Source: Laburnicola sp. R22_1 (taxonomy: Eukaryota > Ascomycota > Dothideomycetes > Pleosporales > Didymosphaeriaceae). From it: DNA of 64,000 nucleotides. Shown piece after piece: positions 1-64,000 of this stretch. The notes under the pieces were generated by a model, which saw nothing but the letters and a program-made list of their open reading frames with translations, did not search any database and had not been told where the DNA came from. The translations under genes were made by a program, and so were the position numbers. Where the stretch lies: positions 558,001-622,000 of the forward strand of contig JACONQ010000014.1 in the NCBI GenBank assembly GCA_014281115.1, given 5' to 3'. Each line of letters starts with the position of its first letter. The stretch's first letter is position 1.

Positions 1-299
1 GGATCTATTTGTAAGCGCTAGCCACCGAGCTTGAAGTTATGCAGCCTCATACATGGCAGCACGACTACAGTTACAGAACAAAAGTTTGAGTAAAGTTGGC
101 CTTGGTATTGCTTATCTAGGACCTAGGGCACCACGTCCTACGGGTTGTATTGAAACTTTTATCCTAGTCCTCTATAGTAACGGCGGAGCAAAATTCATCT
201 CACCCGCACCATAAATGTGGACTCTACTGAAATGGATTCTGAACATCGAAATTGTCCGGTCCCTCGCTTGACACTCGGTTTGTTTGTGACGGCGCCAAC

Positions 300-1530
<1,231 letters not shown>

Positions 1531-1923
1531 CCCCAAGTTCAACACTTTGCAATAGTTAAATTACTGTGGAATCGCCTCTATCTCTCATCTACGTTTCCTC
1601 CTATACGTAGATATCTAAAAATCCAGGTAGCGAGGAAGATGCACCACACGGCGAGTTGTACTAAATAAACTGTAAAATAAGAAGAAGATTGGAGGACGAA
1701 CAGTGGCACAGGGCGTAGATGATGGCGTTAGGTTAGAGGGGTGAGTAGTCGCGCGCCATAGATATAAGGGAGCGGAAAGCGTGACGAAGAAACGACAGCT
1801 CACTCGATGCATGCATGACCAGAGAGGGTGATGATTGAATGTTGAATGGTATTGATCTTCTTACTCTCGGTACAAAGTCAATCAGCCCGAGTCTTGGCCT
1901 ATACACGTCCCTCGCCCTCGCCC
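1531..1923. other. Intergenic spacer between converging 3' ends
   Basis: This lies between the 3' end of the decayed oxidoreductase and the 3' end of END3. No reading frame with recognisable protein features was found. It probably holds the two 3' UTRs. Confidence 0.5.
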
Positions 1924-3187
1924 TCACCGCCCCGCCTTCTCCTCATCAATCTGCCTCCTCAAATCCGCAAGCACCTCATTCCTCCTCTCCAAATGCCCCT
2001 GCAACCCCTCCACCTGCTCCTTCACCGTATCAATCTCCTCCCTAATCCCACCCAACCCCTTGACCGCACCCCCATCCCCACTATCCATCTCCCTCAACAC
2101 GCCCCTCTTATAATCCAGCAGCATCTCCAACTCCCTCTTCACAAGCGCCGGCTTACTATCCTTACTCCTCCCATGCCGCCTACTCTCCGCCTCCTTCTCC
2201 ACCACCGCAATCTTATCCTCCAACTCCTTAAGCTGCTTCTTCAACCTCACCTCCTCCCAATCCTCCGTCGTCCGCCCCCCGTGATCCGTCCCCCTCGCCC
2301 TCGCCCCGTAATTATGCGCCCGGTCCCCAACCCCCAACCGCGTGAGATAGGCATCTCCAAACTTGGCCTTCTTGCCCGTCGCCGTGGACTCGTCGCTGCG
2401 CTCCGCCCACCGCGACCCCGCCCGCTCGACATCGTAGTCGATATGCGCCTTCTCAAAGCTCGCCCGCAGACTCGGCGGCACACTCCTCGGCACTCTGAAG
2501 CCCTCATTGCGCTGATTCAGCACGTGCAGAAACGCCAAACACGCGTCTTTGCCCACGCTCTCGCTGGCCTTGGGATTCACCAGGTTCCACGCGAAGCGCA
2601 CGTCCGAGTCGGGCACCGCGTCGAGCGAGTCGAAGAGCGGCTGCAGCGAGGAAAAGGCCACGTTGCCCCGCGAGTCGCGGTTCGCCGTGTAGATTTCTTC
2701 GTACTTGGCCTTGTCGCCCGGCGACATGTACCAGTCGAAGCCGTCGCGGAGGCCCGGCGTGTCGTCGTCGTCGTCCGAGACGGTGTCGAAGGCGGGGAGA
2801 CTGCCGGACATGGCGCGGTTGGCTTGCACGAGGTGGGCTTTGGACTCGGGGACGAGCCAGTCTGGGAGGGTCGTGGGCACGTCCGAGGACTCCTGTACAT
2901 GCTTCTCGTCAGCGCCAACTCGACTTGGTGACCATTGCGTGGCGTACCCCGTTGATCAGGTCGAAGATCAGGCGCATGGCCACGCAGAACTCTTCAAAGT
3001 CGAGCTTGCCATCGCCGTCCACGTCGGCCAGGTCCCACACACGCTCGAGCTGGTCATCGCGGAGGTGGCTGTTCTTGAGCACGGGCGCAGCTTGGGCGCC
3101 GTCCAGGTGCGTCGAGCCCTGCGACAGCGAGCTGAAGATTTCCCAGTACTTCTCGATCTCCTCTTGTTCGATCCGGCGAGGCGCCAT
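1924..3187 (-). CDS. END3: END3-like EH-domain protein (actin patch / endocytosis)
   Basis: Exons 2948-3187 and 1924-2892 on the minus strand flank an intron at 2893-2947 (GTACGC to TACAG, phase 0), giving about 402 residues, the usual END3 length. The start [18 protein letters not shown] was chosen because family members open this way; an in-frame Met lies further upstream. The N-terminal EH domain includes a clear EF-hand loop, [14 protein letters not shown] second EH-like region follows the conserved [15 protein letters not shown] (residues about 88-102). The C-terminal third is a charged coiled coil with heptad-like stretches. In yeast End3 works with Pan1 and Sla1 in the complex that couples endocytic coat assembly to actin. 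Its 5' end faces the 3' end of the csmB-type chitin synthase about 460 bp away, so both genes run in the same direction. Family assignment is strong; the start is slightly uncertain. Confidence 0.92.
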
Positions 3188-3648
3188 GCTGAGGGAGGAG
3201 GCGTCGTCGAGGCGCCTAAGCTTGGGGTCGGGTGGGCGTGTGGGAGACGTTCCTGTCGGCCATGGGCGAAGCCGCCCGAGCACCGCGCAGCCGAGGTTGC
3301 CCCGTCACACTTCCAACTCCGAGTCATGGTGGAATAATTGTACAGTCTTCTTCGGATTAAGCTTTATATAGTCCATATCGCCCTACTATCATTACTCCGA
3401 ACAGATGGTCAACAAGTCGAATGTCAAGGAACGAAGCTCCCCATGCCATCCAGTGGTCCCACCCTAACTAAATCAAACGCATCCAGGTCCCCCGACACAT
3501 ACGCCGTACATATTCCACACACAATAGAGAGCGAAGCGAAAATATCACCGCAGAAACGCCAAAGAGAATATTTTACGCAACAGATGATAATCGTAACGTG
3601 GTCGGAATATACAACATCGCCAATGCATCTTCAGAAGGTGACCGGTCC
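3188..3648. other. END3 upstream region / csmB 3' flank
   Basis: This 461-bp spacer should hold the END3 promoter and the 3' UTR of the class VII chitin synthase. No further coding signal was seen. Confidence 0.5.
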
Positions 3649-6600
3649 CTAGACCATGTTCGCAAGCTCAAGGTCGATCTGCTGGTTGAGGAAAATGCGC
3701 CGCTCACCAGTGAGTTGCGTCTGTAGGCGCTGCTCAGCGAGCGCGACTAGTTGTTTCTTGGTGACGCGGTCCAAGTCTGCTTCCCTGAGACATTGCTGGA
3801 CAACCTCAGTGATGGTCGCATCGCTGGGGCCGTTCATCATGTTCTGGAAGTTGACCGTGCTACCTGGCCGAGACTGGGCGTATCCAAGAGGACTGCGCCC
3901 CCGAATCGGTGGAGTGGCTACCGCGAGGTTGTCCGAGCTTTGGAATCCGCCCATGTTAGGTCGGCTGCCATAAGGTGACTGGTCGTAGTGATCACTCATC
4001 CCGCCCATGGACATGAGCCGCCCGTTTTGAGGGTTGTCCTGATAGCGAGATACATTCGAGTAAGACGAGTGCCGGGGTTGCATGCCTTGGTACGGTCCAG
4101 GTGACTGGCTCGGCGGCATGTGAGAAATGTGGTGCATGTTGGACATGGTAGACGCAGGCTTGACCGACGAGTATACCGATTGCATGTCGTTCATCTCGTA
4201 GCCCTCGTCTTCATAGGCGTTGTACCCGCCTTTCTCAGAGGTTTGCCCGACAAGTCCGCGACGCCCAGGAAGGCCGTTGGACTGCGCATACTCGTCCCAT
4301 CGCAGCAATGGGATACTCTTGGGATCGAAGCCTTCATCATCTGTCTGTACAACCTTCTTGGATCCCTTTTCGCCGATGACGACACGCGTGTTACCCCAGG
4401 AGAAGTCATCTTGCTTCCAGAACGAGTAGATGGGGAGAACGAAGGAATAGATAGGGAATGCGAGGATGTAGATAACCATCCATCCTACGTGCTGCCACTG
4501 GCGTTTGATGATGAAGATGATGGCTTGCAAACCATATACGGCTGCGAGCATGATGATCGAAAACATCGGGAATTGTCCAGTCCCCGAGGAGACCATGTAG
4601 ATGAGGTATCCGAGGTAGGCACAGACGGATGGCAGAATGATGGTTCCAAATAGATCGATGAAAACAACGAAGCGCATGCTGAAACAGCAGAAGCCACACA
4701 TATCCTTGAGAAGCATGAGTTCAGCCAGGTTGTGTATAGTGGAATTGATCCAACGACGCCTTTGCGAAAGCAGAATACTAAACGTCTCAGGAGCAGCTGT
4801 GAAGGCGTACGCGTCCGGGATAAACTTGTAGCGCATGCTTGGAAAATGCTTCGTCATTAGTGTCGTCAAAAAACGATCTTCGCCGAGGGACAACAAGTTC
4901 TTCTTATGTAGGGTGTCCACAACGCAGTCGGAGTATTCCTTGATAACCTTGTCGGAGATGATGAGTGGTTTGCCTTTGTCTGCGGTGCGGAGTCGGTACA
5001 TGGAGAAACTGAAACAGATTAGTCGAGTCTTGGACAAGAGACGCTCTACTCACCATCCAGGCAAACAGGTGACGCTGCCAAACAAGCTCTCAAAAGCCTT
5101 GGTAAGGTGATGAGAGATGTAGTATTCATAGACCTGGATCATGGTCCACCAGGATCTGTCTTCGTTTTCCAAGCTCGTCTCACCGCAAATACCGGCAATC
5201 CTAGAATCATTCGCGCAGCTTGCAACTAGCCGGGTGAGAGAATCGGGCCTAACCATAGTATCTGCGTCTACCATGAGAAGATATTCGTAAAGCTCGGGAT
5301 CCACACCGATGATGTTGTTGATTTGGTGGAACATCTCCAGTTCGAGGGGGTTCATCGCCGAGCGGTGATGGACACGATTAAGGAAGCTCATGAGCAAGAT
5401 TTGAGAGTCTCGCTTTCCACGGTTACCGGGTTTCGATTTGGACTGCTCAGACTCTTTGCCGACCTTAACCACGACAATGTAGGGGACAACGTTGCCTTCA
5501 AATTCGTAAAGACCAGAGTATACCTTCCCGTAGTTGAGCTGTTCGCTGCCTTGGCCGACTGATTTGAAAGGGAGCGCAGGAGGATCAACTTTCGGATCAA
5601 CGCCGAGGATGTCCAAAACGATTTTAGGCGTAGGCCGGTCATTACCGCCGCCTACAATCATACCATCGCAGATGACACAGATGAGCTTCCGTTTGTTGTC
5701 GTAAGCTAAAGCGGTAAGCGAGTCTAGGCCTTTACGAAGCTGATCTTCACCTTCCGTGTATGCGGGCACCTGGCAGATGACGAACTTGTCCTGGTTGGCA
5801 GGTCTCCTTTTAGAACCGAGCTGGAGTGCTGCCAAGAATTTGATGACAATGACGGCGCAGAGGATAATGGTGACAGAGAGAAGGATGTAGTCGTTCACCA
5901 GGCAGCGAGGAGTCGCGCGGAAATCCGTCTTACCAACATAGAAGACGTTGTCCAGACACTGCCGATTGAACTGTTGGGAGGTGTCATTCAATTTGTTGCT
6001 AAATCTTTCCGTGAGATCAGAACCAGCGTAATTCTTGACCATATCTTCTAATGCTGGATCGAGGAACGAGTATTGCTTGAGGCCGTCCATACGTTTTTGG
6101 GTGTAGAAGTAATCTTGGAGATCGTAAACTCTGTCGCCAAGGCGGAACCAGTAATGTTGCTGACTTTCACCCTCGTCTTGTATAACCTTGGTCTTCCATA
6201 CCAAGTCTCCTTTTCTGAACTCTTTCATCTTCGGCAAAAAGACGTTGGAATACCAGTCGTTCGATTTCAAAGCCTTGCTGTCTTGTCGAGTCGTCTGATT
6301 GCCAGACACGTGCTCGGCCTCGGGGTACTCTAATGCCTCTGAACCATTTCTTTGAAGCTTAGTGTTGTAGTTGTCGACCAGGTTAGGGCAGGCAAGAAAC
6401 AAAGGAGGCCGGATATACGGATCCATATCGGCACCAGCCAAAGGTAGCATATTTTCTTCAGTAACTCTGGTTCTGCTGTCGCTGTGGTCACGCTTCCACC
6501 AACTCGAAATGTCGTAGACGACACCACGGTGGCTGACGTAGAAGTCGTTGCTCCCTTGATGCGTGGCGACTTGTTCGCGGTTCCAAACCTTGTCCTTTTC

Positions 6601-9030
6601 AGGGCAGAGAAGCTTTCCAAAGGCAATGATGTAGAAAATGATGACGGCATTGAGAAGGAGGATGAGGCCAACAAGGACAAGCTTTTCTCGCCATGCCATG
6701 CGGACATCTGGGCGTTTCATACGGCCAACGAACTTGAGAAGCGGTGAAGGAATCCAGAACGTCAACGCCCACACGAACGCCACCCAGATTCTTCTGGTCG
6801 TGGTAATCGGCGTCTCCGTTATCACATGGTTACCACCCGTTTCAGCATCATAGTACGTGACGCCTTTGTCTTCGTCTCCCTTGGATCCCAGACCATAATC
6901 ACCAGGCCGGTTTGTGACGGTTGGTGCAGCGGTTGGAGCAAGAGATCTAGCGCCCAATGCACTCTTGGCGCCCATAGTGACAGAGCTTTGCTGGCGCTGC
7001 AACATTGGAGTTGGGCCTGCTTGTGAACTCAGGTCCGGCAACGGTGGGAAGAAGCCGCTTCCCATGGCGGGATCGTTCGCCGAATAGCCACTTTCAAGGC
7101 CTCCCGCGCCGACCATGGTCCCCATCATGTTCGCACCCGCCAGGTCTTGAGCTTTCAGGTCAAGCTGGTTTTCAGCTTCCCACCAAGTGCCTTCGCGGAC
7201 CCATACACGCTGATGACCTACAACGACCTCACCGTTGCTCCAGCCCCGCTGCAGCACCCAGCTTTGAATGCCGTCTTTCCCATCCATACAACCCAAGACG
7301 TGGTAGCGTTCGTAGAATTCGTGATGGTCGAAATCAGCTGTATAATCAGATGATCGATTGCGGCGGTTAGCCCATTCGGGCAACCTCCAATCCCGCAGCT
7401 GTCTCGATACAGTTGCGGCTGACCATGTGGCATTGGCGTCCTGGCTGAGCTTTTCGGGGCTTGCTTCGGATGGATGCAGAGCGAGGTGGAACCAGACCCT
7501 GCTGCTGGCAGCTGTGATGGGCAGATCGAACCGGTTGTATTTTCCGAGGACGATGCCTTCCCCGTTGACAGGCTGAAGTATCTCCTTGACAAAATTTTCC
7601 TCATCCGGTATTTCTAGCGCAAGTTGCTCCAACACCCGTTCACGCTTCTCGAGGTCCATCTGCTGCTGGCGTAGAGCAGGACCATCAACACCCAGATGAG
7701 CTTCGCTACCCTGGATGGCTTGGCGCATACCTTCCAACACAGAATTACCAGCAGGAGGTATTTGCACACCGTCTTCTTTCATTTCGGAATTGATACCTTC
7801 AGTATCGTCGAACACGGTGCGCAGAGCAATGGCCTTGGCGGGCGCCTGGCTGGGCACTTCGACAACGGTAATATTGACAATGTCACCAACCCCGTCCTCC
7901 GAAGGCGGAGTCATCTGACCGGCATCACTATCGGACTCCATCCTGCCAGTTCGGACGTCCTCGCTAATGGTTGCATTGGCGTGAGCCACGACGTAATCAA
8001 CGACTGCTTCGTAGATGCCACCAATGGCCGTCTCCCGGTCTTTGTCGCTGAATTTCTGTCTGAGCAAATCCGGGTCAACATCCAACAGGCCGCCGCATTC
8101 ATCGCAGACGGACCGCAGGGTGTCCTCGTCAACAAAGTAGCCAAGAGTGTTGCCAAGCTTGAGCAAGCCGGCGAGGCAGCTGATCAAGTTGGAGAGTTTT
8201 TGGCCCTTGATACCAATAGCCTTGAGGTTGGCACGGAAGTCCTCGGCGGCGGCAGCATCGTCGACGTCCGGAAGATACGAAGGCGGGTCGTACGTGCCAG
8301 ATTTGTTTAGCAACGAGTACTCGGATGGGTGCTTCAAGTTCAGGAATTCACGCTCGGCCCGGCTGGCTGAGCTTGAGTTGAGGTAGTAAAAGACATCGAA
8401 AGCACGATATCCCGGCTGCGTCGGAATGTCCAGCAGACCTTTCTGAGTATCTAGGCCACTGGTAGAGAGCTTGATCTCGGCCCCGAGTAGATTGCCCTGG
8501 AGGTTGATTGTGAAGATTGCGGCCAGTGCCGAATGGCGGGGAAACGAGGGGTTTTGCGGCGTCACGCAATGCGTGAAGGCCTTGAGAGCCTCGAGCGCAA
8601 TGTAGAAGCTGGTGGGGATCGATAGCGGCAACCCGGATATAAAGGGCGACAGGAGTGAGGGGCTCGATTCGTGGAGCAATCTGCTGGTCGTTAGCAATGG
8701 GCGGGTCGGACGAAACTGCAGTGCGGCTCACCCTAATATGATGCAGCCGTCTTCGGCACGACGGCGAGCATGTTCCCAAGCCTTCCGTCCCAGCTCGAGG
8801 TCAACCGTGCCACCTATGCGGTCGTTTATCGTCGTCCGCGCCGTGACCCAAGTGTTGACGACGAGGCTCGTGCTCGCTTCAAGATGGAAGGGCTGGTTGT
8901 TCTTGAAGCACGTGTTCAAGGCATTGAGGAGAGTAGTCGTAGACATCTGCATCGACGGGTTGCCGGTGCGTGTTGGGGCATTGGAGGTGGTCGAGTAGAC
9001 GGACATGCGCGAGTTGTTGACGAAACTCAT
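3649..9030 (-). CDS. csmB: Class VII (csmB/ChsVb-type) chitin synthase
   Basis: Three minus-strand exons, 8732-9030, 5054-8680 and 3649-5008, are joined through introns 8681-8731 and 5009-5053. The joins restore CIILGLLHESS and [13 protein letters not shown]. The product is about 1761 residues. The N-terminal third resembles a short myosin-like domain, but I see no P-loop (GESGAGKT), which fits the csmB type that lacks ATP-binding motifs. Next come two membrane segments, a cytochrome-b5-like domain ([16 protein letters not shown]), and the processive glycosyltransferase core with [19 protein letters not shown] and the signature QRRRW at about residue 1391. A cluster of membrane spans and a DEK_C-like tail follow. 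The enzyme makes beta-1,4-GlcNAc chains at the plasma membrane at sites of polar growth. Some authors call this group class VI; I use the seven-class scheme. It is divergent from the class V gene. Confidence 0.95.
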
Positions 9031-10753
9031 GGCGGTGGCGGGCTGGGGTGCGAGCCCCGGGAGCGAGTGCGGTGCAGGTGTCTTCTATGCGGAGGGCAGA
9101 GGTTCGCGAGGCTGCTGACGAGTAGCGATGGTGAAAGGCCGACGAGCGAGCGTCTCTGTAGGTAGAAGCTCGCGCGTACGGGGCTTGCTTGGTGAGGGCT
9201 CTCTACTCTACACGTGGATATACGGCCCTGATCTCACTGCTTGACGGCAATTATGGCGGAGAGGCCTAGCGAAGGTGCTAATTAAACGATTGTGAGTGAG
9301 AAGAAAAAACGAAGCGAGGGCGGAAACACGCGCGACAGCAGCAGAGCAGAGAAGGGCGATGATTGTTGGTGGAGGGCTGTTGCTCTCCCATTCCTCCCTG
9401 CTCGAGACGCTAGGCGCCGCTGTATTGAAAAATACATTACGGCCCAGTGCAACGACCGCAGCTGGGCTCTCGACACCCGCCTGCATGGCGAGCCCCAATT
9501 TGCATGTAACTAGCGGCGTGGCGGCCGACGGCGCCCAGCGTGAGTGGACCGGTCTCACAGCCCCTATTGTCAACCATCAACAAATTCTGTTTCCCTTCTT
9601 ACTAGCCCAAGGTAGGTGCAGTTGGATGTAGAGTGGTGGGCCGTCGTGCTGTATTGAGTGCGCGTCCACGTCTCCACCCTCCATCATGCGCTGACCGTTG
9701 ACGGCTGTACTCGGTGTTGCTTCTCGATTCTCTGAGCTCTGCCGATCAATAGTATTGATGTCACGAGACCACGACGCGGTGCCTCTGCTGGCGTACGAAT
9801 AATAATAGGAGAGGTGGCGGCACGAGATGGAGGACTGCATTTCAGCCTCGGTCGGCCAGCCAACACACACACACACATGGTCGGTCCATGGCGTGCAAGC
9901 AGCAACCCGAGCAGCACCATGTGTGACCACGAGCCGTCTCAGCTCCCCACACCGGATGGTGTTGATAAGGGTACGGCTACTACGGTAGCAGCTGGAGGCC
10001 GCCGAGGCCAAAGCCAAAGCCAATATTCCGCGATCGTCCGGCCGTCGTCGATGGATCATGGCCTGCAGCCCTGGAGCGATCTACCCCAGCCTTGCGACCC
10101 TGGCCCGCTCCTTTCATGTATTCTGATCTTGGACGTCCTGCAATGCCCATCAGCAAGCAGCAAGATGTTATCGTGAGGTTGCGTGGGCTGCCCAAGCAGT
10201 GGATGGCCTTCTCGCCGCGCATCCATAAGCAACGCGAGAACGGATGCCGTGGCTGTGACCAGCTGCCAGCTGCCAGCGTGATGTGAATGCTGCAAGTGAG
10301 CCGACGGCCTGGACAGGCAATACTTTACACTAGTGTACGCCGTTTTGTATCTATTTTAATAATAGCAAGCCGGCGCATGGCCGCCCGACGCGGCGAGGTT
10401 GCACCTGTGCACTCGCTAGAGCCGTCAAGAAGCACGCCAAGCCAAACACGCCCGCCCAGCCCGCATCATTTCACCCCTTCACCTCTGCAACGGCCCTGTG
10501 TGCCCGTTTCCCTTCGTTTCTGCGCCCTTGCCCGTCGCTGTACGCTCGCTGCTTGTAGTATACCAGAGCTCGTCGCCTGCCGCTCGTTGTGCCTCCTGAG
10601 CCCGCTGCATTCCGCTCCCAAACACGACCAGGTGGAAGAAGCAAGACACCATCCAGACTCCATACGCACCTCTGCACTGCAGCTTGCGACCACAGCCGCC
10701 TGACGCCCACACTCGCTCAACGCTCCCACGGGGACGCGTCCGTGCCGCCGCCA
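9031..10753. promoter_or_regulatory. Shared divergent promoter region of the chitin synthase pair
   Basis: This 1.7-kb stretch separates the start codons of the csmB-type (minus) and csmA-type (plus) genes and has no convincing gene. It is rich in CT/GA tracts near both starts and has a CA run near 9866-9877. Head-to-head class V/VII pairs are a known arrangement in filamentous fungi, so shared regulation is a reasonable inference. I could not assign individual factor sites. Confidence 0.6.
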
Positions 10754-13700
10754 ATGGCCAGCAGTTCGTTCGGGGGGAACATGCCCCAGTATACCCAGCC
10801 GTCGCTGCCAGCTCTGGGCCAGCACCTGCAGTCCGACACACACCTCACGGCCCATCTGGCGAGCCGCTTCCATGCCCATCTGCCGACCTCGACGCTCTCT
10901 TCGCACGCCATCATCTCGCTGAACACATACACAGACTCCAGCCGGGGGCCCGAGGGTGGCAAGGATGGCAGCGCCCAGCAGGCCGCCGAAGACCTCGCAC
11001 AGCGCGCCTATTCACGCCTTGGCTTGCGCTCCGAAGACCAAGCTGTTGTCTTTCTGTAAGTATCTTCCCGAGTTCATGCGTTGGTGGCCGACCACGGCTG
11101 ACACGTGCCAGGGGCGAGTCGGGTGCTGGCAAAACCACCATCCGCGGGCACATGCTGCGCGCCTTCCTTTCCTTCTCAGCCACGCCGCTGTCGAAGAAGA
11201 TTGAGCATGCCAACTTCATCTTCGACGCCTTCACCACCATCAAGTCTACGACGACGCCTGTGGCTTCAAAGGCCGGCCTGCTCCTAGAGCTACAGTACCA
11301 AACGGCGACTTCGCACCATGCCACACTCATTGGCGCCCAATTTCTGGCGCATCGTCTTGAGCGCAGTCGCATCGCATCCGTCCCTACTGGCGAGCGCAAT
11401 TACCATATCCTGTACTACCTGCTCTCCGGCACCAGTTTAGCCGAGAAGAAGCATCTGGGTCTGGACATGGTGGGAAATGACGGCGCTGGAAACCGCGCCT
11501 CGCTCACGGCGAACAAGCGATGGCGGTATCTAGGGCATCCCTCACAGCTCAAAGTCGGCATTGACGATGCAAAGGGCTTCCAAGACTTCAAGACCGCACT
11601 GCGGAGGCTCGAGTTTTCCAAGCAGGACATAGCAGGCATATGCGAGGTCATGGCCATTATCCTCCATATTGGACAGCTAGAATTTGAAATGGGTCAATCC
11701 ACGACCCCTGCAGCCGACGAGAGTGGAGGTTATTCGCACGAAGGTGGCGAGTCAATCACCATGGTCAAGAACAAGGAGTCCCTGGAGCCCATTGCCCGTT
11801 TTCTGCAAGTAACCATCTCCGATCTCGAGCAGAGTCTTCGATACAAGACTAAAACGCTCTATCGTGAGCGCGTCACGGTCATGTTGGACCCGAAGGGCGC
11901 GCGAGCGAACGCTGACGAAATGGCACGGACCTTCTACTCGCTGCTGACTGCCTATGTGATGGAGCAGGTCAACACGAGAATAGCTGCCTTGTCCGAGGAG
12001 GTCAACAACACAGTATCCATGGTCGACTTCCCGGGCTTCGCACCTTACTCTGGGACCGGATCGAATCTCGACCAACTTCTCAACAACTCCGCCAATGAAT
12101 TCCTGCACAACTTCTATTCGCAGAGCTTCTTCGGCCGCCAGATGGAAGAGATGGAAGCTGAGGATATCAGCGTTCCCCAACTGCAATATTGGGACAATTC
12201 CGAAGCGAAGACGGGTCTTCTTAAATCAGGAAATGGTCTTTTGAGCATTCTCGACGATCAGATGCGCCGCGGCAAGGACGACATGCAATTCTTAGAGGCT
12301 ATCCGCAAGCGCTTCAATGGCAAGAATAATTCGATTCTGCCTGGCAGCTTGACCGTTGTGCAACCTGGCAGTAACTTTCCCACGCCCAACACCTCGCCCT
12401 CATTCACCGTCCGCCATTTCGCCGGGGAAGTCGATTATTCGGTTGAAAATCTCCTCGAGGAGAACGCTGAGCTCATCTCGGGTGACATGATGAACCTTCT
12501 GAAATCCGCCCAGAGTCCTTTCATCCAAGAGCTGTTCGGACAAGAGGCTTTGAAAAAGGTCACACATCCGAAGGAGAGGTCGGCCATTGTACAAGCCTCT
12601 GTCAGCTCCAAACCTATGAGGATGCCCAGTATGGCGCGTCGTAAAACTGGCAAGGGTGGACGTTTTGGTCGTCCAGTCAATGTATTTGATGAAGACGCAA
12701 TAAGCGATGCGGACAGCGCTGTATCCGGATCCAAGAAGGGCGACGCCGCGAAACAAACAGGTGCCGCCGGTCAGTTTCTAAGCTCTCTCAAAACGATCGA
12801 GTCTTCGCTGCGTAAGGCTAATCCCTACTTTGTCCTCTGCCTGAAGCCAAACGACCGACGTATCGCCAATCAGTTTGACAGCAAGTGTGTGCGAGCCCAG
12901 GTTCAAGCATTCAATATTGCTGAGATTAGCCAACGTCTCCATGTCGCCGACTTTAGCATATTTCTACCTTTCGCTGAATTCCTCGGTCTCGCCGAGATGG
13001 ACAGGGCTGTGGTGGGCAGTGAGAAGGAACGCGCCGAACTCGTACTGGATAGCAAGCCTTGGCGTGAGACAGAGGTGCGGGTCGGTGCAACGGGTGTATT
13101 CTTGAGCGAGCGATGCTGGGCGGAGATCGCCAATGTCGCCGACATCTCGCCCCCAGCGCGTGGTATTTCCGCCGCTGATGATGCTCTAACTCCCGACGCG
13201 CCTCGATCTTTTGGCGACTCGAGGTCTGGCCTCCTTGCTCCGTCTCCAGGCGGTTATTACAACGACAAGAACGGTAGCTACTTCGGTAGCAAAGACATTG
13301 ATGCTAGATCCGAAGCTGCATCAGCTATCACGAGTGGCGGCGGCGACATGTTTCACGGCCTAGAGCAGCCCAAGGTGATTGATGAGAAGGCTCCTCCGAA
13401 AGACATGGAAGAGGTTGATGTTCTACCCGTGTCGGGCAGCCGCAAGCGTTGGATCTTCGTGGTCTACGCACTTACTTTCTTCATCCCGGACATATTTATC
13501 AAATGGATTGGACGGATCAAACGGAAAGATGTGCGGCTTGCTTGGCGAGAAAAGCTAGCCATCAACATGCTGATCTGGCTAAGTTGTGGTCTTCTCGTCT
13601 TTCTCATGATCGGGTTTCCTAGGCTTATTTGCCCGACTCAAGATGTTTTCTCCACAGCCGAACTGACCTCGTACAACGGGAAGGATGGCAACCCGTCATA

Positions 13701-16468
13701 TGTCGCCATACGTGGCATCGTATATGACCTCGGAAAATTCATCCCAGCTCACTACCCTCAAATCATCCCTGATGCTTCTTTGGAAAAGTATGCAGGGAAA
13801 GATGCTACCAATCTCTTTCCGGTACAAGTATCCGCACTGTGCAATGGTGTTGATGGATCCGTACATCCTGGACTCAAACTCGACTTCAGAAATTCCAACT
13901 ACACCGACCAAAACAACCTGATCTCCAGGACCGATCTGAATGCCAAGTTTCACGATTTTCGATGGTTCACGAACGATTCACGGCCTGACTGGTGGTTCGA
14001 ACAACAAGTTTTTCTCAAATCCAACTACATGAAAGGGCGTGTCGGCTACAGTCCCCAATACCTCAAGACGCTGGCGAATAAGGGTAGTTCCATTGCTTAC
14101 TTATATGGCCGAGTATATGATTTGACAGACTACATTCCTGGTGGTCGTTCAGTTCAATACCCTCAAGACGGTAAAACGCACGATGATACCAATATCAACA
14201 CCAACTTCATGGACAACTCAGTTGTGGACATCTTCAGAGTCCAGTCTGGTTCGGATGTGAGCAAGTACTGGGAAGGGCTCAGCATGAGCGCCAAGGGGAA
14301 GAGTGCCATGAAAACCTGCTTGGACAATCTCTTCTATGTCGGAGATCTGGACACCAGAAACTCGGCCAAGTGCAATTTTGCCAAGTACTTCCTGTTGGCT
14401 ATCTCGCTTCTCCTCGTCAGCGTTATCGGGTTCAAGTTCTTCGCCGCTCTCCAATTTGGCAAAAAGAATGTGCCTGAAAATATTGACAAGTTCATCATTT
14501 GCACTGTCCCCGCATATACCGAGGACGACGAATCTCTCCGGCGTGCCATTGATTCGGCTGCTCGGATGAAGTACGATGACAAGCGTAAACTTCTTGTTAT
14601 CGTATGCGATGGTATGATTATTGGACAGGGCAACGACAAGCCAACTCCTCGCATTGTGCTCGATATTCTTGGCATCCCTGAGACCACCGATCCCGATCCC
14701 CTGAGCTTCGAAAGTCTGGGCGAAGGTCAGCGACAACATAACATGGGCAAATGCTATTCCGGGTTGTATGAAGTACAGGGTCATATTGTGCCTTTCTTGG
14801 TTGTGGTAAAGGTTGGTAAACCGTCGGAGGTTTCAAAGTAAGTCGTTCCACCCCGCTCTTGCTACTCGTCACTCATATCCTCAGGCCGGGCAACCGTGGA
14901 AAGCGTGATTCTCAGGTTCTTCTGATGAGGTTCTTGAACCGGGTTCATTACAACCTTCCCATGACCCCTCTGGAGCTTGAAATGCACCACCAAATTCGAA
15001 ACATCATCGGTGTCAACCCTACCTTCTACGAGTTCATCTTGCAAATCGATGCAGACACAGTCGTCGCCCCAGATGCAGCCACTCGCTTTGTCGCCGCTTT
15101 CCTCCACGACACCCGTCTGATTGGCGTCTGCGGAGAAACATCTCTTACCAATGCCAAATCATCCTTCGTCACCATGATGCAAGTCTACGAATACTACATT
15201 TCCCACAACCTCACCAAGGCTTTCGAAAGCTTGTTCGGATCGGTCACCTGTCTCCCAGGTTGTTTCTCCATGTATCGCATTCGAGCCGCCGAAACCGGGA
15301 AGCCACTGTTCGTCAGCAAGGAAGTAGTGGAAGCATATCAGGAGATTCGTGTCGACACGCTTCACATGAAGAATTTGCTGCATTTAGGAGAGGATCGATA
15401 CCTGACAACTCTGCTTCTCAAGTTCCATTCCAAGTACAAGACAAAGTACCTCTTCCGAGCTCATGCATGGACGGTTGCCCCTGATAGCTGGACGGTCTTC
15501 ATGTCCCAACGTCGCCGCTGGATCAACTCGACAATCCACAATCTTCTTGAGCTTATTCCCCTGCAGCAACTCTGTGGGTTCTGCTGCTTTAGTATGCGCT
15601 TCGTCGTCTTCCTGGATTTGCTCTCGACAATCGTTATGCCTGTCACCGTAGTATACATTGGCTATTTGATTTACCAAGTAGTCGTCAGTCCAGACGTCAT
15701 CCCTACGACGGCCTTCATCCTGCTTGGCGCAATCTACGGTCTCCAAGGTATTATTTTCATCATCCGTCGTAAGTGGGAGATGATCGGCTGGATGATCATT
15801 TATATTCTCGCGACACCGATTTTCTCCTTTGGCCTTCCTCTGTATGCTTTCTGGCATATGGACGATTTCTCCTGGGGCAATACTCGTATCGTTACGGGTG
15901 AAGCCGGCCAGAAGGTCGTCATCTCGGACGAAGGCAAGTTTGATCCTGCGAGCATTCCAAAGAAGAAGTGGGACGAATACCAGGCCGAAATGTGGGAGCA
16001 GCACACTATGCGCGACGATCGGTCAGAGATTTCAGCCTTCTCATATGGTACCAAACGCTTCATGGGCATGAATGGCAGCGGCTCTGTGGTTGGATCGGAC
16101 TACGGACAAATGCCACCGTCTCGACCAATGTCCCATCTCGACGTGCACCGTTTTGGTAACGGATCTCGGATGAGTCTTGCACCAAGCGGTTATGGAGGTT
16201 ATGAAAACATGGAGATGGGCAGTCTTAACCCTCTGCCGAGCGATGATGCGATCCTGGCCGAAATCCGAGACATTCTTGCCTCGTCGGACCTCATGCATAT
16301 CACCAAGAAGGGGATCAAGGCCGAGCTAGAGCAAAGGTACGTGGCACCTCACCCAACCAAGTGGAAGGTTATTAACGGAGTGATAGATTTGGAATGGACC
16401 TCACACAGAAGAAGGCATTCATCAACAGCGCCGTTGAGTCGCTTCTTGTTGGCAACCAAAACCAGTAG
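10754..16468 (+). CDS. csmA: Class V (csmA/ChsVa-type) chitin synthase with myosin motor domain
   Basis: Four exons, 10754-11055, 11112-14837, 14885-16336 and 16387-16468, encode about 1853 residues. The last intron (GTACGT to GATAG) restores the family C-terminus [16 protein letters not shown]; reading through it gives unrelated sequence. The start [12 protein letters not shown] gives the usual N-terminus. The motor domain has an intact P-loop, GESGAGKTT (about 102-110, right after the first intron), and a switch-II-like DFPGF. After about residue 770 come two membrane spans, a cytochrome-b5-like domain ([14 protein letters not shown]), the synthase core with [19 protein letters not shown] and QRRRW (about 1551), further membrane spans and a DEK_C domain. 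The motor is thought to tether or deliver the enzyme along actin to hyphal tips. The pairing of this intact motor with the degenerate one next door is typical. Confidence 0.96.
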
Positions 16469-17317
16469 CTCAGGTCGCAAATGTTCTGATTTCGCGTTTT
16501 CTGCAGCCTACCGGTCCCATTTACGATTGTATGGTCCGGCAAAAAAAATGCTCTCGTCTGTTTCGATTTTTATTACCTTGTTCGCGGGCCGGGGGAAGGT
16601 AAACTTGTCTATATTACCACTACCTAATCACGCCTCTTCTAAAGCATAGCATTCCTTTGGTTTTGGGCGGGATGGACTGAGGCGTTATTCATGTTGGGAT
16701 TGTGATGTAAGCTTGTGAGATTGAATGCATGTCTGGCAGATAGGGTTTGCTATTTCGGAGTAGAGTACATTGGTGTTTTGGAGGACGCACAGTAATAATT
16801 CAACGAGCGTTTGTGCGGTTTGACTCAGACTGTAATCATGTGCTCAGCTATGCTGTGTCTTCAAAAATGAGGATTTAGAGCTGTCATAAAGGCGAGTAGT
16901 CGATATGGCAGATGATTATTTGGTTAGCTAGGCCACAGTAGGTCGATCGAGGGGGAACCATGTCGAGTCGTCAGGCAGCTCGGAAGGCAGGGCTTGGCGC
17001 GCGAAACCCCGCCAACGATGGATTCGACAAACAATCGCCGAATTTCGACGCCCATTGTGCGCTCGCCTCCGCCCTGCAAATTTTCAGACGTGCGCTCCTG
17101 CAGCCTGAAAGCGCTGCATTGCAGACGGCCTGGCCTGTCTTTCAGCGGATACAACCTTTAATTCGACGGGCGCCACCACATTGAGTTGTGGTTTCACCCC
17201 CGCCACCGCGCCTACCAACTTCGCCCACGCACCTCGAGCCCAAATTCACGGCCTTCCCTCCCTCTGCCCTCTTTGTCGCAACGCCACACGACCCTCGATA
17301 TATCCACCACACCCACG
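16469..17317. other. Intergenic region upstream of eIF5B
   Basis: This 849-bp spacer holds the csmA 3' flank and the eIF5B promoter. The last 150 bp before the eIF5B start are pyrimidine-rich, as is usual for highly expressed fungal genes. No other gene was recognised. Confidence 0.5.
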
Positions 17318-20300
17318 ATGCCGCCGAAAAAGAAGGGCAACAAGAAGGCCCAGGACGACGACTGGGAGGCCGATCTGGGCGAGTCTATCGCTCCCCCGGG
17401 GGATGCCGCGGAGCCCAAGGCCGAGGAGCCCGCCGCTGAAGATGACGATGCAGGTGTAGGTGGCGGCCTCATGGCTGCTCTCCAGAGACGAGGGAAGAAG
17501 AAGGGCAAGAAGGGCGCCGCCCAAGACTTCGTAGAAGGGGAGGATCCTACGGCTGATGGGGCAAGCAATGGGCTCGCGGCCAAGGCACCCGAGGAAGGCA
17601 ACTTCGACGAAGACGACGTTTTCGCCGGGAACTTCAAGCCAAAGAAGAACAAGGCGGAGGAGAAGGCGGAAGCGCCACCACCCCAACCCGCCGATGACGC
17701 GCCGAGGGTCAAGACCAAGGCGGAGAAGGAAAAGGAAAAGAAGGAGAGGGAGAAACAGAGAAAGAAGGAGATGGTATGTTCACTAGCCTCACGCACGGCG
17801 TATACGGGTCCAGGCACAGGATATTTGATGGTTCTGACTGTTACTCTAGGCTGCGAAGAAGAAAGCTACTGCCCCCGCGAAGACCGAAGCCGCTAAACCG
17901 GTCGAAACGAACGCTGCCACACCTTCAGCGACTGCACCCGAATCCGCTGCTTCCGCTGCTGCCGGCGGCAAGAAGAAGAAAGTGCCCGCCGCTCTCGCCG
18001 CGCTGCAGAAACAACAAGAAGAGCGGAAAAGACGCGAGGAGGAATTAGCCCGTCTCGATGCGGAAGAGAAAGCGAGAATAGCAGAGGAGGAGCGCCTAGC
18101 TGAGGAAGAAGAGAAGAAGAAGGCAGAAGCGAAGGCGCTCAAGAAGCAGAAAGAAAAGGAAAAGATCGAGCAGCTAAAGAAAGAGGGCAAATACATGACC
18201 AAGGCTCAGAAGGAGGCCAAGGCCAGGAACGAGCTGCGCTTGAAGCAGATGCTTGAGAGCGGAATCACCAAGGTCGAAGCACTTGATCAGCCTGCAGAGG
18301 AGAAAAAGCGCCCCAAATATGATGATCGCAAGAAAAAGAAGAAGACACAAGCTGAGATACAGAAGGAGAAAGAGGCGGACGAGGCGGCAAAGAAGCTCGA
18401 GGAGCTTAGGATTGCTGAAGAGCAAGCGGCTGCCGCCGAAGCCGAAGCCCAGAAGGCGCGGGAGGATGCCGAAGCAAAGAAGGCCGAAGACAGCGCCTCG
18501 GATGAAGATTGGGAGGCCCAGGCCAATGCAATGGAGGGCGTGAAGGATAGCTGGGACATAGACTCCGAAGAGGAGGCAGAAAAGAAGAAAGCAGCCAACA
18601 GCAAGGCAGGCGCAGCCACAACGACAACCGCAACAACAGAGACCAAAGCTGCCCCTGCGGAAGAAGCAGACTCATCTTCCGAGGAAGAAGATGACGACAG
18701 CGACGAGGAATCATCGTCCGATGAGGAGGGGACTGCCGCGCAAAGGGCCGAGGCCGCTCGAAAAGCTGCTGCTGCGGAACGAAGGAAGCAGCAGCACGAA
18801 GAGGCGCTCGCTGCCCGTTCAAAAGACAACCTGCGATCGCCTATTTGCTGTATCCTGGGTCACGTCGATACCGGTAAGACGAAGCTGCTGGACAAGATCC
18901 GATCGACCAACGTGCAGGAAGGCGAAGCCGGTGGCATTACGCAGCAAATCGGTGCCACTTACTTCCCTGTAGAGGCCTTACAAAAGAAAACTGCCGTCGT
19001 CAATAAAGACAATTCCTTCAACTTCAACGTCCCCGGATTGCTGGTCATCGACACACCTGGTCACGAGTCTTTCACGAACTTGCGCTCTCGAGGTTCTTCG
19101 CTTTGCAACATTGCTATTCTCGTTGTCGATATCATGCACGGTCTTGAGCCACAGACACTAGAATCCATGAGACTACTAAGAGAGAGAAAGACCCCCTTCA
19201 TCGTCGCTCTGAACAAGATCGATCGTCTCCTCGACTGGAAGAGAATCGAAAACAACGGTTTCGAAGACAGCCTGAGCCTGCAAAAGGACCGTGTCAAGAA
19301 AGAGTTTGAGGACCGATGGACCATGGTGCACACACAATTGCAAGAACAAGGTTTCAACTCGGAGCTTTTCTACAGGAACAAGAACATGTCGCGGTATGTC
19401 TCGGTAGTCCCGACATCAGCACACACGGGAGAAGGTATCCCCGACATGATCAAGCTCATCATCAAACTCACTCAGGAGCGTATGACTTCGAATCTCATGT
19501 ACCTTTCTGAGGTGGAGTGCACGGTCTTGGAAGTCAAGGTGATCGAAGGCCTCGGTACAACTATCGACGTTGTCCTTTCCAACGGAGTCTTACACGAGGG
19601 CGATCGGATAGTACTCTGCGGTAATCCGGAACCTATTGCGACTAATATTCGAGCTCTTTTGACCCCTGCTGAGATGAAAGAGCTTCGTATCAAGTCGAAC
19701 TATGTGCACAATAAAGAGGTCAAGGCCGCTATGGGTATCAAGATCGCTGCCGATGGTCTTGACCAGGCTATTGCCGGATCGCGCCTCCTCGTCGTTGGCC
19801 CAGATGATGATGAAGAAGACCTTATGGACGAGGTCATGGGCGATCTCGCGCATCTACTCAGCAAAGTCTCCAAGACCGGCCGTGGCGTGTCAGTACAAGC
19901 GTCCACTCTAGGATCACTAGAAGCATTGCTCGAGTTCCTGCGCGTATCTAAAATTCCTGTGGCGACCATTTCCATCGGCCCCGTGTTCAAGAAGGATGTC
20001 CTACGTGCCGGTGTCATGCTCGAGAAAGCCAAGGAGTACGCTGTCATGTTATGTTTTGATGTCAAGGTCGACAAGGATGCTCGTGCCTATGCCGACGACA
20101 TCGGTGTAAAGATCTTCGAGGCGGACATCATCTATCACCTATTTGATAAATTTACAGCGCACATGAAGGCGCTGGAGGAGCAGAAGAAGGAGGATAGCAA
20201 GATGTTAGCTGTTTTCCCGTGCATACTCACGCCGATCGCCGTCTTCAACAAGAAGGACCCTATCGTCCTCGGTGTCGACGTCACGGAGGGCAATCTCAAG

Positions 20301-20703
20301 CTCACCACTCCCATCGCGGCCATCAAAAAGAACCCTGTGACAGGTGTCAAGGAAATCATTAGTCTTGGCAGAGTGTAAGTTAAAACCCCGCCCTTCTGTC
20401 TCTGCTCTTACCCCTGCCTCTGCCCCTTCCCACAACACAAACACCTAATGTGAAAACAGTACATCCATCGAGCGCGACCACAAGCAAATCCAAGTCTGCA
20501 AACGCGGCCAGCCGTCGGTAGCGGTCAAAATCGAAGGCCCCAACCAACCGCTCTACGGCCGCCATCTCGAGGAGAAGGATACGTTGTACAGCCACATATC
20601 GCGAGAGTCGATCGACACACTGAAGAACTACTTCAGGGCAGATGTTAGCATGGACGAGTGGAAGCTGATCAAGCAGTTGAAGGAAAGCTTCGACATCATG
20701 TAA
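17318..20703 (+). CDS. FUN12: Translation initiation factor eIF5B (IF2 family GTPase)
   Basis: Exons 17318-17773, 17850-20374 and 20460-20703 give about 1074 residues. The N-terminal half is a long, highly charged Lys/Glu/Ala-rich region starting [17 protein letters not shown] and carrying Asp/Glu/Ser patches. The GTPase domain starts near residue 480 with G1 [15 protein letters not shown], then [14 protein letters not shown]3 DTPGHESF and G4 NKIDR. Domains II to IV follow, ending with the last exon [19 protein letters not shown] to ESFDIM. eIF5B catalyses joining of the 60S subunit to the 48S complex and is released after GTP hydrolysis. The last intron (20375-20459) restores SLGRVTSIERD. 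Nothing is broken. It is a housekeeping gene downstream of csmA with no evident functional link. Confidence 0.97.
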
Positions 20704-22309
20704 GCAGGATCCATAGTTTGTTAGGTCAGTGTTACGATGGGATGTGCTCGCGGGATGAAGGGGCATGCGATCCGATCAGGGAGACGGGACCAGGAATAGG
20801 GGCAGGGATGCGGTGGATGAAGCAAGTGTATGATTCAAAGTGATGCGGTTGCGTCGCTGCGCCCTCTCTCTTGTGTTAGCAAGTCAGAAGGAACTGGTTC
20901 AGCCGCTCTATTTCCGTTTTCTTCTTCTCTTCGATGCCCAGTTCAAGACTTTTATCAGGCGCTCTGGGCGTTTGTGCATGGGGTTGGCGTTTGTGGGTTT
21001 TTCTCTCTCTCTTTGACGTTCCACCATGCATGCATGCATCATGTACTCTGAAATTGGAATATATACAAAGAAACATGCGTCTTTGCGATAACTGCTACGG
21101 CTACGACTACGACGGGACTGTTCAACAAGACCGACGCCATGGTCTTACAGAAGCGGCCGAAGCTTGAATGCGATGGCGGCGGCGGTGCTGGACGCCTGTC
21201 CAAGCGCGGTGAGATGGGCGGCGAACGTGTAATGGGCAAAGGAAGCGCACAGATGGGCTTCGGCGCAATGTCTTGCGGCGTGTCTAATGATAGCAGCAGT
21301 GTAGATCTCCCGTCGTACCCTGAGACGGGATGCCTTTGAGGGGGCGCGGCCGCACTTTCCTCCGATGGCGCCGGCTCAGTCGGGCTTGTATACCCGGTGA
21401 TGAGTAATCGCCAGAGTCCAGATAGACCTCACTCCTTCATCTCGTATAGCTGCGTTGCTCATGCGGATATCCGGCATTGCGGTTCTGTGTCCACGAATAG
21501 CTGTGGTGGCTTGGGCGGCCCGCGGTGCTGCGTACACGGTGAGATGCACAGCAAGATGCACAGCATAGCCAGCCAGCCTTACAGGGCTGTCCACGGACGC
21601 TAGGACTGGGTCATCCTATTCTCGCGCCACACTGCAGAACCATCACCTCGTGGACGATTTCCTAACGCCTCTTGACGAAATTAAGAGTCAGGTAGGAATG
21701 CCAGTTCTTGGGCTGTTGATTGTATCCAAAGAGGCTTGCAACGCGGCTCCTGACCTGTAACGCATGCCGGGCATTGATGCCAAAGTTCGGCAACGCAAAG
21801 ATGCCTTACAAGGAACGGCAGTTCTTCACTCGGAGCTGAGAAGTCTCGGTAGGGTCATTAATCCCTACGGGAAGCGGAGGCGGCCTAATGACAAGTATCG
21901 GCATCCGGCCATGTGGTATTTCTCTGCCTCCACGTGCAACGAACGACAAAGCGCTGTGTCTGGATTGGAAACACTGCTTAGATCAATGCATGCACCCTGC
22001 TGATACTTTCAGGCCCCTCCAGTATACCTTCTCATACTCCAAGTAATCAATCATCGGCGGGCCAAAGTTGAAACGCGAGTTCATTGGAATGCGGCGGTGT
22101 ACGTGGGCCGCAATGCTCTGTCTTTAAATGACAACAGTACGAACAACTATGAAAGGGCCGTTGAAGACCTCTCTTCCGAACAATTCTATCTTATATCAAA
22201 CCAGCTTTCCTATCCTTTCCTTTTGAATCACATATACCCTCTCCGGACGATATTGTAAGGGGCAGCTAGTTGTTTTCCCGGGTACATCTCACCAGAAACT
22301 CACGACCAA
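20704..22309. other. Intergenic region, no gene recognised
   Basis: This 1.6-kb stretch contains only short unconvincing frames. It separates eIF5B from a Zn2Cys6 regulator and should contain that gene's promoter. No RNA gene or repeat was identified. Confidence 0.45.
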
Positions 22310-24056
22310 ATGTTACCAGGGCCACAGCCGAGAGGAAAATGTACAGCATGCAAGGAAAGCAAAGCTCAGGTGAGCTACATCCTGTTGCCTCGTGCATTCA
22401 CGGCTTTGCTCACAGGCCCAGTGCGACAGAAAGAAGCCACGATGCAGCGAATGCGTGGCTACGAACAAGCCTTGCGGAGGTTACGATATGGGACACATCT
22501 TCATCAACTTGAACTCTGAGGGTCCTCCGACCACGTGGAATCGAGGGCAGAGTGCGCAAAAGCATTTGGTCTTGGACTTGGCATCGCAGCCTTCAACTTC
22601 GCCGCCTCAACTCCTAGACATACTCGCCACTACGCTGCCTTCGAGCCCCACATCACCCGCTCCCATTGCTCTGGACACAGTGGATGTCTCGAATGCGCTG
22701 CTCGCACTTGTGGAACCCGAGAACATTCACCAGTTGGTTGAGCTATTTCTTACCCTTTATTACCGGCGCTACGGGCCGGACAAGACGTCTTCGGATTCAC
22801 TATCAGCTGGGAATGAGTGTGGGGGCTGGAGACTACTTCTTCCTACTTGGTTGGGGCAGTCTCCTATCCTCGATACCGCCATCGGAGCGCTAGCTGCTTC
22901 TTTCGTTGGGACGCAATATCAAGATGAGGACTTGTTCAATCAGGGAAGAAGCAAGTATTTGGATGCCCTCCAAATGGTTCAAAAAGCCCTTCCAGGAGTC
23001 GACTCCACAGAAAGGAAAACCTTGCTAGCGACAACGCTTGTGATGAGTTCCATCGAGCTGTTCCTGTCCAACGGCGGCGGGGCAAGCCAGCTCACGCACA
23101 TCGAAGGCGCAACGCGTCTCCTGAACATCTCCTTGGAAAGCATGGGTTTCGACGAACTCCACGTCTACATCCTCAACCAAGGCTTATTCGAAGCGATATC
23201 GAGCAGACGTCCGTACATTTTCTCAGCTCCTACGTTCCAGCACTTAGCAAAGCAAATCTACTCTGTGCCCCGAACCAACCGAAACGACCTCTACTTCCAA
23301 TGGTGCGAGCTCGTTCTCCCCCTCCCAAACCTCCTCAGCGCTACCGACAGCATCACCACCTCCGCTACCCCAACACCCCCATTGACTATCCTCCCTATCC
23401 TCGACGACTTATCCACGCTCGAACAGTCCCTCGCACCCTGGCACAACCTCCTCCAATCCACCACGTTACCCCCCTGGACCCCTCTCCCCACCGCGCAAAT
23501 TGAAACCGCCCCCTCCCCCCTGCACTTCCCCTCCATCGAAGCCTGCACAAACTACACCCTCTACTGGACCTCTCAGCTCCTCGTCCTCGAAGCGCGGCAC
23601 GCGCTGTATGCACGCCTCCCCTCGCGGCCCGAGGACGCGGAAACGTTGCGCCCCCGCATGGCGGAATGTGCGGAGCTTGTGTGTCGCAGTGTGCAGTTTT
23701 GTACGGGCGGGACATCGTTTGCGGCGGCGGAGAATGCGTTTTTGCCGCTCGGGGTCGTGGCGGGTTTTTTTGAGAGGATGGGAGAGGCGGAGAGGGTAAG
23801 GTGGTGTGGGGGGTTTTGGGGAGGGTGGGGAAGGAGCAGGGGATTGGGTTTAGGGGGGAGGGGGTGGGGAGATGGGTGTGAGTGTTGGGGGGGCGGGTGG
23901 TGTGGGAGGGGATGTGTTGAGTGTGGTGGTTTAGATTGTGGGTGGTTAGCTGGGGCGACGCGAGGGGGAGAGGATCTTTTGCACAGTAGGGTAGGGGGTT
24001 GTGGTCTTTCTTATTTGGGGGGTTTAGGTTTTGGTTCTGGTGTTATGATGATATAA
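22310..24056 (+). CDS. Zn2Cys6 transcription factor with G-rich 3' end
   Basis: Exon 1 (22310-22369) and exon 2 (from 22422) join across an intron ending GCCCAG to give a complete cluster, CTACKESKAQ then CDRKKPRCSEC and NKPC, spacing C-2-C-6-C-6-C-2-C-6-C. Using the earlier acceptor (CACAG) would insert two residues and spoil the C-6-C spacing, so I chose the later one. The middle resembles the fungal regulator domain that follows such short N-terminal fingers (TLYYRRYG, LLLPTWLGQSP, THIEGATRLL, YILNQGLFEAISSRRP). The frame continues through a very G-rich tract from about 23800, giving a Gly/Trp/Cys tail unlike any regulator. One extra G in the G-run at 23808-23813 would instead give a short natural-looking end, GGVLGRVGKEQGIGFRGEG. 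The true 3' end is therefore uncertain. Targets are unknown. Confidence 0.8.
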
Positions 24057-27000
24057 GAGAGCCTATTTGGCGTTGGATATTCTCCATATCGATTAGTATG
24101 ACTTTTTGCACGGGCGGTTTGTATGGGTGGTTTTACTTGGGTTATAGATTGATAGATGTGGTGTTGAAGAATGGATTTGAGTAGATTGGACTCGGGTTGG
24201 TGTAGATTATGGGAGATTGGTTTCTTTTGTACAGAGAGTTTATGGATTTTTGAGTGGTTCTGTCAGTTCTGGCGTGAGCTTGGGGGTTTTGTCAGAGATT
24301 CTAGGAGTGCTTGCGCGGGGCTTGGGAGTTTGTGAGAGAGGTGGGCGCAGGGAGGTGGAGCAGTGAGCTATTCCGTGATAGCTATAATCGCTCTACCCAG
24401 GATCCGAAGCACAAACAAGTTCCTTCTTCTTCAGAGACGGGAAGTATATTCATCTCACAAAAAACACATTCAACCTTTAACATCGGTAGCCTCAGGTCAA
24501 GTCTAGTAAATTTTTAGTCAGTTCTCTGCTTTCAAATTGCACCTTAATACCCTATTCTAGCTTTTGCCACTTTCTGTGTCGCTATCAAAAAATGTCCGCT
24601 AATATTACGTTTCCCTCTCCAATATAGGCTTATTATGCGACCACGTGCAGGCTATGCCCAGTCGACTCATATGCCTCCAGCAAGGACAAGGTGCGTAATA
24701 GCCGGGCACCCGGTCAATCTCGGGGATCAACCCCACGCCTTCCTTGACGGCTCCCATCAGGCAAATTCGAAACCAAGGCCCTCACTGAGACTCCTTCTGA
24801 TTAAACGGCGACGTGAGCGTGGCAAATGCAACATTATCTCCTTCAGTGAAGACCCCGTGCACCTAGCAGAGGCACGACGCCCAGATTGCTCGACGCACAT
24901 CCGCAACGATGCCATGTTGAGCTACTGCAGGGAGAATATAAGGCCTACCACGCAGCTTTGTTGCTTCAACCTGTAGATGATCCGTGGAATGGCTGTTCAT
25001 TAGCTCACTACTGCAGGTACTGTCGCGGGCCCGTTTCTTCGGCCAGAGCACGTCGCACCACCCCACATTGCCAACTACACGCAAGTGCCCCTATGTGCCC
25101 CTATGTGCCATACGAGCTTCTAGATACAATCATGCCTGCTATCTGGAAGGGGTAAGGTGGCAGGCCCTGGGGAGGGCTATGTTAGTGCTGCATGCAGTTC
25201 ACGTATGTCCGGATGTGGCTATTATGGACTGGATCCCCCGGGCGGTGCCGAGGGCTGTCTGCAATTGGGGCTAATGGCGCAGGTACTGCGGAGTTATGCG
25301 CAGGTTGTTAGGAAAGTACCTTGTGGTACGGTATGGTCATGCGGTCATACGTCGACTCGAAGGCAGTTAGAACACTTCCAACAAGGTTGCAGCTCCGGTT
25401 CTGCTCCAGGGAGTCCATGATCGATGCTCGAGCGCTTCTGACTTTACATGGAGCGAAGACAGAACTGCGACTAGTAGAGCGTCTCGCTATTTTCCAAGTT
25501 TCGTGTATGCAGAGCTGCAGTTCGGTGCCGCCGCGAATGCACTTCCCAGCCGCGAGCCACTGCTAGGTAGCGTAAAGACAGCATCCATCCACACCACCAC
25601 AATGGCGCTGCCTCTCTACATCGCCCACAAATGCCAACGCCCTGCACACTCCCATCATCGATTGCCTGACCCATCGCGGACGCAACCACCACCTCGATCC
25701 TTTCGATCTTTCCAGCCCACCCGCACCCGCCTAGCCTTACCAATTCTTCGTCAAAACGCCCCCAATCCCTCGGAACTAGCCCGCATCGGGCCACACACTG
25801 CGTGTCCGCCACGCAAGCCCATTCTGCATGTACAAACGCACGACGCACGATCCCACGGGTAGGTACCTAGGCAGGCGTCGTAGGTAGCATCGAGTTGAAC
25901 CCAACCCAAGTCCGACGAACGACAGACGAGGTGCGAAGCAGCCTCGCACAACGGCCGCCACACTGGCCCCACCCCAGCAAGCCCGCCCGTCGCCCGTGAA
26001 CTTTGAAACAAAGTGTCCTGCGCGACCTTTGGGGGTGCTCGTGCGCGCCCGCTCGATCTATCTGAAACGTCTCCACCTGCACGAGCTTCTCGTTGTAGAA
26101 GCAATGTAGGTATTCATAGGTACATTCGAGAACATGTCCTTATTGGGATCTACAGGCGTTGGGGCCATGTCGTTTTTGATACCATGCATGTGTGTGTACC
26201 TGCGGTACAGACCAGACACTGCGGAGGATGCGTCACATGAATGTGTACATAGATATTGACAGGGTGCCCACCGGGGAATGGTTTGAGGTAATGCATTTCA
26301 ACAATCTTTATCACTATCTTTCCTGGGGGAGATCCGAGCTTGTTGCGACTGGCCACCTGCATTATCAGAAGGATGACGACATCCAGCCATGTACATACAC
26401 ACCACCTACACCACACATATGGTGGCTTCGGCCGACTACTCATCGGATAAATGGTACGGAAGGATCGATCGACCGCTCAACCGTTCGGGGTACAAAAAAA
26501 TTAGCCGGCCCGGTTCAACGTCCTCTCTCGCACGCCTCCACAAATTCGAAGTGAGAAGACTCGGCTGTGCTGTGCGTAGAGATCCTCCGTGGGATGCCGA
26601 CGACAGTTGCCGTTTAGCGGGGTGTTTGGATGATGTGCATTGGTAGGATCCTATCCTTTGCGGAAGTTTGCGCCACATTTTGTATGGTTGTGTAATCACA
26701 CTCCTGCTCGCTCTTAAAGCTATCCTTTGTACCGAGCCGAAAGCGCGAGCGCGAGGTACGCGTTTCCCATCCTTTCAGTCTGCAGTCTCACTCGCTCGAT
26801 GGATGAACGCTCCCTCACGAATCACGATAACAGGACTGTGTGTGACCGGAACGCTTGCCAAGGCATCGACACTATCCGCCATCGCGAGGTCCTGCACTAT
26901 CTGCCCATCAACCAGGCAAACGGGGTACGTGGAACCGTACGTAGGCTTGACGGTCGATATGGGATCCACTGGCGACACTTCTGCAGCTCTGGCTGGTGGA

Positions 27001-30000
27001 ATTCAAGCCGTTGGCCGTGTTCTTGGGAACTCCTTTCCATGACTATGCCTAGAGGCGAGGGTGTCAGAAAATGTAGCTTGGAAGAGGGCATTGTTGCCTC
27101 GTGGAGGCGGCAAGGATCGAGCAGAGCAGGGCAAGTTCCAAGGTTTGGAGGTCAGTACAGGCTATCGCGACGTTTGGCGTCATTCTACGCTATCGCGAGC
27201 ATCTGACGGTAACGACATGCAGGTCTTACTTTGGCGTGCGGGGAGTTGGTTGAGATCGCGGGCTGTCGAGCTTGTTGAATCGCGGTTCGCGTGGGGGAAG
27301 CAGAAAGATGACACTGCTGCTGAGAAGCCAGTCGAGTGGTCGCCAGCCTCGCGCATTTTCTGACGTCGCATCTTGTGGCTGCATGGCAACCCCAGACGCC
27401 AAAACATGACGATACGTCAACAGGCAGATGGCTCTGGGGACGAGAGTTCTCCCCACGCAATGTCTTCGGTGACTCGTAGCTGAAGCTTGAATGTTTCTCC
27501 ACATGGCGAAACGCACGCTGCATCATGCAGCCATCCAGCCATGCCATGACAAGCGTTCCGCTTAGTCGCATCTACTGTGCACACAGGGTCCGATGCAGCT
27601 ATCCGCCTTGTTCCACGTGCATCGCGACTTCATCGTGGAGGGGTGTGGTTTGCTCTCGCTTTTTGCCGACGGCTTCACTGGGCACTAGGACTTAGTCAAG
27701 GCAACGCAATCGCACGGCCGAGGCATGCAGCTCGTAGAGAAGAAGACGCAAAGACGGGTAGGAAGAGCCGCAGGGCAATTCGACTTGGGTAAATGGTACG
27801 CAGAGCGGGCTAGGTAGGGCCGGGTAGGCGACCCACTGCCCAGCCAGAGGGTTGCTCGCGGGTGGCTAGCCAGACTCAATCCTTCGATCGACGCGCACGC
27901 TTCATCAGAGGATTCATCCTTCGCTTCACATCAACGATGCGATCGAAAATCGCTCGGGCAGCCAGCCAAAGGAGCCTCCTTCCCGCTTGCTTGCTGCAAT
28001 GTCACTTTGCTTTTACATTTGCTCATTACAAACCGCACTACAAGTGAGGGCTGCCATGTACAGTACTCTGAGTACCTACCAAGTACCTACATACATAGCT
28101 TTATACATATCGGCGATAGTGCGTCGCGTTAGGCAAGGCCCGGATATAGACTAGGTATTGTCGCTGCAACTCTGGCTTGGCCTAGTAGTGCGGGAGATGA
28201 GGTGGTGATGGAAAGGGCATAGAACGAGGCAGAATGGCGACAAACTATGGCACGTTTCTCATGCGTTGGGGAAGAGACGGGTCTGGCTTTGGTGGTGCGA
28301 GCGCGGCTGTTACTGCCTTCTCTGCTGGGTAAAGGGCAAAAGAGAGGTACCGGTACGCTGGCTTCTACACTCTACTACGGACATCTCAGTACATACACCC
28401 AATCGCAATCATCGTCAACTGAACCCCAGAGACACATGGCTTGTATCGGCTCATGGATGTCGCTCCCTCTGAATTATGTTTCATCCTCTGTGTGTATCGC
28501 TTGCCTCCCCCGCAATCGACCAGCCAATACTGGCCAAACCTGCGTGTACCCCAGTCTGTATTACAATAAAAAGAACGAATGGGTGAGAAGCCGCCCCATG
28601 GCGCGGCCCGAGGTAAGACAATGTCCGTGCTGTTCAATCTCCCTATAGAGGCGCAAGCAGAGACATCGACCGGCTCGCGAAACGCAGACAAGAAACACTT
28701 GGTGGGTTACCGCCTTCCTTTCTGTATCACCCTCAAAAAAATCATTGGTCAACACGACCTGAGGCTTGAGGTGACATGTCCCTGGTGCGGGAGTGTCACT
28801 GAGCGGTTCATGCTTCGGTAGCCACGGCGATGGGGCACAGACGAGAGACATGATTGGGACAACGTTTTCTGACATGGTGAGGGTCGAGGTGCATGTTTTG
28901 AGGACGCGGGCGTAGCACCCTGAGGCACTGCGTGCTTTCGACGCGCGCGGACGGCGATGCTCAACGAACAGGCAGCGAGCAGTAGTGAAGGCGTTATTAC
29001 CGAGCAACCGTATACACCGAAAGCATCACGTACGTACCATTCATCCGTACACTCCCTGGTCTCGCAAAACCTACCTCGCCGTCCAAAGGAATGCCTTGCA
29101 TCGTCGCGACGACTCAAGACAGGGAAAACCACCCACCATGCACACTCACTGCACACACTCTCTCTCTACAGCATGTACCTCCCTCCTCAACTGCACACCT
29201 ACCTGGCCGCCCCTCGGCGACCGGAACCGAAATCTCGCAGCTCCACCACCATTCACGCAAGATGCTTTCCCTCGACAAACACCGAGTATGCCTCAGGCAA
29301 GAAATCCTTCCGTTTTGCCCATCTCCTCAACATGGCAACCATGTGCGCAGGCGGCAGAACCCCACGTTCTCCACCGACCCGCCTCGCATCCGCGTGTTTT
29401 CAATCTATACCCCTCCCATAAAAAGCTACCTCTAAGGTAGGCTCTACCCGGGTAGGTAGCTCTCCGTAGCCATCTCCATCCAGACACGCATACATGGGCC
29501 CGGCCGTAGTCCTACCACAGCGGTAGCACGGCCCACAAGCGCAAAATCCCAACACGAACCCCGGTCCCTACCCAATCAGGACCCCCGCGCCCCCAGCGGC
29601 AGGATCGAGCCGCAGCGTTGCAAGCACCGGGGTGTGTATCCTGGTCAGCAGCCATTCTCGTGCGGTCAGTGCGGGGGGGCCGGGGCCGGAATCAAGGCGC
29701 GAGCTGGAACGGGGTTAGTGGCGAGGCGGGTGCCGTGCCGTGAGTGTTGATTTGATTCTTGGGGTGGGGTGGGGTGTATCGCCGCCTGGCAGGTGTGGTG
29801 GTACTCTGCTGTGCCGGATGAACACGCACGCGGAGAGGAGATAGGCGGGCGAGCAAGGCAGGGCGACGGCGCCGAATAGCTGGACCTGCGTGCGTGCTAC
29901 TGTTCGCTGTTCAGCAGCCTGATCAGTGGGAGTCGAGCAGATCCGCCCATATGATTATTATGCGCCGTCACGCTCTGTACCACCCACCCTTCCACTGTCC

Positions 30001-31594
30001 CACACACACAGTAGATTTGATGACATGACAGGCAAACAAGCCCGCCACCATCTCAACGGCTGCCTGGTCTACGCCCTTCCCTTCACCCTTAGACATCGCA
30101 TGGTATATCGTGATCCGTGTCTCTGAGCAATCACAATCAGAGACAATCAATCCGTCAACGTCAGTCAGCGGTCAGGCAGTCAGGTCTGTCGGTGAGCCTC
30201 AACGCGGGCCAGCGCCAGCGCCAGCGCCACATCGTCTATAGCTAGCTTCATGGCGCGAACACGGTAGCGCACTCTAGTGCACTTTGATGAACATCGACTC
30301 CCCAGGTAGACCGTAGACAGACCGTAACGGTAGTCGCAATCTGGTCCCAGTCCCTCGCTCGTCCATCACTCGGCCCAGCGTAGCACGGCCTTTTTCGGAG
30401 AAAAATCGAAGACCCCAAGGGGGCCGAGTATGACCTCGTGTTTTAATTGTTTCTGTCATGTCGCATCGCATCGCATCGCATTCCCAGGCTCGTGAAGTTC
30501 TCCGGGTTTTTCTGCTTGTCCAAGGGGGACCTGGAGGCCATGAATACATGTGTGCGTTTAGTGCAGCGCAGCACAGCCTCGTGTTCGTACCTGTGCAGTA
30601 TGTAATTCAGCACACGAGCATGAATGATGTAAATCGCATGCATTCACGAAAATGCAACAATCTACGCACCAAGAAAGCCTCAAGTCAAGTCAATCAAGCG
30701 AAGTGCAGTGTTTGTAAACAGCGGCTATCCATCAACCACAAATTGAAGATTATACTAATAAACTACAAAGCTATCGATGCGAAGTGAAAAAAAAAAAGGG
30801 CAAGCCCAAAAATTCTGTCCATCTCATCTTGTGAGGCCCAAGAAATAAATAAAAAATGCCAGAGGAAATGCAAGCCAAGCAAGGAGGTAAACAACACAAG
30901 GCAGCAGAGACGACAAGACGCCACCGCCCACCCGCATGACGTGCGTCTTGTCGGAGCGTTAATCATGACCCAACCCAAACAGGCACGTTTTTTCTCCACT
31001 TTGCCACCCTAGTTGGGTAGAGGGTATATCGGAAACAAAAAGAAAAAGCAAGGAATAACAAGAGCCACCTTTTTAGAATGCGCCGGTGAGGTGGAGCGAT
31101 ATTCCGGTCGGCGCTGTGTATAAAAGTGGAATATCGCTCTTTCGCGTTCTTTTCTGACGCGATGGGTGTAGAAGATGACTAGGCACCGAAGAGCCTCGTT
31201 GAGAAGCTCGCAGCCTAGGCTGAGGTATGGTGTGCGCGGCGCGTGGGGGTTCAGCGCTCGATACGAGCTCGGCAGCTGGCGCAGGCCGAGTGCGGGGGAT
31301 TGAGGAATTCGTCATGTCATAGCGAGGCGTAAGGATGATGGAATAACTCGCCATCGAAACGAATGTAAACATGACAGCATGCCATGCCTATCCATCATCC
31401 GAGTGACGCGAACGCAATGGATGCGCACTAATCCCAAAGGGAAGTGATAGGTAAAATGCCTTGGCAACTACTAGGTAACTGTCAGCAAAAGGCTTTCATG
31501 ACGGAGCGAACACCCGAAGGAGTTTCCCCAGATGGGTAGCGGAGGAACTTACGGAAATGTCATTTTTTTACGTTCTGTAATTGTTCTGGCCATC
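24057..31594. other. Gene-poor stretch of about 7.5 kb
   Basis: No reading frame here has recognisable domains, plausible splice joins or sustained coding character. I saw no tRNA-like or rRNA-like structure. Simple repeats are present, for example TCGCA x4 at 30461-30480, a CCAGCG-like run near 30212 and a poly-A tract near 30787. The stretch lies downstream of both flanking regulators. It could hold non-coding transcripts or regulatory DNA, but nothing in the sequence proves this. Confidence 0.4.
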
Positions 31595-32671
31595 TCAGAA
31601 GGTGTTTGTGCGTGGGACGATGATGTCCTCCCAGATGGGCTGAGGAGCCTTTGGGTACGCTTTCACGTTGTCCATGAAAGATGAGGTCACCATTGGCTTG
31701 CGGATAATCTGACCGTGTTGGGGTTGAAAGTGAGACCACTCTTCTTGCATGGCCGTTGGAGAGTGGTAGTCCTCTGTTGAGGATTCGCTGAGGGACAGCG
31801 AGGGGACTCCCTTTTGGTGTGGGGGCATGCCCATGGGCAGCTGGGGCGGCGAGACGGACATGCCGTGGTGCGACCAGCCGCTCATGGAGGCTGGTGAGTC
31901 GCAGAGGCCCATGGCTGTTGTGCTTTCGGATTCCGGAGTCGCCCACATATCGTTGGACAACATGCCAGGGATGTCATGCTCGAAGCCCAGTCCGACGGCC
32001 ATTGAGCCATCGTCAGACCAGCTTTGTTGCATGTAGGGGTCGAAAGGGTCGGCAATGGCGATGTTCTCAGGATAGCCGAATGGCTCAGGTGTGGAGGGAG
32101 TCATGGCACGACTGGATGCCATGTAGGTGTTCGTGTCCATTGATCGAGAGAAGCCTCCCATATTGGGCTCTGGGCTGCTCGAGTATGAGTAGGACTCGTC
32201 GATGATTTGATTGGTGTAGGTGGGGAGGGGTGTGAGCATGTTGAACTTGTTGAAGTTGACTGGGTATTGACCGAGTTTGGCGGCAGTGTGGAAATCCATC
32301 TGCGAGACAGTTCGCATGATTTGTGGTCGTCCAGAGGATGGAATGCTGCGAGGAGAAGTACCCATGTTTGACATGGAGCTGGATGTGGGGAACCTCTTTG
32401 GGGAGACGAGATGCTTGGTGGGCTTTCGGTAGCTGTTGTCTGATGTGCGGCGGGTGGACCGAGGCTCGCACTGGAGACCCTTTGCCGTGCAACGAGAGCA
32501 AGACGGTACTGCCTTGTCACACTTGGTCTTTGCCTTTGCACAGATGGTGCAAGCGATTGCTCGTCGTTGTGACATCCTGGCGTATGGGTTGGGCTTGGGG
32601 TACGGCGAGGTCCGGGCAGACGATGTGGGAGAAGGCAAATGGGTTGCCTCGACGTTTGCAGACTGGTTCAT
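31595..32671 (-). CDS. Zn2Cys6 transcription factor, Ser/Pro-rich
   Basis: This single-exon frame of 358 residues starts MNQSANVEATHLPSPTSSA. A well-formed binuclear cluster lies at about residues 41-67: RAIACTICAKAKTKC then DKAVPSCSRC and KGLQC, spacing C-2-C-6-C-6-C-2-C-6-C, followed by a basic linker (RSTRRTSDNSYRK). The rest is low-complexity, rich in Ser, Pro, Met and Gln, with no fungal regulator middle-homology domain. It ends APQPIWEDIIVPRTNTF. The type of finger and the layout recall small developmental regulators of moulds, such as the OefC group, but I recognise this only loosely and give no symbol. It sits alone between long non-coding flanks (7.5 kb downstream, 3.1 kb upstream), as developmental regulators often do. 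Confidence 0.88.
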   Translation of the reverse strand: MNQSANVEATHLPSPTSSARTSPYPKPNPYARMSQRRAIACTICAKAKTKCDKAVPSCSRCTAKGLQCEPRSTRRTSDNSYRKPTKHLVSPKRFPTSSSMSNMGTSPRSIPSSGRPQIMRTVSQMDFHTAAKLGQYPVNFNKFNMLTPLPTYTNQIIDESYSYSSSPEPNMGGFSRSMDTNTYMASSRAMTPSTPEPFGYPENIAIADPFDPYMQQSWSDDGSMAVGLGFEHDIPGMLSNDMWATPESESTTAMGLCDSPASMSGWSHHGMSVSPPQLPMGMPPHQKGVPSLSLSESSTEDYHSPTAMQEEWSHFQPQHGQIIRKPMVTSSFMDNVKAYPKAPQPIWEDIIVPRTNTF

Positions 32672-35600
32672 GATATGGGAAGTGGAGAGTGTGGAAAGGC
32701 AGTGACAAGATGTTTGGTAGAGCAGTGAGTGGGATTGGTACCGAAGTTTGTAGTGGGTGAAGATGTGCAGAGGGGGGGAGCTTGGGAGATATAAAATAGT
32801 AACGATCGAGTTTTGGCGGCTGGCCTTAGCGTGGAGAGGTAGGTAGACTTACGTGGGATATGCTATTCGATACTAGATGGCTACCTGGTCGACGCTCGGG
32901 AACCTCACAGGAGGGGCCATCAACGGCTGCCCAGTGCAGGATTCGATCCGGCATAAGCCAATGGGGTGTACGCCAAGGTTACTTTTCCCACCATGTGGCC
33001 GACCTCCTTCCAAGATAGTTCAGAGTGGTGTAGTGGGTCTGTCCACCCTGGCAGCACGCTGTCCCAAGCGTCTCGTGCTGGCGACCCCTGCTCGAGGGTG
33101 CTGGGATCCGCAGAGCAGGGTGTGTTGAACGCAGCAGTGCCTTGCCTGTTTCAGCTTAAAGAATCTGCAGGGGCATGTCCTGCAGCCTGCAGGCTGACAG
33201 CCGGTGTGGCACGGCCCAGGGCGCGGATCTGACTATCTCTGTATCGCGATGACCATGGCAACGGGTCTAAACCGGGCTGTGGCTTGATGAGCCTTCCGGA
33301 CGTCGGTGCGTAGTTTGTTACATGGACCTCTGCCCGCATGGCATCAATCGACTGGCGAGACGCTGGCTGGGCGACGACCAGCACCAGCATCAGCACCAGC
33401 ACACGGCCCGAGGATGGGAATAGGGAGGCACAGCAGAGCCTCACAGCGACTCGAGTCGTAGTGTACGTACCAAGTGGGACGGCCTTATCCACTACAGTAC
33501 ACTGAACGACAGGCGCTGCGATGGGGGATGCTTGCGGCCGGCGAGGGCCATGGCGGGGAGTCTCCTGCCCGTCACGCCCTGGCGCCAGGTAATGACTGGG
33601 GCTGTCTAGCAGACGGTCTCGCGAGTATCCATCGAGCCGCGACGACCCAGCGCAATTGCTGCAGTGTGCAGGTAATTTGCGCGGGGTGGCATCAGTGCGC
33701 CCAGTCGTCGCCCGCCCGCTAGCTGAGGTGGGGGGCCCACAGCCTCGTCCAGCGCAATGACACTCTGCACAGTGGACTCACGAGAAGGTCTGGATACGCG
33801 AACGCCGTTACGGACTCTCCTTCGCCGCCGCTCGACTGCTGAGGTAATGGCGTACGAGAGACTTGTCAAGCACAAATTAGCTTCGGTCCTGTCCTGGGCC
33901 CTGGCCGTCGGGCCAAATGGGGCAATTTGTAGGCGAATTTACACGCTGCTCACCCAATCGTGCCCCCGGCCATTCTTACCACGAGCCGCTTTGAGCAGCC
34001 GGTTTGCCGGTTGTGGAAATTTTAACGTCCTGTGCGTCTGCTTTGGTGCTGAAACACAGCCGTCGGCGAGCCTGGGTGCCTCCCTGCTTCAGCATATCCC
34101 AAGAGGCATAACCGACACCTTCTAGAAACCCGTGACTATACTCGACAGCTGCTGCGGACCTCACTGTTCAAGAGCCTGCGCTGGGAGTCCGTAGAGGTTC
34201 CAGAAAAGCACCGCATGTGCCAAGTGTACGCCAGCACGCTGATAGACTGATGCACTGACGTACGCATACCTCCTTGGCTCGTGGAATCGCCCAGCAGCAG
34301 ATGAGAGGAAAACAACACCAAACTTCCTAGTTGAGCTGCGTTCGCTGAGTTGAAAGCCCTACCGCAGGGTACGTACGCTTCGTTGCCGTTGAGCGGAAGC
34401 ACCATGGCATTGAAACTAGCCCGTATTCAGATCAACCAACTCTGAACGTGTTCGGAGCTCCCGCATAGTTTGGCTCGCAACTGAGCTTATCTCGAACGAC
34501 CATAGTTTCTTTCCGAGGCTCATTCCCTGCCGTACCACTTGGCCAAGGGGTGGTTCGTTGCCAGCGTACACTGGACTGTGCAGACCATCAAGGAAACTTC
34601 TGCCCGCTCAGCTCAACTCCTCAATCGGACGCCTTGCATCGCTGCCCTGTGGCATAACGTTTTGTGGGAATAAATCTGGAAACACGCTACCATCCTAGGT
34701 ATCATCTCATAGGTAGGGTATCGTACAGGGCACTCATTCGAGAGCATTCGGCTAAACGGGTGGTAGAACGCGTGAACCACCGAATGTCTGTGCGAACGGA
34801 CATTATTCTGCAATGTTTACATTTCGATTACAGAAGGTGACCGATCAGGCTTGCCGCCGAAATAGGCTGGTGGCTTCTTGGGGGCAATATCAAATCTTTT
34901 CACCTCTCTTTGAGCTTCCCAAGTGGCTATCGCGCTGTGTAAACCCGAAAGAGAGTTTGCGGCTTGTAGTGAAGCTTTCCCATGCTTATCGAGAATATTC
35001 TGGGCTGAGGCTCGGACAGGCCGTCGTGAAGAGTGCCCACCTCTAGATCTGATCTGTGCATCGAACATTAGAATCAGGATGTGACAGCTAGGGCTCACTG
35101 CGGGACAGGGGCCATGTCGTACCGTACCTGCGTGCCCAAGCTTTTTCTTAAGCGGGAGGATCGTGTTTCAGGTTGTTTGCCACACTGCACTGTGGTTTAG
35201 AACTGTCCGGAGTTGAGGTGGATGGTGGGGATGGGGCTGAGTCCCCACTGGTGGTCATGGCTTGCTGCAGGTACACATTCGCAAGTTGGTATCTGCAAAG
35301 CACTCGACCTCATCTCCGTATACATGTCGAATTTGGATGGTGGAGTGATGACAGGGCAGTCGCGAGAGCTCAGCATAGCCTCTGTGCATCATGCGCTTAT
35401 TCATAGACTGTGCTGAGACCGGTGGCCAGGCGGACGGTCGCTTACGCTAAGTAGCATCTCCCTAGTCGGCTCATGATCGCTGGTAAGTTGATCAGATTGC
35501 GCTGTATGTACTGTTTCGGCGTTGTTGGGAGAGAGAGAGAGGCTGAGGTATGGTGTGAAGTGCTGCGGCGAGAGCGAACGGCTATTCGCGGAACCGGAAA

Positions 35601-35750
35601 AATTCGGCAGCCACTAGTGTGCAGAGCAACTTCCTTGTTGCTGATCCGCGTATTCACCAACCAATATCACTCATCCTCTATCGCATCATGTTGTGCACAG
35701 TTCGACCTCTACTATAGCCGAATAACATCGTTTTTAGTGCAGCACGAAAC
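32672..35750. other. Gene-poor stretch upstream of the regulator and of THI80
   Basis: This 3.1-kb stretch lies between the divergently transcribed Zn2Cys6 gene (minus) and thiamine pyrophosphokinase (plus) and holds both promoters. No coding frame was supported. A short GA run occurs near 35528-35541. I looked for TPP-riboswitch-like motifs before THI80 and did not recognise one. Confidence 0.4.
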
Positions 35751-36601
35751 ATGAGCGTAACAAAAACGCGGGTTTTCGACCCGTCCCTGTTCCTCGCACA
35801 AGGCGAGGCGCCGTCGGATGTGACCTCACCAGATTTGGTCATCCTAAACCAACCAATTAGTGATTTTGCTGCCTTTGCACGACTCTGGACACGATCAAGA
35901 TACCGGTTATGTGCCGACGGCGGTGCGAATCGCCTTTACGACATGTTTGTTGATGAGCGTGGAGCACGCAGGGCAGATTATGTGGGTGATTCATCATCAT
36001 GAAGCTGCTGACTGCTGACTGCCATCAGATACCGGATACTATTCATGGAGACCTTGACTCGTTGCGCGATGATGTGCGCTCCTACTATGCTCGTCATGGC
36101 GCTGAAGTATCAGAAGACCCTGATCAATATAGCACAGATTTTGGCAAAGCTATGCAGAAAATCTCAGCTAAACCCTCGCACAGTTCCTCACGCGAAGTTT
36201 TCGTGCTTGGGACTTTGGCTGGTAGAGTTGACCAGGGTCTTGGATTGTTGCACGAGATGACTCGAGAAGAGACCAAAGATCTCCGGCTCCGATTATGGCT
36301 ATTCTCTGAGACCAATCTGTCTTTCATTCTTAGGGACTCCCATAACATCATCAAAGGTGCACTGTCAAGTGGGCAATTCACTGAGAACGTTGGTATCATA
36401 CCCGTCTATGGCCCTGCGACGATAAGTACGTTAGGTCTGGAATGGGACGTTGAAGACTGGGAAACACAAATGGGCCATCAGGTCAGCACGAGTAACCATG
36501 TCAAGGCAGATGAGATACACATTCACACGGACACCCCGGTACTCTTCACCATAGAAAGGGCCATCCCGAGTACGAACAACAACGTGACACCCGCGCGATA
36601 A
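35751..36601 (+). CDS. THI80: Thiamine pyrophosphokinase
   Basis: Exons 35751-35981 and 36029-36601 (intron GTGGGT to CATCAG, phase 0) give 267 residues, normal for fungal enzymes. The kinase motifs are in order: LCADGGANRLYD (about 53-64), IHGDLDSLR just after the splice junction, DQYSTDFGKA, LAGRVDQGLGLLHE, and a C-terminal substrate-binding region with GPATISTLGLEWD. The enzyme transfers pyrophosphate from ATP to thiamine to make TPP, the cofactor of pyruvate dehydrogenase and transketolase. The spliced product has no break. A stop-free alternative through the intron is not available, so splicing is needed. Confidence 0.95.
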
Positions 36602-37767
36602 CCTCGGAATGGTTATGCCTTCACGGAAACAAAAAGTCCTAAGAGCGTTCAAGGCGCTGCGCCATGTAGGTTTATGCGAATATTCTCCGACGGCCTGTCC
36701 TAAATGTCAGTTCCTATTTTGGATTCTGCTAACCAAACGACTAGGGCGCCACGTTTCGTTTCACGGGCGAGGCACACTCGTAGTTTCCCATCGTTGCGCA
36801 GGCATGAACTGCATAACGATAGTAATTTTAACGTTCAGCGTCAAGCCGCTGCGCTGGTTGGCGGGCTAGTCGGTGGTTAATTATGCGGGTCGCGGCCGCG
36901 TTACAGATGTCCCTGCCCGAGAACGCAGCCACCACTTCGATTGGCAACGAGAACTCACGAATTCATCCTCTCGATCCAACAACACCTCTGCAATGTAACG
37001 CTGGGCGAAGTTTTTGTATCAACGATATGATTGTCAATCAACAGTGAGGTCCTTTTCACATGGTGGACGCTCTCTAGCAGGTCCGTGCGCGAGCGGCGAG
37101 GGCGTGGATACCTCATGACGCACCTCAACTTCACGGGATATCAAGACTTCCATACGGTCTGGTCCTATCACGTGTACTGTGACGCTTTGAAAAATCGTCT
37201 GGAGGGCGGAACGAGTCGGGACTCGTTTAGATCGAAACAGTGACTGGCCTGATGGGATGAAGTGTGCGAACTTCGAAGCAAACGCCAAAAGCTATCAATC
37301 TCAACTGCATTGAACAGAGGAAAAGATGGATGAGTGTCCGAGTCCATGGGCCTAGATGATTTTGTTGCACATGCAGATCGACCCTGTGTACCAATATCGG
37401 CACCCCGTCTGCCGACGTAAAAAGGCACTTCCGTAGTAGTGCCTGCGACCCGACGAACCACAATGTGTCCTCATAATGTTAGGTTCATTGTCCCTACTTT
37501 TTTTCACGGTTTATTTACTCACTTGTTGGCGCTAATTCGCACTGATGTACCACATGAAGTCCAGAGGGCGCCGCCGACCTCCGTCACTCTATCCATGCCT
37601 CAAGCATGCGCTGTCTTGAAGAAACGAACGGCCTGGACATCTACTGAATAGCGAAGCTTGATATGCGATACCATCGATTCTCACGGTGTGCATCGAGGCG
37701 ACTTTGAAGAGCCGACTTTTTTCTTTATTACCAACAACGATTCGACAAGCTAGGGTACACATGGAGC
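36602..37767. other. Intergenic region, no gene recognised
   Basis: This 1.17-kb stretch lies between THI80 and the Kre6/Skn1-like gene, both on the plus strand. Only shadow frames were seen. It should include the promoter of the latter. Confidence 0.45.
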
Positions 37768-40101
37768 ATGGCGCATGGCAACAATCGGACAGCGGGAGCG
37801 ACGCATACATCGCATACGGAACTGCAAGTATCGGGCGTGCAAATGCCTGCACAAGCCAAACGGTTGTCGTCCAGTTCACATGTGGAACGAGCTGCAGCTC
37901 TTCTCGAAGAATCGGAAGTCCGCAGCTCGACGGACTTTCAACGACAATCAGATGAGCACGGTTCGAGCTCAGCTCTGGAAACGCAAGAATTTGAAATATC
38001 TACCACATCGCCACCGATAGTCGATCATCAACGGTCCGACATCCACGCATCAGCACACTTCGCAACCACCAGTGCCAGCAAGGTCATCGAAGAAATTCGC
38101 AATGGGTCAACGCCGTCACCGCTTGGCTCACAGACTTCGACAGACAGATCAATACGACGAAGGCAGCCTGCTAGGGCCTATATACGGCCACCAAGTCTTG
38201 GTCGCATATCCCAATCACATATTCGCTTACATCGGCCTAGTAGCCCACTCACAGTACACGATCTCGGAGCTGACTACACGCGATATTATGTCCCCTTCGC
38301 GCGTAGTGTGAGCAGTTCTCCTGTTGGGAAAGGCTCACCACGACAGTCTACCAGTCCATCGATCTCCTTGTTAACCCCACCTTCTCCGACGAAGCCCGCC
38401 TCGACACGGACAAGCTCCTTGACAAACCCAGTCGAAAATGCTGACACGGAGAAGATAATATTCCTCATAGACGATCGTTTGAGTGCACCATACGAAGAGA
38501 AGGAAGGAACATGGCCTCTCTGGGGAGACGAAGAAGAAGAAGACGACGCGATGCACCTACCACAACCCGATGACGACGTTCGATTCAGCATAAAGTGGAA
38601 GGATCGATTTTCAAGGGAAAATTTTGTACCAACATTTGGAGTCATCATGATGTTCGTCGGGCTATTGATCATTTTCGTTGGCCTACCTATTCTTTCTTTC
38701 TTGGGGGTCTTGAACTACACATCAGGTTACGAGACGCCTTTGGACGAAATGCCTCAATATCGTCCCCGCAAACACGACTGGGCCACCGTTAACGAGAGAG
38801 ATTACCGACTCCTGCAAAACATCCGTACAGGCCTCATTGACCCTGACACCCCGGAGCATGCAATGAGAAAGAGGGGTGAGTATGGCGACGAGTACGAACT
38901 CGTCTTCAGCGACGAATTCAATGACCCCAATCGCACTTTTTATGAAGGAGACGATCCGTACTTCTATGCGCCAGACCTTTGGTATGGGGCTACGCAGGAC
39001 TTGGAGTGGTATGACCCTGATGCAGTTACGACGTGGGATGGCGTCCTCGAACTACGATTGGACAAATTTAGAAATCACGGTCTTGATTTCCGCTCAGGCA
39101 TGCTAAACAGCTGGAACCATCTCTGCTTCAAGGGTGGTATCTTCGAAGTCTCCATGTCGCTACCTGGTCCTGCCGGTGTCCACGGCCTTTGGCCCGGTGT
39201 CTGGACGTTGGGCAATCTTGGTCGACCCGGATATATGGCGAGTACTGACGGCACGTGGCCATACACCTACCAAGCTTGTGACGCAGGAATCACACCAAAT
39301 CAATCGAGTTCTGATGGCATCTCAAGTCTCCCAGGTCAAAAACTTCCGTCTTGCACCTGCCCAGGCGAAGACCATCCTTCTCCCGGCACCGGGCGGGGCG
39401 CACCAGAAATCGACATCGCGGAAGTGAGCGTTAGCTATGACGAGATGAAAATACCTGTCGCCACACAGACTTTCCAGGTGGCGCCCTTCGACATATGGTA
39501 TTACCCGAATTACGATTTTGTAGAATTTCCCGACCAGCGCTTTAGCTACACGAATACTTATACAGGCGGCCCGTTCCAACAGGCCGTTTCAGGAACCACA
39601 ACGCTGAATCGCGACTGGTACGATGGCAAAACCTACCAACGGTTCTCGTTTGAATACGTTCCTGGTGAGGGAGAGGGTTCCTTCGTCACTTGGAAGGTAG
39701 GCGGGCAGACGATGTTCACTATAGACGGCCGTGCCATCGGTCCCAACGGCAACATCCAAGCGCGCCAGATATCACAAGAACCCATGGCTCTTGTTCTCAA
39801 CCTTGGTATTAGCAACGCGTGGACGTGGATTGATTGGGAGCGGCTCGTGTTTCCGGCTGTGATGAGGGTGGACTATGTACGGTGGTATCAGAAGAAGAGG
39901 GAGACGATGGTGACGTGTGATCCGCCTGGCTTTGAGACTACCAAGTATATCAAAGAGCATCTGAAGGCGTATACCAATCCAGAGTTCACGGTGAGTCTCG
40001 CTATCAGGATGTATCTTGTGAGAGCACGAGTGCTGACAAGACAGAGTTGGAACCAAACTGGCTATCCTTGGCCGATGCACAAACTCAACAGCGAGTGTTG
40101 A
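37768..40101 (+). CDS. KRE6: Kre6/Skn1-family beta-glucan synthesis-associated protein (GH16-like)
   Basis: Exons 37768-39990 and 40045-40101 encode about 759 residues. A long cytosolic Ser/Thr/Pro-rich N-terminus (about 285 residues) precedes one membrane anchor, FGVIMMFVGLLIIFVGLPIL, making a type II membrane protein. The lumenal part is the SKN1/KRE6 glycoside-hydrolase-16-like domain: ELVFSDEFNDPNRTF, LWYGATQDLEWYDP, LDFRSGMLNSWNHLCF, GLWPGVWTLGNLGR and the putative catalytic GAPEIDIAEVS (about 544-554). The tail WNQTGYPWPMHKL matches the family end. These proteins act in the secretory pathway in beta-1,6-glucan formation. The final intron (GTGAGT to GACAG) is 54 nt, a multiple of three with no stop, so both spliced and retained forms stay in frame. 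The spliced one restores the family tail. The start codon is the first good Met but is uncertain. Confidence 0.93.
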   Translation: MAHGNNRTAGATHTSHTELQVSGVQMPAQAKRLSSSSHVERAAALLEESEVRSSTDFQRQSDEHGSSSALETQEFEISTTSPPIVDHQRSDIHASAHFATTSASKVIEEIRNGSTPSPLGSQTSTDRSIRRRQPARAYIRPPSLGRISQSHIRLHRPSSPLTVHDLGADYTRYYVPFARSVSSSPVGKGSPRQSTSPSISLLTPPSPTKPASTRTSSLTNPVENADTEKIIFLIDDRLSAPYEEKEGTWPLWGDEEEEDDAMHLPQPDDDVRFSIKWKDRFSRENFVPTFGVIMMFVGLLIIFVGLPILSFLGVLNYTSGYETPLDEMPQYRPRKHDWATVNERDYRLLQNIRTGLIDPDTPEHAMRKRGEYGDEYELVFSDEFNDPNRTFYEGDDPYFYAPDLWYGATQDLEWYDPDAVTTWDGVLELRLDKFRNHGLDFRSGMLNSWNHLCFKGGIFEVSMSLPGPAGVHGLWPGVWTLGNLGRPGYMASTDGTWPYTYQACDAGITPNQSSSDGISSLPGQKLPSCTCPGEDHPSPGTGRGAPEIDIAEVSVSYDEMKIPVATQTFQVAPFDIWYYPNYDFVEFPDQRFSYTNTYTGGPFQQAVSGTTTLNRDWYDGKTYQRFSFEYVPGEGEGSFVTWKVGGQTMFTIDGRAIGPNGNIQARQISQEPMALVLNLGISNAWTWIDWERLVFPAVMRVDYVRWYQKKRETMVTCDPPGFETTKYIKEHLKAYTNPEFTVSLAIRMYLVRARVLTRQSWNQTGYPWPMHKLNSEC

Positions 40102-40859
40102 TACTTGTTGACTAGCAACGTTGTGCTTCATAGCGCGAAGTGTTTTTACGAGACTGCATAATACCGCATTAAGAGGAACGCAGTTTCCACCACCACAGCG
40201 GAGAGTCTTTTCACAGCAAAGTCATATCTCATCGGTACGGTACATCTTGTATCTACTCAATGCTCTTTACACAATTCTTCGTCGATAGTCTTTTAATAGT
40301 CTATTGCTTATGATCGTCATTCTGTTCCCAACTGATTCATCTCGCAAATCTTCATCTCCATCCCATCCCATCCCATCCCCAGCTCGCCTCCTCCAACCCG
40401 CACGCAATCCATAAACTGCACATTCCCCCAATCCAGGAACCGCGCATGCCTATCCCCCTCGTCAACCCTCCGCAGCCCTCCAAATCCAGCCTAGCGCATC
40501 ATCAAATTAAGGTCGGCGCATACCCTTCCCTATACAGCAAATGCCTCCCAAGCTTACTCGTCCCCGTATTCCAGAACAATGCCGAACGCATTTGGCGGAC
40601 CCTAGCTCCTTGGTTGGGGCGGTGGGTACCTGCATGTACGCTGCTTATGTGATGACGCCACCTACGCGACCCCCGGGCACGCGTATCGGGTGGACGAAAA
40701 TAGCATGCGCAGATGGAGTGGTGTGGCTGGTGGCTTTAGAGAGGGAGGGGAGATGCATTAGTATTGGCATTGGGGGTGGTGGATGCGATACGAGGTTTCG
40801 GAGATGAGAGGTGGTGACGGGGTGTGGTGATGCTGGACAGCGCTTCCAACGTATCGTAG

Positions 40860-41340
40860 TATGGGCTGTAGTACGGCCTATAGTACGGCCTGTAAGGCGT
40901 AAGGACATAGCTATCCTCTAAGCTGTAGTGTAGCTATAATTGTATGTATTTTAGCCTGTAGTATAGCTCCATAGTAGCCCCCCTTAAAGGGCTGCTTTCC
41001 CCCCTTGGAGGGCTGCTTTTATAGGAAGACCTAGTTATATAGCTAGGCTATATAACTAGGTTATATAATTATATAGTTATGTAATGTCTATATATAATAT
41101 ATGTGCCGTTAATTAAATCTACCTAGGGGTAGGACGACAAAGGCTTTTATCTTAAATAACATGACAAAAAATGCAGAGCCCCCTGCTTAGTAAGTATAAT
41201 ATATAAGTTACTATAGACTATACTATAGTTATAGATTGTAATTTATTATTTTTAGAGGCTTTTATACATACGTAACGCCTATACAAACTATAGCATAGGG
41301 CGATAGGGGGCAACCGTAGCGTACTACGCTACGGTGGAAG
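40860..41340. repeat. AT-rich repeat island with perfect inverted repeats
   Basis: The island combines several repeat forms. A near-perfect 22-bp direct repeat (CCCCCTT..AGGGCTGCTTT, twice) lies near 40977-41020. A perfect inverted repeat has 15-bp arms at 41029-41043 and 41047-41061 and a 3-nt loop. A 23-bp perfect palindrome lies at 41313-41335 (arms ACCGTAGCGTA), itself framed by imperfect outer arms (TAGCATAGGG near 41291 and CCCTAATGCTA near 41340). Base composition drops sharply to A/T, with TpA-rich text of the kind left by RIP. It is probably the remnant of one or more transposable elements or a MITE. The family is not recognised. Confidence 0.6.
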
Positions 41341-42653
41341 CCCTAATGCTAGGGGGAGATGGGGGCCGGGCGAGGCGGTGGTGAGGGAATTCTTTTTGGG
41401 TCTGAAGGAGGATGCGGTTAGGGGCGGGAGGACGGGTGGAAAGGAGGCACCGTGGCGGGTAGGTGTGGGTAGGTCATCGATCGGCGAAGGCTAGAATTTT
41501 GAGAAATGATGTGGCAGAAGTGTGTAAGCGTGTCGAATGCTCTTTGGGTTTAAGACAAAAGAAATGAGGAGCGGCGCGTACATGTGGGCTCACGATTAGT
41601 TTTGAAAGATAATATACAAGCAGAGATTTCTTTCATGATTAAGTGTTTGCGACAAGTCGATATATAGTTAGTACAGAATATTTCAACGTTAGAATTTTAT
41701 CTCGAGGCTCGATAGTACTTGATTCATTTTCGTCGTGTAAATTGGTTCGATATATTGCTGTTTCCACATCTACTTGTGTTGATGGGTTACATTCTTGTTT
41801 CTCTGCTCGAGAAACGTGATTCTCCATGTGCTTTATGTTCGAGGCATGTCCAAGTTGACGGGGTGATTGTAATTTAATTTTACCTCAGTACAAATCTTAA
41901 GAGCATCACGTATTGACCTTAGTCATCGAGCGAGTCTGTTGTTTGGTTATGAAGTCTTGCTCACGCTTCTTACACGGGTCCGCGACTTCCCAACATAGCC
42001 CAAGCAAGTACATCTTACAAGAGTTCACATGCGTAATTAGGCGGCTTTATAATTCTCAACACAGCATGCGAATAGACCAGTATGGTATTCCAAAGATAAC
42101 ATTTAGGTGGTTTGATTGAGGAGGTCGAATGACGCAGACTCCTAGCCGCACAGAAGACGCATATATGATTTGATTTGGGTTGATCTTCATTTAAAGTCTT
42201 TTTCGACTAGTTTGACTGACGATATTATGGTGTACGGCTTTTGCATTTTTCAAGGCCCAAGTGTAGATTCTTGGAGCTTGGATAAGCTACCATATTGGGA
42301 AAGAGATCAACTTCACGAAATGTCCTTCATAATCACCTATTAAACGTGGCTCTTGATATAGTTAACTATCCGAGTAGGGTCATTAGGTGCAAGGGAAAGG
42401 TATTTTCCTCTTCAAAAAGCTTCGTTTGAAAAATTGCTGTCTCCCTATCATAGCGCAACAAGTGGAATTTTCGTGTGGTTGAAGTCATATGGTTTATGAA
42501 ATGTGTACTAACGTTTAATAAGCGATTAGCATCTCTTGCAAATAAAACAATACCTTCCATGTCATTTGCTGCGTCGTGGTAGGGTGAAAACATATTTTTG
42601 AGGAGCACTGGTACTTTCGTATTGTGTCGGGGGAATCGCTACCCATACACGCC

Positions 42654-43091
42654 TTATCGCGTTTTCTTTTTGCCAGAGGTGATTGACCTCAGCAGTACCC
42701 TGCCGTCTACTTCCAATCTGATGCTGGTGTGGAAGACATCCATGACATTAAGCTTACTCGTGCTAGGTCTAACTATCAGTGTAACCACGCCGGGGTTACT
42801 GCGAGCACGTGTCGTAATACCGGGACCTAGAGGGCATTTGACAGAAGTTATGTCTTTCCAATCGCGAGGCAAAAAAATTCAGTGACCTGGGTGTTCTTCA
42901 AGGAGGTTCGCATTCGAGCATCCGGTGACACAAAGACAACGCATGATCTGATTAACGCCAAGGTGTGATGGAGGAATCAGGAAGCGAAACATCCCAGACG
43001 TTTTGGTATACGAGGAATATGAAAGTGACGAGTTCTTTGACTGTAGCAAGTCACAGCGCGGCGATCTTTTCAGGCTGGTTAGAGATGCCAT
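42654..43091 (-). pseudogene. Possible coding relic with one in-frame TGA
   Basis: On the minus strand one frame runs about 145 codons from MASLTSLKRSPRC to GKKKTR, broken by a single TGA near 42879-42881. The text on both sides (MRCLCVTGCSNANLLEEH before, LPRDWKDITSVKCPLGPG after) looks more protein-like than the shadows around it. No splice pair of reasonable length removes the stop. I do not recognise a family. It may be chance, or the remnant of a gene lost beside the repeat island. Confidence 0.25.
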
Positions 43092-43204
43092 ATCAGGTTA
43101 GCGTGGATCCTCCTGGTCACATGCCACACTGCAACCAATGAAGGAAGCGCTGATGGCAGGGGTCAACAGGCAGCCAATGACAGCCATAAGGTATCGTTGT
43201 CGGT

Positions 43205-44441
43205 ATGCCTCATTCTTGTTCATCTCTTCCTCATCTCGCCATCCACCTTGAAACACATCCTGCTCGAAAAATGGGAAGCTCAATGCATACATCGCCATCA
43301 TGGCTCGACGTCCTTTTAGGGCGTATTATGATTCCTTACTGCGTGGCCGAAAGCCTTTGGAGGAAGGCCTACAGAAAGACGGCCCGATATGAGAGGAAAA
43401 AGGAAGAGAAGAGGCTGAAAGAGCTTGCACGGATGTACAACCCACCGCCAGTCATCAAGAGACCGCGCAGGCTCACCATATCCGAGGAAGCAAATACCAT
43501 CTCATCAGAAAGCAAACTGCGGACCGAATCGCAAGACCAGAGCCAGTTTTTCAATTTGCCGTACGAAATACGACTTGCCATTTACGAAGCAGTCATCGGT
43601 GACCAAGACCACCATTTCGTTTTCAAGAGCGCGAAGCTTCATTCTTTCCGATGCACTACTTATGCTACCAATAGTCGTAAGCCTTGGCATTGTTCAAAAT
43701 TCCCCCGAGATAATTGCTGGAAAGACACCTCCACCCTTAATGTCTTCCGTAACGACACTGAATTTCACCCGCCGTCTTGGGTGAATGTTCTGCCTTTGAT
43801 GCAGACCTGCAGGTCAATGTCAGTGAGCCTTGTCGTATTGCTAATGCGGCGTTGCTCACATGTCTTGCTTTAGATACTCCGAATTTACACAGTTGCTCTA
43901 CACGCGTCCGACGTTCATATTCCACAACTGGACTTCTTTGCTTGCATTCTCCGGTTCGATCCTTCCACAGCGTTTCCAGTCCTTAAGATCAATTCGCATT
44001 GATGGACAGGGGCCCAGATATGGGTACAACTGCGCGCAAGCAACTCGCCCTTTCGGGTATGACCAGATCCAGAATCTGAGCACTCTTCATATCCGCAATG
44101 AACTGCCCACCTATACCCTGGAAGACCATCCCATCTGTTGGACCGCTATGTGTGACATTCTCTCTAGGATGTCGGGCTTGCGGAGGTTGGATATCTTCGT
44201 CTCGGAGGATTCTAATACAAACCCATGGGGTAGTAGCGCCCACGACGGAAAGGTCATACTGGGCTCGTTAGTTGACATCGGTCACAAATTGAATTTGCGA
44301 AACTATACGGTTGGTATTGCCTGGAAGGAGAAAGATACATCGAGGTGGCATGTCCCAGAGGATACTCCGTTCGTCTTTCTCCGCCGTCCTCCTCCTTGGA
44401 AGCTAGAGTGCAGGGAGTCGATTCAGGATGTTGAGCAGTAA
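43205..44441 (+). CDS. DUF7730-like fungal protein of unknown function
   Basis: Exons 43205-43818 and 43874-44441 join through an intron GTCAGT to CTTTAG containing a GCTAAT branch-like site. The join gives TCRSIYSEFTQLLYTRPTFIF, which is the typical continuation in this family: a 'leader' FFNLPYEIRLAIYEAVIG, then LMQTCRSIYSE and LLYTRPTFIFHN. The product is 393 residues from the first Met, or 371 if translation starts at the Met at 43271 (MGSSMHTSPSW), which looks just as likely. The N-terminal 90 residues are basic and helical (YERKKEEKRLKELARMY). Such proteins are very common in Pezizomycotina, often F-box-like in their opening, and have no established function. The gene lies between repeat debris and a stretch without genes. 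Confidence 0.8.
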
Positions 44442-45672
44442 GAAAGCTGTTATGTCCAGGGTTCAATTAGGTTAATTTTCTGCATCTTTTTTTTTAGATT
44501 ATGGTTACTGTCTGAATTGTTCAAGTGGTTCAACTAAGGTAAGCTTTTCTTTCTAAATCCAAGCTCGAACTAGAGTTAACTGTTTTAGTAAAGTTAGTAA
44601 GTCTAACAAGTTTACGTAAACGTTTTATTTCGTCTGAACTCCGCCTTGTAAGTGGTATTTGCAGTTTACTTGTAGATAGTTAGTATTTTCCTATTTGCAT
44701 TGTGTGTGTGGCATTTTGTCGTATCCTCCTCGTCCATCTACATTTCAATAGTTATGTTTCGTCTTCATATACCTATAGTAAGACGACAGAGAGTTTGGTC
44801 TCAAATCATATGCCAAAAAAGTGCAGAGCCCTCCTACTCTATGAACAATTTCTTAGGTTACTCATGGGCGAAGTAATATTTATTGTTAGCTAACATTAAT
44901 TCCAAGACTGATACGAAACTATGCTCGACTAGTCAGCAATGTTCAAGAAGTCACCGCGAGCATCTCACCTTGCCAAGTTACAAAGAGAGTACTGCATCGT
45001 TATAACGAGCATAAAGTACACGCATTGTTGAATCGCTGTACAGCATGCCACCTTACGTGCATACGCATCGTAACCTTGGATTCAAGGTTCCGAGTTGTGT
45101 GAAGCGGTCACTGCACTCTGAGCTCGCAAGGTGATTTTTCAACGCCCATCCACATCCTTGTTCAAACCACGCGCGCCATACACATCTCCGCTCCCCCAGC
45201 AACTCCATTTCGTTTCGCGAATTGACGTTCTCGCCCTATTCTTGTCATCACACCCCAGCCAATGAGCTCCAATCCCACCACCAGGTCCCGATCCCGCCCT
45301 GCAGCTCTTTACCCGGCGATATAACACCATCCAGCAATCTCGCTCCGCTATATGGAATGCAGTATCCATAAATTAAGCCGCGCACACATGGCAAACACTC
45401 TTGGGCCTTTGGGGTTCGAGAAGCCCGTAGGAGTGGTTTGTATGCTGGCAGCTTACGAGGGAACACGCGGTGGGCTAGACGGAGGCTGAATACCGAGATG
45501 AATGGGAGATATACCTACCTACCTACTGCTGCCGGCCAAGCACCGCTTCCGATCGGGTTTTTGTATTCAAGACGATCGACTATACGGTGCTTGACAGTAG
45601 CTCGTTCTTTTTTCTCAGAACTCGCATTATTGAACGGAGGATTTCACGAATCTCAAGAAACCGAAATTCACG
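44442..45672. other. Intergenic region, AT-rich in its first part
   Basis: No gene was supported. From about 44805 to 44840 the text (GCCAAAAAAGTGCAGAGCCC) closely resembles 41166-41185 in the AT-rich island (GACAAAAAATGCAGAGCCCC), suggesting fragments of one repeat family. The last few hundred bases are the promoter side of the small secreted protein gene. Confidence 0.45.
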
Positions 45673-46187
45673 ATGCGCTTCACCGTCGTCGCTCTCGCAC
45701 TCGCGACCACCATCGCAGCGTCGCCCTTCCCAGCCGCCGCAAACGAGGCCCTCGTCACGCCCTTCGCATCCGTCGCTGTGGCTCCCACATCAGCTGCGCA
45801 CAACGCCACGAGGACGCGCCATAAGAACCCGCACAAGGAGCCGACGCCGAAATTCAAGCTGCGATGTAATTGCCAGAAGCCGATTATTCCCGTGGGCCAG
45901 ATGAATGCGGAAGAGGTGAGTCTTAACCATGGGAGGATTTGCGTACGCAAGAGGCGGGATGGGTGAGAGGGAAAACAAAGGGTGGTTGAACTGAATTTGG
46001 AGAACTGACTCGTGGATGCAGTTGTGCGAGTTTAACTATTATCTGAATATGGCTTGTTTTCATCAGGCGCAGGGTGGTTGTGCGTCGCCGACCCTGGCTG
46101 TAAGTCACTGACTGATGAGTGCACCCCAAAACAAAGAAACAGTATGAAATGTTAAACGGAGCAAGATGCTAACGATCTCAGTGTTAA
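45673..46187 (+). CDS. Small secreted six-cysteine protein
   Basis: Three exons are proposed: 45673-45915, 46022-46099 and 46182-46187, giving 108 residues. A signal peptide is evident (MRFTVVALALATTIAASPFP). The mature part has a basic low-complexity stretch, then cysteines spaced C-1-C-15-C-9-C-7-C-6-C. The last exon is only TGT plus the stop codon. It is supported by a good donor (GTAAGT at 46100), a perfect branch site GCTAAC and acceptor ATCTCAG just before it. Without that splice the frame would read VSH and stop, leaving five cysteines, an odd number for a secreted disulfide protein. Size, secretion and even cysteine count fit an effector-like or antimicrobial-like small secreted protein, but no family is recognised. 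The first six residues (MRFTVV) match the start of the repeat precursor at 49297. Confidence 0.72.
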
Positions 46188-46438
46188 AATCCGAATTGAA
46201 AAGAAAGCTCCATGGAACTCGAGATGGCGAACCATTCCCTTCTACCACCGTCCTCTTCACTCTCGGAAAGCTTTTGCTGTACGCAAGATAAGTTATCTTC
46301 ATCAAGTGCGGAAGAAAATATTTCTCTCCTGCATATCGAATCTATCGATTAAGTTCTTCCCATAAAAATTTCATCCACCTATTCCTTACTTTATTCCTTT
46401 CCTTCTATATACAACTCAGCCTTCGGACATAATACACG

Positions 46439-46972
46439 ATGAGACCTCATAGCGCAACACCAGTAAACCAACCCTATCCTCCACCCCAGCCCTCCTACCA
46501 AAAATACACCCAGCCAGTACGCACCGGCTTCACAACATGCAAAGCATCCGAGCGTCGGCCACAAGCCCCCCCTCCTCCCTTTCCCTCGGTTCCCTCTTCC
46601 TACCCTCCCAAAGACACCCATATCCGCGGAACCCACATCCGACACCACCCCAGCCTCCCGCCCGGACCCGCCACAACCCACCCCCAAGCCAAGATGCCCA
46701 TTTCAAACATCCAAATCTCCATCCCAAGACGTTTCTCAATATCAATTGATATGTCACGCATGAAACGCAAGGCGCAGGGTGCCAAAATGCCAAGCCAGTG
46801 CGTAAAACACTTGGCGAGGTTTGGTGTGCAGGGGGATTGTTTGGTGTGTAATGCGGGGAGGGCGTACGTGCTGGGTTGGGCTGGTTGGTGTAATGCGGGG
46901 AGGGCGTACGTGCTGGGTTGGGTTGGTTGGTGTATTCTATCGAGGCATAGGCGGTTGCAGGTAGGTAGGTAG
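46439..46972 (+). CDS. Hypothetical Pro-rich frame ending in 14-residue repeats
   Basis: An open frame of 177 codons starts MRPHSATPVNQPYPPP. The first half is rich in Pro, Ser and His. The second half holds two copies of CNAGRAYVLGWxGW, made by a 42-bp tandem duplication. There is no signal peptide or known domain. The frame runs into a GTAG microsatellite and stops there. It could be a real lineage-specific gene or simply an open stretch created by repeats. I see no splice or homology support either way. Confidence 0.3.
   Translation: MRPHSATPVNQPYPPPQPSYQKYTQPVRTGFTTCKASERRPQAPPPPFPSVPSSYPPKDTHIRGTHIRHHPSLPPGPATTHPQAKMPISNIQISIPRRFSISIDMSRMKRKAQGAKMPSQCVKHLARFGVQGDCLVCNAGRAYVLGWAGWCNAGRAYVLGWVGWCILSRHRRLQVGR
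46847..46930. repeat. 42-bp tandem duplication
   Basis: Two adjacent 42-bp units (46847-46888 and 46889-46930) differ at one base. They would encode the 14-residue repeat CNAGRAYVLGWxGW if the overlapping frame is translated. Confidence 0.9.
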
Positions 46973-46996
46973 GTAGGTAGGTAGGTAGGCAGGTAG
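46961..46996. repeat. GTAG microsatellite
   Basis: About nine GTAG units with one variant unit (GCAG) lie just after the 42-bp repeats and terminate the overlapping open frame. Confidence 0.9.
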
Positions 46997-47238
46997 AAAA
47001 AACTCTCGCATCATAATTTTATTATCTATTTACGCCTTACGTGCAATTTTCATGCTCAAATCTAATTCTAATTCCACTGGGAAAGAATGATCGAGTGAAT
47101 GAGTGATAGGATAGGGTATCAATATAGAACGAACTCAACTCAACTCAAGCATCCCCCTTCCACCTCTCTCTCTCTCTCTCTGTCCGTAGCCAAACACACA
47201 CGTACAGCTACACCTCCCCCCACCCAGTCAACCATGCT

Positions 47239-48234
47239 CTACAAATCCGGCACAGCATTCTCCTCCGCCCACCTCCTCACACTCTCAAAGTTCCTACACA
47301 CATGATTCGCGTCATAATCCGGCAGGGGCTCCTGCCTGCTCGGCTCCACCCGATACGTGAAAACGCTCACATCAGACGCACACATCAACTTCGTGCGCAG
47401 CGTCTCGATGCAGTGATCTGTACACGGTGATTGATTAGCGGTGCTGTCCTCTCCTTGGCTTGGCGACCTTCGCCTTAGCGGGATGGGATGGTTAGCTTAC
47501 CGAGATAAGCGCGCACTTCGTCGGGCTTGGTCGTCTCGTCTGCTTGGAGCTTGGTGTAGTGCGTGGGGTAGGTGGCCATGCGGAGGAGATTGAGGCACTG
47601 GAGTTGGTGGAAGACTTCGAGGCCGACGCGGTAGCCGGTTTCGCCCGTGTTGGTGTCGGTTACTTGGAGCGAGTCGGTGGGTTTGTTGAGCTTGGGGAAG
47701 TCGGAGAGGGAGACCATTTGGTCGGGGACTGAGTGCATGGGACGGTTAGCGTTGTCGTTCGTGTGCGCGACGGCTTGGGCTGGTTGGTGGCTTACCGTAT
47801 GCGATGTCCAACCAGGCTTTGTTTACCTCCTCGGATACACCCACGTATTTGGAGGAGTTGAGCGGGTTGGGAAGCTTGAATTGGACTTCTTCGTACTCTA
47901 CAACGTGCATTGCTGGCGCTGTGTATTGTTAGTTACAAGGCTGCGTATCGGGGTTGCTTCACGCACAAAAGACGCCGAATTCGTCCATCAGCCTGGCGGT
48001 GGAATATGTGGATTGGGACCGCTGAGAGTAGACGGCGCACACGAGTGTGAGAGCGGACATCATGAAGATGAAGAGGTTGCCCAATAGGAGATAGGTCATC
48101 CCCCTTCGCCTCGCTGTCTCTTTGATGTTATCTCTATTCAGGAAGGATGTCGCCTCGCCCTCTTGCGAGCTGAAATCATCGTAGTCGACCTCACTCTGCA
48201 CCTGCTTCTCCATCTTGGCGTTGGTCATCTTCAT
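47239..48234 (-). CDS. UstYa-family (DUF3328) oxidase, probable RiPP-modifying enzyme
   Basis: Four minus-strand exons (47967-48234, 47796-47918, 47501-47728, 47239-47417) give 265 residues. All three introns have GT-AG ends (donors GTGCGT, GTAAGC, GTAAGC) and keep frame. An acidic cytosolic N-terminus precedes one membrane span (about 46-68, MTYLLLGNLFIFMMSALTLV). The lumenal DUF3328 region follows: VVEYEEVQFKLPNPLNSSKYVG, SEEVNKAWLDIAY, GYRVGLEVFHQLQCLNLLRM and AYLDHCIETLRTKLMC. The family normally has two HxxHC motifs. Here they read HQLQC (171-175) and YLDHC (205-209), so each lacks one His. UstYa proteins oxidise and cyclise ribosomal peptides in ustiloxin-type pathways, and relatives act in cyclochlorotine synthesis. 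The gene is head to head with the repeat precursor at 49297. An alternative Met lies 23 codons upstream and another two codons downstream. Confidence 0.9.
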
Positions 48235-49296
48235 CGTGAAAGAATATAGAGTATTAAAGGCCGTAGAAACAAGATTTATTAAAATTCGACCAGCGAAGTA
48301 CAAGAGAAACGTAGGAAGATGCGCTCAACGCTGCAGAGCCAAAAGCCGGGATGAAGGAACCAGGCAAAAAGAACGAGGAGAAGGGGAGTTGGAGGAGCTG
48401 TGGCGCCGAATGGTGGCGAGTGCCACAAGGCAAAGGCCAAGCTTTGCACGGCAACGCTAACCGCAGACAAGCAATACCCACTGCGCCACGGAAGCACCTG
48501 TGAGCGCGGATCACCTCTGGTTGGCTGACAAAGCGAAACGAGGTTTGACAAGGTACGCTAGCCGACGTCTCGAGTCTCAAATTGTTCCGCACCACTGTTT
48601 GATCTTGGCGATCGTGCACAACTGTTTCCAACACAGATCCTGATACTCAGCAGGTGAGAAACCTTTCCCGTGACGGGGTGCCTACTGCTCATTTTGCTAC
48701 AGCGCTATTTTGAATTTACCAGTTGTGACGAATGGCCGGTCGGAACCGTGGACATGCTTTGTTTCAGTGCGGAAGTACCCTATGCCAGGGCTGGCGTTCC
48801 ACGATGGACGAGCATAATTGGAGCTGGGATATGGTCACTTGTTTGTTACTCCTGCTTCGCTCTTTGGGTACAGCTTGGCTGAATAAGGTGCCGACTTTAC
48901 CGCGGCCCCGTAGAGTGAAGGCGTGTTTACCCAATGATACACTCTCATTCTGGACGTTGGAAACATGGCGCCCACTTCTTCCACCCTCCGAGGCGCTCTC
49001 CGTCTCCCATACCAGACGGCACCGCCTTGCTCCCACTGTCACCCGAGGTCATCATCGATGCCGTCTTCGGTGCTAGTGCTGGATTGACTCAATGCATTCC
49101 GGCGTTAGAGCCAAGATCATGACCAGCAACCGCTCTTGTGCGGAGGGAGGGAGAGCTGAATATAAACCCCTCGTCGCAACTGATCACCCCATCTCGGTAG
49201 GCGTTGATCGTTCTCAAATCTGCTCATTTTTCTTCGCTCTCCTTATTTGCTTCATTCGGCTGGACCACTTTTTTTTCGTTGAGACGTTCCTTCATC
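48235..49296. promoter_or_regulatory. Shared divergent promoter of UstYa and precursor genes
   Basis: A 1.06-kb head-to-head spacer with no convincing gene. The two start codons face away from each other, so one regulatory region can serve both. A consensus TATA box lies on the precursor side. Confidence 0.6.
49161..49166 (+). promoter_or_regulatory. TATA box of the precursor gene
   Basis: TATAAA lies 131 bp before the precursor ATG and is followed by T/C-rich sequence typical of a strongly expressed fungal gene's 5' UTR. Assignment is by motif and position only. Confidence 0.5.
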
Positions 49297-50248
49297 ATGA
49301 GGTTTACCGTAGTTACGCTCCTTCTTGGAGCTGCTAGCGCTTATGTGGTCACCACCGAAAGTGGTATCAGCGACTCGGCCATGGCTGCTCGCAACGTAGC
49401 AAGCGGTGGCAGTCCAGACCATCCTCTCGACGCGAGGGACCCCCACCACAAGGGCTTTGGCGGCCGTCTCTTTGGCAAGGGCAAGAAGCGCGAGGTGGAG
49501 TACGTTGAGGTAGACGCAAGGGCACCACACCGTAAGTCAATTCAGCCTCGAGGTAAGATGTCTACTAACGGTGGATAGACAAGGGCTTCGGCGGCGGTCG
49601 TCTCTTCGGCAAGGGCAAGAAGCGTGATGCAGATGCGCATGTCGACTCCCGCGACCCCCACCACAAGGGCTTCGGCGGCCGTCTCTTTGGCAAGGGCAAA
49701 AAGCGCGAGGCAGAGGTACATGAGGCAGAGGTACATGTCGACTCCCGCGACCCCCACCACAAGGGCTTCGGCGGTCGTCTCTTCGGCAAGGGCAAGAAGC
49801 GCGATGCACATGTCGACTCCCGCGACCCCCACCACAAGGGCTTCGGCGGCCGTCTCTTTGGCAAGGGCAAGAAGCGCGAGGTGGAGTACGTTGAGGTAGA
49901 CGCAAGGGCACCACACCGTAAGTCAATTCAGCCTCGAGGTAAGATGTCTACTAACGGTGGATAGACAAGGGCTTCGGCGGCGGCCGTCTCTTTGGCAAGG
50001 GCAAGAAGCGCGAGGCAGAGGTACATGTCGACTCCCGCGAACCCCACCACAAGGGCTTCGGCGGCGGTCGTCTCTTCGGCAAGGGCAAGAAGCGTGAGGC
50101 ATACGTCGACTCCCGTGCTCCCCACCACAAAGGCTTCGGCGGTCGTCTCTTCGGCAAGGGCAAGAAGCGATCTGTAGAGGTTGAGGCTCGTGATCCTCAC
50201 CATAAGGGCTTCGGCGGCCGTCTCTTCGGCAAGGGCAAGAAGAACTAA
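49297..50248 (+). CDS. Secreted Kex2-processed repeat precursor, candidate dikaritin-type RiPP
   Basis: Exons 49297-49531, 49579-49917 and 49965-50248 encode 285 residues. A signal peptide (MRFTVVTLLLGAASA) and a short leader precede nine units of the form PHHKGFGG(G)RLFGKGKKR. Units 1-8 end in KKR, a Kex2 site; unit 9 ends KKN and stop. Units 2, 6 and 7 have the extra Gly. Linkers after most KR sites are acidic and begin EA, DA or EV (for example EAEVHVDSR, DAHVDSR), resembling Ste13-trimmed spacers. Repeated Kex2-cut units next to a UstYa oxidase gene define dikaritin-like RiPP loci, so the unit (perhaps HHKGFGGRLF or part of it) is a candidate core. The two 47-bp introns are identical and sit at the same place in the unit. 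Alternatives are a linear cationic Gly-rich antimicrobial or signalling peptide, or a repeat secreted protein without modification. Confidence 0.88.
49436..50245 (+). repeat. Nine-unit coding tandem repeat with duplicated intron
   Basis: Nine copies of a roughly 75-100-nt unit make up most of the precursor gene; the invariant part encodes HHKGFGG(G)RLFGKGK. In addition, a segment of more than 100 bp including an intron, around 49490-49595, is repeated without change 386 bp downstream (around 49876-49981). This shows a recent block duplication or gene conversion on top of the older unit repeats. Confidence 0.9.
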
Positions 50249-50581
50249 GTCATTGATCGAGGTGAACCCGAGTTGGATGGCCATTAATTTTCGCTTCCGA
50301 ACGGGTGCAGGGCACGAGTTGCAGCGTTTTCTTACCCTACCTATTTTTGAAATCTCCTTCAACTAAAGTTCGTCACGTATGCAGTATAATAGAGAAAGCG
50401 AAATGATTGAGTATGATTTGAAAGAAATCCTCGTGCGTGTGTTGTTCTCAGTGTCTGATAGAAGTCAGAAAGTCCATGAAGGTGATCGGTGCAACAATGT
50501 CGTGTACGAGGAATAATATAATTTGAAGCGAATTACTCACATACACGCAATAAAGTCAGTATTTGTCTCTTCCGCTGTCAC
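50249..50581. other. Spacer between convergent genes
   Basis: This 333-bp stretch lies between the stop codons of the precursor (plus) and the gamma-tubulin complex gene (minus). It should contain both 3' UTRs. Nothing else was seen. Confidence 0.5.
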
Positions 50582-53379
50582 TCAAGCCGCGAAATACCCG
50601 TTCATCTCCAACAAAACGCCCAACCTCTCTATTGTGTCCTCCTCCGTCGTCCCCTTCCCTTTCCCGTATCCCTTCTTCCCACCCAGCTGTCTGCACACAT
50701 TCAAGAACACTTTGATTTTGCCTCGCAGCATAAGATACAAATCGTGGACGCTTTGCTTTACATCCGTGTCGGGATGCTGTTTTTTCGCGAACAGGAGAAT
50801 AAGTTCGAAGATCTCCTCCATGAGGACCATGACTTTGCGCTGGCGTCGGCGTAACAAGAGCGAGAAGAGAATACTATCAAGACATTGTTCATGTGCATCG
50901 CGAATAGAGGCGAGGCCCTCTGTAATGCGGGTCCCCAATTCGTCCGCTGCGTCTTCTTCGGCTAGGCGGCGCTCAATAGTGGTGACGTAGGATTGGAAAG
51001 CATCCCAGTGTTCTGCGATGCCAGTCTGGAAAATGTATGTCGATAGAGCGGTAACAAAGTGATGCGCTTCCATCCTAAAACGACGAGATTCTGGGTCCAA
51101 ATACTGGCGTGGAAGATGCGCCACAACAAAGATCATGCGCAATAACCGGAGTAGGAACTTGAAAATGTAGTCGTACTTGTCCAATGCCGTAGGAGTTATG
51201 ACGAGGTTCAACGGACTGGGTGGCACGTATTGGAGGCGCAAGAAGTCGAGCGCGTACAATCCGTATGGGTCCATGATCTTTTCCATTGCAGGCTCTTCGA
51301 GTTGGCGAACGGCGAAATTGAGCTGCCCTGGTAGTTCGTCGTTACCCCGTCGCCGCTCTGAGGTTCCGTCTCGCTTCTGCGTTGAATGAAAAAGTGCTGA
51401 AGAGTAATAGCTTTCACTTAATAATCCCATGAGCGCAAGTCTCAGTTCAGAACTGGCTGGCGGCCAACTATCGCGGGAGCCCAGTTGAAGACCCATGTGA
51501 ACCCCGCTTCGCATCTGCCCTTTGTGACGTTCAGCACTCTCACGCTCAGGGTCGAAAAGAGCGGATGCCAGGCCTGACGAGAATACACCATCGCCAATAA
51601 GTTGGTATTGCCGCTGCAGCGCAAGATGTAAACGCAACTTGTGAGAACGGAAGAAGAGGCGCAGAGTGGTAGCGTTGACTAGCTTTGCCTGTGCTGAAAG
51701 AAGAGGTCCGAAAGATAGCGTGGACGTGATCGCGAGCGGTGGATAGAAGATGTTGGACTCTGATTGTTGGGTTTCACTAGGATCAGCAAGTATATGCTCC
51801 GTGAGAAGCTTGAGTTCGTCAGGAAGACCGCTTAGTGGTTGTTTGGGTGGGCCATCGAGAGCCTGCATAGATCCTTGAAGATAATCCTCAAAGTCTACTC
51901 CCATGGTACTTTCCTCAGAAGCCGCCTCGGGGACTTTCGTGTTTGAAGGTTTCGTCGATGGCGAACCGTTTGCAAACTGTAAGATAGCATTCCGCAGATC
52001 ATCCTCGTACAGTTTCGCTTTCTTAGAGATAGATTCGATATCTTGCCAGCCGAATTTCCAGTCCAACGACGGTGGCTGTACATCATAATTCCGTAGTGAC
52101 GCCAGCGGATGCTGAGGGTGATGATATTTCAAGAAGCGAAGGCTGTTGCCAGTCTCGAAGATGGTGCGTCCGTCTTCACGGCTGATAAATCCGGGCATCA
52201 GCTCTGGTTGGTATACATAGTCAAGCGGGCCTTGTTGCTCTGAAGTATCGCCAATGGTAACGAAACCGCCGCGATCTGAGAACGGCACGGTTTCTTGTTC
52301 TTGCCGGATACCAATCCATTCACCCAGTAAATCCAAACTTGGCTGCGCAACTTGACAAATGATCTGGCACGACAGTCGGCGGATATAGTCGTCACCCTCT
52401 TCAACCTCTAGTAGCCGGTGATGAAGAATGGAAGACAACTGTTCGTTGCTTTTGGCATGCTTCACGGCGTCCACTGTTCGTGCAACGTAGTTAAGAATCG
52501 CTCGTGGTTTGGCAAAGAGGCGTTGCAACTGCAGCAGTGATCTGATCTTTCCCGTTTGTCGGCCAAGGTGTTCCTCGAAGGTGGAGAGGAGACTGGACAC
52601 AGCCGTGGCCAAGGCTACTCGTGCGGAGATGGAATTGGCCGAGGCGAAAATACGTTCCACAAACGACCGAAGGTACAGAAAAGTATTGCCAGTATGGATG
52701 AACTGGTTAATGATGCTTTGGGCGGTACGTAGACTGACCCCAGATGTTCTACCGTCCCATATGACAGACTCGAAAGACGGTAATTTGGTGTTGAAGGAGA
52801 ACAGTATAGAAGAGCGTCCGAGACCCAGGTTCCACAGAGACTGTAGGAGCACATTGCCCTTCACAACTCGCCCAGCCGCCGGTGACTTGGCGTGATCCCG
52901 AGCGAGTGCTGCATCAAAGGCGGTGGGGCCGGATTCTGTACTATACGCGCTGCTTGGTTCGACATGGCCGGCGTCTTCAAAAGTTTCCCAGGTAAAAAAA
53001 GGAATATCTTTGTTCGCCGGACCCAACTCCAAGGCCACCTCCCAGACGTCTTCTTCGGGCTCGGGCGGCGGGGTCTCGAGCGATATGGACGACTCGTCGA
53101 AGCTCTCGAGCTCAGGAAGCGGCCCGAATTCGAATGAGGCTATGTCCGGTAATTCCAGTTCCTGTTCGAGAGGCTTCTTGGGCGCATACGGATGGTCTAG
53201 TTTTATGGCAGGAACTAGACGCGGTCAGTGTGGCTCGACGCGTCAGGAGGAGAGGAGGCGCGACGAGACTTGCCATCCAGCTGCAGCGGCGCGAACAACG
53301 ACGAGTGGTACGTGGCGGGGTCTTCGAGGAAGGAGGAGGGCTTCCAGAGGTGATTGCTCGTAAAGGCATCGTCGTCCAT
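50582..53379 (-). CDS. Gamma-tubulin complex component (Spc97/Spc98 family, GCP5/6-like)
   Basis: Exon 1 is 53274-53379 and exon 2 is 50582-53214, giving about 912 residues. The intron (53215-53273) has the donor GCAAGT and acceptor TCTAG, a GC-AG intron. The only nearby GT donor (AAGTCT) gives the wrong phase, while GC-AG joins QLD to VPAIKLDHPYAPKK in frame. The N-terminus MDDDAFTSNHLWKPSSF is short and fungal-like. The body contains the GRIP1/2-type regions: VLLQSLWNLGLGRSSILFSF, HTGNTFLYLRSFVERIF, LRLFFRSHKLRLHLALQRQYQLIGDGVF, and the C-terminal LDKYDYIFKFLLRLLRMIF and AHHFVTALSTYIFQTGIAEHWDAF. These proteins form part of the gamma-tubulin ring complex that nucleates microtubules at spindle pole bodies. 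I cannot decide between GCP5, GCP6 or GCP4 by eye; the family is clear. Confidence 0.88.
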
Positions 53380-53582
53380 GGCAGACGACGCATACAGAGA
53401 GCAGCTGCGTGGTGGAGGGGCCTCGGTATGACGCCAAAATCCAGCGATTCCAGCCCTACGCGGACCCTTGCCAGTCGCTCTTTCCTCCGCGTCCCGCCTG
53501 CACCTGCCTGCGTCACGTCCTCTCAACACCACAAAACACGGCCCGATCGCACCCATCGTGCATCCCCAGCCTTGCTACCGCC

Positions 53583-54475
53583 ATGCCACCGCGGAAGAAG
53601 GCCAAGGCCAGTGCCGCGTCGACGCCGCTCGCGGATGCGCAGCCCAAGACGCCGCAGGACACGGCCGCGCCCGAGCTGGAGCTGGAGCAGCTCAACGACG
53701 CGTGGGCCGACGAACAGGAGACACAGCTCTTCAAGAGCATGATGAAGTGGAAGCCGACAGGTACGCACCTCATTGGTGCCGTGCAGGCCCGCCTTACCAA
53801 GTTACAGGCATGCACAAGCACTTCCGCATGATCTCGATCCACGCCGACATGCGCTCCCACGGCTTTGCGACCGACAACGCCCCGCACACGCGCATACCGG
53901 GCATCTGGCACAAGCTGGGCTCCATGTTTGATCTCCGAGCCCTGGATGAGCGCGAGGAAGCATACGCTCTGAGCGACGAGCCTAATCCTCTCGACCGCAC
54001 AGAGGCGGCCGCGATCCCCGACTTCGAACTGCCCGAGGACGAGTTCGGCGAGATGATGTGGCAGCGACGCTTTCACGGGCCTGACTCTGACTCGGCATCC
54101 TCTCCGCCCCTAATTCCCACCGAAGACGACAAGCAGCTCTACACGCCGGATACGGGCATGCTAAAAGACCTACCCGATGGACTTCGATCGCAACAAGCCG
54201 GGAGCGTAGCCGAGGTGACGCCCCCGCCCAAGAAGGCTAAGAATACGCGCGCAAGCAGAGGTGCTGCAAAGAATGGGAAGGCAGGCAAAGGCCAAGCTGC
54301 AAAGAACAGCAAGGGCCAAGCTGCAGTGTCCAGCTCTGCAGAGGAAGACGATGAAGAGGATGATGATGAAGACTCTAGTTCCGAATCAGAAGAAGACACC
54401 GCGCCGAGCACCCGCAGGACGAACCGCACCAAAGGCAAGGCCCAACCGCCCCCAAAGCGGACGAGAAAACGATGA
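53583..54475 (+). CDS. EAF7: EAF7-like NuA4 histone acetyltransferase subunit (CT20 family)
   Basis: Exons 53583-53760 and 53808-54475 (intron GTACGC to TTACAG, 47 nt) give 281 residues. The CT20/MRGBP domain spans about 37-120 with LFKSMMKWKPTGMHKHFRMISI across the splice and HTRIPGIWHKLGSMFDLRALDEREE. The C-terminal half is disordered and charged, with PPPKKAKNTRASRG, an acidic Glu/Asp/Ser run and a basic end (PPKRTRKR) that may serve as a nuclear localisation signal. In yeast Eaf7 is part of NuA4 with Eaf5 and Eaf3 and affects transcription through histone H4/H2A acetylation. The gene starts only 203 bp from the start of the gamma-tubulin complex gene, a compact divergent promoter. Confidence 0.9.
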
Positions 54476-55836
54476 TTGATATTTGCACAATGACAGGGGG
54501 CGTACTGGCATTGGGAGCATCAGCAGTTGTCAACTGGTCTCCGGAACGCCCTGCCTAGCCCTTCTCACCACAGCTGGAAGACCGCAGTCGGGCCAGCTCA
54601 CATCCTTATCCATGACTATTTCCTCCCATGACAAAAAGGCGGGGTATTTGCGTGCATGGTCTTGTCTGGGTTCACCGAAAGTCTTCCATGGAAAAACAGT
54701 GTTCGCCAATGAGAACTCTGTAGCAAGGTCCAATGCGCCACCGTCACTCTATGCCTCACGAACCCTGAATAGGTCCCACCCGAACAGTCGAAGAGGAAGA
54801 CGAATAAGCGAATCCCAAAACTTGCAGGATCCACGAGCTGTAGAGTGCCCAGTTGATAGCTCACCAGCTCGCGCAATATGCGATCCGAGCCGCCTCTGTG
54901 TGTACCAGCAGTGATCGCGCCAGAAACAATCGTTACAGAATTGGAAGGATCAGAACCAGGTTCAACATGCCATGCGTATCTGATACCATGTCGCTGTGGG
55001 CCTGGTGCCGAAGTTCGTGAATGTTAGGTACGGATGGTTAATCGGGGGAGAGCACGGCCATTGACGACGTTGAACTCGACTGCTAGCAGACACGACGACA
55101 AGCGCGTCCGTTGTGGGGCATATCTTACTCCAAGAGAGAACCATGAGGTGCGGTCTGCATTTATCGTTCGCTTCCGATAATGCACACTCAACGTTCCATG
55201 ACTTCGACGAGGCTGTCGTGAGGTCGTGAGGTGCGTCGCATTTGGGCGCATACTAACTAATTCTAGAATGGCGCCATCATACAATTACACCCTCGCAGTA
55301 TTATGCAAATCACTCAGTCCCGCTTTCTCTTCTGTGCCGTCGTACCACTGTCTAATGGTAACGACGCCATGACCAAACGACGTGGTTTCAATGCTGCCTG
55401 GTCACATGTCCATCGCGTGAGATGTCTATGCGCGATCAGACGCACACTCGGTCACAACATTAGGCACTGAGAGCAGGTCGTGCGATTGGGCCAAGCCGCA
55501 ATCGGCACGAGAGGAGGCGGAGCGAAGCCAAACGATGCAAAGGAAACTTTGGAACAACTTGGGTGCGTGAGCTGAAGGCGATAATGGGAAGGCGGGATCA
55601 GGGCTAAAATGCCGCATAAATAGATGCCGCATGGAACATGGAAAGATCGACTCACCGTCTAAACAGGTCCCTCTTGGCGAGAAGGTACAAGGTGACACCA
55701 CCAGCAAATTAGGGAACCTGCGCAGGACGGAGGTACTCTTAGTTTAAAACACCCCGCCTTGAATTATCCGGGGAGGACACCTCCCCAAGAATATATCTAA
55801 AGAAGCTTTGCCTACAAACTGCTCAAGCCTAGAGCT
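54476..55836. other. Intergenic region, no gene recognised
   Basis: This 1.36-kb stretch lies between EAF7 and the dehydrogenase gene. Frames on both strands look like chance. No repeat or RNA gene was seen. Confidence 0.45.
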
Positions 55837-56888
55837 ATGGCGGGGACCATAATACTTACCGGAGCAAACAGTTCTCTGGGCATACCAGCTGCCGAACATC
55901 TCCTCTCATCCTACCCCGACTACACCGCCATCTTCACCGTGAGGAATGCTTCTGGATACGACGCCAACACAGGGAGACTTCGCGAAATTATCGATCGCTT
56001 CCCCAACTCAAAGGCCACGGTTTGGGCCCTCGACCTCTCTAACCTGACGGCAGTCCACACATTTGCCGACAAGATTACCGCTGCTATCTCGAGCGGAAAG
56101 TATCCTCCTCTCGCCGCCATAATCGCCAATGCCTACTACTGGAATCTCGTCGGCGACCCAGAAATCACCGCAGACGGATTCGACAAGACCATCCAAGTCT
56201 CCCACATATCACATGCGGCGCTCATTCTACAACTCCTCGGTAGCTTTGGAGACCAAGGCCGCATAGTCCTCTTATCAAGCGACGCACACTGGCCCGGCAA
56301 GAGCTCAATGGAGAAGTACCCGCCCGCCATTCCCGACAATCTAGACAACTTGATCAAGCCCGCGTCCGATGCGGACAAGCAAGGCCGCGGCTTCCAGCGA
56401 TACGCCACTGCCAAACTAGCCATCACAACCTGGCTGTACGCCCTCAACCGGTACCTCGAAAAAGTAAGCGAGTACTCTTCTCCAGCCTCGTTCATTCAAC
56501 CCACTAACTCTCTTCCAAGGATGCCTCGCTCTCCAAAATCACCGCCGTAGCCATCAACCCCGGCAACCTCGTCGACTCCCGCGCCTTCACCAGCAACACC
56601 CCACCCAGCCTGCAGCGCATGCAAAAATTCGTCCTCAAGCCCCTCCTCTTCCCACTCAAGCTCGTCATGGGGCCTACGCTGCGCACGGCTGGGGCCGCGG
56701 GTGCGGATGTGGTCGAACTGGCTGTGAATTCTAAGTTTGCGGGGAAGCGCGGCTTCTACACTTTGTTGCAGGAGGATCAGAGTTCGCCGGATAGTCGGGA
56801 TGAGGGGGTGCAGGAGAGGCTTTGGAGGAGTACTTTGGAGTGGGGGAGGATTACGGGGGGGAATACAGCGTTGAAGGCGGGGATTTGA
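55837..56888 (+). CDS. Short-chain dehydrogenase/reductase
   Basis: Exons 55837-56463 and 56520-56888 (intron GTAAGC to CCAAG with a CTAAC branch-like site, phase 0) give 331 residues. A Rossmann opening, MAGTIILTGANSSLGIPAAEHLL, has the TGxxxxxG cofactor pattern of this superfamily. AAIIANAYYWNL stands at the NAG position, VLLSSDAHWPG carries the catalytic Ser, and YATAKLAI is the YxxxK pair. After the splice AVAINPGNLVDS matches the PG motif. The size and the SSLG pattern recall the fungal group annotated as retinol- or protochlorophyllide-reductase-like. The substrate is unknown. It is separated from the UstYa locus by two housekeeping genes, so I do not count it as part of that cluster. 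Confidence 0.9.
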
Positions 56889-58249
56889 GGTGGGGTGGGT
56901 TTTTTTTTTGGTGCGATGCTCCTCATGGTCAGTCGTGGGGTTCGTGTTACGGCTGGCCAATGCTATGGTATGGGGTTTTCATGGTTGGTGGGCTTTTCCT
57001 TTCCTTACTGAGGATAGAGGATTGGTGGATTTAGGGACGGAGTGGGTAACCAACCCCGCTTTGTGTAACATACATTGAAGATCTTCGTTGTGTTAAGATT
57101 CTAACTAAGGTTAAGTCCACACTATATATAGAGAGGAGTAAAATAAAAGGCACTAAAACCTAGTATCTAGTATATAGTAGTAGTAATAAACTATACACAA
57201 AATAATAATAATTTTATTATTAATATTCTGTACGGCATTATTGTCGACAGCAGTTTGTTTAACATACATATCAAATTTTCCTTTCCTGAACTCTATACTA
57301 CCTCCTCCTTGAAAGACACTTTTTTTCTAACCTCTCTTCACCTACCTCTACAGCTTTTACTCTCTGGTGCCCTTGCTTGTCTTTTTTACTTACTTAACAA
57401 TCTTTATATAGATGAGTGTCTAAAAAGCGTTTCGCGGCTGTGTTTGAGTGTACTGCACGCTTGTGGGGAATAAGGCACGATTAGGTTTAAAAAGTGCTTA
57501 GCAGCGTGTTTGAATGTTGTTTGAAAGGCTGAGACAAGAGGAGGATAGGGGATCTTTGCGAGGGAGGGGGGGAAGTGGTGCATTTTTGAACCGGGTAGGT
57601 GGAAATGTGGAGACGTTGTGAAGGGCGCTAGTGCTGGTAGGATGTTGGTTGTTTCCACCCCCCAAACACTATGAGACAATCACAAATAGCAAGGAGACAG
57701 GTGTGTATAAGTAGAGCCCTCCGTCCATAGTAACATCTATCATCTAATTTCCTTCAACTATCACCTGCCTATATAGGAGGAAGTTGTACAACGGTGTTTT
57801 TATAAAGAGGGAGGTCTTATATAGGTTGTTAATAAAAAAAGGGGAAATCTAAAAGACTGCTGATAAAAGCAGTAAGGTATTTAGAAAAGTGATACTGAAA
57901 GAAGGAAGCTGGGAAGGAGTGCTAGAAGGAGGCCGGTTATAAAAGTGCGTGAGTAGATGGACAGAGATGGTGGAAGGGTACTAGTCAAGGAGGGGAAGTA
58001 TGAGAGTTCAGGAGGCACAGGTTAGTTGCAAACGTGAATTGCTGTTTATTTTCGATATCTAGTGCGCACATTGGTCTTGTGCTGCTGGTGCTAATTCGCC
58101 TACAGTGGCGCTTTGGTCCGTGAACCATGTCTTATTCGCTTCATCCAGCTACTACGGTATATGCCTTTGGCTGGTAAAGGCATGTATGTACCTATCAGCC
58201 AATCATCGTAGTCTCGAACGCGTCGCTTGCATCTATGAGCCAATATGAC
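56889..58249. other. AT-rich non-coding region
   Basis: From about 57075 to 57250 the DNA is strongly AT-rich with TA-dense text resembling RIP-eroded repeats, and the next 700 bp are low-complexity with purine runs. No gene or intact element was recognised. Confidence 0.45.
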
Positions 58250-58848
58250 TTAAACAGTCCACCCTTGATCGAACACTGCGAAACCCGGCCATTTGAACTC
58301 GCGGACTTGTTGCTCAGAATACCTATGCCTAAGCGGCTTTTTGGCACCCACCTCGCCTGCGTATTTGCCCCCCTTTCCCGTATCTAGGATGAACAGATCA
58401 CCGCCACCTAAAAGAACTCCAGGCACAACGATATGGTTGACTGGACCTTCCACGCGAAAAACAGCGTATCGTGGCTTATTGAGGGGTGCGGTACGGAAGG
58501 TCGGCAACATGAGTTGGATCGACGGGAGATTGAGCGGCTTCAAACGTTGAAGGAGGGACGGCCAAGTGTTGCCGATGGGGAGGTCAACGTACGCGAGGCG
58601 AGGTTCTGGAGGCCGGGAAAGAGGCCGAGCCCACGCATGATGTCGGTTTCGGTGAAGGAGAAGTCGCAAAGCGCCAAGAAGCGGAAGGTTTTGAGCTGCG
58701 GGAAGGTAAGCCCTTGCATCGCATTGTTCGGCATCGACTAAACAAAGCTTAGTAGACAGCGTGTTATAGAGAGTGGGTCGCGTTCATACTTTGGCACTAC
58801 CGCGATTTCGAGAAACTCGAGGTTGGGAAGTCCGGATAGCCACGTCCC
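58250..58848 (-). pseudogene. 3' part of an F-box/LRR-like gene cut by transposon insertion
   Basis: Read on the minus strand directly after the TA target, this continues the frame of the 63077-63692 fragment: GTWLSGLPNLEFLEIA, then an intron (about 58738-58800, GTAGTG to TTTAG with an ACTAAG branch-like site), then MPNNAMQGLTFPQLKTFRFLALCDFS. A second break follows: a 5-bp tandem duplication (CGAGG twice on the plus strand, 58594-58603) shifts the frame inside LQNL/AYVDLPIGNTWPSLLQRLKPLNL, after which the frame is open to the stop at 58250. The repeated leucine-rich pattern matches fungal F-box proteins with loose LRRs. The gene is dead through the insertion and probably through the frameshift as well. 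Confidence 0.7.
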
Positions 58849-58867
58849 TACCGTGTCCGTGCGCGTA

Positions 58868-60961
58868 CCGTGCACGGACGCGCAACGCCCGCCGAACACC
58901 AAAACCCTAGACGAAACCCAAACTTCAACACCTTATAACTCCACCACTATAGCTCCAATCGATAATGCGATTGCAGCAATCGAAGCGCTTAAACCAGGAG
59001 AACAGTTCTCATACTAGATAATTGCTAACTAGTTCTATGTGAACCGAAGTACACTAAGCCAAAGACACCAAGGCTGTCAGCGCCCACGGGCAGCCAAAGA
59101 ACGCGATCAACAAAACCTCAGCCAACAACAAGAGTTAGAGCTCGTACACTATATTAAAGACCTTACAAAAAGAGGGCTGCCTCCTACAAGAGAGATAATA
59201 CAAAATTTCGCATCCTAGATAGCCAACAAGCGCGTGAGCGAGAGGTGGGTAACGCGCTTTCTTAACCGACACGGCCACCATCTTATCTCAAAATGGACAT
59301 CTGGAATTGACTCCTTCCGCTATAACGCTGATTCAAACGTCAAGTATAAGCTGTACTTTGACTTGCTACATTAGAAGATAAAGCAGTACGACATACAGCC
59401 ACGCCACACCTACAATATAGACAAGAAGGGCTTTATAATAGGTATAACAGAACACTTAAAACAAGTGTTTAGCTGTTAGATGTGGGAGCGCAAAGAGGTG
59501 CAAGCGTCACTCCAAGATAGTTCTCAAGAATAGATCACCCTCTTAGCAGCCGTCTGCGCTAATAGGGAGGCTCTACCGCCAGGTCTTATCTATCAGTCGG
59601 CGAACAGCTCACTACAGGCAGCTTAGGTGAACGCTATTAAAGCTAGGCAACACGACGTCTTTGTGGCTTCATCTCCATCTGGATAGACAAATAACGACGT
59701 TAGTTTAGCGTGGCTAGAGCAGGTCTTTAATCGCTGCACGAAGCAGAAAGCGCGTTGTGGGAGAGACTGGCGTCTCCTCATACTTGACAGCCATAGCAGT
59801 CACCTCACAAAGGAGTTTATCAACTACTGCGACTCCCATCGCATACTCCTAGCCATACTTCCCCCTCACTCTACCTATACGCTTCAACCTCTCAACGTCG
59901 TTATGTTTAAACCTCTCTCCACCGCCTACTCTAAGGAGCTCTCCACCCACCTCCAGAGGAGCCAAGGGCTAGTACCAGTCAAGAAGGGAGACTTCTTCCC
60001 GCTGTTCTGGGGAGCGTGGGAGACCTCCTTCAAGACAGAGACCATCCTCAAGTCCTCTGAAGCTGCTAGTATATGGCCTATGGACCCAGAGGTTATACTC
60101 AAACGCTTCGCGGACGATGCCTCAGGGCAGCAAAACAACAGTGAAGAACGGTCCTCAGCGCTTACCAACAATAACTAGCGCCAGATAGAGTGTCTCGTAC
60201 GCTCTGCAGTAAAGGATACCACCGCAGAAGAGTCAAAGTCGCTCTCCCAAACACTCCACAGACTCCAAGTACAAAACGAGCTGCTACACCATAAGAATAA
60301 TAGCTTAAGGGAGGCTCTCACTACTAAGAAGAAGCACAAGAAGCGCGGCAAACCTCTTAACTTGCAGCAGCGCCAGGAGTACCACAGTAGTGCTGTCTTC
60401 TGGTCTCCGCGCAAGATCAGAGAGGCACGTGCACGAGAGACAGTGAAGCAGAGGGAAGAGCATAACGGGCAGCTTGCAAAGGCTAATAGGAAAGAGCTTC
60501 AAGCTGCTGCTAAGCTACTCTAAGAGCAGGAGGCAGAGGAGAGGCGTGTGGCGAGAGAGGCAGCCAAGGTGGTAAGGGAGGAGGAGAAGGCTAACAAGGC
60601 AGCTAAACGCGAGCGCTAGAAGGCAGCTCGCAACGCTAAAAAAGCTATACAACTGTCCTAAAATAGCAAGCGCAAGGCCTTAAAAGCCTCTACTTAAGCC
60701 AACAAGCGTTAGAAACAACATGGTGCTAGTGCAGCTGCTAAGGAGGCATCACAGGCTGCACCAGCTGCCCCAGCTTTCATCACCCGCCGCGGCCGCAACG
60801 TTACACTTCCTAGTAGATTTAGATAGTACAAATTAATCGCAAGCATCTAATTACTACTACTCTACAAAATCTTGTAATAATAACTATTGTAGATGGCTTA
60901 ATAACTTCATCTTTAAAGTGGTGAGCATGTTATTCGGCGGGCGTTGCGCGTCCGTGCACGG
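58868..60961 (+). mobile_element. Element B: decayed pogo/Fot1-type transposon nested in A's left end
   Basis: Element B is bounded by TA at 58866-58867 and 60962-60963. Its inverted ends (58868-58896 and 60933-60961, starting CCGTGCACGGACGCGCAACG) are perfect. It lies 15 bp inside the left terminal repeat of element A, and A's repeat resumes immediately after it. Its length is 2094 bp. Its interior encodes a transposase ruined by many stop codons. Its end sequence is related to but distinct from that of A. Confidence 0.92.
58949..60826 (+). pseudogene. RIP-like decayed transposase of element B
   Basis: The text aligns by eye along its whole length with the intact transposase of element A. 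The start codon is ATA in place of ATG. Stops occur where A has Trp or Arg/Gln, for example TAG for TGG in GGATAGACA (near 59682), GCTTAGGTG (near 59623) and GAATAGATC (near 59530). Many other changes are C-to-T or G-to-A, often TpG to TpA, the mark of repeat-induced point mutation. The region encoding the last catalytic part is still readable in a 91-codon open piece at 59903-60178. The protein cannot be made. Confidence 0.9.
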
Positions 60962-61044
60962 TAACGGGCCACGTCGCGTAACGGGTCACGAACACCAAAA
61001 CACCAGACAAGCCACCAACTTTAACGCGTCGTAACTCCACCACT

Positions 61045-62988
61045 ATGGCTCCGATTGATGACGCGATTGCAGCAATTGATTCGCTAGAACCAGGAGAACA
61101 CTTTTCGTACCGCGCAATTGCTCGTCAGTTCGGTGTACCAAAGACTACGTTGACTCAAAGACACCAAGGTCGTCAGCGCCCACGGGAAGCCAAACATCGC
61201 GATCAACTACTCCTCAGCCCGCAACAAGAGTACGAGCTTGTAGAGTATATTGGAGGCTTAACAAAGCGAGGGCTACCACCTACAAGAGAGATGATACGAA
61301 ATTTCGCCTCTGAGATCTCCTCCGAGAGCGCCTCTGATGCCTGGGTTACGCGCTTCTTGAGCCGAAACCATGAGCATCTCACCTCTAAATACACCCTCGG
61401 GATGGACGCCACACGCCACAGAGCCGACTCTAAGGACAAGTACGAGGCGTACTTCAAGCTGCTACACTCCAAGCTCACTCAGTACGGCTTGGAGCCTCGC
61501 CATATATACAATATGGATGAGAAGGGCTTCATGATCGGTGTACTCAGCCGCTCCAAACGAGTGTTCAGCCGTCGGATGTGGGAGCGTAGGGAGGTCACTG
61601 CAGCTCTCCAAGATGGCTCTCGTGAGTGGATCACCCTCCTAGCAGCCGTCTGCGCAGATGGGAGTGCTCTCTCGCCCGGCCTCATCTACCAGTCGGCGAA
61701 CAGCTCACTGCAGGCCTCATGGGTGGCCGCCATTGAAGCCGGGCAACACGACGTCTTTGTGGCTTCATCTCCGTCAGGATGGACGAACAACGACATCGGA
61801 TTGGCGTGGCTAGAGCAGGTATTCGATCGCTGTACGAAGCAGAAAGCGCGTCGCGGGAGGGACTGGCGTCTCCTCATACTTGACGGCCATGGCAGTCACC
61901 TCACAAAGGACTTTATCGACTACTGCGACTCCCATCGTATACTCCTGGCCGTGTTTCCCCCTCACTCTACTCACACGCTTCAGCCACTCGATGTTGTTTG
62001 CTTCAAGCCTCTCTCAAGTAGCTACTCCAAGGAGCTCTCCAGCCACCTCCAAAGGAGCCAAGGGCTCATCCCAGTCACGAAGGGAGACTTCTTCCCATTG
62101 TTCTGGGGTGCCTGGCAGTCTGCCTTCACGACAGAGACGATCCTCAATTCCTTTGAAGCCACTGGCATATGGCCCATGGAGCCAGAGGCTATACTCAAAC
62201 GCTTCGAGAGAGAGAGCTCCAGCGAGCATAGAGGAGGTGAAGCATGTCCCCCAGCACCCAAAGAGAGCGACTGGCGTCACATGGAGCGTCTCGTACGCTC
62301 TGCAGTGAGGGATACTGCCGCGGAGGACTCCAAGACGCTCTCTCAAACGCTCCACTCACTCGCAGCTCAAAACGAGCTGCTACACCATAAGAATAACGGC
62401 CTAAGAGAGGCTCTTACTGTTAAGAGGAGGCACAAAAAGCGCGGCAAACCTCTCAACTTGCAGCAGCGCGAGGAGTACCATGGTGGTGCTGTCTTCTGGT
62501 CACCGCGCAAGCTGAGAGAGGCACGTGCACGTAAGGCAGTAGTACAACACCAAGAGCATGAGGAGCAGCTTGCAAAGGCGAACAGGAAGGAGCTTCAAGC
62601 TGCTGCTAAGCTCCTCCGAGAGCAAGAGGCTGAGGAGAGACGCGTGGCGAGAGAGAGAGCCAAAGTGGTGAGAGATCAGCTGAAGGCCGAACAGGCAGCT
62701 GCTCGGGCGGCCAGAATCGAGGCCCAAAACACTAAGAGAGCATCTAAAACTGCCCAAACGGGTAAGCGCAAAGCCTCAAGAGCGCCCTCAGCAAAGCGTG
62801 AGCCCAAGAGACGCGCGCGCGGTACTGCAGCTGTCAGGAGTCGCCAGAAGCTGCACCAGCTGCTCCACCCAAAATCAACTCTCGTGGCCGCACCATCAAC
62901 GTTCCACGCAAATATAGATAATACAAATCAATCGCGAGCATGTTACGGGTCTCTCCACCAAAAAATCTCGTTAAAAGAGCTATTATAG
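61045..62988 (+). CDS. Pogo/Fot1-type DDE transposase of element A
   Basis: One frame of 647 residues lies between the element's ends. The N-terminus has a psq/CENP-B-type helix-turn-helix (FSYRAIARQFGVPKTTLTQRH) and a second DNA-binding helix domain (about 60-125, with LTKRGLPPTREMIRNFA). The DDE domain keeps its catalytic acids: D158 (YNMDEKGF), D280 (LLILDGHGSH) and D316 (HTLQPLDVV), a DD35D spacing as in Fot1. The C-terminus is a long basic coiled-coil-like tail (ANRKELQAAAKLLREQEAEER). Compared with the decayed copy, the last 40 or so residues are in a shifted frame (net 4-base length difference near 62830-62860). The alternative frame would end INSRGRTINVPRKYR, as in copy B. The catalytic part is unaffected, so the protein may still be active. 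Confidence 0.93.
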   Translation: MAPIDDAIAAIDSLEPGEHFSYRAIARQFGVPKTTLTQRHQGRQRPREAKHRDQLLLSPQQEYELVEYIGGLTKRGLPPTREMIRNFASEISSESASDAWVTRFLSRNHEHLTSKYTLGMDATRHRADSKDKYEAYFKLLHSKLTQYGLEPRHIYNMDEKGFMIGVLSRSKRVFSRRMWERREVTAALQDGSREWITLLAAVCADGSALSPGLIYQSANSSLQASWVAAIEAGQHDVFVASSPSGWTNNDIGLAWLEQVFDRCTKQKARRGRDWRLLILDGHGSHLTKDFIDYCDSHRILLAVFPPHSTHTLQPLDVVCFKPLSSSYSKELSSHLQRSQGLIPVTKGDFFPLFWGAWQSAFTTETILNSFEATGIWPMEPEAILKRFERESSSEHRGGEACPPAPKESDWRHMERLVRSAVRDTAAEDSKTLSQTLHSLAAQNELLHHKNNGLREALTVKRRHKKRGKPLNLQQREEYHGGAVFWSPRKLREARARKAVVQHQEHEEQLAKANRKELQAAAKLLREQEAEERRVARERAKVVRDQLKAEQAAARAARIEAQNTKRASKTAQTGKRKASRAPSAKREPKRRARGTAAVRSRQKLHQLLHPKSTLVAAPSTFHANIDNTNQSRACYGSLHQKISLKELL

Positions 62989-63076
62989 CTGTTACAATAA
63001 CCTCATCTTTGTGGTGGTGAGCATGTTGTTCGTGGCCCGTTACGCGACGTGGCCCGTTACGCGCACGGACACGGTA

Positions 63077-63692
63077 GTATTGTTACCGGATCATCTGGAA
63101 TATTACACGACAAGCGTGTCAGAGTATCTGGCAATCTAAGGACACCCATATAGTACCCAATCGGCGCCTTGTACAGCCCATGGTGTGGTTCCTCCAATGA
63201 GTGTAGCTTGAGACCTTCATCTTTGAGATGGGACAAGTATTTGTTTACGTGCTGAATAGGGTGTCTATCGGAACGAGATCCATCTGGATACTGGAAGAAT
63301 TCCTGAGAGAACCGCAAGTGGTTAACTTGATGAAATCGATGGAGCACATGTACCAAGGGGTACATGGGGAGGCAGTACTTGTTCGGTTCCGGTGGATTGA
63401 TTTGGTGGTGGAGGGTGATCACTGCCATGCGGCCAGCATATCGCGACTCGGCCATATCATTAAGCATACCTTTATTGTATTTTGGGTAAACAAGCGGAGT
63501 TTCCTCCAAGACTTTTACAAAGGCATCTTGCAAGGGTTGCGAATCGACAAAGCGACGACCCGCCAATCGAGCATTGAGGATATCCTTCTTCGAGTCTGCG
63601 GTGATCGTGGCAAACCGCTCGGTGACAGGGTGATGGTACACTAGTAGATGGTCCAGGACCTTGTCCACGATCTCCTGTGGTACGTGGGGCAT
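63077..63692 (-). pseudogene. 5' part of an F-box/LRR-like gene cut by transposon insertion
   Basis: The minus-strand frame starts MPHVPQEIVDKVLDHLLVYH, an F-box-like opening, and runs through HVLHRFHQVNHLRFSQEF to LPDTLTRLSCNIPDDPVTI, where it meets the TA at the right end of element A. Beyond that point the frame reads a few residues of transposon (PCPCA) and stops. The missing remainder lies on the far side of the element at 58250-58848, in the same orientation and matching frame. A truncated protein of about 210 residues could still be made from this part. Confidence 0.8.
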
Positions 63693-64000
63693 ACTGACTT
63701 TCGTGTGCTTGGTGATTCAATTTCTGTTTAGACTCGGGTTGAGGTTCGGGAAATCGGTACTGTTTTCGGTTATACATTCGCAGACTCATTTGAAGGAGTT
63801 TATGTAGTCGCAGATCCTGAGACTCTGTGAGCGTACATATCCCAATCAACGACATGGTGAAAGCATTTGTGAGATGAGACCGGTACATTTCATTTACACT
63901 ATGTAAGCTGCGACGTAAGACTAGCGCATTTCCTTTTGCACTATGTAAGCTGCACAGAGGGTTAAATCAGCGAATGAGTAGAAAATCGACGACTGGTTGC
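63693..64000. other. Upstream flank of the broken F-box-like gene
   Basis: The last 308 bp hold the promoter side of the interrupted gene. No other feature was recognised. Confidence 0.4.

Follow-up and report, generated by a model that had tools for sequence, protein, structure and literature searches.

A Kex2-type repeat precursor head to head with a UstYa-family gene of broken copper motif in Laburnicola sp. R22_1

The window, a stretch of 64,000 nucleotides from Laburnicola sp. R22_1 (contig JACONQ010000014.1, positions 558,001 to 622,000 of the forward strand), contains a repeat precursor gene and a UstYa-family gene that are transcribed away from each other. The features of the pair are as follows.

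47239 to 48234, minus strand: UstYa/DUF3328 family gene, four exons, 265 aa, with a PF11807 match
48235 to 49296, no strand: divergent intergenic region common to both genes, 1,062 bp between the two ATGs
49297 to 50248, plus strand: Kex2-type repeat precursor gene, three exons, 285 aa, cores varying synonymously only
49441 to 49488, plus strand: core of unit 1, PHHKGFGGRLFGKGKK, with ...DARD standing before it
49532 to 49578, plus strand: precursor intron 1 (GTAAGT...TAG), interrupting the codon for the second His in unit 2, identical to intron 2
49918 to 49964, plus strand: precursor intron 2, falling in unit 6, identical in sequence to intron 1
50195 to 50242, plus strand: core of unit 9, PHHKGFGGRLFGKGKK, after which come an Asn codon and the stop

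The precursor is a real gene, read from the ATG at 49297 through exons 49297-49531, 49579-49917 and 49965-50248 to a stop codon ending at 50248. Its N-terminus, MRFTVVTLLLGAASA, is hydrophobic and by eye a putative signal peptide, and the protein carries nine tandem units separated by dibasic sites, eight ending in KKR and the last in KKN and the stop. The two introns, of 47 nt each, are 100% alike and embedded in an identical block of 139 bp that takes in 73 bp upstream and 19 bp downstream of the intron, indicating that one unit was duplicated recently together with its intron. The unspliced frame leaves the unit and runs into a stop codon, and after splicing each of the nine cores reads PHHKGFGG(G)RLFGKGKK. 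Chance coding or a frame artefact is ruled out, as the core changes are all synonymous and the same peptide is read again once both identical introns are spliced out. Across the 36 pairs of cores there are 86 synonymous and no non-synonymous differences, with at least eight distinct synonymous changes among the nine. The chance of eight out of eight being synonymous is 6e-6 at a synonymous-site share of 0.222 and 2e-4 at a share of 0.35, both being rough values since units may copy one another. As every codon change among the cores is synonymous, the core peptide is under selection. A protein search of the 63.9-Mb assembly (E up to 10) returned no further copy, the sole match being the precursor itself, and the PHHKG DNA pattern occurs 13 times in the genome, seven times in the precursor gene and six times elsewhere, against a baseline of six matches for the reversed pattern.

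The UstYa-family gene is likewise real, with minus-strand exons at 48234-47967, 47918-47796, 47728-47501 and 47417-47239, intron ends in order of GTGCGT/CAG, GTAAGC/CAG and GTAAGC/CAG, and a score of 174 bits on PF11807 (cut-off 25). The original prediction of nine near-identical units with eight KKR ends, opposite a four-exon UstYa/DUF3328 gene some 1.06 kb away in divergent orientation, is thus borne out by the spliced models. The intergenic region has a TATAAA near 49162, towards the precursor. The flanking genes are housekeeping genes (KRE6/SKN1, gamma-tubulin complex, EAF7), and the predicted lack of a tyrosinase, methyltransferase or peptidase gene holds for the 27 of 53 long window ORFs that were scanned with Pfam, among which the transporter included in the dikaritin definition of Ding, since relaxed, is absent as well. 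The estimated luck of finding a repeat precursor and a UstYa gene side by side is about 0.16% per repeat precursor, which suggests that the two genes have a common job. The pairing itself is, as had been stated, a known and enriched arrangement; among 7878 repeat precursors, 1758 lie no more than 15 genes from a DUF3328 gene, whose commonest position is the next gene (PMC7329392).

The boundaries of the mature peptide are indicated by comparison with two relatives from Mytilinidiales, the only order in which protein searches found any; scoring in these searches was limited to some 8,000 candidates with the most words in common, and fast-evolving Pleosporales precursors can be missed. The sequence R-(XP)0-2 precedes all 23 HHK units in the three species, comprising 9/9 in the window, 10/10 in P0001 from Mytilinidion and 4/4 in P0099 from Lophium, where two are bare R-HHK. 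Dibasic sites are almost absent from the relatives (P0001 has a single KR, P0099 a KR and a KK), and the single Arg is therefore their likely cleavage site. Kex2 cuts only weakly at a single Arg that follows Ser or Ala. Since Arg precedes X-P-HHK here and each unit of the relatives has R-(XP)0-2-HHK, the mature N-terminus is likely HHK, produced by dipeptidyl trimming. The original prediction that Kex2 releases PHHKGFGG(G)RLFGKG is therefore right as to a genuine Kex2-type precursor and probably wrong as to where the peptide begins. Five of the eight segments following KKR start with EA or DA and the others with EV (2) or SV (1), so that XA or XP dipeptides do occur after the endoprotease sites. 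The same genome encodes a Kex2-type protease (one proprotein-convertase hit, P_proprotein, 102.5 bits) and gives three DPPIV-type hits. Expression of other repeat precursors of fungi in Pichia, a host with Kex2, Kex1 and Ste13, gave both XA/XP removal and peptides ending at a single Arg (PMC9769878). Le Marquer et al. report that precursors of toxic cyclic peptides and of epichloecyclins lack the dipeptidyl-peptidase signature. A DUF3328 gene lies near 17 of the 76 Kex2-processed repeat proteins (KEPs) that resemble putative basidiomycete pheromones (PMC7329392), and a Ste13 signature thus does not exclude a DUF3328 partner.

The UstYa-family protein departs from its relatives at the copper site. 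Its motifs read HQLQC (residues 171-175) and YLDHC (205-209), so that both HXXHC motifs are broken and two of the four His of the binuclear copper site are replaced, H174 by Gln and H205 by Tyr. It otherwise retains 25 of the 28 columns conserved across 68 canonical rows, and two of its three departures (H174Q, H205Y, P156T) are motif His. Two HXXHC motifs serve as the dikaritin criterion for DUF3328 proteins in the definition given in PMC12048977. In CctR, which was purified from insect cells, the HxxHC motif binds two Cu per monomer and Ala mutants are inactive (PMC12435403). With both motifs broken here and those mutants inactive, the prediction that the adjoining oxidase modifies the unit loses its support. 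The protein probably does not function as a dicopper cyclase, and the cyclised toxin-like product expected from such a gene pair is probably not made. A model of the ortholog P0003 (pLDDT 81) shows an N-terminal helix and two successive helices that carry the motif region, in which the Cys are conserved; this model came without coordinates, and we therefore infer the pairing of H171 with H208. No solved-structure relative was found by single sequence (E up to 1), a profile search gave one match at E 2.1 that is taken as chance, and a search of viral contigs for relatives of the Alternaria UstYa protein found none.

The same His loss, with the motif Cys kept, is present in the orthologs from Didymosphaeriaceae (five proteins from four genera, 68-77% identity). 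A sixth member of the family, Kalmusia sp., has no close row, its best being only 36% identical. Orthologs of the UstYa protein are present in Paraphaeosphaeria minitans, Paraconiothyrium brasiliense, Bimuria, Lentithecium and Bipolaris, and that of Lentithecium has its HXXHC motifs intact. In P0006 the second motif, NSDHC, sits at an apparently mis-spliced stretch, and P0005 has an insert there. Relatives of the protein span Pleosporales with 97 hits, giving an alignment of 98 rows with the window protein, and other Pleosporales rows show scattered further losses, in which position 208 is taken by E, D, N or Q. P0096, which is 33% identical to P0003, carries the identical Gln/Tyr pair and is 73% identical to a Suillus protein with all four His, and the paralog L002 from the genome of the window has Arg/Arg at the same two positions; together these may point to a site that is changed but not dead. 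The two-by-two count of His losses dropped 11 of the 98 rows for gaps or missing motif Cys and counted P0077 and P0094, both short metagenome proteins, as single losses; its Fisher value is set aside as evidence since the rows are related. The tree covers 40 of the 98 rows, with P0096 and L002 outside it. The genome gives 31 PF11807 matches, which we group into about 25 places, some with both motifs intact (e.g., L001, L007). A scan of loci L001-L030, covering each match and 1.5 kb on either side, found KEP-like repeats besides the window only at L029; L002 and L024 have a Lys-rich ORF that was not counted as a repeat precursor.

Our preferred reading, to which we give about an even chance, is a secreted, trimmed and likely linear peptide, HHKGFGG(G)RLFGKG, encoded next to a UstYa-family protein that probably does not act as a dicopper cyclase. 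A Kex2-type protease would cut the nine units at KKR and at the single Arg, after which Kex1 would probably remove KKR and a Ste13-like dipeptidyl peptidase XA and XP, leaving a short, cationic peptide rich in His and Gly that is likely secreted. With its oxidase activity probably lost, the UstYa-like protein would serve either as a scaffold or escort anchored in the membrane or as a copper protein with half a site. The peptide may act by binding metal or by being recognised by a receptor, as its conserved N-terminal His-His-Lys suggests. Points against the preferred reading are the head-to-head genes, the conservation of the UstYa protein in Didymosphaeriaceae, the replacement of the same two His in P0096 and L002, the DUF3328 genes near some pheromone-like KEPs, the weakness of the single Arg as a Kex2 site and the three of eight post-KKR dipeptides that are not XA.

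A rather unlikely alternative is that the UstYa protein still modifies the peptide by altered chemistry, keeping one predicted Cu pair (H171, H208) and acting on the His-His unit in the Golgi, which would make the locus a RiPP system of two genes with chemistry of a new class. The head-to-head genes and the enrichment of DUF3328 genes beside repeat precursors fit this, as do the joint replacement of the same two His with retention of the other two in the Didymosphaeriaceae rows, P0096 and L002, the close likeness of P0096 to an intact Suillus row and the two motif-bearing helices of the model. The inactive Ala mutants of CctR speak against it, however, the further losses at position 208 look like relaxed constraint, and the His pairing itself comes from a model without coordinates. 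A more specific version, which we regard as improbable, is a half-site class in which H174 and H205 were traded jointly in three apparent lineages (Gln/Tyr twice, Arg/Arg once) while H171 and H208 stay, one copper is left and the HHK precursor would supply the missing ligands, giving either a copper enzyme completed by its substrate or a station in the Golgi that loads a secreted peptide with copper.

That the two genes are unrelated neighbours, an old Pleosporales UstYa gene next to a precursor from a separate HHK peptide family, is unlikely. It would agree with the differing ranges of the two (UstYa hits across Pleosporales, precursor relatives only in Mytilinidiales), with the absence of Mytilinidion and Lophium among the UstYa hits bearing a name, with the housekeeping flanks, and with Alternaria and Curvularia, which have a close UstYa relative yet are missing from the G-8 genus list, G-8 being one of the di-His precursor types of Umemura 2020. 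Chance adjacency is low, however, the limited candidate set could have missed Pleosporales precursors, and G-8, with DUF3328 nearby in 45 of 49 precursors, has 8 of its 18 genera in common with the named UstYa hits. Oxidation of the peptide by a different UstYa protein encoded elsewhere is highly improbable; intact copies exist in the genome, but none of those loci is linked to the precursor here. Known pathways keep the UstYa enzyme beside its precursor.

In genome mining, a repeat precursor with a DUF3328 gene next to it is taken to signal a cyclised RiPP, and here that pair is present with a copper motif that is not intact and with alpha-factor-type trimming signals in the precursor. A linear product would make some dikaritin predictions wrong and call for a check of the motif; a modified product would show that the dicopper model leaves out some DUF3328 members. 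Retention of the motif-broken ortholog in several genera makes either outcome testable.

Among known systems, the dikaritins (ustiloxin, phomopsin, asperipin-2a) and victorin share with the window a repeat precursor and a nearby DUF3328 gene, whereas the window differs in its broken UstYa motifs and the XP/XA trimming signature of its precursor. Victorin is described as closed through Phe and Leu (PMC9233826), so that a Tyr-less core is not excluded as a dikaritin. Ascomycete alpha-pheromone precursors resemble the window precursor in EA/DA after KR and in XP dipeptides of Ste13 type, but the unit lacks the Pleosporales PYGxPxG motif. A sexual pheromone is rejected for the unit on this ground, the PYG[L/M]P[I/V]G core being absent; two exact genome matches lie outside repeat precursors, and the alpha pheromone of the fungus itself did not turn up to serve as a positive control. 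KEPs annotated as mating factor or pheromone are without a DUF3328 neighbour, with three exceptions (PMC7329392). The window UstYa protein is like CctR, ApnU and AprY in its PF11807 domain, the modelled N-terminal helix, two motif-region helices and conserved Cys, and differs from them in having Gln and Tyr in place of two of the four copper-site His (H174, H205). ApnU and AprY are reportedly DUF3328 copper enzymes, like CctR. The precursor is like the KEPs (Le Marquer 2019, Umemura 2020) in its tandem near-identical units, its dibasic sites, its single gene in this genome and, by eye, its putative N-terminal secretion signal, and it differs in the single-Arg rule R-(XP)0-2-HHK and in having two relatives whose units are not separated by dibasic sites, apart from one KK in Lophium. 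In the classification of Umemura 2020, types G-3 and G-8 are described as di-His with Pro and outside the Tyr types, with DUF3328 nearby in 57 of 64 G-3 precursors as well as in the G-8 cases above, and the G-8 genera named there include Paraphaeosphaeria, Periconia, Pyrenophora, Bipolaris and Colletotrichum (PMC7329392). The window precursor resembles G-8 and G-3 as those types are described in words. Tyr-less di-His repeat precursors near DUF3328 were thus already described from genomes in 2020, and the suggestion of the original prediction that the system may be so far undescribed is only partly right.

The assembly that holds the window comprises 63.9 Mb in 26 contigs, and the flanks of the two-gene locus are ordinary (SKN1/KRE6, DUF7730, gamma-tubulin complex, EAF7 and a short-chain dehydrogenase ORF). 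The two genes are:

49297-50248, + strand: repeat precursor gene, three exons, 285 amino acids, nine units, eight with a KKR end and the last with KKN
48234-47239, - strand: UstYa-family gene, four exons, 265 amino acids

The repeat gene is real. Splitting its protein at KKR gives nine pieces, each with the core, and across the 36 pairs of 16-codon cores (the optional third Gly omitted, no unit left out) there are 86 synonymous and 0 non-synonymous pairwise differences, representing at least eight distinct changes. Spacers between the cores vary in sequence and length, and both precursor introns are identical and lie within a 139-bp identical block, which shows that one unit was copied recently. 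The locus as originally described, a UstYa gene with a nine-unit precursor carrying eight KKR sites, is confirmed. Elsewhere in the window, a two-exon gene model at 45673-46111 (+), some 1.1 kb away from the stop codon of the UstYa gene, encodes a small, Cys-rich, secreted-looking protein of 110 amino acids (MRFTVVALALATTIAAS...) with no match in a Pfam scan. Two chitin synthase genes that also contain cytochrome b5 and myosin-head-like parts diverge head to head within 3652-16646 (one of the myosin matches falls short of the Pfam cut-off), and transposase-like ORFs (DDE_1, HTH_Tnp_Tc5) lie near the right end at 59687-62985 (+).

Relatives of the precursor come from Mytilinidiales. A search of 5.8 billion sequences returned a single Mytilinidion resinicola protein (E 6.6e-6), and a profile of the two precursors added one from Lophium mytilinum; in each search no more than about 8,000 candidates, those sharing most words, were scored, and the narrow distribution is a lower bound. 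What the three precursors share is R-(XP)n-HHK, not GFGGRLFGKG, with zero, one or two X-Pro dipeptides between Arg and HHK in all 23 HHK units and Arg immediately before HHK in two Lophium units. Dibasic sites are scarce in the two relatives: each has one KR, and Lophium has a KK besides, so cleavage there probably takes place at the single Arg. In the window, the eight segments after KKR start with EA or DA (five), EV (two) or SV (one), and the genome contains one convertase match and three DPPIV-type matches. For Le Marquer et al. (PMC6339444), the STE13 signature is an XA or XP that follows the endoprotease cut, and precursors of epichloecyclins and toxic cyclic peptides are reported there to lack it. 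Mushroom repeat precursors expressed in Pichia had XA/XP removed and gave peptides that ended at a single Arg (PMC9769878). The R-(XP)n-HHK rule, the EA/DA starts, these reports and the genomic proteases together point to HHKGFGG(G)RLFGKG as the predicted mature peptide.

The binuclear copper centre of CctR, with two copper per monomer, is reported to be built by its HxxHC(x)nHxxHC motif, and alanine mutants of the conserved His and Cys lose activity (PMC12435403). The corresponding motifs of the window UstYa are HQLQC and YLDHC. In an alignment of 98 rows (the window protein and 97 matches), 68 retain all four His and both Cys, and among the 28 columns at least 95% conserved in these canonical rows the window protein keeps 25, departing at P156T, H174Q and H205Y; it is therefore well conserved except at the copper ligands. 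An AlphaFold2 model of the Didymosphaeriaceae ortholog P0003 (mean pLDDT 81.4) has the motifs on a pair of consecutive helices (160-174 and 191-211). If these are antiparallel, H174 would face H205 and H171 would face H208, with one pair lost and one kept.

The window UstYa is 68-77% identical to five Didymosphaeriaceae proteins from four genera and clusters with proteins of this family (Pleosporales, Massarineae) with support of 100/99 in a 40-row tree, so the source organism probably belongs to that family or is close to it; for Kalmusia sp., of the same family, the search gave just a row at 36%. The window's motif pattern occurs in seven rows (window, P0002, P0003, P0004, P0005, P0060 and P0096), and other losses are seen in Byssothecium, Massarina, Pleomassaria, Amniculicola, Polyplosphaeria and Periconia. 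Where both motif Cys are readable (n = 87), His is lost from both motifs in 15 rows, from motif one only in 1 and from motif two only in 3. Motif-broken rows require five label changes on the 40-row tree, which is without P0096 and the paralog L002, at least three of them on well-supported branches. The metagenome protein P0096 has the exact Gln and Tyr of the window. Since it is 73% identical to the four-His Suillus protein P0098 and shares 33% with P0003, the double change seems to have arisen separately in it. In the window's own genome, L002 (G000:C6:1223067-1223402) reads HQLRC and RVDHC, with Arg at both altered His positions. Differing copper-ligand losses recur in P0016, P0018, P0021, P0026, P0028, P0047 and P0049, Pleosporales relatives of this one UstYa, and suggest that its copper site was relaxed repeatedly. 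On contig C7 of this genome (about 567.8-568.7 kb), L029 and L035 form an N-terminal UstYa half (PF11807 positions 9-110) followed within about 150 bp, at the expected place of the HXXHC half, by four Tyr-containing repeats (DPMLQVGEKSDSSYAESYKR type), for which no signal peptide of their own was seen by eye; this is a fusion of a UstYa with a repeat precursor, or else a broken UstYa next to such a precursor.

The original interpretation, Kex2 release followed by UstYa oxidation, is partly supported: its precursor part stands, and oxidation by the UstYa neighbour, whose two HXXHC motifs are broken, is not supported. The most probable reading is a linear His-His peptide that is secreted and trimmed by a dipeptidyl peptidase, next to a UstYa gene with a broken motif. 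With 25 UstYa places, adjacency by chance is estimated at about 0.16% for each repeat precursor, and the protein is kept at 68-77% identity, so the UstYa does something. It may still modify the peptide through a different chemistry, which the recurring Gln/Tyr and Arg/Arg swaps fit.

The pairing of a Kex2-processed repeat protein (KEP) with DUF3328 is itself already known: PMC7329392 gives a DUF3328 gene within 15 genes of 1758 of 7878 KEPs, most often as the immediate neighbour. It describes types G-3 and G-8 as di-His with Pro, not Tyr types, with DUF3328 nearby in 57/64 and 45/49. Eight of the 18 G-8 genera it lists are among the named UstYa matches here (Colletotrichum, 37-39% identity, Pyrenophora, Paraphaeosphaeria, Bipolaris, Exserohilum, Ascochyta, Pyrenochaeta and Periconia); a close UstYa is also present in Alternaria and Curvularia, which that genus list does not include. 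The paper's two references to STE13 go back to previous studies of pheromone-type KEPs, and 17 of 76 KEPs resembling putative basidiomycete pheromones have a DUF3328 partner, so the Ste13 signature alone does not exclude one. Literature searches for DUF3328 with STE13 or with Paraphaeosphaeria gave PMC7329392 alone, and those for PHHK, Kex2, repeat and fungal, or for DUF3328, precursor peptide and Pleosporales, gave no paper. The accessible text of the papers found contained no report of an HXXHC-broken DUF3328 adjoining a KEP, and the word pseudoenzyme was absent from the UstYa/DUF3328/HXXHC motif literature found. The locus is not classed as a dikaritin because two intact HXXHC motifs were looked for in the window UstYa and not found. 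In its way of working the precursor matches the alpha-factor type of repeat precursor; its repeats and dibasic sites make it a KEP, and in its di-His and DUF3328 partner it resembles G-8 as that type is described.
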